The notes beneath the pieces are model-generated. The model was given only the letters and a program-made list of their open reading frames with translations. It was not told where the DNA came from and did no database searches. A stretch of DNA of 64,000 nt from Gloeobacter morelensis MG652769. Lineage in GTDB: Bacteria; Cyanobacteriota; Cyanobacteriia; Gloeobacterales; Gloeobacteraceae. Position numbers and translations under genes: made by a program. The stretch lies in NCBI RefSeq assembly GCF_021018745.1, contig NZ_CP063845.1:3038001-3102000 (forward strand), written 5' to 3'. Below are positions 1 to 64,000 of the stretch, one piece after another. Position 1 is the stretch's first letter. The number at the start of each line of letters is the position of its first letter.

Positions 1-102
1 ACCCGACCCATCCAGGCGTACCTCGGCCACAAGAACATCGTGCACACCGTCCGCTACACCGAAGTTGCCCCCGGCCGCTTCAAGGATTTCTGGCGAGACT
101 GA
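1..102 (+). CDS. Tyrosine recombinase, C-terminal end (partial)
   Basis: The window opens inside a reading frame that gives 33 residues before a TGA stop. It contains YLGHKNIVHTVRYTE, which fits the end of the tyrosine recombinase (phage integrase) catalytic domain: the LGH box followed by the nucleophile tyrosine in RYTE. The short tail after the tyrosine resembles small FimB/FimE-like recombinases. Family members cut and rejoin DNA at specific sites through a 3'-phosphotyrosine link. The 5' part lies outside the window, so substrate and completeness cannot be judged. The coiled-coil gene at 191 follows it on the same strand. Confidence 0.8.
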   Translation, partial: TRPIQAYLGHKNIVHTVRYTEVAPGRFKDFWRD

Positions 103-190
103 AGCTACAGGATTGCGAAGGCGACAATTGACAAATCGGAGCGATCCGGTGAGCAAACGCAGTTGTCAACGATCAACAGGAGAAAGCCCG

Positions 191-463
191 ATGGAAGAAC
201 GCATGGACCGAGCCGAGCAGCGCCTCGACCTGCACGGCGAGTTGATAGCCGAGCTGCGCACGGCCACCCTCACCAACACCCACAACATCGACCGGCTGAC
301 GGAGATCAGCGAACGGTTCATCTCGGTGGCCACCGACACACTCGTCCGGCTGGACCAGGCCGTCGAGGAGCTGCGGGCCTCGAATCAGCGCCAGGAAGCG
401 ATCAACGACTACCTCATCCGCCGCGAACGCGAACGGGGCGATGGTAATGGCTCGGCAAACTGA
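191..463 (+). CDS. Small coiled-coil protein (paralogue of 62587-62880)
   Basis: This 90-residue protein has no recognised catalytic domain. The sequence is charged and heptad-like from MEERMDRAEQRLDLHGELI to the end, so a parallel coiled coil is likely. The start is the ATG at 191, decided by AGGAGA about 8 bases upstream; the same AGGAGAAAGCCCG leader precedes the second copy at the far end of the window. The two proteins agree over nearly all their length, the main difference being one extra heptad-sized insertion (NITRLDQ) in the other copy. The function is unknown. It follows a recombinase tail, so it may belong to a mobile or duplicated segment. Confidence 0.7.
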   Translation: MEERMDRAEQRLDLHGELIAELRTATLTNTHNIDRLTEISERFISVATDTLVRLDQAVEELRASNQRQEAINDYLIRRERERGDGNGSAN

Positions 464-690
464 ATCGAGGCTGCCGGTGGCCCCGCGACTTCGGTACTTT
501 GACGGCCCAGAAGCGGCACCGTCATCTCCAAATTCCCAGATTGCCTTCGTACACCTACCATACGGTACGGCCGGGCTTGAAGAGCATGACATTCATTCGG
601 ACCGTGACAGAGCCCTAGACATTCTGTCTCCTTGGACAATCGGCAACAGTCGCAATACGATCGGCGTACAAAATCGCGGGAGATTCGTGC

Positions 691-1194
691 GTGAGCAGCA
701 TGCACACCAGGGCCTTTGCGCAGCTGGTTAGCCTGCTAGATGAGATGGACTACCTCGACGAGATGGACTATCTCGACATCCGGCAGGCAGCCACCCGCGA
801 GCCCATCAGAAGATTTCGCAAACCGCCCACCTTGAATCCCAGCCCCTGGGCCGCTTGTGGTCGCAACCACTGGGCGGCCGAGCAGGAGGCCTTCGGGCTC
901 ATCTGCCGCGACTGGCCGGACAACTTTGCGCAGCTGGGCTGCTTGTTGGCTTTGCGGGTGTTAAAGCGGCCCGAGTCCCAGACCAACCGGTGGCTGGGAG
1001 GACTGCTGTTCAACCTGCCTGAGGATTGGGAAGAAACACCATGGGAGCAGGAACCTATCTTTCTGCACTGGGAGTCGCCGCAAGGCGGGCACCGGGTTTA
1101 TCCCGTGGCTTTCTGCGACGGGCAGATTGAGGCGTCGCCCGAGCAGGACTACCCCTTCCTCCCAGAGCCGCTCCCGGTGTCGCTGGAATTTTGA
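691..1194 (+). CDS. Hypothetical protein with internal hexapeptide duplication
   Basis: I do not recognise this 167-residue protein. It starts at a GTG (691); an ATG at 700 is an alternative. Near residues 17-28 the sequence DEMDYL occurs twice in a row, encoded by an 18-base tandem repeat at 739-774. The rest is rich in tryptophan and proline and acidic toward the C-terminus (WEETPWEQEPIFLHWESP), with no membrane segment or signal peptide. GC-rich third positions support coding. Neighbours are a coiled-coil gene upstream and a decayed region downstream, so it could be part of an accessory island. Confidence 0.55.
   Translation: MSSMHTRAFAQLVSLLDEMDYLDEMDYLDIRQAATREPIRRFRKPPTLNPSPWAACGRNHWAAEQEAFGLICRDWPDNFAQLGCLLALRVLKRPESQTNRWLGGLLFNLPEDWEETPWEQEPIFLHWESPQGGHRVYPVAFCDGQIEASPEQDYPFLPEPLPVSLEF
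739..774 (+). repeat. 18-bp tandem duplication inside a gene
   Basis: Two adjacent copies of an 18-base unit (GATGAGATGGACTACCTC, then the same with two changes) encode the repeated DEMDYL. It is a recent-looking in-frame duplication. Confidence 0.85.
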
Positions 1195-1226
1195 CCTTTC
1201 GGCTGTCTTGAAGAGCAATGGGGCAG

Positions 1227-1682
1227 TCAAATCCCCCCGGATAAGGGCAGACTGCGCAACGGACCGAAGTCGATCCCTTCGCACTCTCCACCCGCGTCGG
1301 CGCAGTGGTAGAAAGCTTCCAACAGATCCCACGGTCCGGGCAGGCAGCGCTCGTCCAATACCAGCAGCCAATGGCGTTCGATGCCCAACCCGCGGCGGGC
1401 CGCTTGCAACAGTTCGGAGCTCAGAATATGCAACATCGACGGGTGTGGCCGGAGCGTCAGGCAGAGGGCCACTGAAAGCGACGGCTGCCCCGGCGCGGCC
1501 GGATCCGCCAGAGACATCAGCACATCCGCCTTGAATATCACCGACAGCCAAGAGCGGACGTCCTCGGGGTCTTCCAGGCAAACGGAAAGCCGCTTGGAGC
1601 GCACCGATAGGTGCTCCCTCGTCAAAGTCTGCACCGTTTGCAGGGAGGGCGGCTCGGCGCCCAGGGTTTTCGCAGGGCGCAC
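1227..1682 (-). CDS. Hypothetical protein, possibly truncated at the N-terminus
   Basis: The minus-strand frame gives 151 residues with codon usage typical of the window, including motifs such as LEDPEDVRSWLSVIFKADV and WLLVLDERCLPGPWDLLEAF. I do not recognise a family. The only available start is a GTG at 1682 without a clear ribosome binding site, and the first ~15 residues lie antisense to the ADP-ribosylglycohydrolase remnant, so the true N-terminus may have been lost by rearrangement. It has no transmembrane segment. It is probably a real but damaged gene; a chance frame is the alternative. Confidence 0.4.
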   Translation of the reverse strand: MRPAKTLGAEPPSLQTVQTLTREHLSVRSKRLSVCLEDPEDVRSWLSVIFKADVLMSLADPAAPGQPSLSVALCLTLRPHPSMLHILSSELLQAARRGLGIERHWLLVLDERCLPGPWDLLEAFYHCADAGGECEGIDFGPLRSLPLSGGI

Positions 1683-1865
1683 GCGGGTGTGCCGCCGGAG
1701 ACCTGGTCCGACGACGGGGCGCAGGCTTTGTGCTTGCTGGCCTCGCTGTTGGAATGTGGAAGGCTGGACACCGACGATCTGGCGCGCAGGCTTCTCGCTT
1801 GGTACGAGCGGGGATACATGGCGGTCGATGGCACGTCTTCGACATCGGGTCCCAGACTTACCGAG
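1665..1865 (+). pseudogene. ADP-ribosylglycohydrolase (DraG-like) fragment, frameshifted
   Basis: The plus strand encodes VPPETWSDDGAQALCLLAS and then LLAWYERGYMAVDG, which match the metal-binding WSDD/T segment and the following helix of the ADP-ribosylglycohydrolase family. The next expected block, VFDIGSQT, is present but in another frame starting near 1833, as if one base were missing after the AVDG codons. The N-terminal third of the family and everything after this block are absent. It is therefore a remnant with a frameshift and deletions at both ends. Intact family members remove ADP-ribose from proteins or small molecules. Confidence 0.65.
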
Positions 1866-1943
1866 CTAGTGAACGGACTGCGGGGCAAGGAAATCGTCGA
1901 ACCGCTCATCGAAAAACTGATCGAAGTAGTGAAGGAGCCATGA
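1848..1943 (+). pseudogene. 3' end of an unidentified gene, overlapping the start of another
   Basis: In the frame that continues past the DraG-like block, the segment LTELVNGLRGKEIVEPLIEK and a short helical tail end at a TGA (1941-1943). An ATG overlaps this stop (1940) and begins MINPFEITSHNT before the IS6 element cuts in at 1976. The overlap suggests two translationally coupled genes, both now broken. Neither family is recognised. Confidence 0.35.
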
Positions 1944-1975
1944 TCAATCCCTTCGAGATAACGTCGCACAATACC

Positions 1976-2814
1976 GGTTCCGTTGCAAAAAATGAGCCTG
2001 CTCGACTGAAAGGGTTGCTTGTGGCGGCGAACTATGGACGAACGCACTCCTTTCAGCCAGCCTCTTTTGTTTAAGTGGCGACATTTTCAGCCCGAATTAA
2101 TCGTGATGTGCGTACGTTGGTACTTGCGTTATCCTCTGAGCTATCGACAGGTGGAAGAACTGGTGGCTGAGCGGGGTCTGCCCGTTGATCACACCACCAT
2201 TTATCGATGGGTGCAAGACTACGCTCCCGAATTGGACAAGGGGTGCAGGGCACATCTACGGCCTACCAACGACTCCTGGAAAGCGGATGAGACGCACATC
2301 AAAGTCAAGGGTCGCTGGTGCTATCTGTACCGGGCGGTCGATTCTGAAGGCAACACTCTGGATTTTTTGTTGACGGCTAAACGCGATGCCAAAGCCGCCA
2401 AGCGCTTCTTTCGAAAAGCCCTGAAAGCCAAGCATAATCGTACTCCCCGCGTGATCAATGTAGACAAGAATCCGGCTTATCCTAAGGCGATGGATGACCT
2501 GAAAGCCGAGGAGTTCCTCCCGGAAAACTGTGCATTGCGGCAGGTAAAATATTTGAAAAATCTGGTCGAGCAGGATCATCGAAGCATCAAGCGCTTGACC
2601 AGGCCCGGTTTAGGATTTCAAGGATTACGAACGGCGTGGCGGACGATTCGAGGATATGAAGCAATGAACATGATCCGCAAAGGCCAAATCAAGAATGTCG
2701 AGCAAGGAGCGATTCAGTCGCAGGTGAAATTCATTGAGAGTCTGTTCGGGCTCGCAGCCTAGCAGACGGATATTCCGAATAAACTGCATCACAAATTATA
2801 TTCGCAACACAGCC
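1976..2814 (+). mobile_element. IS6-family insertion sequence
   Basis: The element spans about 839 bases, a usual IS6 length. The left end reads GGTTCCGTTGCAAA and the right end TTCGCAACACAGCC; as inverted repeats they agree at 10 of 14 positions, and both resemble IS26-type ends (GGCACTGTTGCAAA). No 8-base target duplication is visible (ACAATACC on the left, CAGCCAGA on the right), so the flanks may have been rearranged after insertion. The single transposase gene is intact. Confidence 0.75.
2034..2762 (+). CDS. IS6-family transposase
   Basis: The 242-residue protein is close to the usual IS6 length. It has an N-terminal helix-turn-helix region (SYRQVEELVAERGLPVDHTT) and a DDE catalytic core: Asp85 in KADETHIKVKG, Asp144 in NVDKNPAYP and Glu179 in NLVEQDHRSIKR, with the 34-residue D-to-E spacing of the family. 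The ATG at 2034 is chosen; an upstream TTG at 2019 is possible. The gene lies between the left and right ends of the element and shows no frameshift, so it could still be active. IS6 elements move by replicative transposition. Confidence 0.92.
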   Translation: MDERTPFSQPLLFKWRHFQPELIVMCVRWYLRYPLSYRQVEELVAERGLPVDHTTIYRWVQDYAPELDKGCRAHLRPTNDSWKADETHIKVKGRWCYLYRAVDSEGNTLDFLLTAKRDAKAAKRFFRKALKAKHNRTPRVINVDKNPAYPKAMDDLKAEEFLPENCALRQVKYLKNLVEQDHRSIKRLTRPGLGFQGLRTAWRTIRGYEAMNMIRKGQIKNVEQGAIQSQVKFIESLFGLAA

Positions 2815-2952
2815 CAGCCAGAACACCCGGAAGCGGTGCTTAAAATCGCGCTTAAATTGGGGCCAAAATTTCTAATCGAGGCCCACAAAAGCCAACGGTT
2901 CCGCGAGAGGTGCGAAGGGCTCAAAGCGGCTTGTTGAACCTGAAAGGCTTGA

Positions 2953-3023
2953 AGCGGGTGGTGGGAATCGAACCCACAACTACAGTTTGGAAGACTGTGG
3001 TTTTACCACTAAACTACACCCGC
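2953..3023 (-). tRNA. tRNA-Gly (UCC)
   Basis: Read on the minus strand, the sequence folds as a 71-base tRNA: acceptor stem GCGGGTG/CACCCGC, D arm with GTAGTTTAGTGGTAA, anticodon arm ACAGT-CTTCCAA-ACTGT with anticodon TCC, and T arm GTGGG-TTCGATT-CCCAC. The discriminator base is U, as usual for glycine tRNA. CCA is not encoded. It lies just downstream of an IS element and upstream of a divergent gene. Confidence 0.96.
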
Positions 3024-3162
3024 AGCGCTTGGACATTATAGCCTGCTCCCCCGGTGGGCTACCCAGAGCTACGGGGGCGGTCCTGCCGGAGGGGATTGGT
3101 CGTAATTTAACCAGGACCACACAAGGTCCGTGAACAGACCCGCCCCCCGAGAGGACAACCCC

Positions 3163-4332
3163 ATGGACCAAAAAGAAGGTGCAGGACACCACAAGATTAC
3201 CGAGGAAGCGACCCGTAAGCTTTTTGAGACGCGCGACACCATCGACGGCATAGGCCAGCAGGAGTACTTCCAGCAGCTCGACGAAGGCCAGGAACACGCC
3301 GATCGCAGTCCCATCAGCAGCCCGCTCGACTGGGGGGAGACCTGGAAGCCGCACTGGATGGCCGAGGACGCCCAGCGCGAACACAGCATGGCGGACCCGA
3401 ACCTGAGCCCCGAGCAGAACCTGCAGGCCATCCGCAGTTTCGTAGGTGGGCAGCTCAACAACGCCCACGCCGCCCACAGCGCCTCGCGCGATTTTGCCGC
3501 CCTCGACGGCGACGGCGACGGACATCTCACCAGTACCGAAATCAAAAGCGGCATGGGCAACGAGAAACTCGCCCAATCGGCAGCCTACCTGAGCCGCGAA
3601 CTGGGCACGCTCGAAGAGCTGAGCAACGACGAATTAGGCGACGAGAACGACGGGCTCACCCTCAAAGACCTCCAAAAAGCGGAAATGCGCAGCCTCGGGG
3701 CCGCTACCCACGCCCTCGAAGACAGCTACAGCAGCGCCCACATGTTCCGCGACACCACCGACCCGTCCGATCCCCACGCCAGGGTCGAAGGCATCAACGT
3801 CTTCAATCCGCTAGATGAAGAGACGACGACGGGGGTGGCAGGTGGGGCCGCCGTCGGCGCGCTGTTGGGCGGACTGGCTGGTGCCCTCGTCGGCGCGGTT
3901 GCAGGCGGGATCGTCGGCGTCGGCTCCGACGAAGATATGGGCACCCACGATCACCGCTTCGACGAAGTGCCGGTGGACGAGGAAGGCCGTCTGGCGCGCG
4001 CCTCGGACCTAGCCGCGGCGGAGGCGTCCGCCGAGATGCTCTCCACGTACTACGAACACCGTGACGACGATGACGCTGCGGCCCACCAGGCGTTCGCGGA
4101 TACTGTCGCTTCTTTCTATCAGGCGAGCGACCAGGGTGTGAGCGTCTTCGAAGACAACGACGATCCGGCCTGGCAGCAGGAGCGCGACGAGCGGCTCAAC
4201 GCCACCAACAATGTCGCCGACTACGACTGGGTGGGCGGGACGTGCGAGGAGGAGGCGAGCCCAACGGCTTCCGAAGTGCCAGACTCAGGCCAGTACGACT
4301 CCTGGGAACCCGAGCAGGAAATTTGCGAATAA
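3163..4332 (+). CDS. Zinc phospholipase C-like protein with EF-hand and glycine-zipper segment
   Basis: This 389-residue protein combines three recognisable parts. The start (GHHKITEEATRKL) and a later helix (LGAATHALEDSYSSAHMFR) resemble the metal-binding histidine helices of the zinc-dependent phospholipase C / S1-P1 nuclease fold. Between them lies an EF-hand loop, DGDGDGHLTSTE, which should bind calcium, and a second acidic loop, DENDGLTLKD. Around residues 225-255 there is a glycine-zipper membrane segment (GGAAVGALLGGLAGALVGA). No signal peptide is visible. The ATG at 3163 is chosen because AGAGGA lies 8 bases upstream; a GTG at 3130 is weaker. The C-terminus is very acidic. Lipase activity is inference only. 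Confidence 0.65.
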   Translation: MDQKEGAGHHKITEEATRKLFETRDTIDGIGQQEYFQQLDEGQEHADRSPISSPLDWGETWKPHWMAEDAQREHSMADPNLSPEQNLQAIRSFVGGQLNNAHAAHSASRDFAALDGDGDGHLTSTEIKSGMGNEKLAQSAAYLSRELGTLEELSNDELGDENDGLTLKDLQKAEMRSLGAATHALEDSYSSAHMFRDTTDPSDPHARVEGINVFNPLDEETTTGVAGGAAVGALLGGLAGALVGAVAGGIVGVGSDEDMGTHDHRFDEVPVDEEGRLARASDLAAAEASAEMLSTYYEHRDDDDAAAHQAFADTVASFYQASDQGVSVFEDNDDPAWQQERDERLNATNNVADYDWVGGTCEEEASPTASEVPDSGQYDSWEPEQEICE

Positions 4333-4376
4333 TTTGGGTACTCGAAGGTACTGTGCCCTACCCCCCGGCACTCCCA

Positions 4377-5036
4377 TCAGGGCCGGTCTTTGAGCTTGAG
4401 TTCCTGTAGCCGGGCGCGCAGGCGGGCCATAAAATTGGCCCCAGGATCGCTCTTGCCGGTGAAATACCCCGCCTGCCGCTCGCGCCAGAGGGGGCTGCCG
4501 CGAAAGCGGCCGTACTCGTGGTGACCAATCAAATAGTCGATCGGGTGGCGGGCGGCTAGATCCCGCACCAGCCAGGCGTTGGCCGCCAGTTGAGCGTCGG
4601 TGAGCGCCCGGCGGGGGCCGCCGATATTTTCGATGCCGATGGCCATCCAGTTGAGGCCAATCACGTGGCGGGCCAGGCGCTTTTCATCCATCAGCCGGTA
4701 AATCGTGCCGTCGCGATCCACCACGAAGTGGGCGGAGACGTTCAGGGCGCCGCCTTTTTGGATGTCGGCGCGGGCGGACGGCAGCTGGTCGGGAGTAAAA
4801 GTGGCAAAGGCGCTTGTCAAGTTTCCGTCGCCAGTCCAGTGCACCACCACCATACGGGGGATAATGGCGATGTCCCTGGCTTCGGGATCGTAGTGCAGGC
4901 GGATGTAGTCGAGGGTAAGGGCGCGGCGGGCCGGACCGAAGGGAATCGGCCTGTCGAGGACCCGCGGCTCGGTGGCCCCGGTGGCGGTACAGAATAGGCC
5001 GAGCGCCAACAGCAGGCTCAACAAGGGTAGACGCAT
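4377..5036 (-). CDS. N-acetylmuramoyl-L-alanine amidase, secreted
   Basis: The protein has a signal peptide (MRLPLLSLLLALGLFCTATG) followed by an amidase_2 (type 2, zinc) domain. Zinc ligands are visible in MVVVHWTGDG and YLIGHHEYGRF, and the KSDPGANF block near the C-terminus carries the conserved lysine and aspartate of the family. The enzyme would cleave the bond between muramic acid and the stem peptide in periplasmic peptidoglycan, for recycling or remodelling. The ATG at 5036 gives a clean signal peptide; an upstream ATG at 5060 would add eight residues. It is divergent from the gene at 5093, with 56 bases between. Confidence 0.85.
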   Translation of the reverse strand: MRLPLLSLLLALGLFCTATGATEPRVLDRPIPFGPARRALTLDYIRLHYDPEARDIAIIPRMVVVHWTGDGNLTSAFATFTPDQLPSARADIQKGGALNVSAHFVVDRDGTIYRLMDEKRLARHVIGLNWMAIGIENIGGPRRALTDAQLAANAWLVRDLAARHPIDYLIGHHEYGRFRGSPLWRERQAGYFTGKSDPGANFMARLRARLQELKLKDRP

Positions 5037-5092
5037 GGCAGTGCCAAATCTGACGGCCATTCTACCGGCCCGCTACGGTGCACAATAGAGGC

Positions 5093-5500
5093 ATGTTCGG
5101 AACTTTTCAACAGTCGACTGTGCGCGTGCAGGTGGCGGCAAACGGCGCCATCCTCAAGCGCTGCCTCACCGAGTTTGCGCTTTTGCGCCGCTGGGCCTGG
5201 ACCCAGCGCTATCCCGACAGTCTGCCAACAGTGATTGATGCGGGGCTCGAATTCGATTCCTATGCCGGTCCGGTCAAGCTCAGCCACAAAGTCGGCGCAT
5301 TGACCGACAACCGCCTGGAGATGGTGCTGTGGGATGGCGTCGACGGCTACAGCCGCTGGCTGTGGGGCGACGGCTGGGTACAAAGCACGATCGAAGGGGT
5401 CTCGCTGCTGCCGCTGGCTCTGGGTCAAACGATTCTGCTGGATAGCCTCGCGCGCTTCGCGACCGCACTCGAAACCGAGCAAACCCAACAACCCGCCTGA
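5093..5500 (+). CDS. SRPBCC (START-like) family protein
   Basis: This 135-residue protein begins with FGTFQQSTVRVQVAANGAIL and continues with a helix containing LLRRWAWTQRYPD and a strand-rich region, matching the layout of small cyanobacterial SRPBCC proteins (a cavity for hydrophobic ligands). The ligand and role are not known. The ATG at 5093 is preferred over the GTG at 5078. It ends 90 bases before malQ and could share its transcript. Confidence 0.5.
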   Translation: MFGTFQQSTVRVQVAANGAILKRCLTEFALLRRWAWTQRYPDSLPTVIDAGLEFDSYAGPVKLSHKVGALTDNRLEMVLWDGVDGYSRWLWGDGWVQSTIEGVSLLPLALGQTILLDSLARFATALETEQTQQPA

Positions 5501-5590
5501 ATCCGGCGGCCGAGTCGGGAATCGACCGGCATCCTTTAAACTAAGGACGGCCACGGATGGGCAAGACAGCCGCTGATACGGAGAACGCTA

Positions 5591-7105
5591 TTGCTGCTTC
5601 CTAGAGCGAGTGGAATCCTCCTGCACCCGACCAGCCTGCCGGGTCCCTACGGGATCGGCAGTTTGGGCAGCGAGGCCCGTGAATTTATCGACCTGATGGC
5701 GATCACCGGCCAGCGCTTCTGGCAGATCCTGCCGCTGGCACCGACCGGCTACGGTAACTGCCCCTACATGTCCTGCTCAGCTTTTGCAGGGAACCCGCTG
5801 CTGGTGGACCCGGAGGATCTGGTGGCGCAGGGACTCATCGACAAAGACGACCTGGCACCGGACGAGCTGAAGACGACCGCCGGCTGGCATCACCCGAAGA
5901 TCAATTTTGAGGAGGCCATCGCCTACAAGACACGTTTGCTCGAGACCGCCTGCGAAAACTTTGCCGCCAAAAGCGACAACGACAAAAAACTCTTTTGGGC
6001 CTACTGCGAGCGCGAGGGCTGGTGGCTCGACGATTACGCCCTGTTCATGGCCCTCAAAGAAGCGAACGACGCTCTGGCCTGGCAGGAGTGGGACAAGGGA
6101 TTGGCCTTGCGCGAGGGGGCAATCCTCAAGCAGCAGTCGCGCGAGTTGCGCGACCGGGTGTTCTATCACCAGTTCAGCCAGTATCTATTTTCCCGGCAGT
6201 GGAGTGCCCTCAAACAGTACGCCAACGGCCGCGGTGTAAGCATCCTGGGGGATCTGCCCATCTATGTCGCCGCCGACAGCGCCGATGTCTGGGCGCACCC
6301 GCACCTGTTTCAGCTCGACGAGAGCGGCAATCCGACGGTGGTAGCCGGGGTACCGCCCGATTACTTCAGCGCCACCGGCCAGCTGTGGGGCAACCCGATT
6401 TACGACTGGGAGGCCATGGAGCGCAGCGGCTACGCCTGGTGGATCAACCGCATCAAGCGCATGCTGGACATGGTGGACCTGGTGCGCATCGACCACTTTC
6501 GCGGCTTCGAATCGTACTGGGAAGTGGAAGCGGGTCAGACGACGGCTATCGACGGCCGCTGGGTCAAAGGCCCCGGCCCACAACTGTTCGATGCGATCGA
6601 AAAGGCCCTGGGCAGCCTACCGGTGGTGGCGGAGGATCTGGGGGTGCTCACCGACGAGGTCGAGACACTGCGCGATCGCTATGGGCTATTCGGCATGAAG
6701 GTATTGCAGTTTGCCTTCGACGGCATGGCCAACAACATCCACCTGCCCCACAACCACGTGCGCAGCGCCATCGTCTACACCGGCACCCACGACAACGATA
6801 CGACCGTAGGCTGGTACAACCACTCGCCGCGCTGGGTGCACGAGGCGACCGAGCGCTATCTCTACCTCAATACCGGTTGGGAAATCCACTGGGCGTTGGT
6901 GCGCTGCGCCCTCGCCTCGGTGTGCAATCTGTCGATCGTACCGATGCAGGATCTGCTGGGTCTGGGCAGCGAGGGGCGCATGAATATCCCCGGCGTGGCG
7001 GAGGGCAACTGGGACTGGCGGGTCGGCACCTTCGAGGCGGTCGAACCCTGGATGCGCGAGCGTCTGGCGGATTTGACGGCTCTTTACGGCCGTTGGCCGG
7101 GCTGA
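5591..7105 (+). CDS. malQ: 4-alpha-glucanotransferase (amylomaltase)
   Basis: The 504-residue length is typical for MalQ. Family motifs appear in order: GILLHPTSLPGPYGIGSLG at the N-terminus, GDLPIYVAADSADVWAHP near the middle, LVRIDHFRGFESYW with the nucleophilic aspartate, VVAEDLGVLT with the general acid glutamate, and YTGTHDNDT with the third carboxylate. The enzyme transfers maltosyl or longer units between alpha-1,4-glucans and acts in glycogen or maltodextrin turnover in the cytoplasm. Translation starts at a TTG (5591) with GGAGA six bases upstream. No other glycogen gene is adjacent. Confidence 0.97.
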   Translation: MLLPRASGILLHPTSLPGPYGIGSLGSEAREFIDLMAITGQRFWQILPLAPTGYGNCPYMSCSAFAGNPLLVDPEDLVAQGLIDKDDLAPDELKTTAGWHHPKINFEEAIAYKTRLLETACENFAAKSDNDKKLFWAYCEREGWWLDDYALFMALKEANDALAWQEWDKGLALREGAILKQQSRELRDRVFYHQFSQYLFSRQWSALKQYANGRGVSILGDLPIYVAADSADVWAHPHLFQLDESGNPTVVAGVPPDYFSATGQLWGNPIYDWEAMERSGYAWWINRIKRMLDMVDLVRIDHFRGFESYWEVEAGQTTAIDGRWVKGPGPQLFDAIEKALGSLPVVAEDLGVLTDEVETLRDRYGLFGMKVLQFAFDGMANNIHLPHNHVRSAIVYTGTHDNDTTVGWYNHSPRWVHEATERYLYLNTGWEIHWALVRCALASVCNLSIVPMQDLLGLGSEGRMNIPGVAEGNWDWRVGTFEAVEPWMRERLADLTALYGRWPG

Positions 7106-7121
7106 TCCTGGCCGTGCTAGC

Positions 7122-7766
7122 TTGGTGTTTCTTTGGCCGAAGTCCTTGGTTGTTGTGGAAGCGATTGATCTGATTTATCCGGTAAAACTGCCGGTCGCCG
7201 AGAAGCGGCTGCCCGCTTTCGAGCGGCTGCAGGCGGCGTTGCTAGTTGGCGGGCAGGCGCGAGTGGTGCCGCGGCTGGTGGTCACCGGGCTTGGACCGGG
7301 CGGCGAACCGCTCGAAGCCCAGCCCATCTTCGGCCACGAACTATTCAACCTCGGCCTGACGCAGATGATTGGCGGCTACGGCGGGCATTGTCTGCTGGTG
7401 GCAGTCGGGGTCCAGGCGAGCCTTGAGCCGATGGGTCTATTACTCGACAGTCTGGCGGTGCAGGCTTTTCACCTGGTGCAATCGCGGCGGGCGGGCGACG
7501 GCCGCGAGAAGCTGCTGGAGCAACTGCGAGCGGAGCTGTTTTTGAAGGTGCCCAACGCCGGTCCGCTGGACCTGTTGCGCACCGAAGAGGTGATAGGCCG
7601 CTGCTGGCGCGAGTTGCTCAACCACCGCGAAGCTTTTGGCCGGTTGCGCTCGGACCTGCAGCACGACCTGCAGCGGGCTTTGCAAAGCGGCCCGACGCCG
7701 CAGTGGACCTGGCGAATCACGCTACTGAACGGTCGGCTGCGCGCCCGCCAGGTGGCGACGCGCTAG
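7122..7766 (+). CDS. Conserved hypothetical protein
   Basis: I do not recognise this family. The frame gives up to 214 residues from a TTG at 7122, but the first family-like residues follow the GTG at 7155 (VEAIDLIYPVKLPVAEKRLP), a more natural start. The sequence is a mix of hydrophobic strands (ARVVPRLVVTGLGPGGEPL, GHCLLVAVGV) and helices rich in arginine and leucine, without signal peptide or clear membrane span. It begins 16 to 49 bases after malQ on the same strand and is probably co-transcribed with it. Codon usage is like that of malQ. Confidence 0.6.
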   Translation: MVFLWPKSLVVVEAIDLIYPVKLPVAEKRLPAFERLQAALLVGGQARVVPRLVVTGLGPGGEPLEAQPIFGHELFNLGLTQMIGGYGGHCLLVAVGVQASLEPMGLLLDSLAVQAFHLVQSRRAGDGREKLLEQLRAELFLKVPNAGPLDLLRTEEVIGRCWRELLNHREAFGRLRSDLQHDLQRALQSGPTPQWTWRITLLNGRLRARQVATR

Positions 7767-7884
7767 AGCGGGTGGATGACGAGCCAACCCGGCTCAGCAA
7801 GCGGCGATCTCCGCCCGGACGGTTGCTGGTAGGATTGGAAGATCGCCCTGGTGGGGCGAGCCAGTCTGGAGGTTTGTGGCAGCT

Positions 7885-8283
7885 ATGGGTTGGATGGTTC
7901 GAGTCGGGCTGGCCGCTACCCTGCTCGCCGCGGCTGGTTGCCGGGACCTGCAAATCGAGCCGGTAAAAATCGAAATCGCCGATCTGGCGGTGGTGCCTTG
8001 CGACACCAACATTTTGCTCAGCCTGCCCCCCAACGAGCGCAAGGTCCATTGCTACGAGGTCCAGGGCACCGCCTTCAACCCGAGCCCCCGGGAACTGCGC
8101 AAGGTGAATCTCTACGGCGTCATCGCGGACGCCGAGGGCACCATCGTCCGCGAGGGCCGCATCGGCAGTCTGCCCGACCTGGGGCAGGGCAGGAAGATTC
8201 CTTTTTCGGTACGCGTGTTCTTTACTCAGAAACTGCGCGAACCGCTCAAACTGGATGCCTTTCGCGCCAAGGGGCTCACCTGA
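7885..8283 (+). CDS. Lipoprotein of unknown function
   Basis: The protein begins with a lipoprotein signal peptide ending in the lipobox LAAAGC, so the mature form should be lipid-anchored at the membrane. The mature part (about 110 residues) looks like an immunoglobulin-type beta sandwich of the FxLYD kind (VQGTAFNPSPRELRKVNLYG, followed by alternating strands), though this is only a resemblance. The ATG at 7885 fits GGAGGT 11 bases upstream; the GTG at 7876 would be too close to it. It overlaps the 3' end of the convergent permease gene by 8 bases. The role is unknown. Confidence 0.6.
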   Translation: MGWMVRVGLAATLLAAAGCRDLQIEPVKIEIADLAVVPCDTNILLSLPPNERKVHCYEVQGTAFNPSPRELRKVNLYGVIADAEGTIVREGRIGSLPDLGQGRKIPFSVRVFFTQKLREPLKLDAFRAKGLT

Positions 8284-9178
8284 GGCCCACAGGCGGCGCT
8301 GGTTTTTCGGCATAGTCGGCTTTGCGGTCCTGCCAAAGACGGGTGAGCAGTCCCTGGCGGGGACTGAACAAAAAGGCCAGCACAAAGCAAGCGATCGAGA
8401 CCACCACCACCGCCGGACCGGAGGCGATATCCAGGTAATAGCTCAAGTACAACCCCACCAGGCTTGCGACGGCCCCGAGCAAGACCGCAAGGCCCATCAT
8501 CGAGGGCAGGCGGCGGGTGAGCAGATAGGCCGTAGCGCCGGGGGCGATCATCAAGGCGATCACCAGCACCACCCCCACCGACTGCATCGAGGCGACGATG
8601 GTGAGGGCAATCAGGCTCATCAACACCAGGTGCAACGCCTCGGTGGGCAGTCCCGCCGCCTTCGCTCCAAGCGGGTCGAAGCTGTGGAAGAGCAATTCTT
8701 TAAACAGCAGCAGGATGGTCGCCACCACGGCGGCGGAGATGACGGCCGTGGCAAGCAGGTCCGACTCGCTTACCCCCAGGATGTTGCCGAACAGAAAGTG
8801 CATCAAGTCGACTTTTGTCTCGCTTTGGATCTTGGTGATCAAGATGATGCCGGTGGCAAAAAAGCCCGAGAAGACCAGGCCCATCGCCGTGTCCTCTTTG
8901 ATCTTTGAGTGGGTATGAATATAACCAATCAGGGCGGTGGAGAGCACCCCGGCGATGAACGCCCCCACGAAGATGTTGCCCCCCACGATAAAGGCGATGG
9001 CAAGCCCCGGCATCACCGCCCGGCTCACCGCATCCCCCAACAGCGCCAGCCGCCGCACGATGAGATAGCTGCCGGTAATGGCACAGATGGTGCCCACCAG
9101 CAAGGCCGAGAGGAGGGCCCGCTGCATAAACGGGTAGCGCAGCGGCTCGGCGAGCCATTCGATCCAGCCCATTTCCAC
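8276..9178 (-). CDS. Zinc/manganese ABC transporter permease (unit 1)
   Basis: The 300-residue integral membrane protein belongs to the ABC-3 permease family (ZnuB/MntB/TroC-like). Typical blocks are ALLSALLVGTICAITGSYLI, LALLGDAVSRAVMPGLAIAF and DPLGAKAAGLPTEALHLVLM, with about eight or nine hydrophobic spans. It forms the membrane channel with the ATPase at 9178-9909 and receives metal from the binding protein at 9931. The GTG start overlaps the ATPase stop by one base (TAGTG), so translation is coupled; an ATG two codons in is an alternative. It is paralogous to the permease at 11896. Confidence 0.93.
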   Translation of the reverse strand: MEMGWIEWLAEPLRYPFMQRALLSALLVGTICAITGSYLIVRRLALLGDAVSRAVMPGLAIAFIVGGNIFVGAFIAGVLSTALIGYIHTHSKIKEDTAMGLVFSGFFATGIILITKIQSETKVDLMHFLFGNILGVSESDLLATAVISAAVVATILLLFKELLFHSFDPLGAKAAGLPTEALHLVLMSLIALTIVASMQSVGVVLVIALMIAPGATAYLLTRRLPSMMGLAVLLGAVASLVGLYLSYYLDIASGPAVVVVSIACFVLAFLFSPRQGLLTRLWQDRKADYAEKPAPPVGLR

Positions 9179-9909
9179 TAGCGCCCGCCCCCCGAATAGA
9201 CGAAGCGGCCCGGCAGACCGCCGTAGGCTGCCGCCAGGTTCGCTTCAGTAAAGACGTCTTCGCGGGGACCGAAGGCCACCACCCGGTTGCGCAGCAGCAA
9301 AATGTCGTCGTAGTGATCCACCGCCTCGCCCAGGTCGTGGTTGACCACCAACAGCGTTTTGCCCTCGTCGCGCAGCTGCCGGAAAATGGCAAACAGCACC
9401 GCCTCGGTGGTCTGATCCACTCCCACAAACGGTTCATCGAGAAACAACCAGTCCGCCTGCTGCGCCAGGGCGCGGGCCAGAAACACCCGCTGCTGCTGAC
9501 CACCGGACAGTTCGCCTATCTGACAATCGGCGTACTCGGTCATCCCCACCCGTTCGAGGGCCGATTTCACCGCTTCGCGGTCAGGTCGGCCGGGCCGACG
9601 CAGCCAGCCGATGTGGCGGCAGCGGCCCATCATCACCACGTCCGCGACCGTCGCCGGGTAGTCCCAATCGACCGCCGTGCGCTGGGGCACATAAGCGACG
9701 CGGTGCAGCTGCTGCCTGAGCGGCCGGCCGTCTAGGGCGACCGTACCCCCGGCAGGGATCAGATCTAGTACCGCCTTGATGAGCGTCGATTTGCCGGCGC
9801 CGTTTGGACCGATGACCCCCACGATCCGCCGCGGCGCAACCGCAAGATCCACCTGGGTAAGCGCCAGATTCTGGCGGTAGCGGACAAAAAGATTGGCGAT
9901 GGTGAGCAT
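9178..9909 (-). CDS. Zinc/manganese ABC transporter ATP-binding protein (unit 1)
   Basis: The protein is 243 residues long with Walker A GPNGAGKST at 34-42, signature LSGGQQQR at 134-141, Walker B LFLDEP at 155-160 and the H-loop in VVNHD. The PQRTAVDWDYPATV block after the Q-loop is characteristic of the manganese/zinc subfamily. It powers import through the permease it overlaps. It lies 21 bases downstream of the binding-protein gene on the same strand, giving an SBP-ATPase-permease operon. A close paralogue lies at 11170 on the opposite strand. Confidence 0.95.
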   Translation of the reverse strand: MLTIANLFVRYRQNLALTQVDLAVAPRRIVGVIGPNGAGKSTLIKAVLDLIPAGGTVALDGRPLRQQLHRVAYVPQRTAVDWDYPATVADVVMMGRCRHIGWLRRPGRPDREAVKSALERVGMTEYADCQIGELSGGQQQRVFLARALAQQADWLFLDEPFVGVDQTTEAVLFAIFRQLRDEGKTLLVVNHDLGEAVDHYDDILLLRNRVVAFGPREDVFTEANLAAAYGGLPGRFVYSGGGR

Positions 9910-9930
9910 GGTGTTCGGGTGTCAGGGGAA

Positions 9931-10947
9931 TTACTTGCCGGCGGAAGGGGGGACGAAGGCGGTGTAGGTGCCGCCCAGCGCTTCGACGATCGTGCGGGTG
10001 TTGGCGGTGAGCATCTTAATGTAAGTATCCCCCGCCGTCCCTGGCGCCCCGAGCGAATCGGAGTAGAGAGTACCACCGATTTTGACCCCCGCGTCGCGCG
10101 CGAGCGACTGCAACAGCTCGGGGGCGGTGGAAGTCTCGATAAACACGGCGCGCACCTGCTCTTTGCGAATCTTCTCGACCAGGTCGGCGATCTTGCGCGC
10201 ACTCGGCTCCTCCTCGGTGGATACCCCGAGAATGGAGCCAGTCACCGGCAGGCCGTAGGCCCGGCCGTAGTACTGAAAGGCGTCGTGGGAGCTGACCAGT
10301 TTGCGGTTAGCCTCGGGGATCGTGGCGATTTGCTCCCGGATCCAACCGTCGAGGGCTTCGAGGTCCTTGCGGTAGTTCGCGGCGTTCGCTGCGAAGCGCT
10401 CCTTGTCCTTCGGAAAAGTTTCCACCAGACTCTTCTCGATCGCGCTCACATACCGCACACCGTTCGCCGCCGAACCCCAGGCGTGCGGGTCCGCTGCCAC
10501 GATGCCCGCCGTTTTCTCCAATTTGTATGGCTTGATACCCCCCGCTTCGGCCACCGGAACCTTGGGAGCGGGGTTCTGGGTGGCCCCAATCAGCTTCACC
10601 AGTTGTGGCTCCAGGTTGAAGCCGTTGTAGAGCACCAGGTCCGCCCGCGAGAGCACCCGCGAGTCGCCCGGTGAAGGCTCGTAGACGTGCGGGTCGGCAC
10701 CGGGCTTCAAAATACTGTAGATGCTGTAGCCGTCTCCAGCCACCGTGCGGGTCATGTCCGCCAGGATGGTGCTGGTGGCAGCTACCTTCGGTTTGTCACT
10801 ACTGAGGAAGGCTTCGTACGGACTGCCGGTGCCCTGCTGGGCATCCTGGGCATCACCGCCGGGGGACGGGCCGCCCGCGCAACCTGCAAACAGCAGCCCA
10901 ATCAACAGAGAAAGTAACCATAGTCCACGCCTTTCGCTCCGCACCAC
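9931..10947 (-). CDS. Metal-binding lipoprotein of a zinc/manganese ABC transporter (TroA/ZnuA-like)
   Basis: The protein is a cluster A-I (cluster 9) solute-binding protein with a lipoprotein signal ending LLFAGC. From the GTG at 10947 the expected ligands are His87 (DPHVYEP), His155 (ADPHAWG), His221 (SSHDAFQYYGRAYGL) and Asp297 (YSDSLG). Histidine at the third site is the TroA/ZnuA pattern; manganese-specific MntC and PsaA have glutamate there, so zinc or mixed zinc/manganese is favoured. The GTG at 10947 is chosen because GGGAGG lies 8 bases upstream; longer starts at 10980 or 11043 lack a good site. It is the only binding protein for the two flanking transporter units. Confidence 0.9.
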   Translation of the reverse strand: MVRSERRGLWLLSLLIGLLFAGCAGGPSPGGDAQDAQQGTGSPYEAFLSSDKPKVAATSTILADMTRTVAGDGYSIYSILKPGADPHVYEPSPGDSRVLSRADLVLYNGFNLEPQLVKLIGATQNPAPKVPVAEAGGIKPYKLEKTAGIVAADPHAWGSAANGVRYVSAIEKSLVETFPKDKERFAANAANYRKDLEALDGWIREQIATIPEANRKLVSSHDAFQYYGRAYGLPVTGSILGVSTEEEPSARKIADLVEKIRKEQVRAVFIETSTAPELLQSLARDAGVKIGGTLYSDSLGAPGTAGDTYIKMLTANTRTIVEALGGTYTAFVPPSAGK

Positions 10948-11029
10948 CGCCTGTCCCTCCCGCAACGCCGACAACATCATGAAAAGATCATGAAATCTCT
11001 CTCCATCAAACCCCGGCCGCAGGCTGTGC

Positions 11030-11046
11030 GCAATGGGTAACATTGC
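11030..11046. promoter_or_regulatory. Candidate operator, 6-5-6 inverted repeat
   Basis: GCAATG and CATTGC are separated by five bases in the divergent region between the two metal transport units. The position suits a repressor acting on one or both units. No match to a known Zur or MntR site could be made by eye. Confidence 0.35.
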
Positions 11047-11070
11047 TCAATCTTTCGCAACGAGGCGATC

Positions 11071-11084
11071 CCCGATCGATCGGG
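11071..11084. promoter_or_regulatory. Candidate operator, 14-bp perfect palindrome
   Basis: CCCGATCGATCGGG is a perfect palindrome in the same divergent intergenic region, 24 bases from the repeat at 11030. It may be a protein binding site, or a chance consequence of GATC-rich sequence. Confidence 0.3.
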
Positions 11085-11169
11085 CAATTGTTTCATTTTT
11101 GTTTCACTCTTTGAAATCGCTGGTAACGTGGTAGTTGGCAACTCTGGCGTAGTACTAATCTCAATTTTC

Positions 11170-11883
11170 ATGTTGTCAGTACGCGACCTCAACGTGAGCT
11201 ACGGCCTGCGCCCGGCCCTGGAGCGGGTGAGTTTCGATGTAGAAGCCGGGCGGCTAGTAGGAGTGGTAGGCCCGAACGGCGCGGGCAAATCGACACTGGT
11301 GAAGGCGATCATGGGTGTGGTGCCCCGCCGCTCAGGCGCGGTGCTGCTGGAGGGTGAACCCCTGGAGAAGGTGCGCGAGCGGGTTGCCTACATTCCCCAG
11401 CGCGCGGGCATCGATTGGGATTTTCCGGCTCTGGTGCGCGAGGTGGTGGCGATGGGCTGCGTGCCGCGCATGGGCTGGCTAGCTCGGCCGGCGCGCGAGG
11501 AGAGAGCGCGAGTCGAGGCGGCTATCGAGCGGGTGGGTCTTGCGGATCTGGCCCAGCGGCGCATCGGCGAACTGTCCGGTGGCCAGCAGCAGCGGGCCTT
11601 CATCGCCCGCGCCCTGGTGCAGCAGGCGCGGTTGTTTTTGTTCGACGAACCCTTCGCGGGCGTCGACCAGTACACCGAGCGGGCGATTTTGGGGATTTTC
11701 GGGCAACTGCGCGATGCGGGTTGTGCGCTGCTTATCGTCAACCACGACCTGGGGGACGTGGTGCGCCGCTACGACGATCTGTTGATTTTGCGCGGCGAGG
11801 TGGTCGCCTATGGGCCGCGCGAGGACGTGTTTACCCAGGCCAATCTCAACCGGGCCTACCTGGGTCCGGTGGCTGCCGTCTAG
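11170..11883 (+). CDS. Zinc/manganese ABC transporter ATP-binding protein (unit 2)
   Basis: The 237-residue ATPase has Walker A GPNGAGKST at 34-42, signature LSGGQQQR at 135-142, Walker B LFLFDEP and H-loop VNHD. It shares the IPQRAGIDWDFPALV block with the unit 1 ATPase and is clearly its paralogue. The ATG at 11170 starts directly with the conserved LSVRDLNVSYG; a GTG at 11128 would add residues not seen in the family. The permease follows 12 bases later. No binding-protein gene is in this unit; the nearest is the divergent one at 9931-10947. Confidence 0.95.
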   Translation: MLSVRDLNVSYGLRPALERVSFDVEAGRLVGVVGPNGAGKSTLVKAIMGVVPRRSGAVLLEGEPLEKVRERVAYIPQRAGIDWDFPALVREVVAMGCVPRMGWLARPAREERARVEAAIERVGLADLAQRRIGELSGGQQQRAFIARALVQQARLFLFDEPFAGVDQYTERAILGIFGQLRDAGCALLIVNHDLGDVVRRYDDLLILRGEVVAYGPREDVFTQANLNRAYLGPVAAV

Positions 11884-11895
11884 GAGGGACAGGCT

Positions 11896-12951
11896 GTGCA
11901 GGAACTGTGGCAGTCGCTGGTGGGCTTTGTAAATCTGTGGGTCGAACCGCTCGGCTATGAGTTCATGGTCAGAGCCTTAATTTCGGCGGTCCTGGTCGGT
12001 TCACTGTGCGCGGTGATGGGCAGCTACCTGGTGGTGCGGCGGCTCTCGCTGCTGGGCCTGGTGGTCTCCAACTCGGTGGTGCCGGGGATCGCGGTGGCCT
12101 TCTTGCTCTACGTCAACATCTTCGTAGGGGGCTTCATCTCGGGGATCCTGGCCACGGTGGGCCTCGGTTGGCTGCAGGGCAAGACGCGCATCAAAGAGGA
12201 CGCGGCGATGGGCGTGGTGCTCTCGACCTTCTTTGGCCTGGGCATCTTGCTCATCACCAAAATCCAGACCGAGCGCAAGGTCAACCTCAACAACTTTCTG
12301 TTCGGCAACATCCTGGGCATCAACACCTCCGACTTGATCACCAGCGCCGGGATCGCGGTGCTGGTGCTGCTCGCGGTCTGGGCGCTCTACAAAGAATTCC
12401 TGCTGCTGAGCTTCGATGCGCAGTGGGCGGAGGCGGCGGGGCTGCCCACCCGGGCGCTCCACTACGCGATGATGGCGCTTACGGCCCTCACGGTGGTCGC
12501 ATCGATGCAGGCGGTCGGGGTGGCCCTCACCATTGCCTTAATGGTGATCCCGGCGGCAACCGCCTATCTGCTGACCAATCGACTGGCTACGATGATGGGC
12601 CTCTCCGTGGGCCTGGGGGTAACTTCCAGCGTCGTTGGTCTGTACTTGAGTTACTACCTCAACCTGTCCTCCGGCCCGACCATCACCCTGGTGAGCGGCC
12701 TGCTCTTTGCCGCCGTGGTGCTCGCAGGACCGCTACTGATCAAGGTGCCCACCGGCAGCTTTCTTGGCCGCCTCAAGGGAATGGTGGTGCTCGAAGGCGC
12801 CTCCGGCGCGTTGCAGCCCCCCGAACCGGTTACCCCGGCACCGCAACCCGAAGGCCCGGCGGCGGCGACCAAACCGGCGATGCGCATCGTGCGCGACAGC
12901 GACGGCCGATTGAGTTTGCAGCCCGACCAACCGAGCGGGGTAGAGCGATGA
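11896..12951 (+). CDS. Zinc/manganese ABC transporter permease (unit 2)
   Basis: The protein has 351 residues, about 50 more than the unit 1 permease because of a proline-rich cytoplasmic tail (residues ~300-351). The membrane core has the ABC-3 motifs ALISAVLVGSLCAVMGSYLV, LVVSNSVVPGIAVAFLLYV and SFDAQWAEAAGLPTRALHY. It starts at a GTG with AGGAGG seven to eight bases upstream; the same GGAGGGACAGGC leader is found before the binding-protein gene of unit 1. Its stop codon overlaps the start of the cyclophilin gene, so an operon of three genes is likely. Confidence 0.93.
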   Translation: MQELWQSLVGFVNLWVEPLGYEFMVRALISAVLVGSLCAVMGSYLVVRRLSLLGLVVSNSVVPGIAVAFLLYVNIFVGGFISGILATVGLGWLQGKTRIKEDAAMGVVLSTFFGLGILLITKIQTERKVNLNNFLFGNILGINTSDLITSAGIAVLVLLAVWALYKEFLLLSFDAQWAEAAGLPTRALHYAMMALTALTVVASMQAVGVALTIALMVIPAATAYLLTNRLATMMGLSVGLGVTSSVVGLYLSYYLNLSSGPTITLVSGLLFAAVVLAGPLLIKVPTGSFLGRLKGMVVLEGASGALQPPEPVTPAPQPEGPAAATKPAMRIVRDSDGRLSLQPDQPSGVER

Positions 12952-14525
12952 GCGCGGTAGAACAAAAAATCAACGAACTGGAGCAACTCACCCAAACTGC
13001 GGAGTTTCAGGCCCTCCCGCCCGAGGAGCGCCGCCGGATTCTTGATGAGTATTACCGGCGGGAACTGGCCCCGGCCTCGGTGGACCGCGCCAGCTTCGAC
13101 AAAATATTCGCCGCCGCCTGGCAGGCCCCGCCGCCTGTCAAAGTAGCCTCCGAACGCAAGCAGCTTAACCTCACCCCGGTGTGGTTGACCCTGGGCCTCA
13201 TCGGCGGCACGGCCGTCGCCCTCGCCGGCCTGGTGTTCTGGACCAACAACCTGCAGGATATCAGTACCCAGGACGACGCGACGCTCATCAAGAGCCTGCG
13301 CGGCGGCGATCCGGTGCGCGAGGACGAAGTGGCCCTGCGCCGCTCGCTGCCGGACACCGGCCCGGAAGTCTGGGAGATCGAAAAGGCCCTGGAGCGAGTC
13401 GCCGAACCGCTCAAAGACGGCGGCTGGCTGGAAGCGAAGGAGCGCACCGCCCGGGTGGTAGATTTGCTCAACCGCTACGAACCGCAGATCCTCGCCCGTG
13501 TTCCAGCCGGTGCGCGCAATCGGGCCGTGCAGGCGATTGCCCAGGTGCGCGCCAACATCCGCGCCCTCGAAGACAAGATTCAGGCAAAGGACATCACCGG
13601 TTCGACCCTCCAGGCGCGACGGACTTTCTGGTATCTCGACTTATTGGAACTGGCGCTCCTCGATGAGTTCCGGCCCGAGGTGCCCGCCGAGTACCGCAAT
13701 TTGCCCAGACTGGAGGGGGGCTGGGCGATGGTGCGCTTCACCACCGACCGCGGCCCCTTCGTGGCCCTGGTGGACGGCTTCAACGCCCCGGTGACCGCCG
13801 GCAACTTTCTCGATCTGGTGCAGCGGGGTTTCTACAACGGTCTCAAGATCACCCGCGCCGAGCGGTTCAACCTCGTGCAGACGGGTGATCCCAGCGGTAA
13901 GGGCACCGGCGGCTTCACCGACCCGGCCACCGGCAAACTGCGCACCATCCCGATGGAGGTGCGCCCGGCGCGCAAAGAAGCCGAGATTACCGCCTCGCAG
14001 GTCATCCAGCGGCGCGTCGACTACGTCCAGGACCGCTTCGAACTCGACCCCATCAAGCTGCGCGAGGAGATGGGCAACCTGCATAAGCGCTATATTGCCG
14101 ACGACTGGAAAGCTGTGCCCTACGGCAAGACCATCCAGAGCTACCCGGCGCTGTACTACGGCCCGCCGGGAGTGTTCTCGATGGCGCGCTACGAAAAAGA
14201 CCCGAATTCTGCCTCCAGCCAGTTTTTTATCTCCTTCTCCGACCCCGAACTCAACCCGACCGGCAAGAACCTCTCCGACGGCAAGTACGCCAACTTCGGC
14301 TATATCACCCAGGGCATCCGCACCGTCCGACAGCTCAAAGTCGGCGACACCATTCAAAAAGCCGAGATCTTGAACTGCAAGGAAGCGGCCTTTAACGAAT
14401 ACCGCGAGCTGCCCCCGGCGGGCTCTTCGATGTACGCCACCCGCGAAGGCCCCGCCACCAACTTGGAGACCAGTTGCCTGCCCCTGCCACCTCCAAGGCT
14501 GTCGAACTCCCCTAAGGATTTGTAA
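12948..14525 (+). CDS. Membrane-anchored cyclophilin-type peptidyl-prolyl isomerase
   Basis: The 525-residue protein has a cytoplasmic N-terminal helix region (to ~70), one membrane span (PVWLTLGLIGGTAVALAGLV, about residues 77-97), a helical domain, and a C-terminal cyclophilin domain. The isomerase part shows FVALVDGFNAPVTAGNFLDL, GVFSMARYEKDPNSASSQFF and a long insertion between them. The arrangement resembles the cyanobacterial relatives of plant lumenal TLP40/CYP38. In an organism without thylakoids the domain would face the periplasm (inference). ATG overlaps the permease stop (ATGA), implying coupled translation. The longer frame upstream of 12948 is only a shadow of the permease gene. 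Confidence 0.85.
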   Translation: MSAVEQKINELEQLTQTAEFQALPPEERRRILDEYYRRELAPASVDRASFDKIFAAAWQAPPPVKVASERKQLNLTPVWLTLGLIGGTAVALAGLVFWTNNLQDISTQDDATLIKSLRGGDPVREDEVALRRSLPDTGPEVWEIEKALERVAEPLKDGGWLEAKERTARVVDLLNRYEPQILARVPAGARNRAVQAIAQVRANIRALEDKIQAKDITGSTLQARRTFWYLDLLELALLDEFRPEVPAEYRNLPRLEGGWAMVRFTTDRGPFVALVDGFNAPVTAGNFLDLVQRGFYNGLKITRAERFNLVQTGDPSGKGTGGFTDPATGKLRTIPMEVRPARKEAEITASQVIQRRVDYVQDRFELDPIKLREEMGNLHKRYIADDWKAVPYGKTIQSYPALYYGPPGVFSMARYEKDPNSASSQFFISFSDPELNPTGKNLSDGKYANFGYITQGIRTVRQLKVGDTIQKAEILNCKEAAFNEYRELPPAGSSMYATREGPATNLETSCLPLPPPRLSNSPKDL

Positions 14526-14563
14526 GGCAACAGTCCTTGAGGCTAAGATGCTAATTTAAACGC

Positions 14564-15373
14564 GTGCACGGCCTTTTGCGCATGTTACAGGCAGCAGCTA
14601 AAGTACACGGATTTCTGGTACCCGCTATGGCAAGGCAAGGCAGTAAGGGTTCCTCTCAAGAGACAGGTGCGAAGGGCTTCGGTAAGAGCCCAGACACTCG
14701 AACCCCGGAACAAACGCTTCGAGCTTCACCCAAATCTCTTTTGAACGACCTGGAGCATGTTCCAGAGACATTGCAAACTGGCTGTGAACAAGGAGCAGTT
14801 TCCTTCGACAGCGTCTTCCTTAATTCTCGCGTTAAGTCTCTCACACACGTTGTAAGTCAAGCCGGAGAGCAGCTCACAAACCTTGGCGAGGAGGCAACTA
14901 GTCTTGCAAGGAAGATGACGGATTTTGAAGGTTTGTTCTCCAATCCAGATAAGACCACTGAATTCATTACTTTTTTGGTGGAAGCTAAGGCTATTTCCTC
15001 GAAAATGCTTTCGTGGCAGTCCGTGGGTGTTGAAGCGGCAATCGACTTTTTACGACTCGCTGAGGAATCCGACAACCAAGAATTGCTAAACCTTGTGAGG
15101 ACAATAGAAGAAGTTCTTCCAAACCTATATAATTCGGTAGAGCAAGCCCTGAGCAGTTGGAGTGGGCAGAAGTTTTTTGGAGTTAGCTTGGATGCTGACC
15201 AAATGCAAGTATCCGAGACAAGGGCGAGTATATCAAAAGCCCATCAGATAATTGAGACCATCAAGCAGAAGCAAGCGCGGAAGAACCGCGAGCCTCGTAG
15301 TAAACGTAAAGTTGGAAGCGCGGCGGGTCAAGTCGTGATTCACAAGGAATTTTTCGAGCCGCTGTTTGAGTAG
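14564..15373 (+). CDS. Putative large antitoxin for the adjacent PIN toxin
   Basis: This 269-residue helical protein has no family I recognise over its first ~245 residues. Its last 19 residues, GSAAGQVVIHKEFFEPLFE, closely resemble the C-terminal toxin-binding tail of Phd/VapB-type antitoxins (pattern GSAKG, a short strand, then DFDEPL). It ends 11 bases before the PIN toxin gene, the usual antitoxin position. No short DNA-binding domain is visible at the N-terminus; instead there are long amphipathic helices (AGEQLTNLGEEATSLARKMT). The start is uncertain: GTG 14564, ATG 14582 or ATG 14627. Base composition is more AT-rich than the flanking genes, suggesting acquisition by transfer. Confidence 0.55.
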   Translation: MHGLLRMLQAAAKVHGFLVPAMARQGSKGSSQETGAKGFGKSPDTRTPEQTLRASPKSLLNDLEHVPETLQTGCEQGAVSFDSVFLNSRVKSLTHVVSQAGEQLTNLGEEATSLARKMTDFEGLFSNPDKTTEFITFLVEAKAISSKMLSWQSVGVEAAIDFLRLAEESDNQELLNLVRTIEEVLPNLYNSVEQALSSWSGQKFFGVSLDADQMQVSETRASISKAHQIIETIKQKQARKNREPRSKRKVGSAAGQVVIHKEFFEPLFE

Positions 15374-15384
15374 TACGGGCAAGC

Positions 15385-15774
15385 ATGAAATATCTGCTGG
15401 ATACGTGTGCTTTCTTGTGGGTTGTTAACGGTGACAGTCAGTTGCCCGAAAAGTGCAAAACGATCTTTGAGGACGGAGATAATGATTTCTATCTGAGTAT
15501 CGTCAGTATTTGGGAGATCAGCATTAAGACGAGCATAGGCAAATTGGAGCTGCCAAAATCCCCAGAGATTTGGATCCCAGAGCAAATAAAAGAAAATGAA
15601 ATAGAAGTACTAACAATTTCTGTTGAGCATGCCACAAGAATTTTCCAGTTAGAACACCACCACAGAGATCCTTTTGACAGGATGATCGTCTGTCAATCCA
15701 TTGTTGAAAACATGCCAATTCTTACTCCGGATCTAGCTATAGCTGAGTATAACGTGGAAACTGTTTGGCGATAA
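15385..15774 (+). CDS. PIN-domain ribonuclease toxin (VapC-like, Sll0205-type)
   Basis: The 129-residue protein has all PIN-domain acidic residues: Asp6 in YLLDTCAFLW, Glu44 in SIWEISIK, Asp95 and Asp98 in HHRDPFDRM, and Asp116 in LTPDLAIAEY. The HHHRDPFDRM block is typical of the Sll0205-like PIN group common in cyanobacteria, which act as toxins of type II modules and cleave RNA with a magnesium ion. It follows the putative antitoxin at 11 bases. Its base composition is lower in GC than the surrounding housekeeping genes. Nothing suggests truncation. Confidence 0.92.
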   Translation: MKYLLDTCAFLWVVNGDSQLPEKCKTIFEDGDNDFYLSIVSIWEISIKTSIGKLELPKSPEIWIPEQIKENEIEVLTISVEHATRIFQLEHHHRDPFDRMIVCQSIVENMPILTPDLAIAEYNVETVWR

Positions 15775-15895
15775 TAGTTGCCGCTGTAATGCAGCCCCTA
15801 TCGTTGATTGTCGGAGGGAGCCTCTACTGCCCGGACCTGAGAGATCGAGCCTGGGTATACTATGGCTACCCCAGCTGTAGAAAAAGTGTACGGCG

Positions 15896-16729
15896 ATGAC
15901 TTTTATGCAACCCGCTTACCCACTGCCGCCCAAGCAGACGCTCCCGACCATGTACGATCTTCCGAGCGAAGATCCCGAGGAGCCCGGCTTGCCCGACGAG
16001 TTTCACAGCTGGCAGCCACAATTGCTCTCGCAAACTTTTGTGCCTGCGGGCTACCCCCCCGAACGCATCTTCAGCGCCTCGGATCTCAATCTCTACTACG
16101 ACCCGCTCAATCCCCGATACCACAAACGCCCCGACTGGTTTGCGGTGGTGGGCGTACCGCGGCTGGTAGACGAAGGCCGCCTGAGTTATGTGTTCTGGCA
16201 GGAGGGCCGCGCTCCGGTTGTGATTGTCGAATTGCTCTCACCCAGCACCCAGGAAGAAGATCAAGGCGAAACTCTGCGGGGCCGGGAGCCGCCCAGCAAG
16301 TGGGAAGTCTACGAGAGTATCCTGCGAGTACCCTACTATGTGCTGTTCGACCGCAACGGCGATGTGCTTCGAACTTTCCAGCTGCAGGGTACTGCCTACC
16401 GGGAATTATCCGAATTGCGCTTGTGGATAGATGAACTGCAGATCGGCCTGGGACTCTGGCAAGGAGAATTTGCCGGGGTCGAGCGCACCTGGCTGCGCTG
16501 GTACGACGGCGAGGGCGAATGGATGCCCACCGAAGCCGAACGCGAACGGCAATTAGCCGAGCGGTTTGCCGCCCAGGAGCGGACGCGCGCCGAACAAGCC
16601 GAGCAGCGGGCCGAGCAAGCCGAACGCCTTGCAGATCAAGAGCGCCAACGGGCCGAGCAGGCCGAACAGCGGGCCGCGGCCCTGACGGAGCGACTGAAAG
16701 CCATGGGAGTGGATCCCGACGATCTCTAA
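15896..16729 (+). CDS. Uma2-family protein with C-terminal coiled coil
   Basis: The 277-residue protein belongs to the Uma2 (DUF820) family, with a PD-(D/E)XK-like fold. Core blocks are YHKRPDWFAVVGVP, VVIVELLSPSTQ with the likely catalytic glutamate, and SKWEVYESILRVPYYVLFD. After residue ~220 comes a repetitive coiled coil built from variants of RAEQAEQRAEQAERLADQE, ending LKAMGVDPDDL, an ending common in cyanobacterial Uma2 proteins. The family is expanded in cyanobacteria and its biological role is not settled. The ATG at 15896 or 15905 could be used. A second Uma2 gene lies at 17846. Confidence 0.88.
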   Translation: MTFMQPAYPLPPKQTLPTMYDLPSEDPEEPGLPDEFHSWQPQLLSQTFVPAGYPPERIFSASDLNLYYDPLNPRYHKRPDWFAVVGVPRLVDEGRLSYVFWQEGRAPVVIVELLSPSTQEEDQGETLRGREPPSKWEVYESILRVPYYVLFDRNGDVLRTFQLQGTAYRELSELRLWIDELQIGLGLWQGEFAGVERTWLRWYDGEGEWMPTEAERERQLAERFAAQERTRAEQAEQRAEQAERLADQERQRAEQAEQRAAALTERLKAMGVDPDDL

Positions 16730-16745
16730 GCAGTCTTCCTGGATC

Positions 16746-16970
16746 TCACGTCCCGTTCGCTGTGGGGGCATCGAAGACCGAAAGAGCCACCTTCGCGATA
16801 TCGCGCACGGCTTCGAGGTTGCCCGTCGCCCGGTGCATCAGGGCAATCGCTCCCCTGGTCGCCAGAAAAAACCGGGCCAAGGCGCGGATATCCCGACCGG
16901 GCTCCAGTTGACCTTGCGCTTGGGCACGCAACAGAGATCTTTGCTGGCTCGGACGGCACCTGCTATCCCA
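16746..16970 (-). pseudogene. TetR-family regulator, C-terminal remnant
   Basis: The minus strand encodes QLEPGRDIRALARFFLATRG and then HRATGNLEAVRDIAKVALSV, which fits the C-terminal ligand-binding helices of TetR-family repressors. An in-frame stop lies about 15 codons upstream of the first recognisable helix and no helix-turn-helix domain is found nearby. It is therefore a remnant without the DNA-binding part. The gene it once controlled cannot be told, though the cupin gene at 17134 is adjacent. Confidence 0.55.
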
Positions 16971-17133
16971 TATCGGTGCTCAAAACAGGTTGCGCCACAT
17001 CGCACCAGCAGCCGGAACCAACTCAGGGCTCAAAGAATCGACAAAAAATGAAAATCTCAGTGTCCAAACGCAGACGCGGCGTCCTTCTTGCAGTGCAGGT
17101 GGCTGAGTGAAGGTCAAGTCATCGTAGACCTAC

Positions 17134-17598
17134 TCAGATGTGCGGATTGCCTGCGGGTTCTCCCGCACTGTTTGTCCAGATGTCGTCCGGCAGGGACCGG
17201 TCGCGGTAGCAGATTCGATCATGGTCAGGACAGGTGATCGTGTCGATTGGAGCGCGGGTACCGACAACAAAGCATCGGGTGACCGACCTGCTACGATTTT
17301 CGAGGTAGTGGCCGATCGGAACCCCGGCGCAGAATGTCGCGGCGTCGCCGGCTCGCAGCAGTTTCTCCTCGGTTCCTTCGATGAGCGTGATCTCGCCTTC
17401 AAGGACAAAGACCATTTCATCCTCAGCGCTGTGCCAATGCTTGATCGACGAGCGGGAGCCAGGCTGCAGCTCCTCGATAAGAGCACCGAACTGGGTGAGT
17501 CCACCGGCTTCACTAATCCAGAGCGTGCGGTCAGGTTCTGCGGATCCCTGGGCAGGGTTCTCTTCGACGACAAATCGATCTGGGGTAATAGCGGGCAT
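17134..17598 (-). CDS. Cupin-domain protein
   Basis: The 154-residue protein has a single cupin barrel. The first cupin motif reads KHWHSAEDEMVFVLEGEITL, with two histidines and a glutamate as metal ligands, and the second reads AGVPIGHYLENRS with the last histidine. Such proteins bind a metal ion and may be isomerases, dioxygenases or sensors; the substrate cannot be predicted. It has no signal peptide. The gene stands alone on the minus strand between a TetR remnant and an unassigned 250-base gap. Confidence 0.85.
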   Translation of the reverse strand: MPAITPDRFVVEENPAQGSAEPDRTLWISEAGGLTQFGALIEELQPGSRSSIKHWHSAEDEMVFVLEGEITLIEGTEEKLLRAGDAATFCAGVPIGHYLENRSRSVTRCFVVGTRAPIDTITCPDHDRICYRDRSLPDDIWTNSAGEPAGNPHI

Positions 17599-17845
17599 GC
17601 TTGCTTCTCCAAAGCCACTCGAAGTTTAACGCTTTGCGCTGGCGAAGGCTGATAGAGCGTTTCGTATAGATGGGCTCTTTTGAGAACACTGCCACAAGTC
17701 ATTTGCTTGCGATGCCTGGCAAGGATTGCTTTTCACCAATCCGCCTACCGCCACTTCAAGGCCTTCTACACCAAGATAGTCTGGGGGCATTGGCTGAGCC
17801 TGCCTCCGCCTCAGCACATTGTAGGATGTACAGCTGGTGCGCCTT

Positions 17846-18406
17846 TCAGCACCTGAACAGCAGACCCATTTCGAGGCGAGAACCGTTGGGTAGCGCGATC
17901 GATTCCTGACGGGTGCGAACTACCACCTCCGCGTAACCTTCGGCTGTGGGCAAGCTGTGCTCGTAAAGCTGGGCGTTTTTGACATCCACCACCCAGTAGA
18001 GCGGAATGCTCGCCGCTGCGTAGGCGCGCGCCTTGATCGAGAGGTCTGCAGCCAGGGTGGAGGCCGCAACTTCGATCACCAGCAGCACCCGGTCTGGAGG
18101 GGGGTGTCCACCTTCGTAGTCCAGTCCTTGCGGGTCGGGCTCGACTAGAGACACATCCGGGACAGGTTCGCTGTCTGCGCTCAAAGTGATCGGCTGCTCG
18201 CAGAGGAGTTGACCGAGTGGATAGCCCAGGGCCAGAAGCGCTTGCAGGAGACGCCGCACCACCGCGGCGTGCAGTGGGCCTTGCGGGGGCATAGACAGGA
18301 TGCGTCCTTGCAGCAGCTCAATGTTCTCGTCCAGTCCGAACACCCCGGCTTCGAGAATCCGGTGATACTCAGCAACAACAAAACGGCGTTCCGATAAGGC
18401 GACCAC
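17846..18406 (-). CDS. Uma2-family protein
   Basis: The 186-residue protein has the normal length of a single-domain Uma2 (DUF820) member. PD-(D/E)XK-type residues are visible: the aspartate in PVPDVSLVEPD, the glutamate in VLLVIEVAAST, and the lysine in DLSIKARAYAAASIPLYWVV. The N-terminal FVVAEYHRILEAGVFG and ELLQGRILSMPP are also typical. It starts at a GTG. Unlike the Uma2 protein at 15896 it has no coiled-coil tail. The cellular role of the family is unsettled; a nuclease function is inferred only from the fold. Confidence 0.9.
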   Translation of the reverse strand: MVALSERRFVVAEYHRILEAGVFGLDENIELLQGRILSMPPQGPLHAAVVRRLLQALLALGYPLGQLLCEQPITLSADSEPVPDVSLVEPDPQGLDYEGGHPPPDRVLLVIEVAASTLAADLSIKARAYAAASIPLYWVVDVKNAQLYEHSLPTAEGYAEVVVRTRQESIALPNGSRLEMGLLFRC

Positions 18407-18947
18407 CGACCCGATTCCTTGGCAGTTGAGTCGATTGTGACCCTAAAAAGGCACCGCTGGCCACATCTCTAACACTATCCATCAGGCACCTCCGAGGGGA
18501 CTACCTGCTTTGGCTGGCAGGGAAATCGGAGGGCAATCCCTCCTGGTGTACAATTGTGCTTGTCGCCCTGGTGAGTTCGCCGTACCCGGTCGGCCACAGC
18601 CAGGGGATAGAACACGCAAGAAGGCGTAAGCCGTATCGGCTCTCGGCCACGGACTTTGGACAGTGGAAAGGAAATGGGCCTTGCCCGCTGCAAGCACGAC
18701 CGCTGCGCGGTCTACGGGTGGGCAACCGGCTGGGACTCAGCCAGGGAGCGTTAAGGCTGGGGTTGCCCGGCTTTGCTCCAGAAGCCGTCTGCTTTACCTG
18801 ACGGAGCGTCACAGGAAAAGCCCTATCGGGCAGTACCACGCTCAACGCCAATCTACGGACAAGACCTGAGTACTGGTTCCGCTATGTCTGACTGAGGGCA
18901 ACAAGCCTGTTCAAAATTTTCGATAAAGTTGGAGTGAACCCCTGCGG
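18407..18947. other. Intergenic region, no supported gene
   Basis: About 540 bases between a Uma2 gene and an IS3-family remnant. Several short frames exist on both strands but none has a recognisable motif. The stretch at 18690-18840 has a composition seen at the 3' ends of transposon genes and may be decayed mobile DNA; I cannot support more than that. Confidence 0.4.
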
Positions 18948-19509
18948 TGAGACAGTCTTCTGGCCTTGTTCAGTGGGTTGGCTTGTCAGACTTATCTCAC
19001 GAACAAGGCTTGCCTCAAACTCGACGGGCGGCAAATATCCGATGGATGAATGCAATCGCTTCTGAGGCAACATTCTCTTTGACTTCCCTGTAGCTTGTGT
19101 ACTCGTTTAGCAGCACCTCTTCATACTTCAAGGTCTTCATGAATGACTCTGCGAACGCATTATCATATGGAGGTGACTTCCGCTCTTTGACCTGCATCTC
19201 TGAGCGCTCCAAGACTTTTTTTAAAAACTGGTTCTCCATGGTGAGCTTGCCCACCATTTGCTTCAGTTTAGCAATGCGCTGCTCCTGACGTTTCTGGCCG
19301 GCACTAGAGTGCACAAAGGCAGCGTGAGGATTGTTGCGGTATTGCATGCACCAATGGGTAACGAGATTGGGATGCAGGGCCTGAAGTCGAGCGACCTGGG
19401 CAACAGTGCTACCAGCCTCCACTTCTCGAACAACCTGAAGTTTGAACTCCGGTGTGAAGGAACGACGGGTTTTGGACATGTGCTACTTCTCCGTGGTCCG
19501 ACTGTCTCA
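18948..19509 (-). mobile_element. IS3-family element, internally deleted, with intact ends
   Basis: The element is bounded by perfect 10-base inverted repeats, TGAGACAGTC at 18948-18957 and GACTGTCTCA at 19500-19509, with the TG...CA ends usual for IS3. Only 562 bases remain instead of about 1.2-1.3 kb. The inside is a fusion of the orfA region with a late part of orfB. No target duplication is visible. Because the ends are intact it could in principle be moved by a transposase supplied elsewhere. Confidence 0.75.
19015..19479 (-). pseudogene. IS3-family transposase, orfA fused to an orfB fragment
   Basis: The frame encodes OrfA with its helix-turn-helix (RRSFTPEFKLQVVREVEAGS) and leucine-zipper (KLKQMVGKLTMENQFLKKVL), then jumps to an integrase-core segment, PPYDNAFAESFMKTLKYEEV, without the first two-thirds of OrfB. 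The two catalytic aspartates upstream are missing. Near 19050 the frame shifts again; the expected QKRLHSSIGYLPPVEFE is found in another frame at 18990-19070. The protein cannot be an active transposase, but it keeps the DNA-binding N-terminus. Confidence 0.85.
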
Positions 19510-19644
19510 CATTAAGGGTGCATTCCATTCCGACACGAATTACGGCGCATTGACCAGGCGCTGGCGATGGCTGATGCCCAACCCGCCGGGTCCTTCTGGC
19601 GCGGGGTGTCGGCGTGGGTGACGGAGTACTGGATAGGCCGAAGC

Positions 19645-20022
19645 TCAGTCAGCTGCCCACTCGCTCTGTTCGTCCGCGAACGCCAAACTCTCTTCGCCCC
19701 AGTCTTCCTCCGGCATTTCACCGGCATCGGCGCCGGCAACGCTCTCCGCTTCACCGGTCCAATCCGCCTCGCTCTGCCAGGTCTCTGGGGCGGCCTGATC
19801 GTCGCCGTCGAAGATATCGAACAGCGGATCGACCACGGCGGCATTCACCAGTTCAGCGCCGGCCAGGCCCACGCCGGCGCCGAAAAAGGTGCCTGCGACC
19901 GCGCCCATACCGAAAGCGGCAAACCCGCCGGTCAATCCCAGGCTGCCGCCCGCGCAGGTGCCGACGATATCGATGCCCAGCTTGACGACCTGCTCCAACT
20001 CCGAATCCGGGTTATCCGCCAT
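19645..20022 (-). CDS. Small glycine-rich membrane protein
   Basis: This 125-residue protein begins MADNPDSELEQVVKLGIDIV and then has a glycine-zipper hydrophobic stretch (GGFAAFGMGAVAGTFFGAGV, about residues 32-52), followed by a strongly acidic tail. No family is recognised. The layout (glycine-zipper membrane segment next to acidic, low-complexity sequence) resembles the middle of the EF-hand protein at 3163, without evident sequence homology. It lies 54 bases downstream of the sugar nucleotidyltransferase gene on the same strand, so it may be the last gene of that transcript. Confidence 0.6.
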   Translation of the reverse strand: MADNPDSELEQVVKLGIDIVGTCAGGSLGLTGGFAAFGMGAVAGTFFGAGVGLAGAELVNAAVVDPLFDIFDGDDQAAPETWQSEADWTGEAESVAGADAGEMPEEDWGEESLAFADEQSEWAAD

Positions 20023-20075
20023 GATCCTGCTCCTAGCGATTGCGCAAAATTCTAGGGAACAGGCCGACAGGCGAG

Positions 20076-22586
20076 CTAGCGGCGGTCGCGGGTGAACTCC
20101 TGCACCACTTCGCGGTACTTGCGCGCCAGGCGCTCGACCGATTCGCGGTTGTGGCCGTTGCTGTAGATGTGCACCAGCGGCTCGCCCGCATCCGGCAGGA
20201 TCAGCACCCAGTCTTCTTTGGAGAAGTGCACTTTCACGCCGTCCATCAATTCCAGGCTCTCCTCGGGGTGCGATTCGACCAACTGGCGCATCATCGCCCC
20301 TTTGGCGTTCCAGGGGCAGTGGATGACGTGGTGGCGGTGGTGGATGCGCGGCAGATCCTGGCGGGTCTGGGAGAGCGAGCGCTCCTGCTCGGCCAGCATC
20401 TCGATAAGACGCGCCACCGCGAACATCGCATCGAAGCCCGGGTGCAGCTGCGGAAAGATAAAACCCATCTCCGCCGAACCCGCCAACGCGACGTTGTTGG
20501 TGGCCGCCGCCGCCTCCATCAGCGCGGTCGGGCTCGCCTTGGTGCGCACTACGCGGCCGTCGTGGCGGTGGGCAATTTGCTCGACGACGCCGGAGACCTC
20601 GGTGGGAATGACCACGACCGAGCGCGGGCTGTCGGTGAGCACCAGTTCGACCAGCAGCGCCGTCAGCTGCTCGTCTTTGATGGCGGCTCCGGCCTCGTCC
20701 ACCAGCGTGAAACGCTCACCGTTGGCGAAAATCTGCACCCCGAAGGTGGCCTGCAGCGCTTCGACGACATTGCCCAACTGGGTGAGCAAACTCTCGCGCT
20801 GCTTGCTGGTGGGAGGGGCGTTGGGGGTGAGGGCGGCGTTGAGGACGACCGCCTCGCAGCCCAGTTTGCCGAGCAAAGTCGGCAACACGGCCCCGGAAAC
20901 GCCGTAGGCGTAGTCGATCACCACCCGGGCGGGGCTGTTGCGCAGGGCAACCGCGCTCAAGTGGTCGATAAACCCGGCACCGTAGAATTCGAGCGTGCGC
21001 GAGGGGTAGGTGATTTCGCCGATTTCGTCGATGCGGGCGCGCCGGAAATCTTCTTTAAAAAAGGCCGATTCGATCTTTTTCTCGCGGCTCTTGCCGAGGT
21101 TGATCCCCTGGGAATCGAAAAATTCGATGAGGGTGCGGTCGTTGTGCTCGGGGTGGACGCGCACGTGGATGCCGCCGTTCACTTCGAGCATCGGGGCGAC
21201 GTAGCGGGCGATCGGGATGGCGGTGGCCTCCAGGTTCTGGACGTTCACTCCGACGCTCATCAATCCCGAGACCAGCGAGCGCGAGATCATCCGGGAGATG
21301 GCGCGCTGGTCGCGGCTCACCTGCACCTGGGCGCCGGGCTTGAGGGTGGCGCCGTAGGCGGCCCCCAGCTTGACGGCGAATTCGGGGGTGATCTCGACGT
21401 TCGCCAGGCCGCTCACACCGCGCTGCGAAAACAGATTGCGGATCGCCGTGGTGCCCCAGATCAGGTTCATCGTCACATGGGCACCCACTTCGACCTTCTT
21501 CGAAGGCCAAAGGCGCACCTCGGGAGCGATCACCGCCTCGTCGCCCACCGTGGTAAGCGCTCCGACCACCGAGCCTTCGAGCAATTGCGCCCGCCTGCCG
21601 ACCCGCGCCCCGCGGGCGATCGTGCAACCCCTCAGGTGCACTTCCTCGCCGATGATGGCGCCGTTCCAGATCACCGGGCGCTTGAGGTCGGCCGCAGCCC
21701 CCACCGTGACGTTGTCGCCGATGATCGTGCCCGCGGAGAGCCGGGCGCGCGGGCCGATGCGGCAGTTGTGGCCGATGATCAGCGGCGCTTCCAGGTGGAC
21801 GCTCGGATCGACGATGGTGTTGTCGCCTATCCAGATGCCCTCGGCGTGCTGCCGGTAGCCGTGCTCCAGGCGAATCTTGCCCGCCAGGGCGTCGTACTGG
21901 GCTTCGCGGTAGGTGTCGAGGCTGCCCACATCGCACCAGTAGCCCTCGGCCACGTAGCCGTACATCGGCTCGCCCTTGGCGAGCAACTTCGGAAAGAGAT
22001 CTTTGGAAAAATCGACCTCGGTGTCGGCGGGCAGGTATTCGAGCACCTCCGGCTCCAGGATGTAGGTGCCGGTGTTGACCGTATCTGAGAACACTTCGCT
22101 GGTGGAAGGCTTTTCGAGAAAGCGCACGATCCGGCCATGGGCGTCGGTGATCACCACGCCGAATTCCATCGGATCGGGCACCCGGGCGAGCACCAGCGTC
22201 GCCTTCGAGCCGTGTTCTTTGTGAAAGGCGACCGCCGCCGAAAGGTCGATGTCGGTGAGCGAATCGCCCGAGATGACGATGAACGTCTCGTGCAGCAGGT
22301 TTTCGATATTTTTGACGCAACCGGCGGTGCCGAGCGGCTTTTCTTCTTCGACCGCATAGGTCATGCGCAGACCGAAGTCGCTGCCGTCGCGAAAATATTC
22401 GCGCATGACATCCGGCAGATAGTACAGCGTCGCAATCACTTCATCGACGCCGTGGCGCTTGAGCAAGTTGAGGATGTGCTCGGAGATCGGGCGGTTGAGA
22501 ATCGGAACCATCGGCTTGGGTAAATCGCACGTCAGGGGCCTCAGCCGTGTGCCCGAACCGCCCGCCATCAGTACTGCGCGCATCAA
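20076..22586 (-). CDS. Mannose-1-phosphate guanylyltransferase fused to a phosphomannomutase-like domain
   Basis: The 836-residue protein starts with a nucleotidyltransferase domain (GGSGTRLRPLT at 9-19, LPKPMVPILNRP after it), then a left-handed beta-helix of hexapeptides (about 245-340), then a phosphohexomutase-type region (about 375-836). It should make GDP-mannose or a related sugar nucleotide for polysaccharides. In the mutase region the phosphoserine loop (normally TASHNP) reads VSRDQRAISRM, and the metal loop (normally DGDGDR) reads ANGERF. The mutase activity is therefore probably lost. ATG at 22586; a close second ATG follows. It is divergent from the bisphosphatase gene. Confidence 0.9.
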   Translation of the reverse strand: MMRAVLMAGGSGTRLRPLTCDLPKPMVPILNRPISEHILNLLKRHGVDEVIATLYYLPDVMREYFRDGSDFGLRMTYAVEEEKPLGTAGCVKNIENLLHETFIVISGDSLTDIDLSAAVAFHKEHGSKATLVLARVPDPMEFGVVITDAHGRIVRFLEKPSTSEVFSDTVNTGTYILEPEVLEYLPADTEVDFSKDLFPKLLAKGEPMYGYVAEGYWCDVGSLDTYREAQYDALAGKIRLEHGYRQHAEGIWIGDNTIVDPSVHLEAPLIIGHNCRIGPRARLSAGTIIGDNVTVGAAADLKRPVIWNGAIIGEEVHLRGCTIARGARVGRRAQLLEGSVVGALTTVGDEAVIAPEVRLWPSKKVEVGAHVTMNLIWGTTAIRNLFSQRGVSGLANVEITPEFAVKLGAAYGATLKPGAQVQVSRDQRAISRMISRSLVSGLMSVGVNVQNLEATAIPIARYVAPMLEVNGGIHVRVHPEHNDRTLIEFFDSQGINLGKSREKKIESAFFKEDFRRARIDEIGEITYPSRTLEFYGAGFIDHLSAVALRNSPARVVIDYAYGVSGAVLPTLLGKLGCEAVVLNAALTPNAPPTSKQRESLLTQLGNVVEALQATFGVQIFANGERFTLVDEAGAAIKDEQLTALLVELVLTDSPRSVVVIPTEVSGVVEQIAHRHDGRVVRTKASPTALMEAAAATNNVALAGSAEMGFIFPQLHPGFDAMFAVARLIEMLAEQERSLSQTRQDLPRIHHRHHVIHCPWNAKGAMMRQLVESHPEESLELMDGVKVHFSKEDWVLILPDAGEPLVHIYSNGHNRESVERLARKYREVVQEFTRDRR

Positions 22587-22750
22587 GATACCTCCTCGCC
22601 CACTGCAAGTGGATAGCCCTCCACCCGTCCAGTGTATGGGTCCGCCGGGGGATTTGCCAGACGCCCTGGAGGCGTCCGCTAATCCCTTATCAAGGCGTCC
22701 GGGGCGTTCTGGTACACTGAGGACCGCGGACGTAGATGAGGTATGCGGCC

Positions 22751-23791
22751 ATGGAAAAATCCCTTGGCTTGGAAATTATCGAGGTAGTCGAGCAGGCCGC
22801 GATCGCGTCGGCCCGCCTGATGGGTAAAGGACTCAGAAACGAAGCGGACGGCGTTGCCGTGAAGGCGATGCGCGACCGCATGAACGAAATTTATATGCGC
22901 GGGCGGATCGTGATTGGCGAAGGCGAGCGCGACGACGCCCCGATGCTCTTTATCGGCGAGCAAGTGGGCATCTGCACCCAGCCCAACGCCGCCGAGATGT
23001 GCAGTATCGACGAACTGATCGAAATCGACATCGCCGTGGACCCCTGCGAGGGCACCAACCTGGTGGCCGAGGGCCGGCAGGGCTCGATGGCGGTATTGGC
23101 CATCTCCGAAAAGGGCGGTCTGTTGGGGGCACCTGACTTGTACATGAAAAAGCTGGCCGCTCCGCCCCAGGCCAAAGGCAAGGTCCATATCGACTACCCG
23201 GCCACCAAAAATTTGCAAATCATCGCCGAGTGCCTCGATCGCGCCATCGAAGATTTGGTGGTGATCGTCATGAAGCGCGACCGCCACAAAGACTTGATTA
23301 GCGAGATCCGCTCGACGGGTGCGCGGGTGCGCTTTATCGACGACGGCGATATCTCGGCGGCTCTTTCGGCGGGCATCAACGGCACCGGCGTGCACGCGCT
23401 GATGGGCATCGGCGCGGCCCCCGAAGGGGTCATTTCCGCTGCCGCCCTGCGCTGTCTGGGGGCGCACTTCCAGGGCCAGCTCATCTACGATCCCGATGTG
23501 GTCCAGACCGGCCTGCTCAAGGGTACCAAAGCCGAAATCGAAGAGCAGCTCAAAGCCCAGGGCGTCGAGCAGCCCGACAAAGTCTGGGAGGCTGAGGAAC
23601 TCGCTTCCGGCAAGAATGTGCTCTTTGCCGCCTGCGGGATTACCGACGGCGATTTTATCAAGGGCGTGCGCTTTTTTACCGGTTCCGCCCGCACCGAGAC
23701 GATGGTCATCTCCAGCCAATCCAACACCGTCCGCTTCGTGGACACCGTCCACATTCTCGACCCGGCCCACCACGCCTCGCTGGTGATTTAG
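22751..23791 (+). CDS. glpX: Class II fructose-1,6-/sedoheptulose-1,7-bisphosphatase
   Basis: The 346-residue protein is of the GlpX type, the dual-function Calvin cycle phosphatase of cyanobacteria. Family blocks are [37 protein letters not shown] with metal-binding aspartate and glutamate, [11 protein letters not shown] and [15 protein letters not shown]. It removes the 1-phosphate from fructose-1,6-bisphosphate and sedoheptulose-1,7-bisphosphate in the cytoplasm, and works with Rubisco encoded about 20 kb downstream. ATG at 22751 matches the family N-terminus ([20 protein letters not shown]), with GATGAGGT about 10 bases upstream. Confidence 0.96.
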
Positions 23792-23813
23792 CGTCTATTT
23801 TGCAACAAGCGCA

Positions 23814-23850
23814 GGGGGTATGGTCCAAGCGGCTGTGCCCCCTTGGTTTT
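23814..23850 (+). terminator. Possible terminator after the bisphosphatase gene
   Basis: GGGGG and CCCCC flank a 19-base loop and are followed by TTGGTTTT. The stem is short and the loop long, so this is a weak candidate. Confidence 0.35.
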
Positions 23851-23945
23851 ATAGAGTTTAGAAAATGATGGCCGAACGGGGTTGGCTGGTGGAGCATTCC
23901 ACTTTCTGCTGAGTCCCAAACGTGATGCCGCAGCGGCGAGATGCT

Positions 23946-26282
23946 TCACTCCATAGTGCAGAGCCCTTGCGGGGCGGGCTGAGGGGGAGTGGGTGGGCAC
24001 CAGAACAGGTTCCTGCTCGAGACGTCAAGCGCGTTGAGGATGCCGCGCATCGTCTCTGTGCAGAACAACCAGTAACCCGGATCCTCGTACATGCGATCGG
24101 GATTGAACTCCAGATCGTAGTGCACCACCTTCGGCAGTCCCGAAAATTCCTGCGAGGACTGTGGGGAGAGGACCAACAGGTAAAACGGCTTGCCCTCGCA
24201 TGCTTGTTCGAGTTTTTCGACAAGGTCCATCACACCGCCGCGATCGGCGACGCCCGTGCGCACGAAGAGCACTTCGTCGCAACTGCGCAGGGTGTACCAG
24301 AACCGTTCGCAGCGCGCCGTGTACCGGATGCGCATGCGTTCGTGGACGGGAGAGAGATCGTGCCGGGCATCGTCCGTGGCTTCGACTTCGTGGGCGAAGG
24401 ACAGCCCCGTCCAGCGGGTGTGGTAAATCCTGCCTGCCTCGGGGCTGTAGCACAGCAAGGCGGGGTCCCACATGCCTTCGAAGCGGCGGGCGATCATGTC
24501 TGCCACTTCGGCGATCGAGACCGTGCGCGTCAGATCGAACGGAAACGCCGGTCCGTCGTACCCGATCTTGTACAACAGCATCCGGACGGCACACCGGTCG
24601 CCGAGCGGCACGATCGCGACGCGGCGGCGCGCGGACAACTCGCAGGTGTAGCGGAAGGACACGGCGGAGCGGGGCGGCGCTTTGACCCGGCTTTCCAGGC
24701 CGTTGTAGCCGATCATCGCGGTGCGAAACGGCGCGCGAGGATCGACTGGATCCTCGTAGACACCCGGCGGCAGGGCCTTGAAGGCGGCGCGCACCTCCGG
24801 CCACATCGGATGGATGTTGTACTCGTGGTCCGATTCGTTGATCACCCGAAAGCGGTGTTCGTCCTCCCGCACAATCCACAGGTACCCGTCGTGGAACAGC
24901 AGTGCCCGTTCATCCTGCAGGCACCGCTCGAGGGCGTGTCTATATTCCAGTGCGGCGCCGGGCGGAACGACGATCGTCGTCTCGATGGCACCGTCGTCCC
25001 CCACCGCCAGGAAGGCGGGCTCTCCTGGAGCGGCCTCCTCCGCAATATAGACACCCGGTGTCAATACCGCCTTGCAGCGCAGGGCCGTTTGCAGTGCCTG
25101 CCAGCCGGTGTCGACGGTGTAGATGTGGGGCGACGCATTGGCAATCCACAGGCGCTGCTGCCCGCTGCTGCCCGAGACGCGAAATCCCAGGCCGTCGAGA
25201 TAGATGGGGGTTTCGGGCCGCTGCCGAAAGCGCCTTTTTTGTGCTTCCAGTTCGTCTGTGCCGATGCAAAACAGACGCAGGTCGATCGCCTCGTACATCA
25301 GGCGGTGGCCGATGGTGTTGGGGTGGGCCGGGTCGAAGCTGATCCCCGGCTTCCAGCACCCCCGTCCGTCGTCCACCGCCGCGAGCCAGTCGAGCACCGG
25401 TACACCCCAATGGGCCATGCGCAGGTGCGTCTCCCACAACAGCCGGTGGTGTTCGGGGGCATAGTCGCCGTGGGGATAGACCCCGCCCAGGATGGCAAGC
25501 GCTCCTAAATCCTGCGCCATCTGCACAAGCCGCCGCAGCCCGCTCTCGAAGCGGCGCTGCACCGTCCGCCGTTCGGAGGGGGGACAGTGGGCGAATCCCT
25601 CGTTGCCCAACGACAGGGAGATAACAACGACATCGGGTCGCTCGGGGGCCACCGCCGCGGCGAACCGGGCCGCTGTCGTGCCGACGTTCGCGCCCGCCTC
25701 CGACACGTTTACCAACCGGTGCCCGTACTTCTGCAGCAGGGTCTTCCCCAACAGCGAGGCCCAGCCCTCCAGCAGCCAGGCTTTGTAGCCCAGGGCAACC
25801 GAACTGCCGATGACGACAATCTTCAATCCTTCGCCCTGTTCGGAGCGGTGCGCGACGGCGGGCAGCTTGGCGCACCCGAACGGATGGGGCTGCAGGTAAC
25901 CAAAGGCACCATCGTCCACCGTGACGCAGGAGCGGCGGCCGGAAGGGACCGGCACCCAACGGTCGGGGCCGATCGCTTCCCACTGGGCGCTGCCATCCGG
26001 GCCGAGGCGGACGTATTTGTATTCGACCCTCTGGGACTGCGTGCCCTTTGATGCCGACCGGAACTTGATCGCTGCGTCCGTCCGCCACAGCGGATAGAGT
26101 TCAGCGCTCGTGCGCAGGCGGATACATTTCGTGACATCCCACCGGCCCAGTTCGGGGGCGGAACCGACGAGGCCGATGCACTCGCCAGTCTGGGTGTGGG
26201 CGATGAGCTGGAATCGGTACACGGGTGTGCCTTCGCTTGGGAGCGCGTTGCCGGACGCGGCAATCGTAGAGTAGAAGTGCAA
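23946..26282 (-). CDS. CBM20 - SGNH hydrolase - DUF1796 fusion protein
   Basis: This 778-residue protein joins at least three domains. Residues ~20-130 are a starch-binding CBM20 module (RFQLIAHTQTGECIGLVGSA, VEYKYV). Residues ~153-335 are an SGNH/GDSL hydrolase: GSSVALG with the nucleophile serine near 160, glycine/asparagine blocks, LSLGNEG, and the Asp317/His320 pair in FDPAHPNTIGH. After a beta-rich middle, residues ~555-770 match DUF1796, a putative papain-like peptidase domain (VPLGDRCAVRMLLYKIG, PFDLTRTV) with Cys564 as candidate nucleophile. No signal peptide is seen. A role in modifying glucan-linked material is inference only. It has no obvious operon partner. Confidence 0.75.
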   Translation of the reverse strand: MHFYSTIAASGNALPSEGTPVYRFQLIAHTQTGECIGLVGSAPELGRWDVTKCIRLRTSAELYPLWRTDAAIKFRSASKGTQSQRVEYKYVRLGPDGSAQWEAIGPDRWVPVPSGRRSCVTVDDGAFGYLQPHPFGCAKLPAVAHRSEQGEGLKIVVIGSSVALGYKAWLLEGWASLLGKTLLQKYGHRLVNVSEAGANVGTTAARFAAAVAPERPDVVVISLSLGNEGFAHCPPSERRTVQRRFESGLRRLVQMAQDLGALAILGGVYPHGDYAPEHHRLLWETHLRMAHWGVPVLDWLAAVDDGRGCWKPGISFDPAHPNTIGHRLMYEAIDLRLFCIGTDELEAQKRRFRQRPETPIYLDGLGFRVSGSSGQQRLWIANASPHIYTVDTGWQALQTALRCKAVLTPGVYIAEEAAPGEPAFLAVGDDGAIETTIVVPPGAALEYRHALERCLQDERALLFHDGYLWIVREDEHRFRVINESDHEYNIHPMWPEVRAAFKALPPGVYEDPVDPRAPFRTAMIGYNGLESRVKAPPRSAVSFRYTCELSARRRVAIVPLGDRCAVRMLLYKIGYDGPAFPFDLTRTVSIAEVADMIARRFEGMWDPALLCYSPEAGRIYHTRWTGLSFAHEVEATDDARHDLSPVHERMRIRYTARCERFWYTLRSCDEVLFVRTGVADRGGVMDLVEKLEQACEGKPFYLLVLSPQSSQEFSGLPKVVHYDLEFNPDRMYEDPGYWLFCTETMRGILNALDVSSRNLFWCPPTPPQPAPQGLCTME

Positions 26283-26462
26283 ATCGCCTCGACCGTATCA
26301 CGCCCGGTCTGTGCTGTCGGTGCTGCAGCATGCAAAGAACGACAAGCACGCCCGACTCCCTTTAGTCCATCGCTTTGCGCCGTATCTGGGGCATCTTCAA
26401 GGACAGCTGGATTTTCCCGTTCCTCATAGGTTCATCGCGGATGTGATCGAACATGGGTACTC

Positions 26463-28415
26463 TTAATTTTCTGCGCGCACGAGACTGGTGCGCAGTTGGG
26501 CCTCCAGTTGCGCTTCACTTTCAATGGGTTCCAGGCAGCGCAGACCCTCGCACACCAACGCCACAGCCGGTTTGACATCGACCGCTTTGAAGACCGCCGT
26601 CGGCCAGTAGCCGCGCAGCAAATCGGCGATGCGCGCCGGATCGGTCTGCACCAGCACCTGGTTGCGGTACCAGTCGTAGCCCGCCAACAGCGACGGGCTC
26701 GCGCGGGGAACTTCATCTAGGATCCGGGCGAATTGTCGTAGCAGCGCCTCGGCCGCCTCCAGGTAAGCAGGTTCGTCGGTGAGCAAAAACAGTCGCACCA
26801 GGTTGGCGGCGGCGAGCCCGTTGGCCGCCGGGGTGGCGCTGTCTTGAAAGTCCTTTTCGCGGATGAGCAAATCGGGACCGGCCGGAGCGCTGAAGTAACC
26901 GCCCATTTCTAGATCCCAGAGCTGCTCGTCCATCTGTTGCTGCAGGGCGCGGGCCGCCTCCAGCCATTCGCCCTGCTGGGTGCTCACGTACAGATCGATC
27001 AGGGCTTTGATAAAGCAGGCATAGTCCTCAGCGCGCGCCGGGATGGCCGGTTCGCCGTCGTAGTTGATGCGATAGAATTCGCCCCGCGCGCGCTGGTGCT
27101 CCAGGATGAAGCGCGCGGCGCCCAGGGCCGTCTCGCGGTACTCCGGCCGCCCAAAGACATCGGCGGCGCGGTTGAGCCCCGCGATCATCAGGGCGTTCCA
27201 GGAGACGATGAGCTTGGTGTCGGTGGCGGCGGGCACCCGGCGGCTGCGCACCGCAAAAAGTTTTGCCAGGGCCGTTTCGACCACCGGCGCGAGCCCATCG
27301 CCGCTGCGGCGCTGCAGTACGGTCGTGCGGCCCTCGAAGTTGCCCTCGGGAGAAACAAAAAAGGCCGATTCCAGGGCGGCCAGTTCCTCGCCACTCAAAA
27401 CCACCTGCAACTCGGCAGCGCCCCAGACATAGAATTTGCCTTCCTCACCCTCAGAATCGGCGTCCTGGGCGGCGTAGAAGTAGCCCCGCGCGTCGGTCAT
27501 CTCGCGCAATAGCCAGCGGTGGGTAAATGCGACTGCCCGCTCAAAAGCCGGAGTGTGCAGCCCCGAGGCCCACAGATCGCTCAAAAACTCGACAATCTGG
27601 CCGTTGTCGTAGAGCATCTTCTCGAAGTGGGGTACCGTCCAGGTGCCGTCCACGGTGTAGCGGTGGAAGCCACCCCCGACATGGTCGAAGATGCCGCCGG
27701 TGGCCAGGTCTTCGCCCCGCTCGCAGGCACTCTGGGCCAGTTCCGCCTCCAGAAACCGGCCCATGCGCAGGGCAAACCCGGCGTGGGGGATCATCGGGAA
27801 GCTCGGACCCATCCCATCGCGGGCAAGCAAAGCACGCAGCGGAGAAACGGCCCGCCGCAACGGGTCCGGCGGCAGTTCCAAGAGCGGTTGCAGACGGGTT
27901 GCCGCTTCGAGGGCGCCCAGCATCCGCTCTTTGTGATCGCCCAGCCGCTCGCGCTGGCCGCGGTAGTAGCCGTGGATGGCTTCGAGCACCCGCAAGAAGC
28001 CGGGGCGGCCGTAGCGATCCTCTACTGGAAAGTAGGTGCCGCCATAAAAAGGCACCAGATCGCCGGGGGTGAGAAAAATATTGAGCGGCCAGCCCCCCTG
28101 CTGGTTCATCAACTGCAGCGCCTGCATATAGATCGCATCGATGTCGGGCCGTTCCTCACGGTCGACTTTGATGGCTACGAAGTTCGCATTCATAAATCCC
28201 GCGATCGCGGGATCGGAAAACGCCTCGTTCTCCATCACTGTGCACCAGTGGCAGCTCGAATAACCGATCGAGACAAACAGCGGCTTGTCCTCGCGTTCGG
28301 CTTTTGCCAGTGCTTCCGGTGCCCAGGGCAGCCAGTCGATCGGGTTGTAGGCGTGCTTGCGCAGATACAGCGACTTTTCGTGCAGCAGGCGGTTGGGTGT
28401 GGCCGGTGTACTCAT
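26463..28415 (-). CDS. Thioredoxin-domain protein of the YyaL/DUF255 family
   Basis: The 650-residue protein matches the YyaL (SPATA20-like) family: an N-terminal thioredoxin-like domain ([20 protein letters not shown], then [11 protein letters not shown] with Cys55 and Cys58), the conserved [10 protein letters not shown], and a large C-terminal alpha/alpha toroid similar to glycan-processing enzymes. Its biochemical role is not established. ATG at 28415 gives the conserved N-terminus; the frame opens at 28427. It lies 30 bases downstream of fabD on the same strand, so the two are probably co-transcribed. Confidence 0.92.
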
Positions 28416-28445
28416 CGAGCGCCCCAAAAAACCGACACTTTCAAG

Positions 28446-29333
28446 CTACACCGCCAGAGCGGCGGCAGGCTCGATGTTGCACAACACCAGGGCAGGCACC
28501 GTCCGCTTGGCAAGGCCCGTGAGCACCGCACCGGGGCCGATTTCCACCAGCTCGGTGATCCCCGAATCGGCCATGCGCAGAATCGTCTCGCGCCAGCGCA
28601 CCGGATGATCGATCTGCCGGCGCAGCAGCGCACGCATCGAGGCGACATCGTCCACCGGCCGGGTCGGATCGGCGTTGAACAGCACCGGAATACGCGCCGG
28701 ATGCAACTCGGCTTTGGCGAGCACGGCGGCAAATTCGGCGGCGGCCGGAGCCATCAAAGGCGAATGAAAGGCACCGCTGACGGCAAGCGGGATCACCCGT
28801 TTGGCCCGAATGGCCGCAGAAACCTCCGCCACGCGCTCCGGCTCGCCGGAGATGACCACCTGCATCGGGTTGTTGTCATTGGCAATCACCACCCCGGGCC
28901 GCTCGGCGCACAGTTTTTCGAGTTTGTCGCGATCGAAACCGACGATGGCGCTCATCGCCCCGGCCTGCTGGGCGTCCATCAGCCGGGCGCGCTCAGCCAC
29001 CAGTTCCAGACCCGTCTTAAAATCGAACACCCCCGCCACCCACAACGCCGCGTACTCGCCCAGCGAATGGCCTGCCACCAGTGCCGGCTCGCCAAGTTCG
29101 CCCTGCTTGCGCGCGCGCTGGGCGAGGGCCACGCAGACGGTAAATAGAGCAGGCTGGGTGTAGAGGGTGCGGTCGAGGCGCTCCTGCGGCCCGGCGCACA
29201 CCGCCGCCACCGACCAGCCCAAGATCCCAGATGCCCGCTCAAACAGTGCGGCCGTGTCGGGATGGCCGCTCAGCGCATCGGCCATCCCAACGACCTGCGA
29301 ACCTTGCCCTGGAAAGATCCAGGCTGTCGCCAT
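28446..29333 (-). CDS. fabD: Malonyl-CoA:ACP transacylase
   Basis: The 295-residue protein has the FabD motifs: FPGQGSQ at the N-terminus, nucleophile Ser90 in GHSLGEYAAL, the arginine in VAERARLMD that binds the malonyl carboxylate, and His190 in SGAFHSPLM. It loads malonyl groups from CoA onto acyl carrier protein in fatty acid synthesis in the cytoplasm. GAGGGA lies just before the ATG at 29333. No other fatty acid synthesis gene is adjacent; the YyaL-type gene follows closely. Confidence 0.97.
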   Translation of the reverse strand: MATAWIFPGQGSQVVGMADALSGHPDTAALFERASGILGWSVAAVCAGPQERLDRTLYTQPALFTVCVALAQRARKQGELGEPALVAGHSLGEYAALWVAGVFDFKTGLELVAERARLMDAQQAGAMSAIVGFDRDKLEKLCAERPGVVIANDNNPMQVVISGEPERVAEVSAAIRAKRVIPLAVSGAFHSPLMAPAAAEFAAVLAKAELHPARIPVLFNADPTRPVDDVASMRALLRRQIDHPVRWRETILRMADSGITELVEIGPGAVLTGLAKRTVPALVLCNIEPAAALAV

Positions 29334-29396
29334 AACAATCCCTCGTTTTATTCACAAGGGATCATCCTAACCTGTTTGCGATCCCCGCGTCTAACG

Positions 29397-30737
29397 CTAG
29401 CGCGCGGTGAGGCGCAGCGCCTTGTCGAGGCGCACCAGGATGAACTCGTTGTCGTCGGCTACCCCCGGCGTGCGGCCGACGCTGCCGGGAAAGTTGTTGT
29501 CGTTGGCCACCAACAGCAGGCGCGGGGCGATGGGCAGCACGCTCTCGATGGTCACAAACGGAAAGGTGAACGCGCCGTTGGTGGTACCGTTGCCCCCGAC
29601 GTTGTTGGGATCGGGGATGTTCAGCAGGTCCACCACCAGTTCCTTCTCGACGAAGCCCTGGCTGTCGAGTTTGCGAAGGTCGATCTTGTAAATGCGCTTG
29701 AACTGGGCAGGGTCGGTAAAGGCCGGGTTGTTGGGGTCACCCTGCTTGCCATCGCGCTCGATTACCAGAAACTCGCTGTCGTTGATGGCGGTCAACTCGC
29801 CGATCGCCTGGCCCGATTCGGTGGTGTTCTCCATGCGGTAGAAGAAAATTTTGCCGGTGTAGGTTTTGGTAGCCAGGTCGAATTCGTTGATGATAAGGCG
29901 GTTGCGGTCGGGATCCTCGGTCAGGGGACCTTCGAGCAGCGCGTAGAGCTTGTCGCCGCTCGCGTTGAGAGCGAGGCCCTCGAAGCCGCGCGAGCCGCCC
30001 AGGTTAGGGGTTGCCCCATTTAATAGCGGATTGTCGGGCGATTGGACCAGGGGATTGGTGCCGAAGCCCGCGAAGTTGGGAAGGGCTACCGGCGCATCGA
30101 GCAGTTCGCCGGTGGCCGAAAAGTGCAGCAAAAAGGGTCCAAACTCTTCGCCCACCCAGAAGGTACCGTCTGGGACTTTGCGGAAAGATTCGAGGTCAAA
30201 ATCCGCCCCGGTCAAAAGCCGGTTGTTCTTGATACCCGGATCGACGGGGATGGTGCTGGTGGGATAGTAAGTGGCCTGCTCCGCCACGATCGCGAAGCCC
30301 GCCTTCAAAGCCGGATCTTGAAGCTGCAGCCAGGTGGGAAAGTCAAAGGCCGGCAGCAGCGCGCCCGTGGCCAGATCCACCGGAAAGACCCGGCCGCTGC
30401 CGCCTGTGGCGGTCTTGAAGTCGGGCCGCAGACCGTAGGAGCGCAGCAGGTAATCGGCGGAGTTGCTCTTGGCGCCAAAGCCGTTGTCGGAGAGCACCCG
30501 ATAGGTGCCCGGCACGGGACCTGCGATCACCGAGGAAACGCCCTGGACGGGCTGGCGAAACAGATACGGGGCGACGATGCCGTTGCCGCCGGTGGTGAAC
30601 TGGCCCGAGGTGGGACCGAAGGCGTAGGTCTCGGCAGGCAACACCGCCCGGCCCACCAATTCGGTCGCTCCGGCGGCACCAGCGGACGCTCCGGCGACGC
30701 AGACCGCGAGGAGCATGCCGATCGTTGTATTTTTCAT
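29397..30737 (-). CDS. Secreted phytase-like esterase domain protein
   Basis: The protein has a signal peptide ([20 protein letters not shown]) and then about 420 residues of the 'esterase-like activity of phytase' family (Phytase-like, a beta-propeller). Characteristic blocks are [52 protein letters not shown] and [13 protein letters not shown]. It would act in the periplasm or outside the cell; whether it releases phosphate is unproven. ATG at 30737 is preferred over the frame opening at 30776 because it yields the signal peptide. It is divergent from the gene at 30904. Confidence 0.85.
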
Positions 30738-30835
30738 TGCGCTTTGCACCCAAACAAAACGCCGCCCACTGTACAACGCCCCCGGTATCGTGCCGTTAAG
30801 CCGGGGTTATCGGCCGGTTATCGGGCGGCCGTCCG

Positions 30836-30863
30836 TTGCTGGTCGGCTTGCAAGGGGTATAAT
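30836..30863 (+). promoter_or_regulatory. Sigma-70-type promoter
   Basis: TTGCTG (-35) and a perfect TATAAT (-10) are separated by 16 bases and lie 40 bases upstream of the start codon at 30904. Confidence 0.6.
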
Positions 30864-30903
30864 CGCCAGCGTTCGCGGCCTGCCCAGTGAGGAGGAGCCT
30901 GCC

Positions 30904-31455
30904 ATGCCCAGCAAACATGTGGTGAAGATCTCGCTTGCCGTCGCGGCAGTGGGTGCCTTCGCGCTCGAACCCGCCACCGCCCAGATTCCTAACCCTTTCC
31001 AGGGCACCGCCGCCGTCACCCCGGAGGCGGTGCGCCAGGTGCTGCAGGCGGTGGAGGCGGCGGGCCAATCCAAAAATATTGACGAAGTGCTCAAATACGT
31101 CGCCCCCTTTGCCACGCTCGAATCGACCCTCGAAGGCATCGGCTACTCCCAGACGACGCGGGTGATAGGCAAAGAGCAGATCCGCGCCCGCCTGCTCGAA
31201 TCGTTGGAGCGCCTCCAGAGTTCCGAGTATCTCGACAAAGAACAAAAAATCGACATCATCGACAACGGTCAGGCGGCCATCGTCAGCAACGACACAATCG
31301 TTGGCGCCACGCTCAAAGATGGTCGGCGCTTGATCATCAATGGTCGCGACACCTACGTGCTCGGGCAGGTGGGGGGCCAGTTGATGCTCACCGCAGGCGT
31401 TAGTTCCCGCAGTGCCGATGTGCGCCCGGCGGCGGATAAACCGGCATCTAAATAA
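30904..31455 (+). CDS. Secreted protein, NTF2-like fold suspected
   Basis: The 183-residue protein has a signal peptide (KISLAVAAVGAFALEPATAQ) and a mature domain with helices (EAVRQVLQAVEAAGQSKN, DEVLKYVAPFATLES) followed by four strands (KIDIIDNGQAAIVSNDTIVG, LIINGRDTYVL), the order of an NTF2/SnoaL-like fold. No catalytic residues are evident. AGGAGGAG precedes the ATG at 30904. The stop is directly adjacent to the stop of the convergent gene at 31456, with no bases between. The role is unknown. Confidence 0.7.
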   Translation: MPSKHVVKISLAVAAVGAFALEPATAQIPNPFQGTAAVTPEAVRQVLQAVEAAGQSKNIDEVLKYVAPFATLESTLEGIGYSQTTRVIGKEQIRARLLESLERLQSSEYLDKEQKIDIIDNGQAAIVSNDTIVGATLKDGRRLIINGRDTYVLGQVGGQLMLTAGVSSRSADVRPAADKPASK

Positions 31456-32154
31456 TTACCCGCCAGAACCGGATACGAGCTTGGCAAGATCGGGCAGTTG
31501 CTTGAGCGCCTGCACTGTGCCGCCGCCCAACTGCCAGTTCTGGACGCTGCCGGTGTTGTAGAGCAGTTGCACCTGCAGGGTGCGGTTGGGTAGCTGGGCG
31601 ATCATCGTTTTGACCGGGGTGAGATCGAAGCGGGTGCTGCCGGTGCTGCAGTCGACTTCCGGAAAGTACGTGCCCGGGTCGGCGATGTAGCCTCCCCAGA
31701 AGCCGCCGTAAGGCCCAAAGCCCACTGGACCGACGACGGCAGGCGGAATGTACCTGGGCGGGCTCACCTCCACCTGACGGGCGCGCTTGGCGGCCAACAC
31801 CTGGGTGATGCGCACGAGCGGTTGGTTGTTGTCAAGCAGGATCATCTCAGTGAGGGTCGCCTGCTCGTTGGCGATGTCGCGCTCTTCGACGCAGTAGCGC
31901 ACGGCGACTTCGAGGACGTTCTGGGTGGGAATGTCCACCCAGAGGCTCGAAAACCGCAGTTTTGGCTGGCTCGGGTTGAAGTCCTTGTCTTTGACTAGGT
32001 AGGCGGGGCCGACCGCGAACATCTGGCTGAAGGGGCCGTTTCTGGCGGCGACGGCCTCCTCGGTGGCGGTCGGTTGGGCCAGCACCGTGCGGGTCTCGAT
32101 GGCGCAGCTAAGGATCGCTGCGCAGGCGAGGGCGGGGGGAAGGATTTTGAACAT
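31456..32154 (-). CDS. Secreted protein of unknown function
   Basis: The 232-residue protein has an N-terminal export signal (MFKILPPALACAAILSCAIE). The mature part contains strands such as LRFSSLWVDIPTQNVLEVAV and a glycine/tyrosine/proline-rich stretch (VGPVGFGPYGGFWGGYIADP) near residue 150. No family is recognised. It lies 62 bases downstream of the malic enzyme gene on the same strand. A beta-barrel or surface role could be imagined but is not supported. Confidence 0.6.
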   Translation of the reverse strand: MFKILPPALACAAILSCAIETRTVLAQPTATEEAVAARNGPFSQMFAVGPAYLVKDKDFNPSQPKLRFSSLWVDIPTQNVLEVAVRYCVEERDIANEQATLTEMILLDNNQPLVRITQVLAAKRARQVEVSPPRYIPPAVVGPVGFGPYGGFWGGYIADPGTYFPEVDCSTGSTRFDLTPVKTMIAQLPNRTLQVQLLYNTGSVQNWQLGGGTVQALKQLPDLAKLVSGSGG

Positions 32155-32216
32155 CGGGGCTCTCCTGGCAATGCGTGCACAAGATTAGCCCGGACTTGTC
32201 CCCTTGCAAAGCGATT

Positions 32217-33605
32217 TTAGCGGGCGACGCCCGTGGCGCGGGCGGCCTGCTGCACGGCGGCGGAGACCGCCACGACCACGCGCCGGTCGAACACGCTCGG
32301 GATAATCGATTCGGGCGCAATTTCGTCGGGGCTCACCAGGGCGGCGATCGCCCGCGCGGCGGCCATCTTCATCGCCAAATTCACCCGGCGCGCGCGGCAG
32401 TCGAGGGCACCCCGGAAGATCCCCGGAAAAGCAAGCACGTTGTTGATCTGGTTGGGATAGTCGCTGCGGCCGGTGGCCATCACCGCCACCACCCCTTCGG
32501 CTTCTTCGGGCAAGATTTCGGGTACCGGGTTGGCCATGGCGAAGACCACCGGCTCGCCCGCCATGCTCTGTACCATCGCGCGGCTGACCACCCCCCCTTT
32601 GCTCACCCCTAAAAACACATCCGCCCCCTGCATGGCATCGGCGAGGGCGCCGGTCCGCTCGACGGCGACCGCACGCTTCTCGGCGTTCAAGTCGGCGCGC
32701 CCGACGCTCACGATGCCGTGGGAATCGCACATCACGATCGCCCGCGCCCCGGCGGCGGTGAGCAACTGGTGAATGGCGATCCCCGCCGCCCCCGCCCCGT
32801 TGATGACGATGCGCACCGATGTGAGGGACTTGTCCACCAGCTGGAGGGCGTTTTCGAGGGCGGCGAGCACGACGATGGCCGTGCCGTGCTGATCGTCGTG
32901 AAAAACCGGGATATCGAGCCGCTCCTGCAGCAGGCGCTCGACTTCGAAGCAGCGCGGGGCGCTGATGTCTTCGAGGTTGATGCCGCCGAAGACGGTGCTC
33001 ATACGCACGGCGGTCTCGACGATTTCATCGACATTCTGGGTGCTCAGGCAGACCGGAAAGGCGTCGATATTGGCGAATTCTTTGAACAACAGCGCCTTAC
33101 CTTCCATGACCGGCAACGCCCCGGCCGGGCCGATGTCGCCCAGCCCCAGGACCGCTGAGCCGTCGGTGAGGACCGCCACGGTGTTGCGCTTGATGGTCAG
33201 TTCGTAGACCCGCTCCGGCTCGCGGGCAATCGCCATGCAGATGCGCCCAACGCCGGGAGTGTAGGCCATCGCCAGATCTGAGCGCGTTCTTAGCGGAATT
33301 TTGCTGACGATCTGAATCTTGCCGCCCTGGTGGATCTGAAAGGTCCGGTCGTCCACCTGCAGCAGCTTCAATTCAGGAATGGCGCTCACCCGCTCGGCGA
33401 TCGCGTGGGCGTGCTCCTCGCTGGTGGCGTCGACTACCAGATCGCGCACGGTGTAGGCGCGCTCCTGCTCAATCAGCTCGATGTCGCCGATGTTACCGCC
33501 CGCTGCGCCGATGGCGGCGGTGGCCTTGGCAAGCATCCCCGGCTGGTTCGGCAGGTGCAGGCGCAGCGTCAGGCTGAAGCTGGAATTGGGCGTGATCTGA
33601 GTCAT
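32217..33605 (-). CDS. NAD(P)-dependent malic enzyme with N-terminal ACT domain
   Basis: The 462-residue protein begins with an ACT domain ([20 protein letters not shown], about residues 10-85), followed by a malic enzyme: [30 protein letters not shown], the metal site in [13 protein letters not shown], and the dinucleotide-binding [11 protein letters not shown]. It converts malate to pyruvate and CO2 with reduction of NAD or NADP. ACT domains usually bind small regulators such as amino acids, so allosteric control is likely. ATG at 33605 is chosen; upstream residues in the frame do not look conserved. Confidence 0.93.
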
Positions 33606-33754
33606 GGGCGCCGCAAAACGAGACGTCCAAGTATAGCCTGCGCCGATCTGCCCTTCCCGCGGCCGACCGGCAGCCGAAAGATCTCCCCGAACTGGGAACA
33701 AAAAATCTAATCCACGTCATAATATTTAACGTATCGTTGCCAAAAAGGTATCGA

Positions 33755-34258
33755 ATGCTTCGTAAATCCTTGCTCAGTGTCGCACTGGGCCTGCCCGTGC
33801 TGCTCGGCGCCTTCGCCCCCGCCGCCTTCGCCGGCGATATCGTCGACACGGCTGTCAAAGCCGGCGATTTTAAGACGTTGGTGACTGCCCTGCAGGCCAC
33901 CGGTCTTGACAAGACCTTGAAGACCAAAGGTCCTTTCACGGTCTTCGCACCCACCGACGAAGCCTTCAAGAAGCTGCCGCCCGGCACGCTCGATGCCCTG
34001 CTTAAAGACAAAGCCAAGCTGACGAAGATCCTCACCTACCACGTCGTCTCAGGCAAGGTGCTCTCCTCCGCCCTCAAGCCCGGCTCGGTGAAAACCGTCG
34101 AGGGTGCTCCGGTGAAGGTGCAACTCGAAGGCGGCAAAGTCGAAGTGAACGAAGCCTATGTGACCAAGGCCGATATCGCCGCCGACAACGGCGTCATCCA
34201 CGTCATCGACTCGGTGCTGCTGCCCCCCGAAGGCGGCGCCATGAAGGGCAGCAACTAA
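33755..34258 (+). CDS. Secreted fasciclin (FAS1) domain protein
   Basis: The 167-residue protein has a signal peptide ([20 protein letters not shown]) and one FAS1 domain, with the family blocks [31 protein letters not shown] and [16 protein letters not shown]1 proteins are secreted adhesion or matrix proteins; single-domain forms are common in cyanobacteria. ATG at 33755 has AAGGT about 6-10 bases upstream. A strong terminator follows the gene, so it is probably a single transcription unit. Confidence 0.95.
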
Positions 34259-34282
34259 GCCTGCGGACTTTCAATCGCTCTG

Positions 34283-34307
34283 GGGCGCGGGCAACCGCGC
34301 CCTTTTT
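34283..34307 (+). terminator. Intrinsic terminator after the FAS1 gene
   Basis: A perfect 8-base stem GGGCGCGG/CCGCGCCC with a GCAA tetraloop is followed directly by TTTTT. Confidence 0.9.
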
Positions 34308-34315
34308 GCCGGGCC

Positions 34316-34702
34316 TCAAGGCACTTTGTAGCCCGAGACGCGCAGGCGAAGTTGCCCTTGTCTAGGATCGCGCTCGAAGACAAAGACGCCGGTTTCTTTT
34401 TCGCCGCCGGCCAAAAAGTCGATTTCTTGCTCGGCAAATTCACGGCTGCCTTGCGCCGAGCGCAGTTCGGCCTCTACACGTACCGCTTCCGCCGTCTGGC
34501 CGCCTCGGTTTTCGACTGCGAAGGGCACATAAAACTGTCCGCCGGCGGAGCGCACCGCCCCGGCGGGGGCCACCGCGAGGACCGCTGCTTTGCCGTCCGA
34601 GGCGACCCAGTCATAGAGAACCAATCCCACCAGCCCGGCGAGGATGGCAACGCACAGTCCAAAGCTGACCTGCTCGGCCAGGGTACGCTTCGGTGCGTTC
34701 AC
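34316..34702 (-). CDS. TIGR02588-family protein
   Basis: The protein of 128 residues starts at a GTG (34702) overlapping the stop of the upstream membrane protein gene. It has one membrane span (VSFGLCVAILAGLVGLVLYD) and a periplasmic beta-sandwich-like part (GGQFYVPFAVENRGGQTAEA). This matches the conserved family TIGR02588, usually encoded next to TIGR02587 as here. The longer frame to 34780 overlaps the partner gene and is unlikely. The function of the pair is unknown. Confidence 0.8.
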   Translation of the reverse strand: MNAPKRTLAEQVSFGLCVAILAGLVGLVLYDWVASDGKAAVLAVAPAGAVRSAGGQFYVPFAVENRGGQTAEAVRVEAELRSAQGSREFAEQEIDFLAGGEKETGVFVFERDPRQGQLRLRVSGYKVP

Positions 34703-35553
34703 ACCACCAGCCTGCCGGCGGCGCCGCCGATCGTGGCAGGCAGTCCCAAAAGCAGCGTGTGGCTCAGCCACAACTGCCACGGGTCGTCGAAGGCAAGGCG
34801 GTCAAAAAACCAGAGCATCGCAGCGGCGATCGCCAGCGAAACCAGGTAGGAAAACACCGTCTCGCTGAGGGGTTGCTGAAATAGACCCTGCTGGCGGGCG
34901 CGCTTTTTTTGATCGGCAAAGTCCGCCTCGAAGACAATCCCATAGGAGATCAAAAGCGAAGCCAGGACGATCAGCAACAGCCAGGGCGGCGAAGTGGCGG
35001 CGGCCAGCATCGGGATCTCGTCGGTCGGGGCGATGTTGAAGGCGATGAACACCGCGCCGATGGCCGTAAAACCGAGATCGGCGAGGGTAACGTTCAGGGC
35101 GTCCTGGTTATCCTGGTCGGGATCCTGACTGGTGCCCTCGTCGCTGTCGGTGCGCAGCAGCAAATTGGCCAGCGCGACGCCCATCGTAAATGGGACACCC
35201 TCGAAGACGACTTTGCCCAAGGCTTCCCCCAGGGCCGTCTGCGGGGTGATCTCGCGCAGGAGCACCAGCATCAGCAGGGAGCAGATAGTACCCAGGGCGA
35301 TCGCTTCGACGCTGTCGCGTAGGGCGTCCTCGACGCGCACGTCTCTGGTGGAGCGAAAGCCGGCGGTGCGGTTCAGCAGAAAGACCACGCCAAAGGTAAG
35401 TACCAGAGCCACCAGCAGCCGGGGTGGACCGATCCAGGCCCCGATCCACCAGACTTCCATCGTGTAGAGCAGCGGGATGCCGAACAAAAAACCGCCGCAG
35501 GCCCCGCGGACAATGTCATCTCGTTCCCGTTTCCACCCCGACAGTTGACCCAA
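34699..35553 (-). CDS. TIGR02587-family integral membrane protein
   Basis: The 284-residue protein has about seven hydrophobic spans, for example LLVALVLTFGVVFLLNRTAG and LLLIVLASLLISYGIVFEAD, with a charged loop in the middle (SDEGTSQDPDQDNQD). It matches family TIGR02587, found in cyanobacteria and some proteobacteria beside TIGR02588. The two genes overlap by four bases, which implies coupled translation and probably a complex in the cytoplasmic membrane. Substrate and role are unknown. Confidence 0.8.
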   Translation of the reverse strand: MGQLSGWKRERDDIVRGACGGFLFGIPLLYTMEVWWIGAWIGPPRLLVALVLTFGVVFLLNRTAGFRSTRDVRVEDALRDSVEAIALGTICSLLMLVLLREITPQTALGEALGKVVFEGVPFTMGVALANLLLRTDSDEGTSQDPDQDNQDALNVTLADLGFTAIGAVFIAFNIAPTDEIPMLAAATSPPWLLLIVLASLLISYGIVFEADFADQKKRARQQGLFQQPLSETVFSYLVSLAIAAAMLWFFDRLAFDDPWQLWLSHTLLLGLPATIGGAAGRLVV

Positions 35554-35772
35554 GCCCGGATGGCCTCCCGCCAGAGCGGCACCCCTTCAGGGTAGAGAAT
35601 CTCAGGCGCAGTGCACTCTGCCGCGAGAGAGGCTCAAATTCCAATGAAATGTTGAGACCTCCGGTCTACCCTGGCCCGAGGACGCATAATCGCTGATGAG
35701 CGCGCGGCCTGCCGAATTCGGGGGCACAATCTATGCGCCATGGCCTAGAAACGCGCGCCAGTAAATTACAAA

Positions 35773-37083
35773 ATGGTATACATGAATCAAAACAGATCCT
35801 ATGCGCTACTGCGAAGCTCGCTGCTGCTGGCGGCATTGTGGCTGGTCGGCTGCGCCGGCAAGGAGACATCGAAGGCGGGTGAAAAAGCCGCCGCCGCACC
35901 ACCGCCGACGGTGGTAGCCACCGAGGTTCTTCAAAAGTCGGTACCTATCTACGGCGAGTACGTCGCGCGGACCGCGGCAAGCCAGACGGTCGATCTGCGC
36001 GCCCGCGTCGAAGGTTTTTTGGAGCGGGCCTTCTTTAAAGAAGGCAGCTTTGTGGAGAAGGGCACGTTGCTCTTTACGATCGATAAACGCAGCTACGAAG
36101 CGGAATTGCAGGCGGCCCGGGCGCAGCTCAGCCGGGCGCAGGCGGATCTCATCCAGGCGCAGCAGCAGGTGCGCTCGCTGAAGGCCCAGGCGGAGTTGGC
36201 CAGTGCCGATGCCCAGCGCACCAGGACGCTCCGGGATCTGACCCGGGCGCAGGCACTCGAACAGGAGGGCGCCCTGAGCGAGCGCGACCTGGACGTCGCT
36301 GTCGCCAACGAGCGCGCCGCCGCCGCGGAGGTGGAGGCCCGGCAGGCGACCCTCCGCGACACCGCCCTCAACCAGCGGGTGGCTATCGACCAGGCCAAAG
36401 CGGCGGTCGAGGCCGCCAAATCCGCCGTTCGCCAGGCGGAGCTGAAGGTGAGCTACACCGAGATCCGTGCCCCAATTAGCGGCATCATCGGCCGCATTCA
36501 GAGCTACCCCGGCAACCTGGTGGGCAAGGGCGAGAGTACCCTGCTCGCCACGATCTCGGCGGTCGACCCGCTCAAAGTTGATTTCAGCATCAGCGAAGCC
36601 GACTACCTGCGCTTTGCCCGGCGCAACCGCCCCAACACCCCCGCCACTCCCCAGTTCGAACTGCTCCTGGCCGACGGCAGCAGCTATTCCTATAAGGGGC
36701 GCTTCAACAGCGTCGATCGCGCCGTCAACCTCCAGACTGGCACCCTCCAGCTGCAGGCGCTCTTCCCGAATCCGGAGCGCCTGCTGCGCGACGGGCAGTT
36801 CGGCCGGGTGCGCGTGCCCATCGAGAATCGCCCAAACGCCGTACTGGTTCCCCAGCGCAGCGTGCAGGAGGTCCAGGGCAACAAGACGGTGCTGGTGGTA
36901 GGTACCCAGAACAAAGTCGCCCTGCGCAGCGTTACCCTCGGCCCGAGCTACCAGAGTTTCTATGTCGTCGAAGCGGGCATCCAACCCGGTGAGCGGGTGA
37001 TCGTCGAGGGACTGCAAAAAGCCCGGCCCGGCCTGCCGGTGACCCTGGCCGCCAACCCAGTCGCCACCGGAGGCCAGCGATGA
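35773..37083 (+). CDS. RND efflux periplasmic adaptor (AcrA-like lipoprotein)
   Basis: The 436-residue protein has a lipoprotein signal with lipobox LVGC, then the membrane fusion protein layout: beta-barrel/lipoyl half-motif ([20 protein letters not shown]), a long alpha-helical hairpin (about 100-215), the second lipoyl half ([20 protein letters not shown]) and the C-terminal barrel. It links the inner membrane pump to an outer membrane channel. The first ATG (35773) or the one at 35782 may be used. It overlaps the pump gene by four bases (ATGA). No TolC-type gene or regulator is adjacent. Confidence 0.95.
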
Positions 37084-40000
37084 ACGCCTTTGCCAAGTTT
37101 TTTATCCGCCGACCGGTCTTCGCCATCGTCATCTCCCTGGTCATCGCGATCACCGGCGGCCTGAGCATCTTCGCGCTGCCTATCGCCCAGTACCCCGAGA
37201 TCACGCCCCCCACCGTCCAGGTAACCGCCTTTTACCAGGGCGCCAACGCCCAGGTCGTCGAAGAGTCGGTGTCCACCCCGATCGAGCAGGAGGTCAACGG
37301 CGCCCAGGGCATGATCTACATGTCTTCGATCAGCGCCAACGACGGTAGCTACACGCTCACCTGCACCTTCGAGGTCGGCACCAATCTCGACATCGCCGCT
37401 GTCGAGGTACAAAACCGGGTGAGCCGCGCCCAGGCGAAATTGCCCTCGGAGGTGATCAGCTCCGGCATCTCCGTCAAGAAGCAGTCGCCGAGCCTGCTGA
37501 TGGTGATCAGCGTCTTTTCGCCCGACGGCACTTACGACGACTTGTTTTTGAGCAACTATACCCGCTTGAACCTGTACGACCCGATTTCGCGGGTGACGGG
37601 GGTGGGCAGTTTGTCGATCGGCGGCGAGCGCGAGTACGCGATGCGCCTGTGGCTGCAGCCGGACAAAGTCGCCAAGCTCGGACTGACGGCCACCGATCTG
37701 GCCAATGCCATCCGCGAGCAGAACCTCCAGGCCCCGGCGGGTCTCATCGGCCAGCTGCCCGCCAAACAGGCGGTCGAATTTCAGTACAACGTCAACGTCA
37801 AAGGCCGGCTGAGCACCGTTGCGGAATACAACGGCATCATCTTGCGCACCAACCCGGACGGTGCGATTTTGCGGGTGCAGGATGTGGCGAGAACCGAGCT
37901 GGGAGCCAAAGAGTACAAGTCCTTCGGTCGGCGCGACGGCAAGCCGTCGACCATCGTATTGGTCTATCAGTTGCCGGGGGCGAACGCCCTCGATGTCGCA
38001 GCCGGGATCAAGCGGACCCTGGCCCAGCTGGCCCAGAATTTTCCCCCCGGGCTCGAGTACGAGGTGTCGCTGGACAATACCCAGTTTGTGACCGCTTCGA
38101 TCGAGGAAGTGGAGCACACCCTGGTCGAAGCATTTTTGCTGGTGGCGCTGGTGGTGTTCGTCTTTTTGGGCAGTCTGCGCACGACGCTCATCCCGATTCT
38201 GGCGGTGCCGGTATCGCTGGTGGGCACTTTTGCGCTGTTTGTGCCCCTCGGCTTTTCGATCAACCTGCTGACGCTCTTTGGCATCGTCCTGGCCATCGGC
38301 ATCGTCGTCGATGACGCGATCGTCGTGGTCGAGGCGGTCGAGGCCAATCTCGAGCGGGGCATGGCGCCGGTGGAGGCGACCGAAAAGGCAATGGACGAAG
38401 TGGCAGGTCCAGTGGTGGCCATCGCCCTGGTGCTCTGCTCGGTCTTCGTGCCCGTCGCCTTCGCCGGGGGGATCACCGGGCAGCTCTACAAGCAATTCGC
38501 CCTCACCCTCTCGGTGTCGGTGGTCCTCTCGGCGCTCGTGGCGCTGACGCTCACCCCGGCTCTGTGCTCGCTGTTGCTCAAGCCTCGCCAGCACGGCACG
38601 GGCGGCGGGCCGCTCGGCTGGTTCATCGGCGGCTTCAACCGCCTGTTCGATAAGGTCACCGGCGGCTACATGGGCGGGGTGCGCTTTTTGGTGCGCCGGG
38701 CGCTGCTGGCCTCGCTGAGTCTGGTGGTCTTTGTGGCGGGGGCGGGGGCGCTTGGCAAAATGCTGCCCACCGGTTTTGTGCCCGAGGAGGACCAGGGCTA
38801 TTTGATCTCGGTGCTGACGCTGCCGGATGCAGCGTCACTGCAGCGCACCGACGCATTGGTCCGCAAGGCCGAAACGTTCTTGCAAAAGCTGCCCGGCGTC
38901 GAGAACGTGATTACCGTGGGCGGCTTGAACGTGCTCACCTCCGCCTACACCTCCAACAACGCCACGCTGTTTGTCACCCTCAAACCCTGGGAGGAGCGCT
39001 CCTCCCCCGAGGAGTCGGCCCAAGCGATCCAGGCGCGCATCTCCCGCGAATTTGCCTCCTACCCGGAGGCGGTGGGCGTCGCCCTCAGCCCGCCGCCGAT
39101 TCCGGGCCTGGGCACCTCCGGCGGCTTCCAGTTTGAATTGCAGGACCGCAGCGGCACCCAAAGTGCCCAGCAACTGGCCGAGACGGCCCAGCGCTTCAGC
39201 CAGGCGGCTTCCCAAAGCCCGGAGCTGGGGGGAATTTACAACAGCTTCCGCGCCAACGTCCCCCAGGTCAAAATCGACCTCGACCGCGACAAGGCCAAGA
39301 CCCTGGGCATCCCGCTCAACGACATCTTCAACAGCCTGTCCACCTACCTGGGGGGGCTGCAGGTCAACGACTTCAACCTCTTCGGGCGCACCTACAAAGT
39401 GATGCTGCAGGCCGAATCGGAGTACCGGCTAACCCCCGAGAGCATCGACAACCTCTTCGTGCGCTCGGGCACCGGGCAGATGGTGCCCCTCAGCACCCTC
39501 ACCGAGGTCGGCTTCACCACCGGACCGGACACCATCCGCCGCTACAACCTCTACCGCACCGCCGAGCTGACCGGTTCGCCCGCCCCCGGCTACAGTTCCG
39601 GCCAGGCGCTCGCGGCGATGGAGCAACTGGCGGCGGCGAACCTGCCCCCGGGCTACGGCTACGACTGGTCGGGCACCTCCTACCAGGAGAAAGTCTCCGG
39701 CAGCTCCCAGTCGGTGATCTTTATCCTGGCGCTGGTGTTCGTGTTTTTGTTGCTGGCCGCCCAGTACGAGAGCTGGTCGATTCCCTTCGGCGTGCTGCTG
39801 GGCATTCCGGTGGGCGTGCTCGGGGCTTTTCTGGCGCTGTCGCTGCGGGGGCTGGTCAACGACGTCTACGCCCAGATTGGCCTCATCATGCTCATTGGCC
39901 TGGCGGCCAAAAACGCGATTCTCATCGTTGAATTCGCCAAAGAAAGGCGCGAGGCCGGCTACGCGATCGCCGATGCGGCCCTGGAGGCGGCCAGACTGCG

Positions 40001-40277
40001 TTTTCGCCCGATTTTGATGACCTCGTTCGCCTTCATTTTGGGGGTGGTGCCGCTGGTGACGGCCTCCGGGGCCGGGGCGGCGAGCCGCCAGTCGCTAGGT
40101 ACCGCCGTCTTCGGCGGCATGCTGGCGGCGACGATCCTTGGGGTGTTCCTCATCCCGGTGCTGTACGTGGTCATCGAAGGGATGAACGAAAAGCTCACAG
40201 GCAAAAAACCGCAGCCGGCGCCGGCCGCTGCCGAGGCGGCGCCCCCTGCCGCCGCCCGCTCCGGCACCCAGGAGTAG
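37080..40277 (+). CDS. RND multidrug efflux pump, HAE1 family (AcrB-like)
   Basis: At 1065 residues it has the full AcrB length: N-terminal span ([20 protein letters not shown]), a large periplasmic porter domain, six-span bundle with the proton-relay aspartates in [15 protein letters not shown], a second periplasmic domain, and the relay lysine in [20 protein letters not shown]. It exports hydrophobic and amphiphilic compounds by proton antiport as a trimer with the adaptor encoded just upstream. A GC-rich terminator follows. The C-terminus is alanine/proline-rich and not conserved. Confidence 0.97.
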
Positions 40278-40291
40278 AAGGCCGCGCCCCT

Positions 40292-40332
40292 CCCCGCCGC
40301 CCGCCTGTGGGCGGCGGGGTATAATCCTTTTT
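40292..40332 (+). terminator. Intrinsic terminator after the RND operon, with an embedded -10 box
   Basis: A perfect 11-base stem CCCCGCCGCCC/GGGCGGCGGGG with a six-base loop is followed by TATAATCCTTTTTT. The TATAAT at 40320-40325 may also be the -10 element for the ppk2 gene 24 bases downstream. Confidence 0.85.
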
Positions 40333-40348
40333 TGCGAAGGACCTGCCC

Positions 40349-41230
40349 ATGAGCCTGCAGTCGTTGCTTGCCCCGTTTATCGTGCCCCCGGGCAAAAAGA
40401 TTTCCCTCGCCAAAGATTATGACCCCGACTACCACGCCGACTACCTGAGCAAAGAAGACGCCCAGGAGCAACTGCGCGAGGGTATCGAACGGCTGGCCAA
40501 ATTTCAGGACATGCTCTATGCCCAGAACACCTACGCGCTGCTTATCGTGTTGCAGGCGATGGACGCCGCGGGCAAAGACGGCGTCATCAAGCACGTCATG
40601 TCCGGTCTCAATCCCCAGGGCTGCCAGGTGTTCAGCTTCAAAGCGCCCTCCTCCGAGGAACTGGATCACGACTATCTGTGGCGCTCGTTCAAGGCCTTAC
40701 CAGAGCGGGGGCGCATCGGCATATTTAACCGTTCCTACTACGAAGAGACATTGGTAGTGCGGGTCCATCCCGAGATCCTGCAGGCTCAGCAGTTGCCCGC
40801 CGCCATGAAGGACAAGCGCATCTGGAAGCGCCGCTTCGAAGAGATCAACGCCTTCGAGAAATACCTGGTCCACAACGGCATCGTCGTGCTGAAATTTTTC
40901 TTGCACCTCTCCAAAGCCGAACAGAAAAAACGCTTTCTAGAGCGCATCGATCGCCCCGAAAAAAACTGGAAATTCTCCCTGGCCGACGCCAACGAGCGCA
41001 AGTACTGGGACGACTATATGCAAGCCTACGAAGACCTCTTCAACCACACCAGCACCGAGTGGGCGCCCTGGCACATCATTCCGGCCGATCGCAAGTGGTT
41101 TACGCGCCTGGCGGTGGCGGGCGCTGTCTATTCGAAACTGGCCGAACTGGATTTGCACTATCCGAGTGTGAGCGAAAAGCGCAAGCTCGAACTGGCGAAA
41201 GTGCGCGAAGTGCTCGAAAGCGAGGTCTGA
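40349..41230 (+). CDS. Polyphosphate kinase 2 family protein
   Basis: The 293-residue protein is of the one-domain PPK2 type. The P-loop region reads QAMDAAGKDGVIKHVMSGLN, the Walker B/lid region GRIGIFNRSYYEETLVVRVH, and FLHLSKAEQKKRFLERIDRP follows. Such enzymes transfer phosphate between polyphosphate and nucleotides, often making ATP or ADP from AMP or ADP. Nucleotide preference cannot be told by eye. The only good promoter-like element is the TATAAT within the preceding terminator. The gene appears monocistronic, convergent to the SDR gene. Confidence 0.93.
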   Translation: MSLQSLLAPFIVPPGKKISLAKDYDPDYHADYLSKEDAQEQLREGIERLAKFQDMLYAQNTYALLIVLQAMDAAGKDGVIKHVMSGLNPQGCQVFSFKAPSSEELDHDYLWRSFKALPERGRIGIFNRSYYEETLVVRVHPEILQAQQLPAAMKDKRIWKRRFEEINAFEKYLVHNGIVVLKFFLHLSKAEQKKRFLERIDRPEKNWKFSLADANERKYWDDYMQAYEDLFNHTSTEWAPWHIIPADRKWFTRLAVAGAVYSKLAELDLHYPSVSEKRKLELAKVREVLESEV

Positions 41231-41236
41231 TCTGCT

Positions 41237-41977
41237 TTAGCTTTGCCGGTGGACGAGCGCGGCGCGCGCCTGGGCGAGCGGTTTGATCACCATCTGATCG
41301 ACATTGACGTGGGGCGGCAGACTTACCACCCAGCGCACCGCTTCGGCGATATCCGCCGCCGTCAGGGGCTCCATGCCGGCATAAACCGCCCCGGCCCGCC
41401 CGGCATCCCCCGCGAAGCGCACCAGGCTAAATTCGGTCTCCACCAGTCCCGGATCGATCTCGCTGATGCGAATCGGTTTACCCAGCCACTCCAGGCGCAT
41501 CGTGTCGTTGATGGCGCGCACGGCGTGCTTGACGGCGGTGTACCCTCCGCCTCCTACGTAAGTTTCCAGACCCGCAATGCTGCCGATATTGACCACATGG
41601 GCGGAACCGGAAGCTTCGAGGCGGCCAAAGAGCGCTTTGCTCACCCGCACCAGCCCAAGCACGTTGGTCTGATACATGGTGAGCCACCGCTGCTCGTCCA
41701 TCTCGACGATGCGGTCGAGCCCCAATGCTCCCCCGGCATTATTGACCAGCACATGCACCCGATCGGGCAGGTGGGCGGCGAAGGCATCGACACTCGCCTG
41801 GTCGGTTACATCGAGGGCCAGGGGAATACAGCCCGCCTCCCGCGCCAGAGTTTCCAGCCGCTCGACGCGCCGGGCACCGGTATAGACCGCAAAACCCTCG
41901 GCCGCCAGCACTCGGGCGGTCGCTGCACCGATGCCCGCCGACGCCCCCGTCACCACTGCTACCCGCCTGGACCCCAT
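41237..41977 (-). CDS. Short-chain dehydrogenase/reductase
   Basis: The 246-residue protein is a classical SDR: cofactor loop TGASAGIG at 10-17, NNAG at 79-82, and catalytic Ser133, Tyr146 and Lys150 in GGGGYTAVKHA. An arginine pair after the first strand (GARRVERLE) suggests NADP preference. It resembles the YdfG-like group acting on 3-hydroxy acids or aldehydes, but the substrate is unknown. ATG at 41977 with AAGGAG upstream is chosen over the long frame opening at 42133, which runs into the divergent peroxiredoxin gene. Confidence 0.93.
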   Translation of the reverse strand: MGSRRVAVVTGASAGIGAATARVLAAEGFAVYTGARRVERLETLAREAGCIPLALDVTDQASVDAFAAHLPDRVHVLVNNAGGALGLDRIVEMDEQRWLTMYQTNVLGLVRVSKALFGRLEASGSAHVVNIGSIAGLETYVGGGGYTAVKHAVRAINDTMRLEWLGKPIRISEIDPGLVETEFSLVRFAGDAGRAGAVYAGMEPLTAADIAEAVRWVVSLPPHVNVDQMVIKPLAQARAALVHRQS

Positions 41978-42083
41978 GTTGCACTCCTTGAAATTTTGCA
42001 GCGATATAGTCGTATCCCGCCGGGGGTACCGGTGTTTTATGCTACAGTGTAGGCCGTCATTGCATGCATAAGGAAGCGCAGAC

Positions 42084-42722
42084 ATGGCCCTTCGACTAGG
42101 TGACAAGGTACCGGACTTCACCCAGGAGTCCACCGAAGGCCCGATCCAGTTCTACGACTGGGCCGGGGACAGTTGGGTGGTCCTTTTTTCTCACCCCAAA
42201 GATTTTACGCCCGTATGCACCACCGAACTCGGTGAGGTGGCCAAGCTCAAACCCGAATTCGCCGCGCGGGGCGTCAAGGTGATTGCCCTGAGCGTCGACG
42301 ATGTCGATTCCCACAACAGCTGGGCTCAAGACATCGAAGAAACCCAGGGAACTGCCCTCAACTTCCCGGTGCTCGCTGACGCCGATCGCAAGGTGAGTGA
42401 TCTTTACGACATGATCCACCCCAACGCCAACGACACTCTGACGGTGCGCTCGGTATTCGTGATCGACCCCAACCGGAAACTGCGCCTGACGCTCACCTAT
42501 CCGGCGAGCACCGGCCGCAACTTCGACGAACTGTTGCGGGTGATCGACTCGCTGCAACTGACCGAAAACTACTCGGTGGCCACCCCGGCCAACTGGCAGG
42601 ACGGCGAGGACTGTGTGATCGTTCCGTCTCTTAAAGACGAAGCGGTGCTCAAGGAGAAGTTCCCCAAAGGCTACACCGTCGTCAAACCGTACCTGCGCAT
42701 GACCCCGCAGCCAAATAAGTAG
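42084..42722 (+). CDS. 1-Cys peroxiredoxin (Prx6 type)
   Basis: The 212-residue protein has the peroxidatic Cys45 in FTPVCTTELGEVAKLKPEFA and the Prx6-type C-terminal domain (ENYSVATPANWQDGEDCVIV) with the YTVVKPYLR ending. It reduces hydrogen peroxide and organic peroxides in the cytoplasm; the resolving thiol comes from another molecule. A GGAAG about 8-12 bases upstream of the ATG serves as the ribosome binding site. The 106-base gap to the divergent SDR gene must hold both promoters. A hairpin terminator follows. Confidence 0.95.
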   Translation: MALRLGDKVPDFTQESTEGPIQFYDWAGDSWVVLFSHPKDFTPVCTTELGEVAKLKPEFAARGVKVIALSVDDVDSHNSWAQDIEETQGTALNFPVLADADRKVSDLYDMIHPNANDTLTVRSVFVIDPNRKLRLTLTYPASTGRNFDELLRVIDSLQLTENYSVATPANWQDGEDCVIVPSLKDEAVLKEKFPKGYTVVKPYLRMTPQPNK

Positions 42723-42743
42723 GTCCGTACCGCAACGCAACGG

Positions 42744-42769
42744 GGGCGAACGCACGCACGTTCGCCCTT
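42744..42769 (+). terminator. Hairpin terminator after the peroxiredoxin gene
   Basis: A perfect 9-base stem GGGCGAACG/CGTTCGCCC with a six-base loop; only two T follow, so termination may be partial or bidirectional. Confidence 0.6.
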
Positions 42770-42809
42770 GAGCTAACTCCAATCAGGCGCAGCCCCTTCG
42801 CTACTATCT

Positions 42810-43250
42810 CTAGCTTCGATCCCATTGCGCCAGTTCCACGGTGATGCCCTCCGGTCCGTTAAGAAAGACCAGCTTTCGGTCTTGAAATTCCATGACCTCG
42901 TTTCGGGGTTGAACTCCCCTGGCTTTAAGCCTTGCCACCTCGGTCTCTAGATCGTCCACGGCGAAGCAGATATGGTTGAATCCCAGTTTGGTAAGGTTCG
43001 AAATAGCCGGGTCTGGGAGGGGATCTGGGTGGCGGTACTTCAGCAACTGCACCTCCGTCCGCGGCAAAACGTTGGTGAGGACGAGGGTGATGTGTTCAGC
43101 CTCGATGCCTTCCACGCCCATGTAGGTCGAGAACTTTTGACCTGCGATTACAGCGGACTGGTCTTCTTTAAACCCCAGCAGACCGAAAAACTGCTCAGCC
43201 GCTGCAATATCTCTCACCACGATGGTGACGTGGTCGAAGTGTTTGATCAT
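42810..43250 (-). CDS. VOC-family protein (glyoxalase / methylmalonyl-CoA epimerase-like)
   Basis: The 146-residue protein has two beta-alpha-beta-beta-beta repeats of the vicinal oxygen chelate fold. Metal ligands are visible as His6 in KHFDHVTIVVRD, a histidine in NHICFAVDDLETEVARLKAR, and a glutamate in ITVELAQW at the C-terminus. Family members act on glutathione adducts, CoA esters or antibiotics; the spacing here is nearest to methylmalonyl-CoA epimerase-like proteins but the substrate is open. It is divergent from the rbc operon. Confidence 0.85.
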   Translation of the reverse strand: MIKHFDHVTIVVRDIAAAEQFFGLLGFKEDQSAVIAGQKFSTYMGVEGIEAEHITLVLTNVLPRTEVQLLKYRHPDPLPDPAISNLTKLGFNHICFAVDDLETEVARLKARGVQPRNEVMEFQDRKLVFLNGPEGITVELAQWDRS

Positions 43251-43755
43251 GGCCTCTGCTTATGTGCGGGTTGGTACTCAACCTAATTAAAACTTCAGCA
43301 CCGCCTGCTGGCCTCTCTGCAAGCTTTATTCACAAGTAGAATAGAGGACTGGTCAGGATGTGGTAGGTGGGCTGAGCGTTTACGGCTGTGCTCAAATTTC
43401 GCACTTGTCGCTCCATTGTTTTGAATTGCAACGGCCAACCTGAGTGAGCAGAGCGCCAAATGCAAGAAAAATATAACAAAAGATAATCAAATGAATAACA
43501 AATCATAGAATCCACTTACCAATAAACGGTGATAAGCTTTGTGGTGTCGGCAACAGGGATAGCCAACCGGCGCGGAGTATGGACCAACTGGGCGCTTGAA
43601 GGCGGTCTGGAGCATCGTTCGACAGACCGCCTGAGGGAAGTCTCGTCCGCGCGCCGGGTTCAATCCAGTACTGAAAGCTGGCATTCACGCGCAGTTCATG
43701 CAGGTCGCGGGATCTGCAGCGGTTTTGCGCATCTTTTGCATTGCAGGAGGTCCAC
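43251..43755. other. Upstream region of the rbc operon
   Basis: About 500 bases without a supported gene. The part near 43440-43510 is distinctly AT-rich and may hold promoter elements for rbcL or the divergent VOC gene. No CbbR-type site could be identified with confidence. Confidence 0.4.
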
Positions 43756-45180
43756 GTGTCCTATACGAAGACGCAAGCCAAAGCGGGTTATCAAGCAGGG
43801 GTCAAGGACTATCGCCTGACCTACTACACCCCGGACTACACGCCCAAGGACACCGATGTCCTGGCGGCGTTCCGCGTCACCCCGCAGCCGGGGGTACCGA
43901 TCGAGGAAGCGGGCGCCGCCGTGGCCGCCGAATCTTCCACCGGTACCTGGACGACGGTCTGGACCGACGGCCTCACCGAACTGGACCGCTACAAGGGCCG
44001 CTGCTACGATATCGAGCCGGTGCCGGGCGAAGATAACCAGTGGATCTGCTATATCGCCTACCCGCTCGACCTGTTCGAAGAAGGTTCGGTCACCAACGTG
44101 CTGACCTCGCTGGTGGGCAACGTCTTCGGCTTCAAGGCGCTGCGCGCTTTGCGCCTGGAGGACATCCGCTTTCCCATTGCCCTGGTGAAGACTTACCAGG
44201 GCCCGCCCCACGGCATCGTCGTCGAGCGCGACAAAATCAACAAGTACGGCCGACCGCTGTTGGGCTGCACGATCAAGCCCAAATTGGGCCTTTCGGCCAA
44301 GAACTACGGCCGCGCCGTCTACGAGTGCCTGCGCGGCGGCCTGGACTTTACCAAAGACGACGAGAACATCAATTCGCAGCCCTTCATGCGCTGGCGCGAC
44401 CGCTTCTTGTTCGTGCAGGATGCGATCACCAAGTCCCAGGCGGAGACCGGTGAAATCAAGGGCCACTACCTCAACTGCACTGCCGGCACCTGCGAGGAGA
44501 TGATGGAGCGCGCCGAGTTCGCCAAAGAACTCAAGACGCCCATCATCATGCACGACTATCTGACCGGGGGCTTCACCGCCAACACGACCCTGGCCAAGTG
44601 GTGCCGCCGCAACGGCATTCTGCTGCACATCCACCGGGCGATGCACGCCGTCATCGACCGCCAGAAGAACCACGGCATCCACTTCCGGGTGCTCGCCAAA
44701 TGCCTGCGCCTGTCGGGCGGCGACCACATCCACACCGGCACGGTGGTGGGCAAGCTCGAAGGTGAGCGCGCCTCGACGATGGGCTTTGTCGATTTGCTGC
44801 GCGAGGAGCACGTCGAGCGCGATCTTTCGCGCGGCATCTACTTCACCCAGGACTGGGCCTCGATGCCGGGGGTGATGGCGGTCGCCTCGGGCGGTATCCA
44901 CGTCTGGCACATGCCGGCATTGCTCGACATCTTCGGCGACGACGCGGTGCTGCAGTTTGGCGGCGGCACCCTGGGTCACCCCTGGGGCAACGCGCCGGGG
45001 GCCACGGCCAACCGCGTCGCCCTCGAAGCCTGCGTCAAGGCCCGCAACGAAGGACGCGACCTGATGCGCGAGGCGGGCGATATCATCCGCGAAGCGGCGC
45101 GCTGGAGCCCCGAGTTGGCGGCGGCCTGCGAGCTGTGGAAGGAAATCAAGTTCGAGTACGAGGCGGTCGACAAACTCTAG
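43756..45180 (+). CDS. rbcL: Rubisco large subunit, form IB
   Basis: The 474-residue protein is a typical form IB large subunit. The carbamylated lysine is Lys200 in [11 protein letters not shown], the catalytic lysine is in [12 protein letters not shown], and loop 6 reads [11 protein letters not shown]. It fixes CO2 onto ribulose-1,5-bisphosphate. Translation starts at GTG 43756, decided by AGGAGGT five bases upstream. rbcX, rbcS and raf1 follow in the same direction, so assembly chaperones are made together with the enzyme. Confidence 0.99.
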
Positions 45181-45209
45181 GGCGCCCCTGCGATACCCGG
45201 ACGCGTCCT

Positions 45210-45587
45210 ATGGAGCTCAAGGCGATCACCAGGGCCACGGCAAAAGTGCTGGTAAGCTACCTCACCTACCAGGCCGTCCGGGTTGTCCTCGACCAGTTGC
45301 GCGAGACCGACCCCCAGCGGGCCATCTGGTTCAACCAGTTCTCCACAGCCAAGACGCTGCAGGACGGCGAAGCCTACCTGCGCGAACTGGCCCCCGTCGA
45401 TCCGGCTCTGGCCATGCGGGTGATGACCGTGCGCGAGCACCTTGCCGAGCAGGTGGCCGACTTTCTGCCGGAGCTGGTGAGAACCGGCGTGCAGCAGTCG
45501 AACATGGACCACCGCCGCCAGTACATCGAGCGCACCCTGCGGCTGGAGTCCCCCGCCGAATCCGAGGCGGAAACACCCAACGATTGA
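45210..45587 (+). CDS. rbcX: Rubisco assembly chaperone RbcX
   Basis: The 125-residue protein begins [20 protein letters not shown] and has the RbcX central groove helix ([20 protein letters not shown]) and the Q-rich segment [16 protein letters not shown]. RbcX dimers bind the C-terminal peptide of the large subunit ([12 protein letters not shown] here) and stabilise the dimer before small subunits join. ATG at 45210 matches the family start; the longer frame overlaps rbcL. It lies 29 bases after rbcL and 22 bases before rbcS. Confidence 0.97.
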
Positions 45588-45609
45588 TTCATTTACGGAG
45601 TCCCATCCC

Positions 45610-45930
45610 ATGCAAACGCTGCCCAAGAAGAAGTTCTACGAGACGATGTCCTATCTGCCGCCGCTCACCGACGCGGAGATAGCCAAGCAAATCCAGTACA
45701 TGCTCGACAAAGGCTATATTCCCTGCGTCGAATTCAATGAGACGAGCGAGCCCACGATGGTCTACTGGACGATGTGGAAACTGCCGCTGTTTTCGGTGCG
45801 CTCTCCCCAGGAAGTGCTCAGCGAAGTGAACGCCTGCCGCTCGTCCTACCCCGGCTGCTTCATCCGGGTGATCGGCTTCGACAACATCCGCCAGTGCCAG
45901 ACGATGAGCTTCATCGTCTACAAGCCTTAG
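45610..45930 (+). CDS. rbcS: Rubisco small subunit
   Basis: The 106-residue protein has the small-subunit hallmarks [48 protein letters not shown] and the [20 protein letters not shown] ending. It lacks the longer loop of plant small subunits, as usual in cyanobacteria. It completes the L8S8 enzyme. TTTACGGAG upstream of the ATG gives the ribosome binding site. A hairpin follows before raf1. Confidence 0.98.
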
Positions 45931-45949
45931 GCCCGAGCCCGATGTCTGT

Positions 45950-45990
45950 GCCCGCCGCCACCAATACCGGTCGCGGCGGGCTACTATTTT
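45950..45990 (+). terminator. Hairpin between rbcS and raf1
   Basis: A perfect 9-base stem GCCCGCCGC/GCGGCGGGC with a 14-base loop is followed by TACTATTTT. It could terminate most rbcLXS transcripts, giving less raf1 message, or protect the 3' end of the processed rbc mRNA. Confidence 0.65.
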
Positions 45991-46011
45991 GTCTGCTACC
46001 GTGTTTTGGCC

Positions 46012-47079
46012 ATGAGCGAATTTTCACAATCCGAACCGACCGGTGCCCCGATCGACATCGCCGCAGCCCTTGAACAACTGCGGCGCAAGGAGGGCGACTG
46101 GGTGGAGTGGGGGCAGATCCTCCAGCAACTGCACGCGGTCAACCAAGATCCGCAAAGCATCTTCGAAGCCACCGGCTTCGAACCGAGCCGCCAGAACCTT
46201 TTTGTCGTGGGTGCCCAGGTCTGGGCGGGCCTGGAGAGCGTCGGGACTGCCCGGGAGGTGCTTTCCCACTTTCGCCGCGAAGGCAGCAACGTGCTCTACG
46301 AGTTGCGCGTGCTGGGCCGCCAGGAGCGCCAGGCGGCGGCGGAACTGGCCCTGGCGCGCAAGCTCGACCCGGACGGAGCGCGGGAGGTGGCCAAGGCGAT
46401 CAAAGACCTCGCCCACACCGGCCCCCTGCCCGAGGGGTTTACCCGTCACCCCGGCGACGCAGTGGCCTGCCGCTGCTGGCAACTCGCCCGCCAGACCACC
46501 GACCTGCGCGAGCGCACGCAACTGATCGCCAAGGGCCTTGCCTTCGCCCACAGCGAAACCGCCCGCGTGCAGCTTGAGAAATTGCTGGTCGACTTTACCG
46601 CTCCCAAAGTTCCGCCTGCTCCCCGTTTGCCCTTTTACCGACTCGAAGACAGCGAGGAGTTGCCGCGCGTCTTACCGATGGCAAGCGGGCTACCCCTGGG
46701 GGAAACCGATTTCAAAGCCCTGCCCTGGCCTGAAGAGGTGGGACCCTTTCGCGCGGTGGCGGGCGAGGGCGGCTGGGTAGCTATGCCCGGCTATCAGATC
46801 ATCCGCAGCGCCGAGGCACCGATCGCGATTGCCACCACCACCGACCAACTGCCCGGGGGTGACACCCCCGAGCCGGTACTGGTGGTGGTTGACCGCGAAG
46901 CGCGCGCGTGGCGCGACGACAGCTACTTCTTGGTGACGGGCGAACCGGGCCAACTGCAGCTGGCCTGGTTCGCCGAGGCACCCGAGGTCCCGCTGTTCGG
47001 TCAGGTGATCGTCGTGCTCAGGCCCAAGCGCATCCTGGATGAAGAATTTACCAAAGATCCGTGGCAGCTGGACGAGTAA
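46012..47079 (+). CDS. raf1: Rubisco accumulation factor Raf1
   Basis: The 355-residue protein matches Raf1 (Acclimation factor): an N-terminal helical domain (ALEQLRRKEGDWVEWGQILQ, then HFRREGSNVLYELRVLGRQE) and a C-terminal beta-rich dimerisation domain (PFYRLEDSEELPRVLPMASG, GYQIIRSAEAPIAIATTTDQ). Raf1 dimers clamp Rubisco large-subunit dimers during assembly. In many cyanobacteria raf1 lies far from rbcL; here it directly follows rbcS, after a hairpin. ATG at 46012 is the natural start. Confidence 0.93.
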   Translation: MSEFSQSEPTGAPIDIAAALEQLRRKEGDWVEWGQILQQLHAVNQDPQSIFEATGFEPSRQNLFVVGAQVWAGLESVGTAREVLSHFRREGSNVLYELRVLGRQERQAAAELALARKLDPDGAREVAKAIKDLAHTGPLPEGFTRHPGDAVACRCWQLARQTTDLRERTQLIAKGLAFAHSETARVQLEKLLVDFTAPKVPPAPRLPFYRLEDSEELPRVLPMASGLPLGETDFKALPWPEEVGPFRAVAGEGGWVAMPGYQIIRSAEAPIAIATTTDQLPGGDTPEPVLVVVDREARAWRDDSYFLVTGEPGQLQLAWFAEAPEVPLFGQVIVVLRPKRILDEEFTKDPWQLDE

Positions 47080-47192
47080 TGAGCCCTGACCTGCCAAACT
47101 GGGGCTTTCCAACGAAAAATCAACGTTTCACCCGTACCTGACAGATCAGCATTAGCGGTCGATCGACATACCCGCCCTCGACTGCCCGAAAT

Positions 47193-49544
47193 TCACAGAT
47201 CGGCTTTGAGGTCTTCTTTGCGCCCGATATCTTGTTTGTCTAAAATAGGCAAACCAAGTACTCTCTTCAGCCCGAACCACCTGATCCGCAGCTTCCAAAA
47301 CTTGCTGCTTTCCATACCGGAAATCACAGCTTTCAAGCCATCCACATAGACCCAGGATTGGTCGAGCTGGCGCCGCAGCCGCCCGGTCTCCTCTTCGGCC
47401 TGGGCCAACTGATGGCGTAGTTGCAGCAACTCTCGCTGGCGCAGTTGCTGCACTTGCTGCAACTCTTGCTGGATTTGTGCCGACTGTTGCTGCAACTCTT
47501 GCTGGATTTGTGCCGACTGTTGACCGGTCAAGGTATGCTGTCGCGTGCAGCCGACGGAGTTCAGCACATGCCTTCTAGCCCACCAAGGCAGGCTCTCAAG
47601 GAGCGGCTTGATACCGGCCATATAGTTTCTAAAACCATTGGTGGTTCGGCTGAAACCTCCCTCTCGATGTCTGTAAAGAAACAAAAAATCCGGTATCGTA
47701 TCCAATGTGTAACCTTCGACCACAAGTTTTGCGAGCAATTCCCAGTCTTCGTGGTTAACGTCCCGACTTTCTCTAAAACCCCCCAGAGCGAGAAAGGTCG
47801 ATTTTTTAATGATGAAATTGGTATCACCAAAATAGTTTTCATATAAACTCGCTTCCGCACAAGCACCGATCGGATAGTACGCAAACTTATACTCTTTCAA
47901 GAAGGGGCTCTGAAATTCACCAAAACCTCGAGAGTAGCAAGTCAAGCAATCTGCCCTGGATTTCTCCATAGCCCAAACCATGCGCTCCAGCATGGCAGTT
48001 TCAGCTGCGTTGTCCGCATCCATAAAGACGATGTATTGGCCCGTAGACTGAGCCACTGCACAATTTCTGGCACTGCCCGGACCACCGTTCTCCTTGGTCA
48101 AAAAAAGCCAGCGCCGATCACGGTACTGATCCTGCATTTGTGAAAAGGTGCGCAGCGAGGAAGCATCTGTAGAACCGTCGTCCACGACGATCACTTCAAA
48201 ATTCCTGTAGGTTTGACGCTCGATCGACTCAAGTAGGTCGGGCAAGTACTCACCACAGTTGTAATAAGGAACGCAGATGGATACCTTAGGCTCCAATTGC
48301 CCAGGCTCACCTGCCGGCGCAACCAGATTCTTTTTGTGAACTGTCAACTGTTCGCAAAACTGCTGCCAAACAGTTCTTGCCCTTCGCGACGAATAAGCTT
48401 TGTTCAGGGGAGGAAGACCCTGTAACAGGCACTCGCGAAGCTTGGCTGCAAAGGCTTTTGGATTGGGAGAAAACAGGCGGGAGGAATCTGCGAACATCTC
48501 CGGTATTCCTCCGGTGTTCGCAGCAATAATATTGATATTGAGCTCGATAGACTCAATGACGGCAAAGGGCAGGTTGTCCGAGAGCGAGGGCGTGACCACC
48601 AGGGCGTTGGCATGCCTGCAGAGAAAGTTCAGGGCCTCCGGCTGGGAATAGTCGGTCAAGATGTCGAATTCGTAGACATCAAGGCACTCGGCCAAAAACT
48701 GGGGAATTGCTACTCTCGCCTCACCAAGGTGCGTTAGACCGTTTTTGCCCAGGAAAGTCAATCTAATGTGTTTACTTGCCGTTCTCAACTCAGGAGCGAG
48801 CAGTTGTAAAGCCCTGAGGTAGACCTCCAGCCCTTTGCGAGTCTCAAGCCGACCAAAAAAGACAATGTGCTGTCCATCGAATTCGGCCTCGATCGGATCT
48901 AATTCGGTCTCAAACAGGTAGGGCAAAATTTTTCTATTATGATTGATTTTCCAGCCATGTTCCTCGGCCCATTCAAACATATAATTGCTTGGGCTAATGG
49001 CGTGATCCGCGAATTCGAGACAGTACCTTTCTGCATAGTCAATGAGCAGCTCGTCCGTTGATTGTTTTGGAAGTTGTTGCATACCTTCCCGGATCCACTC
49101 CGAAGAACTGTGGGTCATACAGACGAGGGTAGTCCTCTCGAAAGCTTGGCCGGTTCGCTTCGCTTGAATAGAGGCGAAGCCATTGGCATGCCAGTCCTGA
49201 AAATAGCAGACATCAAAATGTTGCTCACTCAGCCATCTGTAAATACGTTGAGAACGTTCCACAAACCACTGATTTGCTCCACAGGTGGGACCGTTGAACA
49301 GGCAGGCGAGATCCGTACTCCAAACAAAATCGATTCCAAAGTTGGACTGATAGTAATCCCGCCAAGACGCCGATGTTCCAGTCTCAAAAATTGAGGTAAA
49401 TAGAATTGTTACGTCCTGTTTCATCTCCAAAGCCAAAAACTTCGCCAGATAAAAACAGTGGGTGCCTATGCCGCCGTTTTTGATGGGGCCGATGATATCG
49501 GGTGTCACTATGCAGGACTTTAGAATTTCCAGATTCATACCCAT
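47193..49544 (-). CDS. Bifunctional glycosyltransferase (GT4 + GT2) with C-terminal SSKFWKLR tag
   Basis: The 783-residue protein carries two glycosyltransferases. Residues ~10-390 are GT-B, GT4-like (IKNGGIGTHCFYLAKFLALE; the donor site SLSDNLPFAVIESIE). Residues ~415-650 are GT2 (VSICVPYYNCGEYLPDLLES, VVDDGSTD, DXD in FMDADNA). A glutamine-rich coiled coil follows, including an 11-residue repeat QQSAQIQQELQ, then the basic helix MESSKFWKLRIRW at 744-756. It should add two sugars in surface polysaccharide synthesis on the cytoplasmic side. ATG at 49544 has AAGGGG upstream. It is the last gene of a three-gene minus-strand operon. Confidence 0.93.
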   Translation of the reverse strand: MGMNLEILKSCIVTPDIIGPIKNGGIGTHCFYLAKFLALEMKQDVTILFTSIFETGTSASWRDYYQSNFGIDFVWSTDLACLFNGPTCGANQWFVERSQRIYRWLSEQHFDVCYFQDWHANGFASIQAKRTGQAFERTTLVCMTHSSSEWIREGMQQLPKQSTDELLIDYAERYCLEFADHAISPSNYMFEWAEEHGWKINHNRKILPYLFETELDPIEAEFDGQHIVFFGRLETRKGLEVYLRALQLLAPELRTASKHIRLTFLGKNGLTHLGEARVAIPQFLAECLDVYEFDILTDYSQPEALNFLCRHANALVVTPSLSDNLPFAVIESIELNINIIAANTGGIPEMFADSSRLFSPNPKAFAAKLRECLLQGLPPLNKAYSSRRARTVWQQFCEQLTVHKKNLVAPAGEPGQLEPKVSICVPYYNCGEYLPDLLESIERQTYRNFEVIVVDDGSTDASSLRTFSQMQDQYRDRRWLFLTKENGGPGSARNCAVAQSTGQYIVFMDADNAAETAMLERMVWAMEKSRADCLTCYSRGFGEFQSPFLKEYKFAYYPIGACAEASLYENYFGDTNFIIKKSTFLALGGFRESRDVNHEDWELLAKLVVEGYTLDTIPDFLFLYRHREGGFSRTTNGFRNYMAGIKPLLESLPWWARRHVLNSVGCTRQHTLTGQQSAQIQQELQQQSAQIQQELQQVQQLRQRELLQLRHQLAQAEEETGRLRRQLDQSWVYVDGLKAVISGMESSKFWKLRIRWFGLKRVLGLPILDKQDIGRKEDLKADL
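47455..47520 (-). repeat. 33-bp tandem repeat in the coiled coil
   Basis: Two near-identical 33-base units encode the doubled QQSAQIQQELQ in the coiled coil of the bifunctional glycosyltransferase. Confidence 0.8.
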
Positions 49545-49579
49545 TATCCCCTTAGCTAGTCACGCAAAAATTTAGCCGA

Positions 49580-50269
49580 CTACGATGAACGTTCCAATAG
49601 CAGTGTGAAGGCATTGTTGCCCCATGTATGGGCCGACTCTTGCACCCTCAATCCAACGGATTCGCACATTGCAGACAAGGCCTGAGCCGTAGGAAGCCAC
49701 CACCAAGGGCCAAAATCATCCGGACGGTAATCCACCCTATCGGTGAGGCCAAAAGCACGGACCTCGAAGCCAGTCCAGTACTGTTTCAAAATTTCAAATT
49801 CTCTGTGATCTAGGGCAGGCACGAAGATAACGCCGGAGGGCGGTATGACATAACGTCCCTTCTCATTTTCGATTACACTTTGGGTAATCGCTGAAGTCAG
49901 TACTAAATATTTGCGGGTTATGTTGCGCAGTGAAATTAAAACCTGAAGTGGATTAATGTGATGGTACAGCACGCCCGCGCAGTGAATAGCATCGAACAGT
50001 ATATCGGGATGGGAATATTGTAGCTTGCACACGTCCTCGACAATGCATTGATAATCCGTAATCCCAAAGCCGACCATGCGCTCACGAAATTTATCCCAGA
50101 GTTCGGAACCCTCCGATGTAATGTCAATCATGGTCAAAGATGTTGCCCCATACCGATGGGCTACCGATACTTTCTCATTGACAGTGCCCCATAATCCGCC
50201 AACTTCAGCAAAAGTCATTCCACTGACAACGCGAGAGATGTACTCGTCCCGAACGTCCACGTAACTCAT
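49580..50269 (-). CDS. SAM-dependent methyltransferase
   Basis: The 229-residue protein has a class I methyltransferase fold: the SAM-binding strand AEVGGLWGTVNEK, the acidic end of strand 2 in TSLTMIDITSEG, and FDAIHCAGVLYHHINPLQVL, typical of DUF1698/CmoB-like and sugar-modifying methyltransferases. It probably methylates a sugar or lipid-linked intermediate of the cluster. It lies 6 bases after the upstream methyltransferase and 35 bases before the glycosyltransferase. It lacks the C-terminal tag found in both neighbours. Confidence 0.85.
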   Translation of the reverse strand: MSYVDVRDEYISRVVSGMTFAEVGGLWGTVNEKVSVAHRYGATSLTMIDITSEGSELWDKFRERMVGFGITDYQCIVEDVCKLQYSHPDILFDAIHCAGVLYHHINPLQVLISLRNITRKYLVLTSAITQSVIENEKGRYVIPPSGVIFVPALDHREFEILKQYWTGFEVRAFGLTDRVDYRPDDFGPWWWLPTAQALSAMCESVGLRVQESAHTWGNNAFTLLLERSS

Positions 50270-50275
50270 TGCCCA

Positions 50276-51682
50276 CTAACCTCTTCTGGCCAAAACTTTT
50301 TTCGTTCTCGACCTGACCGTTCGCAATTTCCAAAGTCTGCTATTTTCCATATTCCGGATAGTCCTCAGTTCGCATTCGAGTTGTTCTTGCAGAGCCGTCT
50401 TCAGTTTATCCAAATGGTCTCGATCCGATTGAAGAACTTCCACGCACTTCCGAGTTTGTTCCAATTGATCGTTTAAGTAATCCTTGCCCTGTAGCAACTG
50501 GCCGTTCCAGGCTTCCAACTCGCTGCAGCGGGCTTCAAGATAATCCTTGCCCTGCTGCAACTGGCCATTCCAGGCTTCCAACTCGCTGCAGCGGGCTTCA
50601 AGATAATCCTTGCCCTGCTGCAACTGGCCGTTCCAGGCTTCCAACTCGCTGCAGCGGGCTTCAAGATAATCCTTGCCCTGCTGCAACTGGCCGTTCCAGG
50701 CTTCCAACTCGTCGTAGCGGCCCTGCTGAAAAATTCTGTCCTTCTGCAGTTGCTCGATTTGACTTTGAAGTTGTTGATTCTGTGCATTTGTCTGCAGCAC
50801 CTGGGCCTGGGTTTGCTGGAGCTTGCTCTGCAACCATTCCCTGGCCTCCTGGGCAGATGCCAATAAGTTTTGAAGCCGTTCCGGTCGCGCGTGAATTTGG
50901 CTGTGCAACGTTTCCACTTCTTGAATGTAACCGTTTTGCAGGCTGCCAATGGCATAGCTCCGCAAGTAACTGGGAAGCTGCCAAAGCACATCCGGATCGG
51001 GTCTGTGGTGTACGGGTTCGATGTCTCCCCGCCATGCCACTCCCATAATCTGCATCGTTTGGTAGATCATGGTTTTCCAGCCCTTCTGCCTCAGGTAGTG
51101 CAGCCCCTCCGCCACATCGGGAGCCGCTAGATCATGAAACAGAATAAGTGCGTCACTCTCTGCATACTGCTCGCACACAACGGCGTCCCCGAGCGGGCCA
51201 GGGGCATCGTGGTTGCCGTCTATAAAGATAAGCGACCACTTGCGTGCGCCCCCGGCAACCAGTTCCTCGACTTTGTCAGGACTGCAACCTTCGACAAGAC
51301 GCGTCGCATCCAGAACGCCGGCCATCGCCAGCGAATCGCTGACGCTTGTGTAAAATTCTGCCCTCCCCAACAGCGGGTCGATGATGTCCAATTCGACCTT
51401 GGCCAAAGCCATGTGACACGCAGACCAGCCCATCCAGCAACCAATCTCCAGAGCTTTCTTGCCGGAAAATTTAAGCGCGGTATTGTAAAGGATGTGAACT
51501 TCGTCCCTGTTGAGAAAACCAACATGCGGGTAACGCCGGTCCACGTACCAATTGTGAGGAATTTCACGACGCAAATAGGGCCAGGGGCAGGTGACGGGAT
51601 CCCCAACCACCATATTGGGAAAGCAGTGGTCGACTCGAACAGATTGAAGCCCGGGACATATATAGTCTTTTTTTAGAGCCAT
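50276..51682 (-). CDS. Methyltransferase with tandem 21-residue repeats and C-terminal tag
   Basis: Residues ~70-230 of this 468-residue protein are a class I methyltransferase of the Methyltransf_24 type (ALEIGCWMGWSACHMALAKV, LIFIDGNHDAPGPLGDAVVC, ILFHDLAAPDVAEGLHYLR). From ~255 on comes a long coiled coil containing four copies of a 21-residue unit (ELEAWNGQLQQGKDYLEAR plus CS). The last 24 residues, beginning MENSRLWKLRTVRS, are a divergent version of the tag seen in neighbouring glycosyltransferases. It is the first gene of the minus-strand operon and may methylate a glycan. Confidence 0.88.
   Translation of the reverse strand: MALKKDYICPGLQSVRVDHCFPNMVVGDPVTCPWPYLRREIPHNWYVDRRYPHVGFLNRDEVHILYNTALKFSGKKALEIGCWMGWSACHMALAKVELDIIDPLLGRAEFYTSVSDSLAMAGVLDATRLVEGCSPDKVEELVAGGARKWSLIFIDGNHDAPGPLGDAVVCEQYAESDALILFHDLAAPDVAEGLHYLRQKGWKTMIYQTMQIMGVAWRGDIEPVHHRPDPDVLWQLPSYLRSYAIGSLQNGYIQEVETLHSQIHARPERLQNLLASAQEAREWLQSKLQQTQAQVLQTNAQNQQLQSQIEQLQKDRIFQQGRYDELEAWNGQLQQGKDYLEARCSELEAWNGQLQQGKDYLEARCSELEAWNGQLQQGKDYLEARCSELEAWNGQLLQGKDYLNDQLEQTRKCVEVLQSDRDHLDKLKTALQEQLECELRTIRNMENSRLWKLRTVRSRTKKVLARRG
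50482..50724 (-). repeat. 63-bp tandem repeats in the methyltransferase coiled coil
   Basis: About four nearly identical 63-base units (unit boundaries near 50515, 50578, 50641 and 50704) encode the 21-residue coiled-coil repeat. Differences between units are only a few bases, which suggests recent expansion. Confidence 0.92.
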
Positions 51683-52709
51683 GTCGGTTGAACTCTCCGT
51701 TCGCTATCTTCGGTGCCGTTTATAGATTGTGTGTTCCCACAGCAGCTCGAAGGTCAGCAGAAGGTCACAGGGGATTATCAGTGTTCCTCAGAGAATATGT
51801 CAATAGCAAAATTGGGAGGGGAACGCCCCGTTGTTGTCCTGTGTCGACGCGATTGGTCCGAGTCGATCGCATCTGAGCAAAGAACACACAGCGCCCGCCA
51901 CCGATGAATTTTGAGACTTGCGTTTCTCAGTCACGGCGCTCCGGGGGCAATTTCTTGCGATACCGTAGGCAAACGAAGTCAGCAATCCTGAAATTTAACC
52001 GTCGAGCGGGCTGCAGCCCAAGGCTTACAGCCAGATGAGCGCGACACTCCAATTTCTCCGCAGGCAAAAGCCGCCAGCCCCAAGTCCTCGAACTTCTTTG
52101 AGAGGGTGTTCCCCGGGGGGTAGGAGGACCGTGTCGCAAGTGAGGCCAAGCTGATGGTGCAGTTGGGTGTCTACTGCGTGGGAGCCGGCCAGGCTCTCGC
52201 CAAAGCCGGGGACCGCCTCGGCAGGCCATCCGCCCGTCGCATTGCGCACCGAAAAACGGCGACAGGTTCTGCGCAGCCGGTGGATCGGCGTAGGGGCGCA
52301 ACGGTCGCAGAAAAATCAGTTCGTTGACCACCGGCTGCGCCCCGGGACGAGCCTCTACACCCTCCTACGGGCAGGCTCGCCCTTCGGTTTCAGCAGCAGG
52401 GTTTTGGCGTGTGCAAATCAATTCCCCGTGCATCGGGTTTGCCGTGCCTGGGCAATCTCCTGGCGTCGCTGCCGAAATCCGGCCGGCAGCCAAGCGCCGG
52501 AAGGGCACAATGCCTGGATCCTTGCTCCTGTTCTGAGAGGCTGCTGGACATCGCTTTGTTGGGTGCGGCCGGAGCGCATCCTGACTTGTCACGCTCGTAG
52601 AGTCAAGCCGTTTTTACTTTCCGGATCTCCAAAACAACTTGACGCTGCAGTCTGCTGGGACTAACCTATGCAATAATGACCTCCTGTTCAAGATTGACTG
52701 TACATAAAT
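51683..52709. other. Divergent intergenic region of the polysaccharide cluster
   Basis: About 1 kb between the minus- and plus-strand glycosyltransferase operons. Short frames on both strands (for example 52025-52249 minus) have no recognisable motif. It probably contains the two divergent promoters; a TTGACG near 52640 upstream of the gene at 52710 is a candidate -35 box. The rest may be decayed coding sequence. Confidence 0.4.
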
Positions 52710-55121
52710 ATGACCGATGGTATAGAGCTTAAAGTGCATGGCTTATCAGGCGATTTGCACCGCCTACCAGGCGAGAACTTCTCCGTCCATTTTCGGCACG
52801 ATATCGTCCAACTATTGGGTGATCCCCAGACTTCAAAAGTGGCAGTGCTCGTCACCAGTGAGTACGAAGGCATTTATAAAAATGGCGGCATCGGTACATA
52901 CTATAGATCCCTAAGTGAGATGCTTGCCGCCGAAGGCTGGTACGTCATCTTGGTACTGTGCTTTACCCAGGAACACTTTGCCGGCACATCGGATCTTGCT
53001 GTTGTCAAGCATGTTTTTTCCGCCAACGCCCTTGATCAGGTTCTCCACCTTCAACCTATGCACCGCGAGGTTCTCCATGACCTGCGCTACAACGAAACGG
53101 ATCAGCAGGGTTTTGGCTGTTTGTTGCTGCTACAGGCTCTCATCGCCCACTTCCAGGGCGCTGTGGTTTACGTCGAATTTCCGGAGATGCTGGGCTTTGG
53201 TTTCTATACGGTTCAAGCCAAGCGGGCAGGTTTGCTCGGACCCAAGTGCATTGTTGCCATCACACTCCACAGCGGCTGTGAATGGTTGTACGAAGCTCAG
53301 GACAAGTATCTCGAAGAAAATATCGACTGGTTCTGGTCCGTCTGCCACCGAGAACAGACCTCCTTCGAGCAGGCCGACCTCGCCTTTTTTCCATCACAGT
53401 CGCTGAAAATGAAATTGGAAAGCTACAGCTGGCATACGGGTCACGCTGTGCACATGCCAAACTTTGTCCCAGTGGTGCACTCGCCGGTTCGGCAGGCAAG
53501 CTGCGAATCGGAGATTCCCGGAGGAAAAGTACCTTTAGTCTTTTTCGGTCGATTGGAGGACCGCAAAGGCTTGTTTGTCTTTGTCCAGGCAATCAAGCTC
53601 CTACCCACTGTTTTGAGGGATATCCTCCACATTTTGTTCGTTGGCAAAGTTGTGCAATTGCAATCCTCCCAGTTTAGCCATCTCGACAGCCGCCAGTACA
53701 TAGAGCAGCAACTGTCAGGCGTGGCTTCCTTTGAGATTTACACGGATCTCTACAGTCGAGAGGCCATCCAGTTTGTCGATTCCCTGCCGGAACCGCTCGT
53801 CTGCTTAGCAAGCCCCCAGGAAAATTTTCCCAACAGCAGCCTGGAGATGGGGCAGTTGCCTATCCGATTGGTCATCTCCGATACGGGCGGTTTTCGGGAG
53901 ACTTTGCAACTGATTGGCCGTTCGGCATCTGTCTACTGGTTCAAACCGAAAAACCCCCAATCACTGTGCCGAACACTCGTGCAGGCCCTGACCGATGCGC
54001 CGCAAACTATCGAATCTGCCGACGCAGCGCGTCTAAAGCAAATCAATCGTGAGTTGCTCGAGCGCAAGATCGGGTGTATCGACCGGGCGTTGCGGGCAGC
54101 CGAACCCTCGATTGACGATGGACAGCCTATCGTCACCATCGCCGTCGTTCCTCAACAATCCGGTGTCTATCTGTTGGATTGCCTTGCCAGCATCGAGGCC
54201 CAGACCTATTCCAACAGGCAGGTTGTCGTGCTTTGCACTACCCAGGCCGCACAACCGCTGCTGCAACTTTTGGAGCAGGCTGGAAGCTTATATCCCAACT
54301 GCAAATTTGCCCACCTCGACTGCGACGATGCCATTTTGGAGGTCTGCAAATCGCTGCTGAAGGCCGAACGGAACGGTTATTTCCTCGCCCTCGATGCGGA
54401 CGACATTCTCAAGCCCTTCGCCATCGAGAACCTGATTCTAGCTGCGAAGCGGGTGGATGCCGCAGTGGTCGCAACCCCAGTCCCCCAGGGCAGCCACACC
54501 ACCAGTGCCAGTTTTGCCGGTGGTTCGTTGCCGGGTATTCTCAACATGCCAGCCTCCGGCCCCGGCCGGTGTCTGGCTTCCGTCCAGTTTCTCAAACGCC
54601 TTGGTCAGACCCGGGGCACGGACATCCGGGCCTGCAGCCGGGAGCTTATCGCTGCAGCCGCAGCCACAGGCGAAGTGAGCCTCTACTTTCCCTTTGCCCT
54701 GTGCGAACGCAAGCAGCCGCCAGTGCCGCCGCCGCAGTGGTACTTGTCGGGGCAGGCGCAATTTCAGCTGGAGCAATTGCTCGCGCAGGTGCCTGCCTCC
54801 GCCTGGCCCAAGCGCCAAATTCATCTGCTGGTCTCCGCCGTGCGCCAGCTGCTGCAGCTTTCAGCCAGCTTGCGCTTGCAGCTGCAGCAGGCAAAGGAGC
54901 AGGCGCAGCTGCAGAGTGAACAATTCCAATCAAAAGTTCAACAAGCGAGTGTTCTTGCCCAGCCGGCACCCCTGCCGCCCCCGCCCGACAACACCCTTCA
55001 CCTGGCCAAGATCGAACAGCTGGAGATCGAGATTGCCGCTATGCGAAGCAGCAAGTTCTGGAAGCTGCGCTCCCGGTGGTTCAAATTGAAAAAGCACCTG
55101 GGACTGGCCACAGGCGAATAG
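52710..55121 (+). CDS. Glycosyltransferase (GT4 plus GT2-like) with C-terminal SSKFWKLR tag
   Basis: The 803-residue protein has a GT-B domain at ~45-450 (VTSEYEGIYKNGGIGTYYRS at the acceptor side, ENFPNSSLEMGQLPIRLVIS with the donor-site glutamates) and a GT2-like domain at ~470-650 (IVTIAVVPQQSGVYLLDCLA, ALDADD). Then comes a glutamine/leucine-rich coiled coil with a proline break and the tag MRSSKFWKLRSRWFKLKKHL at 778-797. It is paralogous to the protein at 56083, with which it shares the unusual EGIYKNGG block. It is the first gene of the plus-strand operon and likely acts at the cytoplasmic membrane. Confidence 0.9.
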   Translation: MTDGIELKVHGLSGDLHRLPGENFSVHFRHDIVQLLGDPQTSKVAVLVTSEYEGIYKNGGIGTYYRSLSEMLAAEGWYVILVLCFTQEHFAGTSDLAVVKHVFSANALDQVLHLQPMHREVLHDLRYNETDQQGFGCLLLLQALIAHFQGAVVYVEFPEMLGFGFYTVQAKRAGLLGPKCIVAITLHSGCEWLYEAQDKYLEENIDWFWSVCHREQTSFEQADLAFFPSQSLKMKLESYSWHTGHAVHMPNFVPVVHSPVRQASCESEIPGGKVPLVFFGRLEDRKGLFVFVQAIKLLPTVLRDILHILFVGKVVQLQSSQFSHLDSRQYIEQQLSGVASFEIYTDLYSREAIQFVDSLPEPLVCLASPQENFPNSSLEMGQLPIRLVISDTGGFRETLQLIGRSASVYWFKPKNPQSLCRTLVQALTDAPQTIESADAARLKQINRELLERKIGCIDRALRAAEPSIDDGQPIVTIAVVPQQSGVYLLDCLASIEAQTYSNRQVVVLCTTQAAQPLLQLLEQAGSLYPNCKFAHLDCDDAILEVCKSLLKAERNGYFLALDADDILKPFAIENLILAAKRVDAAVVATPVPQGSHTTSASFAGGSLPGILNMPASGPGRCLASVQFLKRLGQTRGTDIRACSRELIAAAAATGEVSLYFPFALCERKQPPVPPPQWYLSGQAQFQLEQLLAQVPASAWPKRQIHLLVSAVRQLLQLSASLRLQLQQAKEQAQLQSEQFQSKVQQASVLAQPAPLPPPPDNTLHLAKIEQLEIEIAAMRSSKFWKLRSRWFKLKKHLGLATGE

Positions 55122-55243
55122 GACCCGGCCCACCGCGGCCCGCGCGCCAGGCGATACCGAGATTGAATTGGCTTTTGCACAACTTTGATCAAGGTCTTAT
55201 AATGCTTACGCCCCCGTAAACCACACAGACAAGCCTGAAATGT

Positions 55244-56083
55244 ATGGCCGATAGCGACTATCCGATCATCTGGCCTGCGATCGAAGAGGAAATTGCCCCA
55301 TTCTTGAAGTATTGCCGAGGAATCGTGCTCAATGCCGGCTCCGGCTGGCGGGCGGTCCAGTTGGGCCAGAAGCATCTCAGCATCGATATTGTTCCTGACA
55401 GCCGTCCAAATGTGATAGCCGATCTGCACGGTCTACCCCTGCGCAACGATTGTGTCGATACGGTGGTGAGCATCGCTGTGCTGGAGCACACCCGCTTTCC
55501 CTGGGTGGTGGCACAGGAGTTTTACCGGGTCCTGCGCCCGGGCGGGATGGGAGTGATTGCCGTCCCTTTTTTGCAACCTCAGCACAGTTCTCCGCACGAC
55601 TACGTCCGCTTTACAGAAAGCGGATTGGTGGAATTGATGAGGTACGCCGGGTTCGAAGTGGTTGAGACCGCTCATGTCCACCATTTTGGCCAGACGATTG
55701 CCTGGCTTTTGTGGGAGTATCTGGAAGCCAACCGGCCCCACGGCTTCCTGCGTCCCCTATGGCTGCGGTTCATCCGCGCGCTCTCCCAGGGCAAGTTGCT
55801 CAGGGGTAACAGCCCCAATACCCACAACACCCACTACGCAGTTGTCGTGAAGCCGGGGGGAGCAAGTGCACCGCCAAGCTGCTATCGACAGGCCATCGAA
55901 AGTACCGCAGGGGATTGGTTCTATCCCCTGCTGGCCTGTCCGCGGAGCCACCAGCCGCTTCTTCGCGATGGCCAAGCGCTCGTCTCGGCAGATCGCCAGT
56001 GGCTTTACCCCTTTCAAGAGGGCCGCCCCCAAGTGCTCCACGCTGTGGAGGCGGCTTCTACAATCTGTCAGGAAAGATATTGA
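55244..56083 (+). CDS. SAM-dependent methyltransferase with Trm112-like C-terminal domain
   Basis: The 279-residue protein begins with a class I methyltransferase: IVLNAGSGWRAVQLG at the SAM site, VSIAVLEHTRFPWVVAQEFY and LRPGGMGVIAVPF. The last ~60 residues (YPLLACPRSHQPLLRDGQAL, then WLYPFQEGRPQVL) resemble a Trm112/DUF951-like zinc-ribbon module, but only one of the usual cysteines remains, so zinc binding is doubtful. It sits between two paralogous glycosyltransferase genes and its stop overlaps the next start by one base (TGATG). It probably methylates a sugar of the same polymer. Confidence 0.85.
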   Translation: MADSDYPIIWPAIEEEIAPFLKYCRGIVLNAGSGWRAVQLGQKHLSIDIVPDSRPNVIADLHGLPLRNDCVDTVVSIAVLEHTRFPWVVAQEFYRVLRPGGMGVIAVPFLQPQHSSPHDYVRFTESGLVELMRYAGFEVVETAHVHHFGQTIAWLLWEYLEANRPHGFLRPLWLRFIRALSQGKLLRGNSPNTHNTHYAVVVKPGGASAPPSCYRQAIESTAGDWFYPLLACPRSHQPLLRDGQALVSADRQWLYPFQEGRPQVLHAVEAASTICQERY

Positions 56084-58434
56084 TGAATACAAGTGGATGG
56101 CAGGCCGGCGCGGGCTGCAGCGAATGGACCCCGACCCTCCAGGCGTCCTGGGACGAGGCCAGCAACGGCAGCAGGCCGGAGAAGATCGCCATACTCGCCA
56201 CCAGCGAGTACGAAGGCATCTATAAAAATGGCGGCGTCGGAACGTATTACAAAACCTTGAGCGAACAGCTGGCCGCTCAGGGCTGGCATGTCGTTCTGCT
56301 GCTTTGCGGGGTCTCGCAGACGTTTGGCGGCGGGTCTACTCTGCCTGCAGTCCGGCGCATCTACTCGACCCGGGAGGCAGAGCAGGTGCTGGTTCTCCAG
56401 CCGGTGCACGAAGCGCTCCTGGCGGCTTTCAAACCAGATGTCGTGCGCGAGGAGAGCTTTCGCTGCCTGCTGTTTGTCCAGGCAATTGCCCATTGCTTTG
56501 CGGACGCGCCGATCTTTGTCGAGTTCCCGGAGATGATGGCCCTCGGGTTTGACACCATCCAGGCAAAGCGGGCGCGGTTGCTGCCCAAGACCTGCACAGT
56601 GGCCGTTACCCTGCATGGTGGACACGAATGGGTCTGCGAAGCGAACGAGCGCTTCGACGATCAGAACCTGGATTATTTCTGGCAGGTGAGTGCCTGCCAG
56701 CAGTACACGTTCGAGAATGCGGACCTGCCCTACTTTCCTTCGTACTACCTGCGCGACCGGGTCGCCAGTTACGGTTGGCGAACGGAGCGCGGCATTCATC
56801 TGCCCTACTGTGCTCCCATCGTTCATTTGAGTGGCCCACCCGTGTCGGCCGGGAAGCCCATGGGGGTCGGCCGCAGACCGCTGGTCTTTTTTGGGCGGCT
56901 CGAAGAGCGAAAAGGGCTCTGTACGTTCATCGAGGCGCTCAAAATGCTCGACGAGCAAATCCGGCAGCAACTGCACGTTTTATTTGTCGGCAAATCGGTC
57001 TTTTTGAACTCCCCGGAGCTGGCCAACCGCACAAGCGATGAGTACATCGAGGAGCAACTTGCCGGTGTTGTGAGCTTTTCCATCCACTCCGATTTTTTCA
57101 GTAACCAGGCCATCCGCTTCATCCACGCGCTGGAGCACCCGCTCATCGTTCTGGCAAGCCACCAAGAAAACTTTCCCAACACGGCTTTGGAGATGGGCCA
57201 GTTGCCTGTGCAACTCATCGTCTCCGACACCGGCGGCTTCCGAGAAACCCTGGGGCTTTTAGGGCGCTCGCAAGGAGTGCACTGGTTTTCACCCAAAGAC
57301 TCGCGCTCGCTGGCTCGAGCCGCCAAACTGGCGCTGGCCGAAACGGCACCGGTGCAGGACATCCCGGGTGCGGCCAGATTGCAGCAACTCAACGAGAGCC
57401 TGACACAGCAGAAATTGCAACATATTGCGCAGGTTAGTGCGCGGCCTGCCACCCCGCTGCAGGCTCACGACGCTACACTCAGTGCCCTCGTCCTCTGCCG
57501 GGAGGGCAGCTCGGAACTGCTCGCCTGCCTCCGGAGCCTGGAGATCCAGACCCAAAAGCTACAGGCGGTAGCCGTTCTGCTTGCTGGTCCAGTGGACAAA
57601 GATCTTCAAGCGCAGCTTGACACCCTGCCCCGAGACAAGTACACCTTCTTGCACTCGCCGGTGATGACAGCAACCGGGACACAGTGCCGCGACTGGTTCA
57701 CGCGCACCGGCAGCACCCATCTGCTGGTGATCGCAGCTTCAGACCAGCTGTTGCCTGGCGCGCTCGAGGTGCTGCTGAGCGCGGCTGTCTCCGCTCAGGC
57801 GGTCTTCAGCCCGGCGCTCGCTTGCGCGGGCGCCGGGCGCGCCGTCAATGTGATTCCTGTTTCTCTCAACGGTCTGCTGCGGGCGGTGGAGCTGGCCTAT
57901 CCCTGCGGCCTCTACGAGCGCCGTCTGGTCGAATCGCTCGCGCCGCTGGTGGCAGAAGGCCCCGCCGCCGGTCTGGAATGGCTGGCAGGAGCCGTTGCCG
58001 GTGGCGCGCCGATCGCCCATTATCCCTACCCGCTCTACACCTGCGGCCGGGCACCCACAGCGCAGCCGGGGGCGGTTCTTTCGGTGAGGGAGCAGTTTTT
58101 TCTGCGCACCTGCCTGGCCCGTCTGCCTGTTCAAAAATGGTCGCCCCGCGAATTCTTTTTGTTATTGACGGCTTGGCAGCAGTTGGTGACTTCTCAAAAA
58201 TCGGCGGCAGAGCAGCTGCAAAGTAATTATCGCGAGCTGGAGAGAGCCTGGAAGTACGTGCACAGCTTGCAGGAATTCTATGCCGACCTGAAGCAGCAGG
58301 CCCTGGCCGAACGCGAAGGATTGCAGACAGAAATTGCCGCCATGGAAAGCAGCAAATTCTGGAAGCTGCGTGGGCAGTGGTTGCGGCTCAAGAAACTTTT
58401 GAAACCGACATGGCAAACACCCCCCCGCCGATAA
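56083..58434 (+). CDS. Glycosyltransferase (GT4 plus degenerate GT2-like) with C-terminal SSKFWKLR tag
   Basis: The 783-residue protein is a paralogue of the one at 52710: ILATSEYEGIYKNGGVGTYY near the start, RRPLVFFGRLEERKGL, and ENFPNTALEMGQLPVQLIVS at the donor site. The second domain (~460-660) looks like GT2 (TLSALVLCREGSSELLACLR) but the acidic DXD is replaced (VIAASDQLLPG), so it may not be catalytic. A coiled coil leads to MESSKFWKLRGQWLRLKKLL at 754-773. ATG at 56083 is coupled to the methyltransferase stop. The upstream part of the open frame is a shadow. Confidence 0.9.
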   Translation: MNTSGWQAGAGCSEWTPTLQASWDEASNGSRPEKIAILATSEYEGIYKNGGVGTYYKTLSEQLAAQGWHVVLLLCGVSQTFGGGSTLPAVRRIYSTREAEQVLVLQPVHEALLAAFKPDVVREESFRCLLFVQAIAHCFADAPIFVEFPEMMALGFDTIQAKRARLLPKTCTVAVTLHGGHEWVCEANERFDDQNLDYFWQVSACQQYTFENADLPYFPSYYLRDRVASYGWRTERGIHLPYCAPIVHLSGPPVSAGKPMGVGRRPLVFFGRLEERKGLCTFIEALKMLDEQIRQQLHVLFVGKSVFLNSPELANRTSDEYIEEQLAGVVSFSIHSDFFSNQAIRFIHALEHPLIVLASHQENFPNTALEMGQLPVQLIVSDTGGFRETLGLLGRSQGVHWFSPKDSRSLARAAKLALAETAPVQDIPGAARLQQLNESLTQQKLQHIAQVSARPATPLQAHDATLSALVLCREGSSELLACLRSLEIQTQKLQAVAVLLAGPVDKDLQAQLDTLPRDKYTFLHSPVMTATGTQCRDWFTRTGSTHLLVIAASDQLLPGALEVLLSAAVSAQAVFSPALACAGAGRAVNVIPVSLNGLLRAVELAYPCGLYERRLVESLAPLVAEGPAAGLEWLAGAVAGGAPIAHYPYPLYTCGRAPTAQPGAVLSVREQFFLRTCLARLPVQKWSPREFFLLLTAWQQLVTSQKSAAEQLQSNYRELERAWKYVHSLQEFYADLKQQALAEREGLQTEIAAMESSKFWKLRGQWLRLKKLLKPTWQTPPRR

Positions 58435-60143
58435 TCTCGCGCGATACCCTGCGCGTCGCGTCGCTGAGCACCTGGGATCTCCAGGGAGGAGCCGCCCGGG
58501 CTGCCTACCGGTTGCATCGGGGATTGCGGCAGCTGGGCCAGGATGCGACGCTCCATGTCCACGTTCGGCACTCCGACGACCCGAGCACGCGGGCTGTCGT
58601 GCCGCTGGAAGCTTCTGAGCAACTGGAGACGCTCGACAATTTGGCCCGGGTGCAGGCGTACTACGTCGATCACAACCGGACGGACCTGTCCAATACGATC
58701 TTCACGCTGCCCTACCCTGGCGTCGATCTCAGCAGCGCGGCCGCCATTACCTGCGCGGATATTTTGCACCTGCACTGGGTGGCTCGCTGGCAGTCGCCCG
58801 TAACCCTCAGGAAGCTTGTCGAAGCACACCGCAAGCCGGTATTCTGGACCCTCCACGACATGTGGGCTTTCACCGGCGGCTGTCATTTCTCGGCAGGCTG
58901 CGAGGGCTACCGCGAGCATTGCCGCAATTGCCCGCAACTGCGCGACGATCCTTACCAGTTGCCGGCCATGCTGCTGCAGGACAAAATCGACTTTCTAGAC
59001 GGTAAAAATTTTGTCGTGGTTGCCCCCAGCCGGTGGCTGGCCGATTGCGCAAGAGCAAGTACATTTTTTGCCCACAGCCGTATCGAGGTCATCCCCTATG
59101 CCCTCGATACGGCTATCTTCGCTCCCGTCGCCAAGGCGGAGGCGAAAGTCGCCCTCGGCCTGGAGGCACACTCTCAAGTGATTCTCTTTGGCGCCCACAA
59201 CTGCACCGAGCGCCGCAAGGGCTTCTCCGAGATGATCGCAGCTTTGCGTCTACTTTTGAAGCAGCCGCAATTCCACGAACGCATCGAAAACCAGACCCTT
59301 CGGCTTTTGTGTTTTGGTTACATCGGCTCTTTGGATCTGACGGATCTGCCGGTGGTGCACCTGGGCGAAATCCGCTCCGACGAGGAACTGCGGCGCATTT
59401 ATTCTGCGGCCGACTTGTTTTGTTTGCCGTCGCTGGAGGATAACCTGCCAAACACGCTGCTAGAAGCGATGGCCTGCGCCACGGCCGTCATTGCCTTTGC
59501 GGCGGGCGGCACCCTCGATGTGCTGCAAGATCGCGTGCACGGTCGGTTGGTGCCGGTAGGCGATGTGCAGGCCCTGGCTAGAACCCTCGCCGAGGGCCTG
59601 CAAGATCCCCAACTGGCCGAGTACGGCCGGCAGGGCCGCCGACTGATCGAGGCCCACTACGCGGGGACGACGGAGGCGGCCCGGTATCTTGAGCTGTATC
59701 GCGACGTGCTCTTAGATCAGCCGCGATCGGTTCTACAGACTACTCCAGCTGCGCGGGATGCAGCAATCCAGGCGGCAGTGGAGACCACCAGCGGCCCGCC
59801 TTTTGCCGCGATGGCCACACAGGTACAGTCCGCCTGCCTGAAGCTGGAGGTGCAGGATCTGCGCTCGCAGCTCGAGAAGACCCGGCAGCAACTGCGTGAG
59901 ACCTGGCAGGAACTGGAGGCGACCCGGAAGGATTACTGGGATTCGCAAGGTCTGCTGTGGCAGACGCGAGGAGAGCTCGACCGGAGCCACTATGCCCGGC
60001 AGGCGCTGCAACAACAAATCGCAGGCATGGAGAGCAGTAAATTCTGGCAGCTGCGCAACTCCTGGTTCGAGCTGAAAAATAAGCTGGGGATGGAGGACAC
60101 CGACCGGCCTCCAGGCATGGAGGAGCAAAACAAAGAACCGTGA
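58410..60143 (+). CDS. Glycosyltransferase family 4 with coiled coil and C-terminal SSKFWQLR tag
   Basis: The 577-residue protein is a GT4 enzyme of the WcaC-like kind: STWDLQGGAARAAYRLHRGL, HLHWVARW, PVFWTLHDMWAFTGGCHFSA, CRNCPQL, and donor site SLEDNLPNTLLEAMACAT. After ~455 a coiled coil (LRSQLEKTRQQLRETWQELE) leads to the tag MESSKFWQLRNSWFELKNKL at 540-559. It starts at the ATG 58410, 25 bases inside the previous gene, so expression is tightly coupled. It probably adds one sugar to the repeat unit. Confidence 0.92.
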   Translation: MANTPPPIISRDTLRVASLSTWDLQGGAARAAYRLHRGLRQLGQDATLHVHVRHSDDPSTRAVVPLEASEQLETLDNLARVQAYYVDHNRTDLSNTIFTLPYPGVDLSSAAAITCADILHLHWVARWQSPVTLRKLVEAHRKPVFWTLHDMWAFTGGCHFSAGCEGYREHCRNCPQLRDDPYQLPAMLLQDKIDFLDGKNFVVVAPSRWLADCARASTFFAHSRIEVIPYALDTAIFAPVAKAEAKVALGLEAHSQVILFGAHNCTERRKGFSEMIAALRLLLKQPQFHERIENQTLRLLCFGYIGSLDLTDLPVVHLGEIRSDEELRRIYSAADLFCLPSLEDNLPNTLLEAMACATAVIAFAAGGTLDVLQDRVHGRLVPVGDVQALARTLAEGLQDPQLAEYGRQGRRLIEAHYAGTTEAARYLELYRDVLLDQPRSVLQTTPAARDAAIQAAVETTSGPPFAAMATQVQSACLKLEVQDLRSQLEKTRQQLRETWQELEATRKDYWDSQGLLWQTRGELDRSHYARQALQQQIAGMESSKFWQLRNSWFELKNKLGMEDTDRPPGMEEQNKEP

Positions 60144-60254
60144 GACGCCCTGGGCTGCCCGGCTGCTGAGCGACACCGGCGATGGGGCACCCGGTGCGCC
60201 ATGGCTTGCCGATGGACGCAGGTGATAAAGTGTTACCGCCCATAGGCGCACGCC

Positions 60255-61502
60255 ATGCTGGATGAGCGACTCGTCAAGATTATCGAAGACAACGCCGAGG
60301 CGCGCCTGAAGCTCACCTCGCTGCTCGAACGGGTCACCGCCGAGCCGCCCAAGGCGCACGGCAGCGCCATGGATGTAATCATCACCCCCAACGAGGTGAA
60401 CGGCCGCCACGGCACCGGGGTGCTCATCGACCGGCTGTTCGGCCATTGCCCGGATGTCCTTTCGATCCGTTCGCGCAATATCTATGGCGGCGAACAACGC
60501 TTTGGGGCGGTGGATCTGTGCCTTTCCCACCCGGAAGGGACGCGCCTGCAGGCGTTTTACAATGTCATGCGCGCCCTGGCGGGTATCGAACCGCGGCGCA
60601 TCCTGTGCGTTCCTTATTATGTCGAAGACGTGATGACGGCCCTCGCGATCAAAGAACTGTTTGACGTGCCGCTCGCGGTCTGGGTGATGGACGACCAGAA
60701 CATCTCTGTGCAGACGATCCCGGATGGACTGATGGGAGAGCTGTTGCGCAAGTCCGGTCTGCGGCTGGCCATCTCGCCCGAACTGCAGCGGGCTTACCAG
60801 GCCAAATACGACCTGCCCATGCACTTTGTGCCCCCCGTCGTCCCCGACGCTCTGCTGTCGCGCGAGGCGCGGCTACCCGCGCCGGATAGCGCCGAGGCCC
60901 GCACTGGGGCAATCATCGGCAACATCTGGAGCGATCGCTGGCTTTCGATGCTGCGCCAGACGGTGCGCAGCACCGGCATCCAAGTCCACTGGTATTGGAC
61001 GGGCGGCTCCTGGCTCGATCGGGAGCAGACCGACCGCGCCACCCTCGAGCTCGACGGCATCTTGCTCAAACCGCCCATCCCGACCGAAGCAGCCCTGGTG
61101 GCCGATCTGCGCGGCCGGATGTTTACGGTGGTCCCCTCCGGGACGCTCGATGCGTTCGACGACAACCCGGCCATCTCCCGGTTGAGCCTTCCCAGCCGCA
61201 TCGTGTTCATTCTGGCCACGACCAACACCCCGATTATCGTGCTGGGAAGCCCCGAGACTGCCGCCGCCCGCTTTGTTACCCAGTGCGGGATCGGGGCTGT
61301 GAGCGCCTACGAACCGGCGAGTTTTCGCCGGGCGGTCGAGTGGGTCACAGAGCCCGCCACCCAGCGCACCCTGCGCGAGAACGCCGCGAGGCTTGCCCCC
61401 GCCTTTGCCGTCCGGGGCACCGACGGGTGGATCTGGGGGTCGCTCGCCGCCGGCCGCCCCAGCGATGATCGCTTCGCCCGTTTGGGTACGGCGGGCGGGT
61501 GA
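60255..61502 (+). CDS. Glycosyltransferase-like protein (GT-B)
   Basis: The 415-residue protein opens with a short helix (RLVKIIEDNAEARLKLTSLL) followed by a GT-B-like body: DVIITPNEVNGRHGTGVLID, ILCVPYYVEDVMTALAIKEL, AVWVMDDQNIS, and a C-terminal half with MFTVVPSGTLDAFDDNPAIS and IIVLGSPETAAARFV. The two Rossmann-like halves and context support a glycosyltransferase, but the family's double-glutamate motif is not obvious. It has no C-terminal tag. It lies 111 bases after the previous gene and ends just before the gene at 61544. Confidence 0.65.
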   Translation: MLDERLVKIIEDNAEARLKLTSLLERVTAEPPKAHGSAMDVIITPNEVNGRHGTGVLIDRLFGHCPDVLSIRSRNIYGGEQRFGAVDLCLSHPEGTRLQAFYNVMRALAGIEPRRILCVPYYVEDVMTALAIKELFDVPLAVWVMDDQNISVQTIPDGLMGELLRKSGLRLAISPELQRAYQAKYDLPMHFVPPVVPDALLSREARLPAPDSAEARTGAIIGNIWSDRWLSMLRQTVRSTGIQVHWYWTGGSWLDREQTDRATLELDGILLKPPIPTEAALVADLRGRMFTVVPSGTLDAFDDNPAISRLSLPSRIVFILATTNTPIIVLGSPETAAARFVTQCGIGAVSAYEPASFRRAVEWVTEPATQRTLRENAARLAPAFAVRGTDGWIWGSLAAGRPSDDRFARLGTAGG

Positions 61503-61543
61503 TGGACAGATTGTCCGGGCCAGGTGTGAAACAGGAGCGCGGG

Positions 61544-62392
61544 ATGGTTTCGTTTCTGGGCAGAATCAAAACGGTCAAAGATCTGTTCTTAGACAAGCTC
61601 GACAGCATCCTCGAACGGGTCGAGGCCATCGAAGCCGCCGCGAATACGACGCTCAAGAGCGTGACGACTTCGCTGGAGGCAAGTACCTATCTAGTCGACA
61701 GCCAGAGCCGCGAGAGTCTCGATCAGGAGATGTTCCTGCAAAAAATTTCGGCCTTCCAGGCTTTTCAGGCCGAGGCGCAGCAAAAGCAAGCCGAGCGTCT
61801 GGCCGCCTCGCTGGAGAAACTGGCTGCGGGCCAGAACCAACTGCCGGGAGCGCCGGCCGAGCGGGTGAAACCGGGGGACACCCCCATCGTCGTTCGCGTG
61901 GCGGATGCACCCCGGCCGGTGCTGGCGCTTATTGCCCATCTGTACAGTTTTTTGCCTGCGCGCACGGCGGCGGTCGCCGCCAAAACCGACGACGATGCGG
62001 CGGCATTTTTGCAGGAGGCGGGTTTCGCCCTCGAGGTTCTCACCGCACCGCCGCAGGCGGCGACCGCCGTGGGTCTGGTGCGGGTGGCCCCGGAGGCGAT
62101 GCTACAGGATTTTGGCGAACTGGGTTGTGCTGTGGTGGCCTGTGAGTACGGCGACAAACCAGTTTTGGATCGGGAATTGGGCGAGCAGGTGGCCCAGATG
62201 CGCAGGCGGGGTTACCACTGGCACATCGTGCTGTATTCCACCGGCACCGACGGCGAAACTTCTTTTTATTGCAACCGGCACCTGGCGATCGAAAAGGCGC
62301 GCGGAGCGGTGCTGTTCTTTCGGGAGCACCCGCTGTTCGCGCAAGCTCACGATTGGTGTCGGGCGGTACTGCCTGCCACTTACTTGCGCTGA
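61544..62392 (+). CDS. Coiled-coil protein of unknown function at the end of the polysaccharide operon
   Basis: The 282-residue protein has a long N-terminal coiled coil (LFLDKLDSILERVEAIEAAA, then FLQKISAFQAFQAEAQQKQA; about 1-110) and a C-terminal alpha/beta domain of ~150 residues (VALVRVAPEAM-like strands, GYHWHIVLYSTGTDGETSFY). I do not recognise the C-terminal domain. ATG at 61544 is chosen for its AGGAG nine bases upstream; the frame is open to a GTG at 61499 that overlaps the preceding stop. As the last gene of the operon it may serve as a partner or scaffold for the coiled-coil glycosyltransferases. Confidence 0.6.
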   Translation: MVSFLGRIKTVKDLFLDKLDSILERVEAIEAAANTTLKSVTTSLEASTYLVDSQSRESLDQEMFLQKISAFQAFQAEAQQKQAERLAASLEKLAAGQNQLPGAPAERVKPGDTPIVVRVADAPRPVLALIAHLYSFLPARTAAVAAKTDDDAAAFLQEAGFALEVLTAPPQAATAVGLVRVAPEAMLQDFGELGCAVVACEYGDKPVLDRELGEQVAQMRRRGYHWHIVLYSTGTDGETSFYCNRHLAIEKARGAVLFFREHPLFAQAHDWCRAVLPATYLR

Positions 62393-62586
62393 GTTGTCAA
62401 GTGCCTCAAGGTCAGTAACCCTCTGTAAAGCCGCCGAGACCGCTTCCGGCAGGGGGCCGAATTGTGCTCCAGCAGACGCAGCAGAGCCTGCAGCTTGGCT
62501 TCTACTACACGCTCGTGCGTCAATGTCTGAAAAAACGGCGTCTCCGACAACAGACGCACTGGTCATCGGTGGCTGCTGGGTTTGGT

Positions 62587-62880
62587 TCAGTTTGGGGAGC
62601 CATTGCCGTCGCCGCGTTCGCGTTCGCGACGGATGAGGTAGTCGTTGATGGCCTCCTGGCGCTGATTGGAGGCCCGCAGCTCTTCGACGGCTTGGTCCAG
62701 TCTGGTGATGTTCTGATCAAGTCGGACAATGGTGTCAGTGGCCACCGTGATGAAACGCTCACTAATGTCCGTCAGCCGGTCGATGTTGCGGGTGTTGGCG
62801 AGGGTGGCCGTGCGCAGCTCAACTATCAACTCGCCGTGCTGGTCGAGGCGCTGCTCGGCGCGATCTATACGTTCTTCCAT
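62587..62880 (-). CDS. Small coiled-coil protein (paralogue of 191-463)
   Basis: The 97-residue protein differs from the one at 191 at few positions and has an extra seven residues (NITRLDQ), one heptad, in the middle. Heptads run through MEERIDRAEQRLDQHGELIV and RFITVATDTIVRLDQ. The same AGGAGAAAGCCCG leader precedes its ATG. It lies 45 bases downstream of the ribbon-helix-helix-like gene on the same strand, so the two may be co-transcribed. The function is unknown. The copy number within 63 kb suggests a dispersed family. Confidence 0.75.
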   Translation of the reverse strand: MEERIDRAEQRLDQHGELIVELRTATLANTRNIDRLTDISERFITVATDTIVRLDQNITRLDQAVEELRASNQRQEAINDYLIRRERERGDGNGSPN

Positions 62881-62925
62881 CGGGCTTTCTCCTGCAGGTT
62901 TTTGCGTCCTGCTTCAGTTACCGGA

Positions 62926-63261
62926 TCACCCGCAGGCATCGGGGTCTACCGCAGCGCTTTTTGAGTTGGAGGGACTATTTGCAAAAACAAGGCCGTTGTT
63001 GGATGCAGCCGAAGCGGAGATCGCGATTTTTTCGAGCGCTTCGACCTTCTTTTCCAAGCTGGAGATTCTGTTGAGAATCTCGTCGGGGAGCATCGAAGAA
63101 ACAACAGTTTTCGCCGGTGAAAGGGGCAGTTCAAAATACTTGGCCAGCACATTGGCCACAGCCTGAGACATGGAGAGGCTATTCTCCTTCTCATACAGCT
63201 TGAAACGATCAAAAATGTGCTGGGGAACGTAGGCCGAAATCTTCGGATTGCTTGTGGCCAT
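62926..63261 (-). CDS. Ribbon-helix-helix-like protein with C-terminal coiled coil
   Basis: The 111-residue protein begins with KISAYVPQHIFDRFKLYEKE and SLSMSQAVANVLAKYFELP, the beta strand and two helices expected of a ribbon-helix-helix (CopG/Arc-like) DNA-binding domain. Residues ~65-85 (DEILNRISSLEKKVEALEKI) form a short coiled coil. It may be a small transcription regulator, possibly of its own operon with the coiled-coil gene downstream. It is somewhat less GC-rich than the housekeeping genes. No toxin partner is evident. Confidence 0.6.
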   Translation of the reverse strand: MATSNPKISAYVPQHIFDRFKLYEKENSLSMSQAVANVLAKYFELPLSPAKTVVSSMLPDEILNRISSLEKKVEALEKIAISASAASNNGLVFANSPSNSKSAAVDPDACG

Positions 63262-63721
63262 CGAGTAAACTACCGGTGGATTGCTATAAGTCTACTTCAA
63301 AAGTAGATCGCCGCTGAAGCGCCATGGACACTGGCTTGGCGGAACGAGCAGCCCTCCCTGGCTGGCAGTCGAAGCTTCGGTGCGCTTGCATATCAGCTTG
63401 ATACGAGCGGTGAACTCGATGGGCTTCGGTACGCAGCCGGAAGATAAAAAATTGCATAAACGCCCATGCAAGTTCTGATAAATCTACGACTTCCTATTCC
63501 ACAAAACGTTCATCCCCCAACTAATTCTTTACCTGCTTCCCGGTCCGCTGCCAGCGGAGCAAGTCGGCGTGTCAGCGTTCCCTGATTTTATTGAGGAATG
63601 CCCCACGTCCGGCTGAGCCGGTTTCGCAAAAAATCCGCTTATTCCCTTGGGGGCTCCCTTGCGACCGGCAAAGCGAGCCCCGGTAGTTCCTGCGCCGATA
63701 TTCTTCCCACCTGGAGTCACC
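63262..63721. other. Intergenic region with a leader hairpin
   Basis: About 460 bases with no supported gene. It contains the hairpin at 63650 and presumably the promoters of the two divergent flanking genes. Confidence 0.4.
63650..63681 (+). promoter_or_regulatory. Two-part hairpin in the leader of the 63722 gene
   Basis: GGGGCTC (63650-63656) pairs with GAGCCCC (63675-63681), and inside it TTGC pairs with GCAA around a GACCG loop. It lies about 40 bases upstream of the start codon. It could be an attenuator, a riboswitch stem or an mRNA stabiliser; no known riboswitch class was matched by eye. Confidence 0.4.
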
Positions 63722-64000
63722 ATGAACAAGCCCGTCAAGGCCGCCCCGTTCTCCGACCGTCCTGCAACACCCGTGGACGATCTCACTTCCGGGGATCTCG
63801 CCGGGGATCTTCTCGCTATGGCCTCCCGAGAGACCCGGTTGAGAAAGGTGGCTTCCGATACCTCCGGCGCAGACTACACACTCGGTACCGCCGGGACAAC
63901 GGCCATGAACGCAGCATTCGGCGCTGGAGAGCAGAGGCCCGCAACTGACTCTCTTGGTTTGCTTGCCAGTTCGTCCGGCCCGGTCACAGAGGTATCCCTA
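63722..64000 (+). CDS. Unidentified protein, N-terminal part (runs off the window)
   Basis: An open frame of 93 codons starts at the ATG 63722, with GGAG 6-7 bases upstream, and continues past the end of the window. The sequence is rich in alanine, serine, threonine and glycine (DDLTSGDLAGDLLAMASRET, ADYTLGTAGTTAMNAAFGAG) with no signal peptide or recognised domain. It could be the start of a large surface or repeat protein. The hairpin upstream may regulate it. Confidence 0.5.
   Translation, partial: MNKPVKAAPFSDRPATPVDDLTSGDLAGDLLAMASRETRLRKVASDTSGADYTLGTAGTTAMNAAFGAGEQRPATDSLGLLASSSGPVTEVSL

Follow-up and report, generated by a model that had tools for sequence, protein, structure and literature searches.

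A short basic tail carried by glycan enzymes with varied catalytic domains is a module found across the phylum Cyanobacteria. We consider it moderately likely that this tag works like a junction in the chain terminator WbdD, as a spacer-plus-docking module that would gather cytoplasmic glycan enzymes at the membrane.

Tagged enzymes of the Gloeobacter morelensis cluster

All five genes to which the first-pass annotation had assigned a common C-terminal element (47193, 50276, 52710, 56080 and 58410) carry it in frame in the window, i.e. the whole 64,000-nucleotide stretch of the G. morelensis genome analyzed here; one gene start, given there as 56083, is corrected to 56080 or upstream. A profile of 109 tags, all from other genomes and with window sequences excluded, recovered the five in a six-frame search of the 64 kb. 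The four glycosyltransferase (GT) tags had E-values from 3.8e-15 to 4.2e-13 (Table 1), and the tag of methyltransferase 50276 reached 1e-3, the next-best match in the 64 kb being at 2.3. The whole genome contains only these five tags.

The tagged enzymes had been described as five different enzymes with unrelated catalytic domains. The domains are indeed varied, but because 52710 and 56080 are paralogs (E = 1.6e-164) and 47193 shares their GT4-GT2 layout (E = 2e-35), the tag hosts fall into three families rather than five, namely GT4-GT2, a second kind of GT4 and Methyltransf_24. Identical tag residues are encoded by the same codon in only about half of cases or fewer, and the window copies thus appear to be old rather than products of recent DNA copying. 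A coiled coil was said to precede each tag. Heptad patterns were present upstream of the tag in four of the five proteins, but in 52710 a proline run breaks this region and no heptad signal was seen, although the tag is intact. Protein 50276, with its Methyltransf_24 domain, is the only tagged window protein to have the N-terminal methyltransferase or methyltransferase-kinase unit of WbdD-type chain terminators, the other four being GTs. A 172-residue proline-free stretch precedes its tag, and the motif at the coil end reads NSRLWKLR. This copy had been thought to lack the second half of the element; it retains I, M, S, W, L, R, K and L but has lost the second W.

Table 1. Genes and tag copies of the glycan cluster (window coordinates)
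Feature	Coordinates	Strand	Basis
GT4-GT2 two-domain glycosyltransferase, tagged, 783 aa	47193..49544	-	Pfam Glycos_transf_1 + Glycos_transf_2
Tag of 47193, region VISGMESSKFWKLRIRWFGLKRVLGL	47253..47330	-	profile E 4.2e-13
Methyltransferase-like protein, untagged, 229 aa, tagged genes on both sides	49580..50269	-	weak Methyltransf_25/11 matches
Methyltransf_24 protein, tagged, long repetitive coiled coil, 468 aa	50276..51682	-	Pfam; heptad p 0.005
Degenerate tag of methyltransferase 50276, IRNMENSRLWKLRTVRSRTKKVL	50288..50365	-	profile E 1e-3
GT4-GT2 glycosyltransferase, tagged, 803 aa, 56080 paralog	52710..55121	+	Pfam, sequence comparison
Tag of 52710, IEIAAMRSSKFWKLRSRWFKLKKHLG	55026..55103	+	profile E 6e-14
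Methyltransferase, untagged, 279 aa, orthologs tagged elsewhere	55244..56083	+	ortholog comparison
GT4-family glycosyltransferase, tagged, 784 aa, 52710 paralog	56080..58434	+	Pfam, sequence comparison
Tag of 56080, TEIAAMESSKFWKLRGQWLRLKKLLK	58327..58404	+	profile E 2.4e-14
GT4 glycosyltransferase, tagged, 577 aa	58410..60143	+	Pfam, structure model
Tag of 58410, QQIAGMESSKFWQLRNSWFELKNKLG	60012..60089	+	profile E 3.8e-15, structure model
415 aa protein, family unassigned; homologs in a few other tagged loci, inside larger proteins	60255..61502	+	no Pfam match
Coiled-coil protein, earlier candidate partner (then 61544)	61499..62392	+	locus comparison

Distribution, host enzymes and exporter neighborhood

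The cyanobacterial profile search found the tag in 66 of 292 genomes, at the C-terminus of 89 of 113 proteins and internally in the other 24, usually between fused catalytic modules. Hosts are mostly methyltransferases, GT2 and GT4 enzymes and sulfotransferases rather than random cytoplasmic proteins, and no Pfam or NCBIfam model matches at the tag. The proposal that the element is a detachable module of glycan enzymes, and the outcome expected of such a search, were thus borne out. Orthologs of 55244 are tagged in three other genomes and the window copy is not, pointing to gain or loss, and the Microcystis ortholog is fused to a GT domain; orthologs of 58410 keep catalytic domain and tag with spacers of highly variable length.

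In genomes with multiple tags, 61 of 78 tags have another within 15 kb, and a cyanobacterial locus can hold up to five tagged enzymes, GTs included. Tags from one locus did not resemble each other significantly more than they resembled tags drawn from the whole phylum (p = 0.086). Co-adaptation within loci thus lacks significant support, and the tag probably has a target conserved throughout the phylum, not one specific to the window cluster. The coiled-coil protein 61544, suggested earlier as a common partner, was rejected as a general companion of the tag, since just 3 of about 190 other loci examined encode a relative of its N-terminal part. Beyond Cyanobacteria we searched with a DNA pattern, chance matches being mostly removed by reading frame; the matches listed are a lower bound, and the convincing ones among them come from one Acidobacteria and one Planctomycetota MAG, where misbinning is possible. 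The PDB held no relevant relative (the top sequence hit, covering 12 residues of gamma-tubulin ring proteins, had E = 1), and neither SSKFWKLR nor SWRLTAPL, a string of the second flavor described below, was found in the literature searched.

Tags adjoin O-antigen-type exporters. Wzt_C domains lie at most 6 kb from a tag in 30 of 81 cases against 0.28 expected, tag and Wzt_C co-occur across genomes, and a Wzm-like exporter permease is present in 37 of 76 tagged loci. The window cluster itself has no exporter nearby: none is encoded anywhere in the window, nor over the next 17 kb on its right side. Because its genome has no Wzt_C and its sole Wzm/Wzt pair lies about 0.5 Mb from the cluster, the exporter link fails here. 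This pair was located with the full-length Wzm protein; a 40-residue piece of Wzm as query found nothing in 25 genomes and was uninformative.

A second flavor in Pseudomonadota and WbdD

A second flavor, S-x-S-W-[RK]-[LIM]-T-x-P-L-R, occurs on the same kinds of enzymes in Pseudomonadota, with profile matches in 37 of 249 genomes of a proper sample and none in twelve arbitrary genomes. The two flavors align in register with moderate similarity (hhalign 72.7%, E = 3.2e-5 over 18 columns), although the cyanobacterial profile scores WbdD poorly (E = 0.088 and 0.61 when the search was confined to two WbdD proteins). In E. coli WbdD the second flavor directly follows the coiled coil, at residue 592 of 708, and it is present in both O8 and O9-type WbdD, where wzm, wzt and wbdA adjoin.

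WbdD is the chain terminator and molecular ruler of the E. coli and Klebsiella O8 and O9/O9a/O3 antigens. It forms a coiled-coil trimer (PMC3482155), and both membrane binding and recruitment of the polymerase WbdA have been assigned to its C-terminal region (PMC3447403, PMC3482155, PMC11231755). Like the tag hosts, it runs from catalytic domain through coiled-coil spacer to a motif, with Ser-x-[Ser/Phe]-Trp-[Arg/Lys]-[Leu/Ile/Met] at the coil end and a basic segment after it, and like many cyanobacterial tagged loci its loci are exporter-linked. The differences are that its motif reads SRSWRMTKG or SRSWRITQP, that about 110 residues follow it whereas the cyanobacterial tail is shorter, and that each locus has one motif-bearing protein rather than up to five. 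Moreover, the motif ends near residue 600 and a 1-600 construct is soluble (PMC3447403), so in WbdD the motif is not sufficient for membrane attachment.

Klebsiella WbbB (O12) and ORF6 (O7) combine a terminator, a coiled coil and the polymerase GTs within a single polypeptide, and ORF6 orthologs have been noted in cyanobacteria (PMC11231755). The 24 internally tagged proteins share this domain layout (methyltransferase or GT, coil, tag, GT modules).

Docking, anchoring and other readings

Since the tail resembles the WbdD junction with membrane and partner enzyme, it probably gathers enzymes into one membrane complex; the membrane or scaffold role proposed in the first-pass annotation is reinforced by this analogy in motif shape. 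In such a complex, a coiled-coil spacer, differing in length between enzymes, would extend from the catalytic domain (GT, methyltransferase or sulfotransferase) to a Ser-Ser break, and the short, strongly basic, Trp-containing helix beyond it (K-F-W-K-L-R-x-x-W-F-x-L-K) would attach the enzyme to a conserved site on the inner membrane face, whether lipid surface, exporter or other shared component. Tagged enzymes would thereby meet where the lipid-linked chain grows, spacer length would set the distance of each active site from the membrane, and chain length might be affected. In other cyanobacteria the meeting point may be an O-antigen-type ABC exporter, whose cap-reading Wzt_C would take up the chain. 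In a model of 58410, predicted as a monomer from seven sequences and with pLDDT of about 70 in the tag, the catalytic domain leads into a helix of 79 residues; this breaks at S542-S543, and a second, separate helix spans 544-558. We also entertain, tentatively, a more specific reading, in which a single conserved inner-membrane receptor (on an exporter, a lipid-carrier enzyme or another hub) would recognize S-K-F-W-K-L-R-x-x-W as an address on any bearer. Cyanobacteria might then build a glycan factory of several enzymes by reading their tails, and Pseudomonadota would do so with a tail of another spelling and a receptor to match.

The helix might instead be a plain surface anchor: basic and rich in Trp, it would bind acidic lipids, need no protein receptor and simply hold each enzyme close to the lipid-linked substrate. 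Its mean net charge of +5.3 (16 residues) and a pair of near-invariant Trp are consistent with this, as is the finding that tags are no more alike within loci than across the phylum, expected for a universal target like the membrane. Basic amphipathic helices are common in peripheral GTs; those of the GT-B enzymes PimA and LpxB, also basic and Trp-containing, are proposed to hold the GT at the membrane surface, but they belong to the GT fold, whereas the tag lies apart from the catalytic domain as a module of its own, on several unrelated folds (PMC6286764). However, in a non-redundant set single core residues (W 100%, R4 98%, W7 98%, F 96%, K-1 94%, S-2 93%) are conserved more strictly than lipid binding usually requires, and T-x-P in the same stretch of the Pseudomonadota flavor suits a simple helix poorly. 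Of the basic amphipathic helix described earlier, the strong charge stands, but the hydrophobic moment is only modestly above shuffles (0.40 vs 0.31). We regard a plain anchor as unlikely.

Less probable still is a capping role, in which the motif would terminate the coiled coil and set its strand number or register without binding any target beyond it. A heptad region does precede the tag in about two thirds of hosts, the long helix of the 58410 model stops at the serine pair and WbdD is a coiled-coil trimer (PMC3482155), but the tag persists in 52710 without heptads and elsewhere with very short spacers, and its conserved residues follow the break rather than lying within the coil. It is very doubtful that the tail has no common role and merely spread through glycan loci by duplication and recombination, to be retained by inertia. 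Such loci are prone to recombination, and three of the five hosts in the window are indeed related, but codons differ where residues are the same, and core conservation of 93-100% throughout the phylum, next to freely varying flanks, amounts to purifying selection. Finally, a C-terminal sorting or degradation signal for a dedicated processing enzyme would suit a short, mostly C-terminal tag but is highly improbable, given that internal copies usually have whole catalytic modules downstream and that the hosts are cytoplasmic enzymes with no hydrophobic membrane-spanning segment after the tag, unlike PEP-CTERM-like sorting tags, which are strictly C-terminal and have such a stretch.

To our knowledge, beyond a small number of O-antigens of E. 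coli and Klebsiella, little is known of how separate GTs and chain-ending enzymes meet at the membrane. A tail marking the enzymes of a pathway would make membership readable from sequence, and it could be reused in glycoengineering to bring enzymes together. In the poorly studied envelopes of cyanobacteria, it would pick out tagged methyltransferases and sulfotransferases beside Wzt_C exporters as candidate chain terminators and link them to WbdD.

Tagged enzymes of the glycan cluster

The tag, a short shared tail (I-x-x-M-x-S-S-K-F-W-K-L-R-x-x-W-x-x-L-K-x-x-L) mostly following a coiled-coil spacer, is present at all five positions reported by the first-pass annotation. With a profile built from 109 tags of other genomes and none from the window, a six-frame search of the 64 kb recovered all four glycosyltransferase (GT) tags with E values no higher than 4.2e-13 and, at E 1e-3, that of the methyltransferase, while no other match fell below E 2; the genome as a whole carries five and no more. 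The same annotation had described five different enzymes. The hosts are indeed varied, but they represent three families rather than five kinds. Because the tag copies differ in synonymous codons, the conserved entity is the protein and not a recent DNA copy.

Features of the window and of compared regions (L-numbers) outside it; window proteins are named by start position
Region	Position	Strand	Feature
Window	43741-47079		RuBisCO operon with large-subunit, rbcX-like and small-subunit genes, then a 357-residue protein, all immediately to the left of the glycan cluster; the protein is, presumably Raf1-like
Window	47193		Tagged GT, GT4-GT2 layout
Window	50276-51682	-	Tagged Methyltransf_24 protein
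Window	50473-50991	-	Coiled coil of 50276: about four near-identical 21-residue repeats (ELEAWNGQLQQGKDYLEARCS)
Window	52710		Tagged GT, GT4-GT2 layout, paralogue of 56080
Window	55244		Methyltransferase without tag, overlapping the start of 56080
Window	56080		Tagged GT, GT4-GT2 layout, paralogue of 52710
Window	58410		Tagged GT4, differing from the GT4-GT2 hosts
Window	60255-61502		Protein without Pfam match
Window	61499-62392		Coiled-coil protein
L281	9462-12326		Only Wzm/Wzt pair of the window genome, without Wzt_C; next gene product putatively LptF/LptG permease-like
L123	1943-4375		O9-type WbdD, plasmid form, 810 residues (longer than the chromosomal form by the length of two 51-residue coil repeats)
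L282	1501-3627		O9-type WbdD, chromosomal form, 708 residues
L038	7544-10672		1042-residue protein with two tandem C-terminal tags ~50 residues apart

The tag is modular. Orthologues of 55244 in three genomes (55-56% identical) bear the coil and tag that 55244 lacks, and in its Microcystis counterpart the same enzyme continues into a GT domain instead. Among 58410 orthologues both the tag and the catalytic domain are retained, separated by a spacer of highly variable length. Across genomes, tag identity is about equal on non-homologous (46.8%) and homologous enzymes (47.6%), which indicates that constraint acts on the tag in its own right. Tags of the same locus show no significant excess of similarity over tags at large (p 0.086), and these two results argue for a target that is conserved across the phylum.

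The protein at 61499-62392, listed as 61544 when it was proposed earlier as a partner of the tag, is not a general one, with relatives in three other loci and in its N-terminal part only. It recurs jointly with the adjacent 60255-61502 protein in two other regions (L066, L040). Elsewhere, homologues of the latter, probably an undescribed glycan enzyme family, sit inside proteins of up to 1597 residues.

Distribution and exporter neighbourhood

In an even sample of cyanobacteria the profile matched 66 of 292 genomes (44 of 116 genera), three of the 66 through short spurious frames only. An iterated profile run on 77 retrieved regions gave 113 tagged proteins across 76 of the loci, with the tag at most 20 residues from the C-terminus in 89 and internal in 24. 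Hosts are methyltransferases from several Pfam families, GT2 and GT4 enzymes and sulfotransferases, and a few carry other domains; one 1597-residue host (L047) combines sulfotransferase, radical-SAM and aminotransferase. Among the matches listed in a GTDB DNA pattern scan, almost all real tags were cyanobacterial, and the only match of the cyanobacterial profile in 249 Pseudomonadota genomes was spurious (a 37-residue frame). The exceptions in the GTDB scan, cyanobacterial-type tags in one Planctomycetota and one Acidobacteria MAG (L134, L184), may reflect horizontal transfer or misbinning.

Tags cluster with each other (47/82 close pairs versus about 0.5 expected). A Wzm-like permease lies within the few kb retrieved in 37 of 76 tagged cyanobacterial loci, a count that omits L111, where no tag passed. 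Wzt_C, the cap-reading domain of O-antigen-type ABC exporters, is present in 49/63 tagged versus 26/229 other genomes of the same 292; genome size confounds this co-occurrence but not the distance test, in which 30 of the 81 copies from tagged genomes have a tag no more than 6 kb away, versus 0.28 expected. The window genome is an exception to the exporter link: no Wzt_C was found in it, and its one Wzm/Wzt pair is 0.5 Mb from the cluster.

A second flavour and the end of WbdD

Many proteobacterial GTs end in S-x-S-W-R-L-T-x-P-L-R. Apart from a few hypothetical proteins, the annotated matches to such a peptide in a plasmid search were GTs, methyltransferases and sulfotransferases. The matches included the O8 locus of E. 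coli, with rfbK, wzm, wzt, methyltransferase and GT genes, and an O9-type locus carrying wzm, wzt, a methyltransferase-kinase gene and wbdA. WbdD, the chain terminator, is the protein matched at both loci; its 708-residue form from E. coli has SRSWRM beginning at residue 592, immediately past the coiled coil. With a cut-off of E 0.01, a profile of this flavour matched 37 of 249 Pseudomonadota genomes; the strongest matches lie in long frames, on hosts of the types GT2, GT4, methyltransferase, sulfotransferase, RgpF and WbsX. The two flavours align in register over 18 columns (profile-profile alignment, probability 72.7%, E 3.2e-5). The cyanobacterial profile scores WbdD directly only weakly, so that homology is likely but unproven.

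Docking or lipid anchoring

A significant heptad pattern lies directly upstream of the tag in about two thirds of hosts, 52710 being an exception. The predicted AlphaFold2 model of 58410 (pLDDT 72, seven sequences) places one helix at 463-541 and another at 544-558, on either side of a break at S542-S543; the second helix comprises exactly K-F-W-Q-L-R-N-S-W-F-E-L-K-N-K. The main alternative to docking is plain lipid anchoring. The 16-residue tag helix has a mean net charge of +5.3, and its hydrophobic moment of 0.40 compares with 0.31 in shuffles. Once redundancy is removed from the set, single residues of the core are nearly fixed (W 100%, R4 98%, W7 98%, F 96%, K-1 94%, S-2 93%), which favours a specific target, although it does not prove one. 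The WbdD C-terminus contains an amphipathic helix for membrane placement and a region recruiting the polymerase WbdA (PMC3447403, PMC3482155, PMC11231755), and the coil is a chain-length ruler (PMC5082667, PMC6286764). Since a WbdD construct of residues 1-600, motif included, is soluble (PMC3447403), the motif does not by itself anchor WbdD to the membrane. The coil of WbdD varies in 51-residue repeats, as in its 708- and 810-residue forms, so spacer length in both 50276 and WbdD may change by repeat number.

The tag is best read as a spacer-plus-docking module resembling the end of WbdD. The analysis establishes the module, the enzymes that bear it, its genomic surroundings and its likeness to WbdD, whereas we infer docking, the target and an effect on chain length. 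Both systems place a motif at the end of a coil spacer, but the tag occurs on several enzymes per locus at once, and these enzymes would use the module simultaneously.
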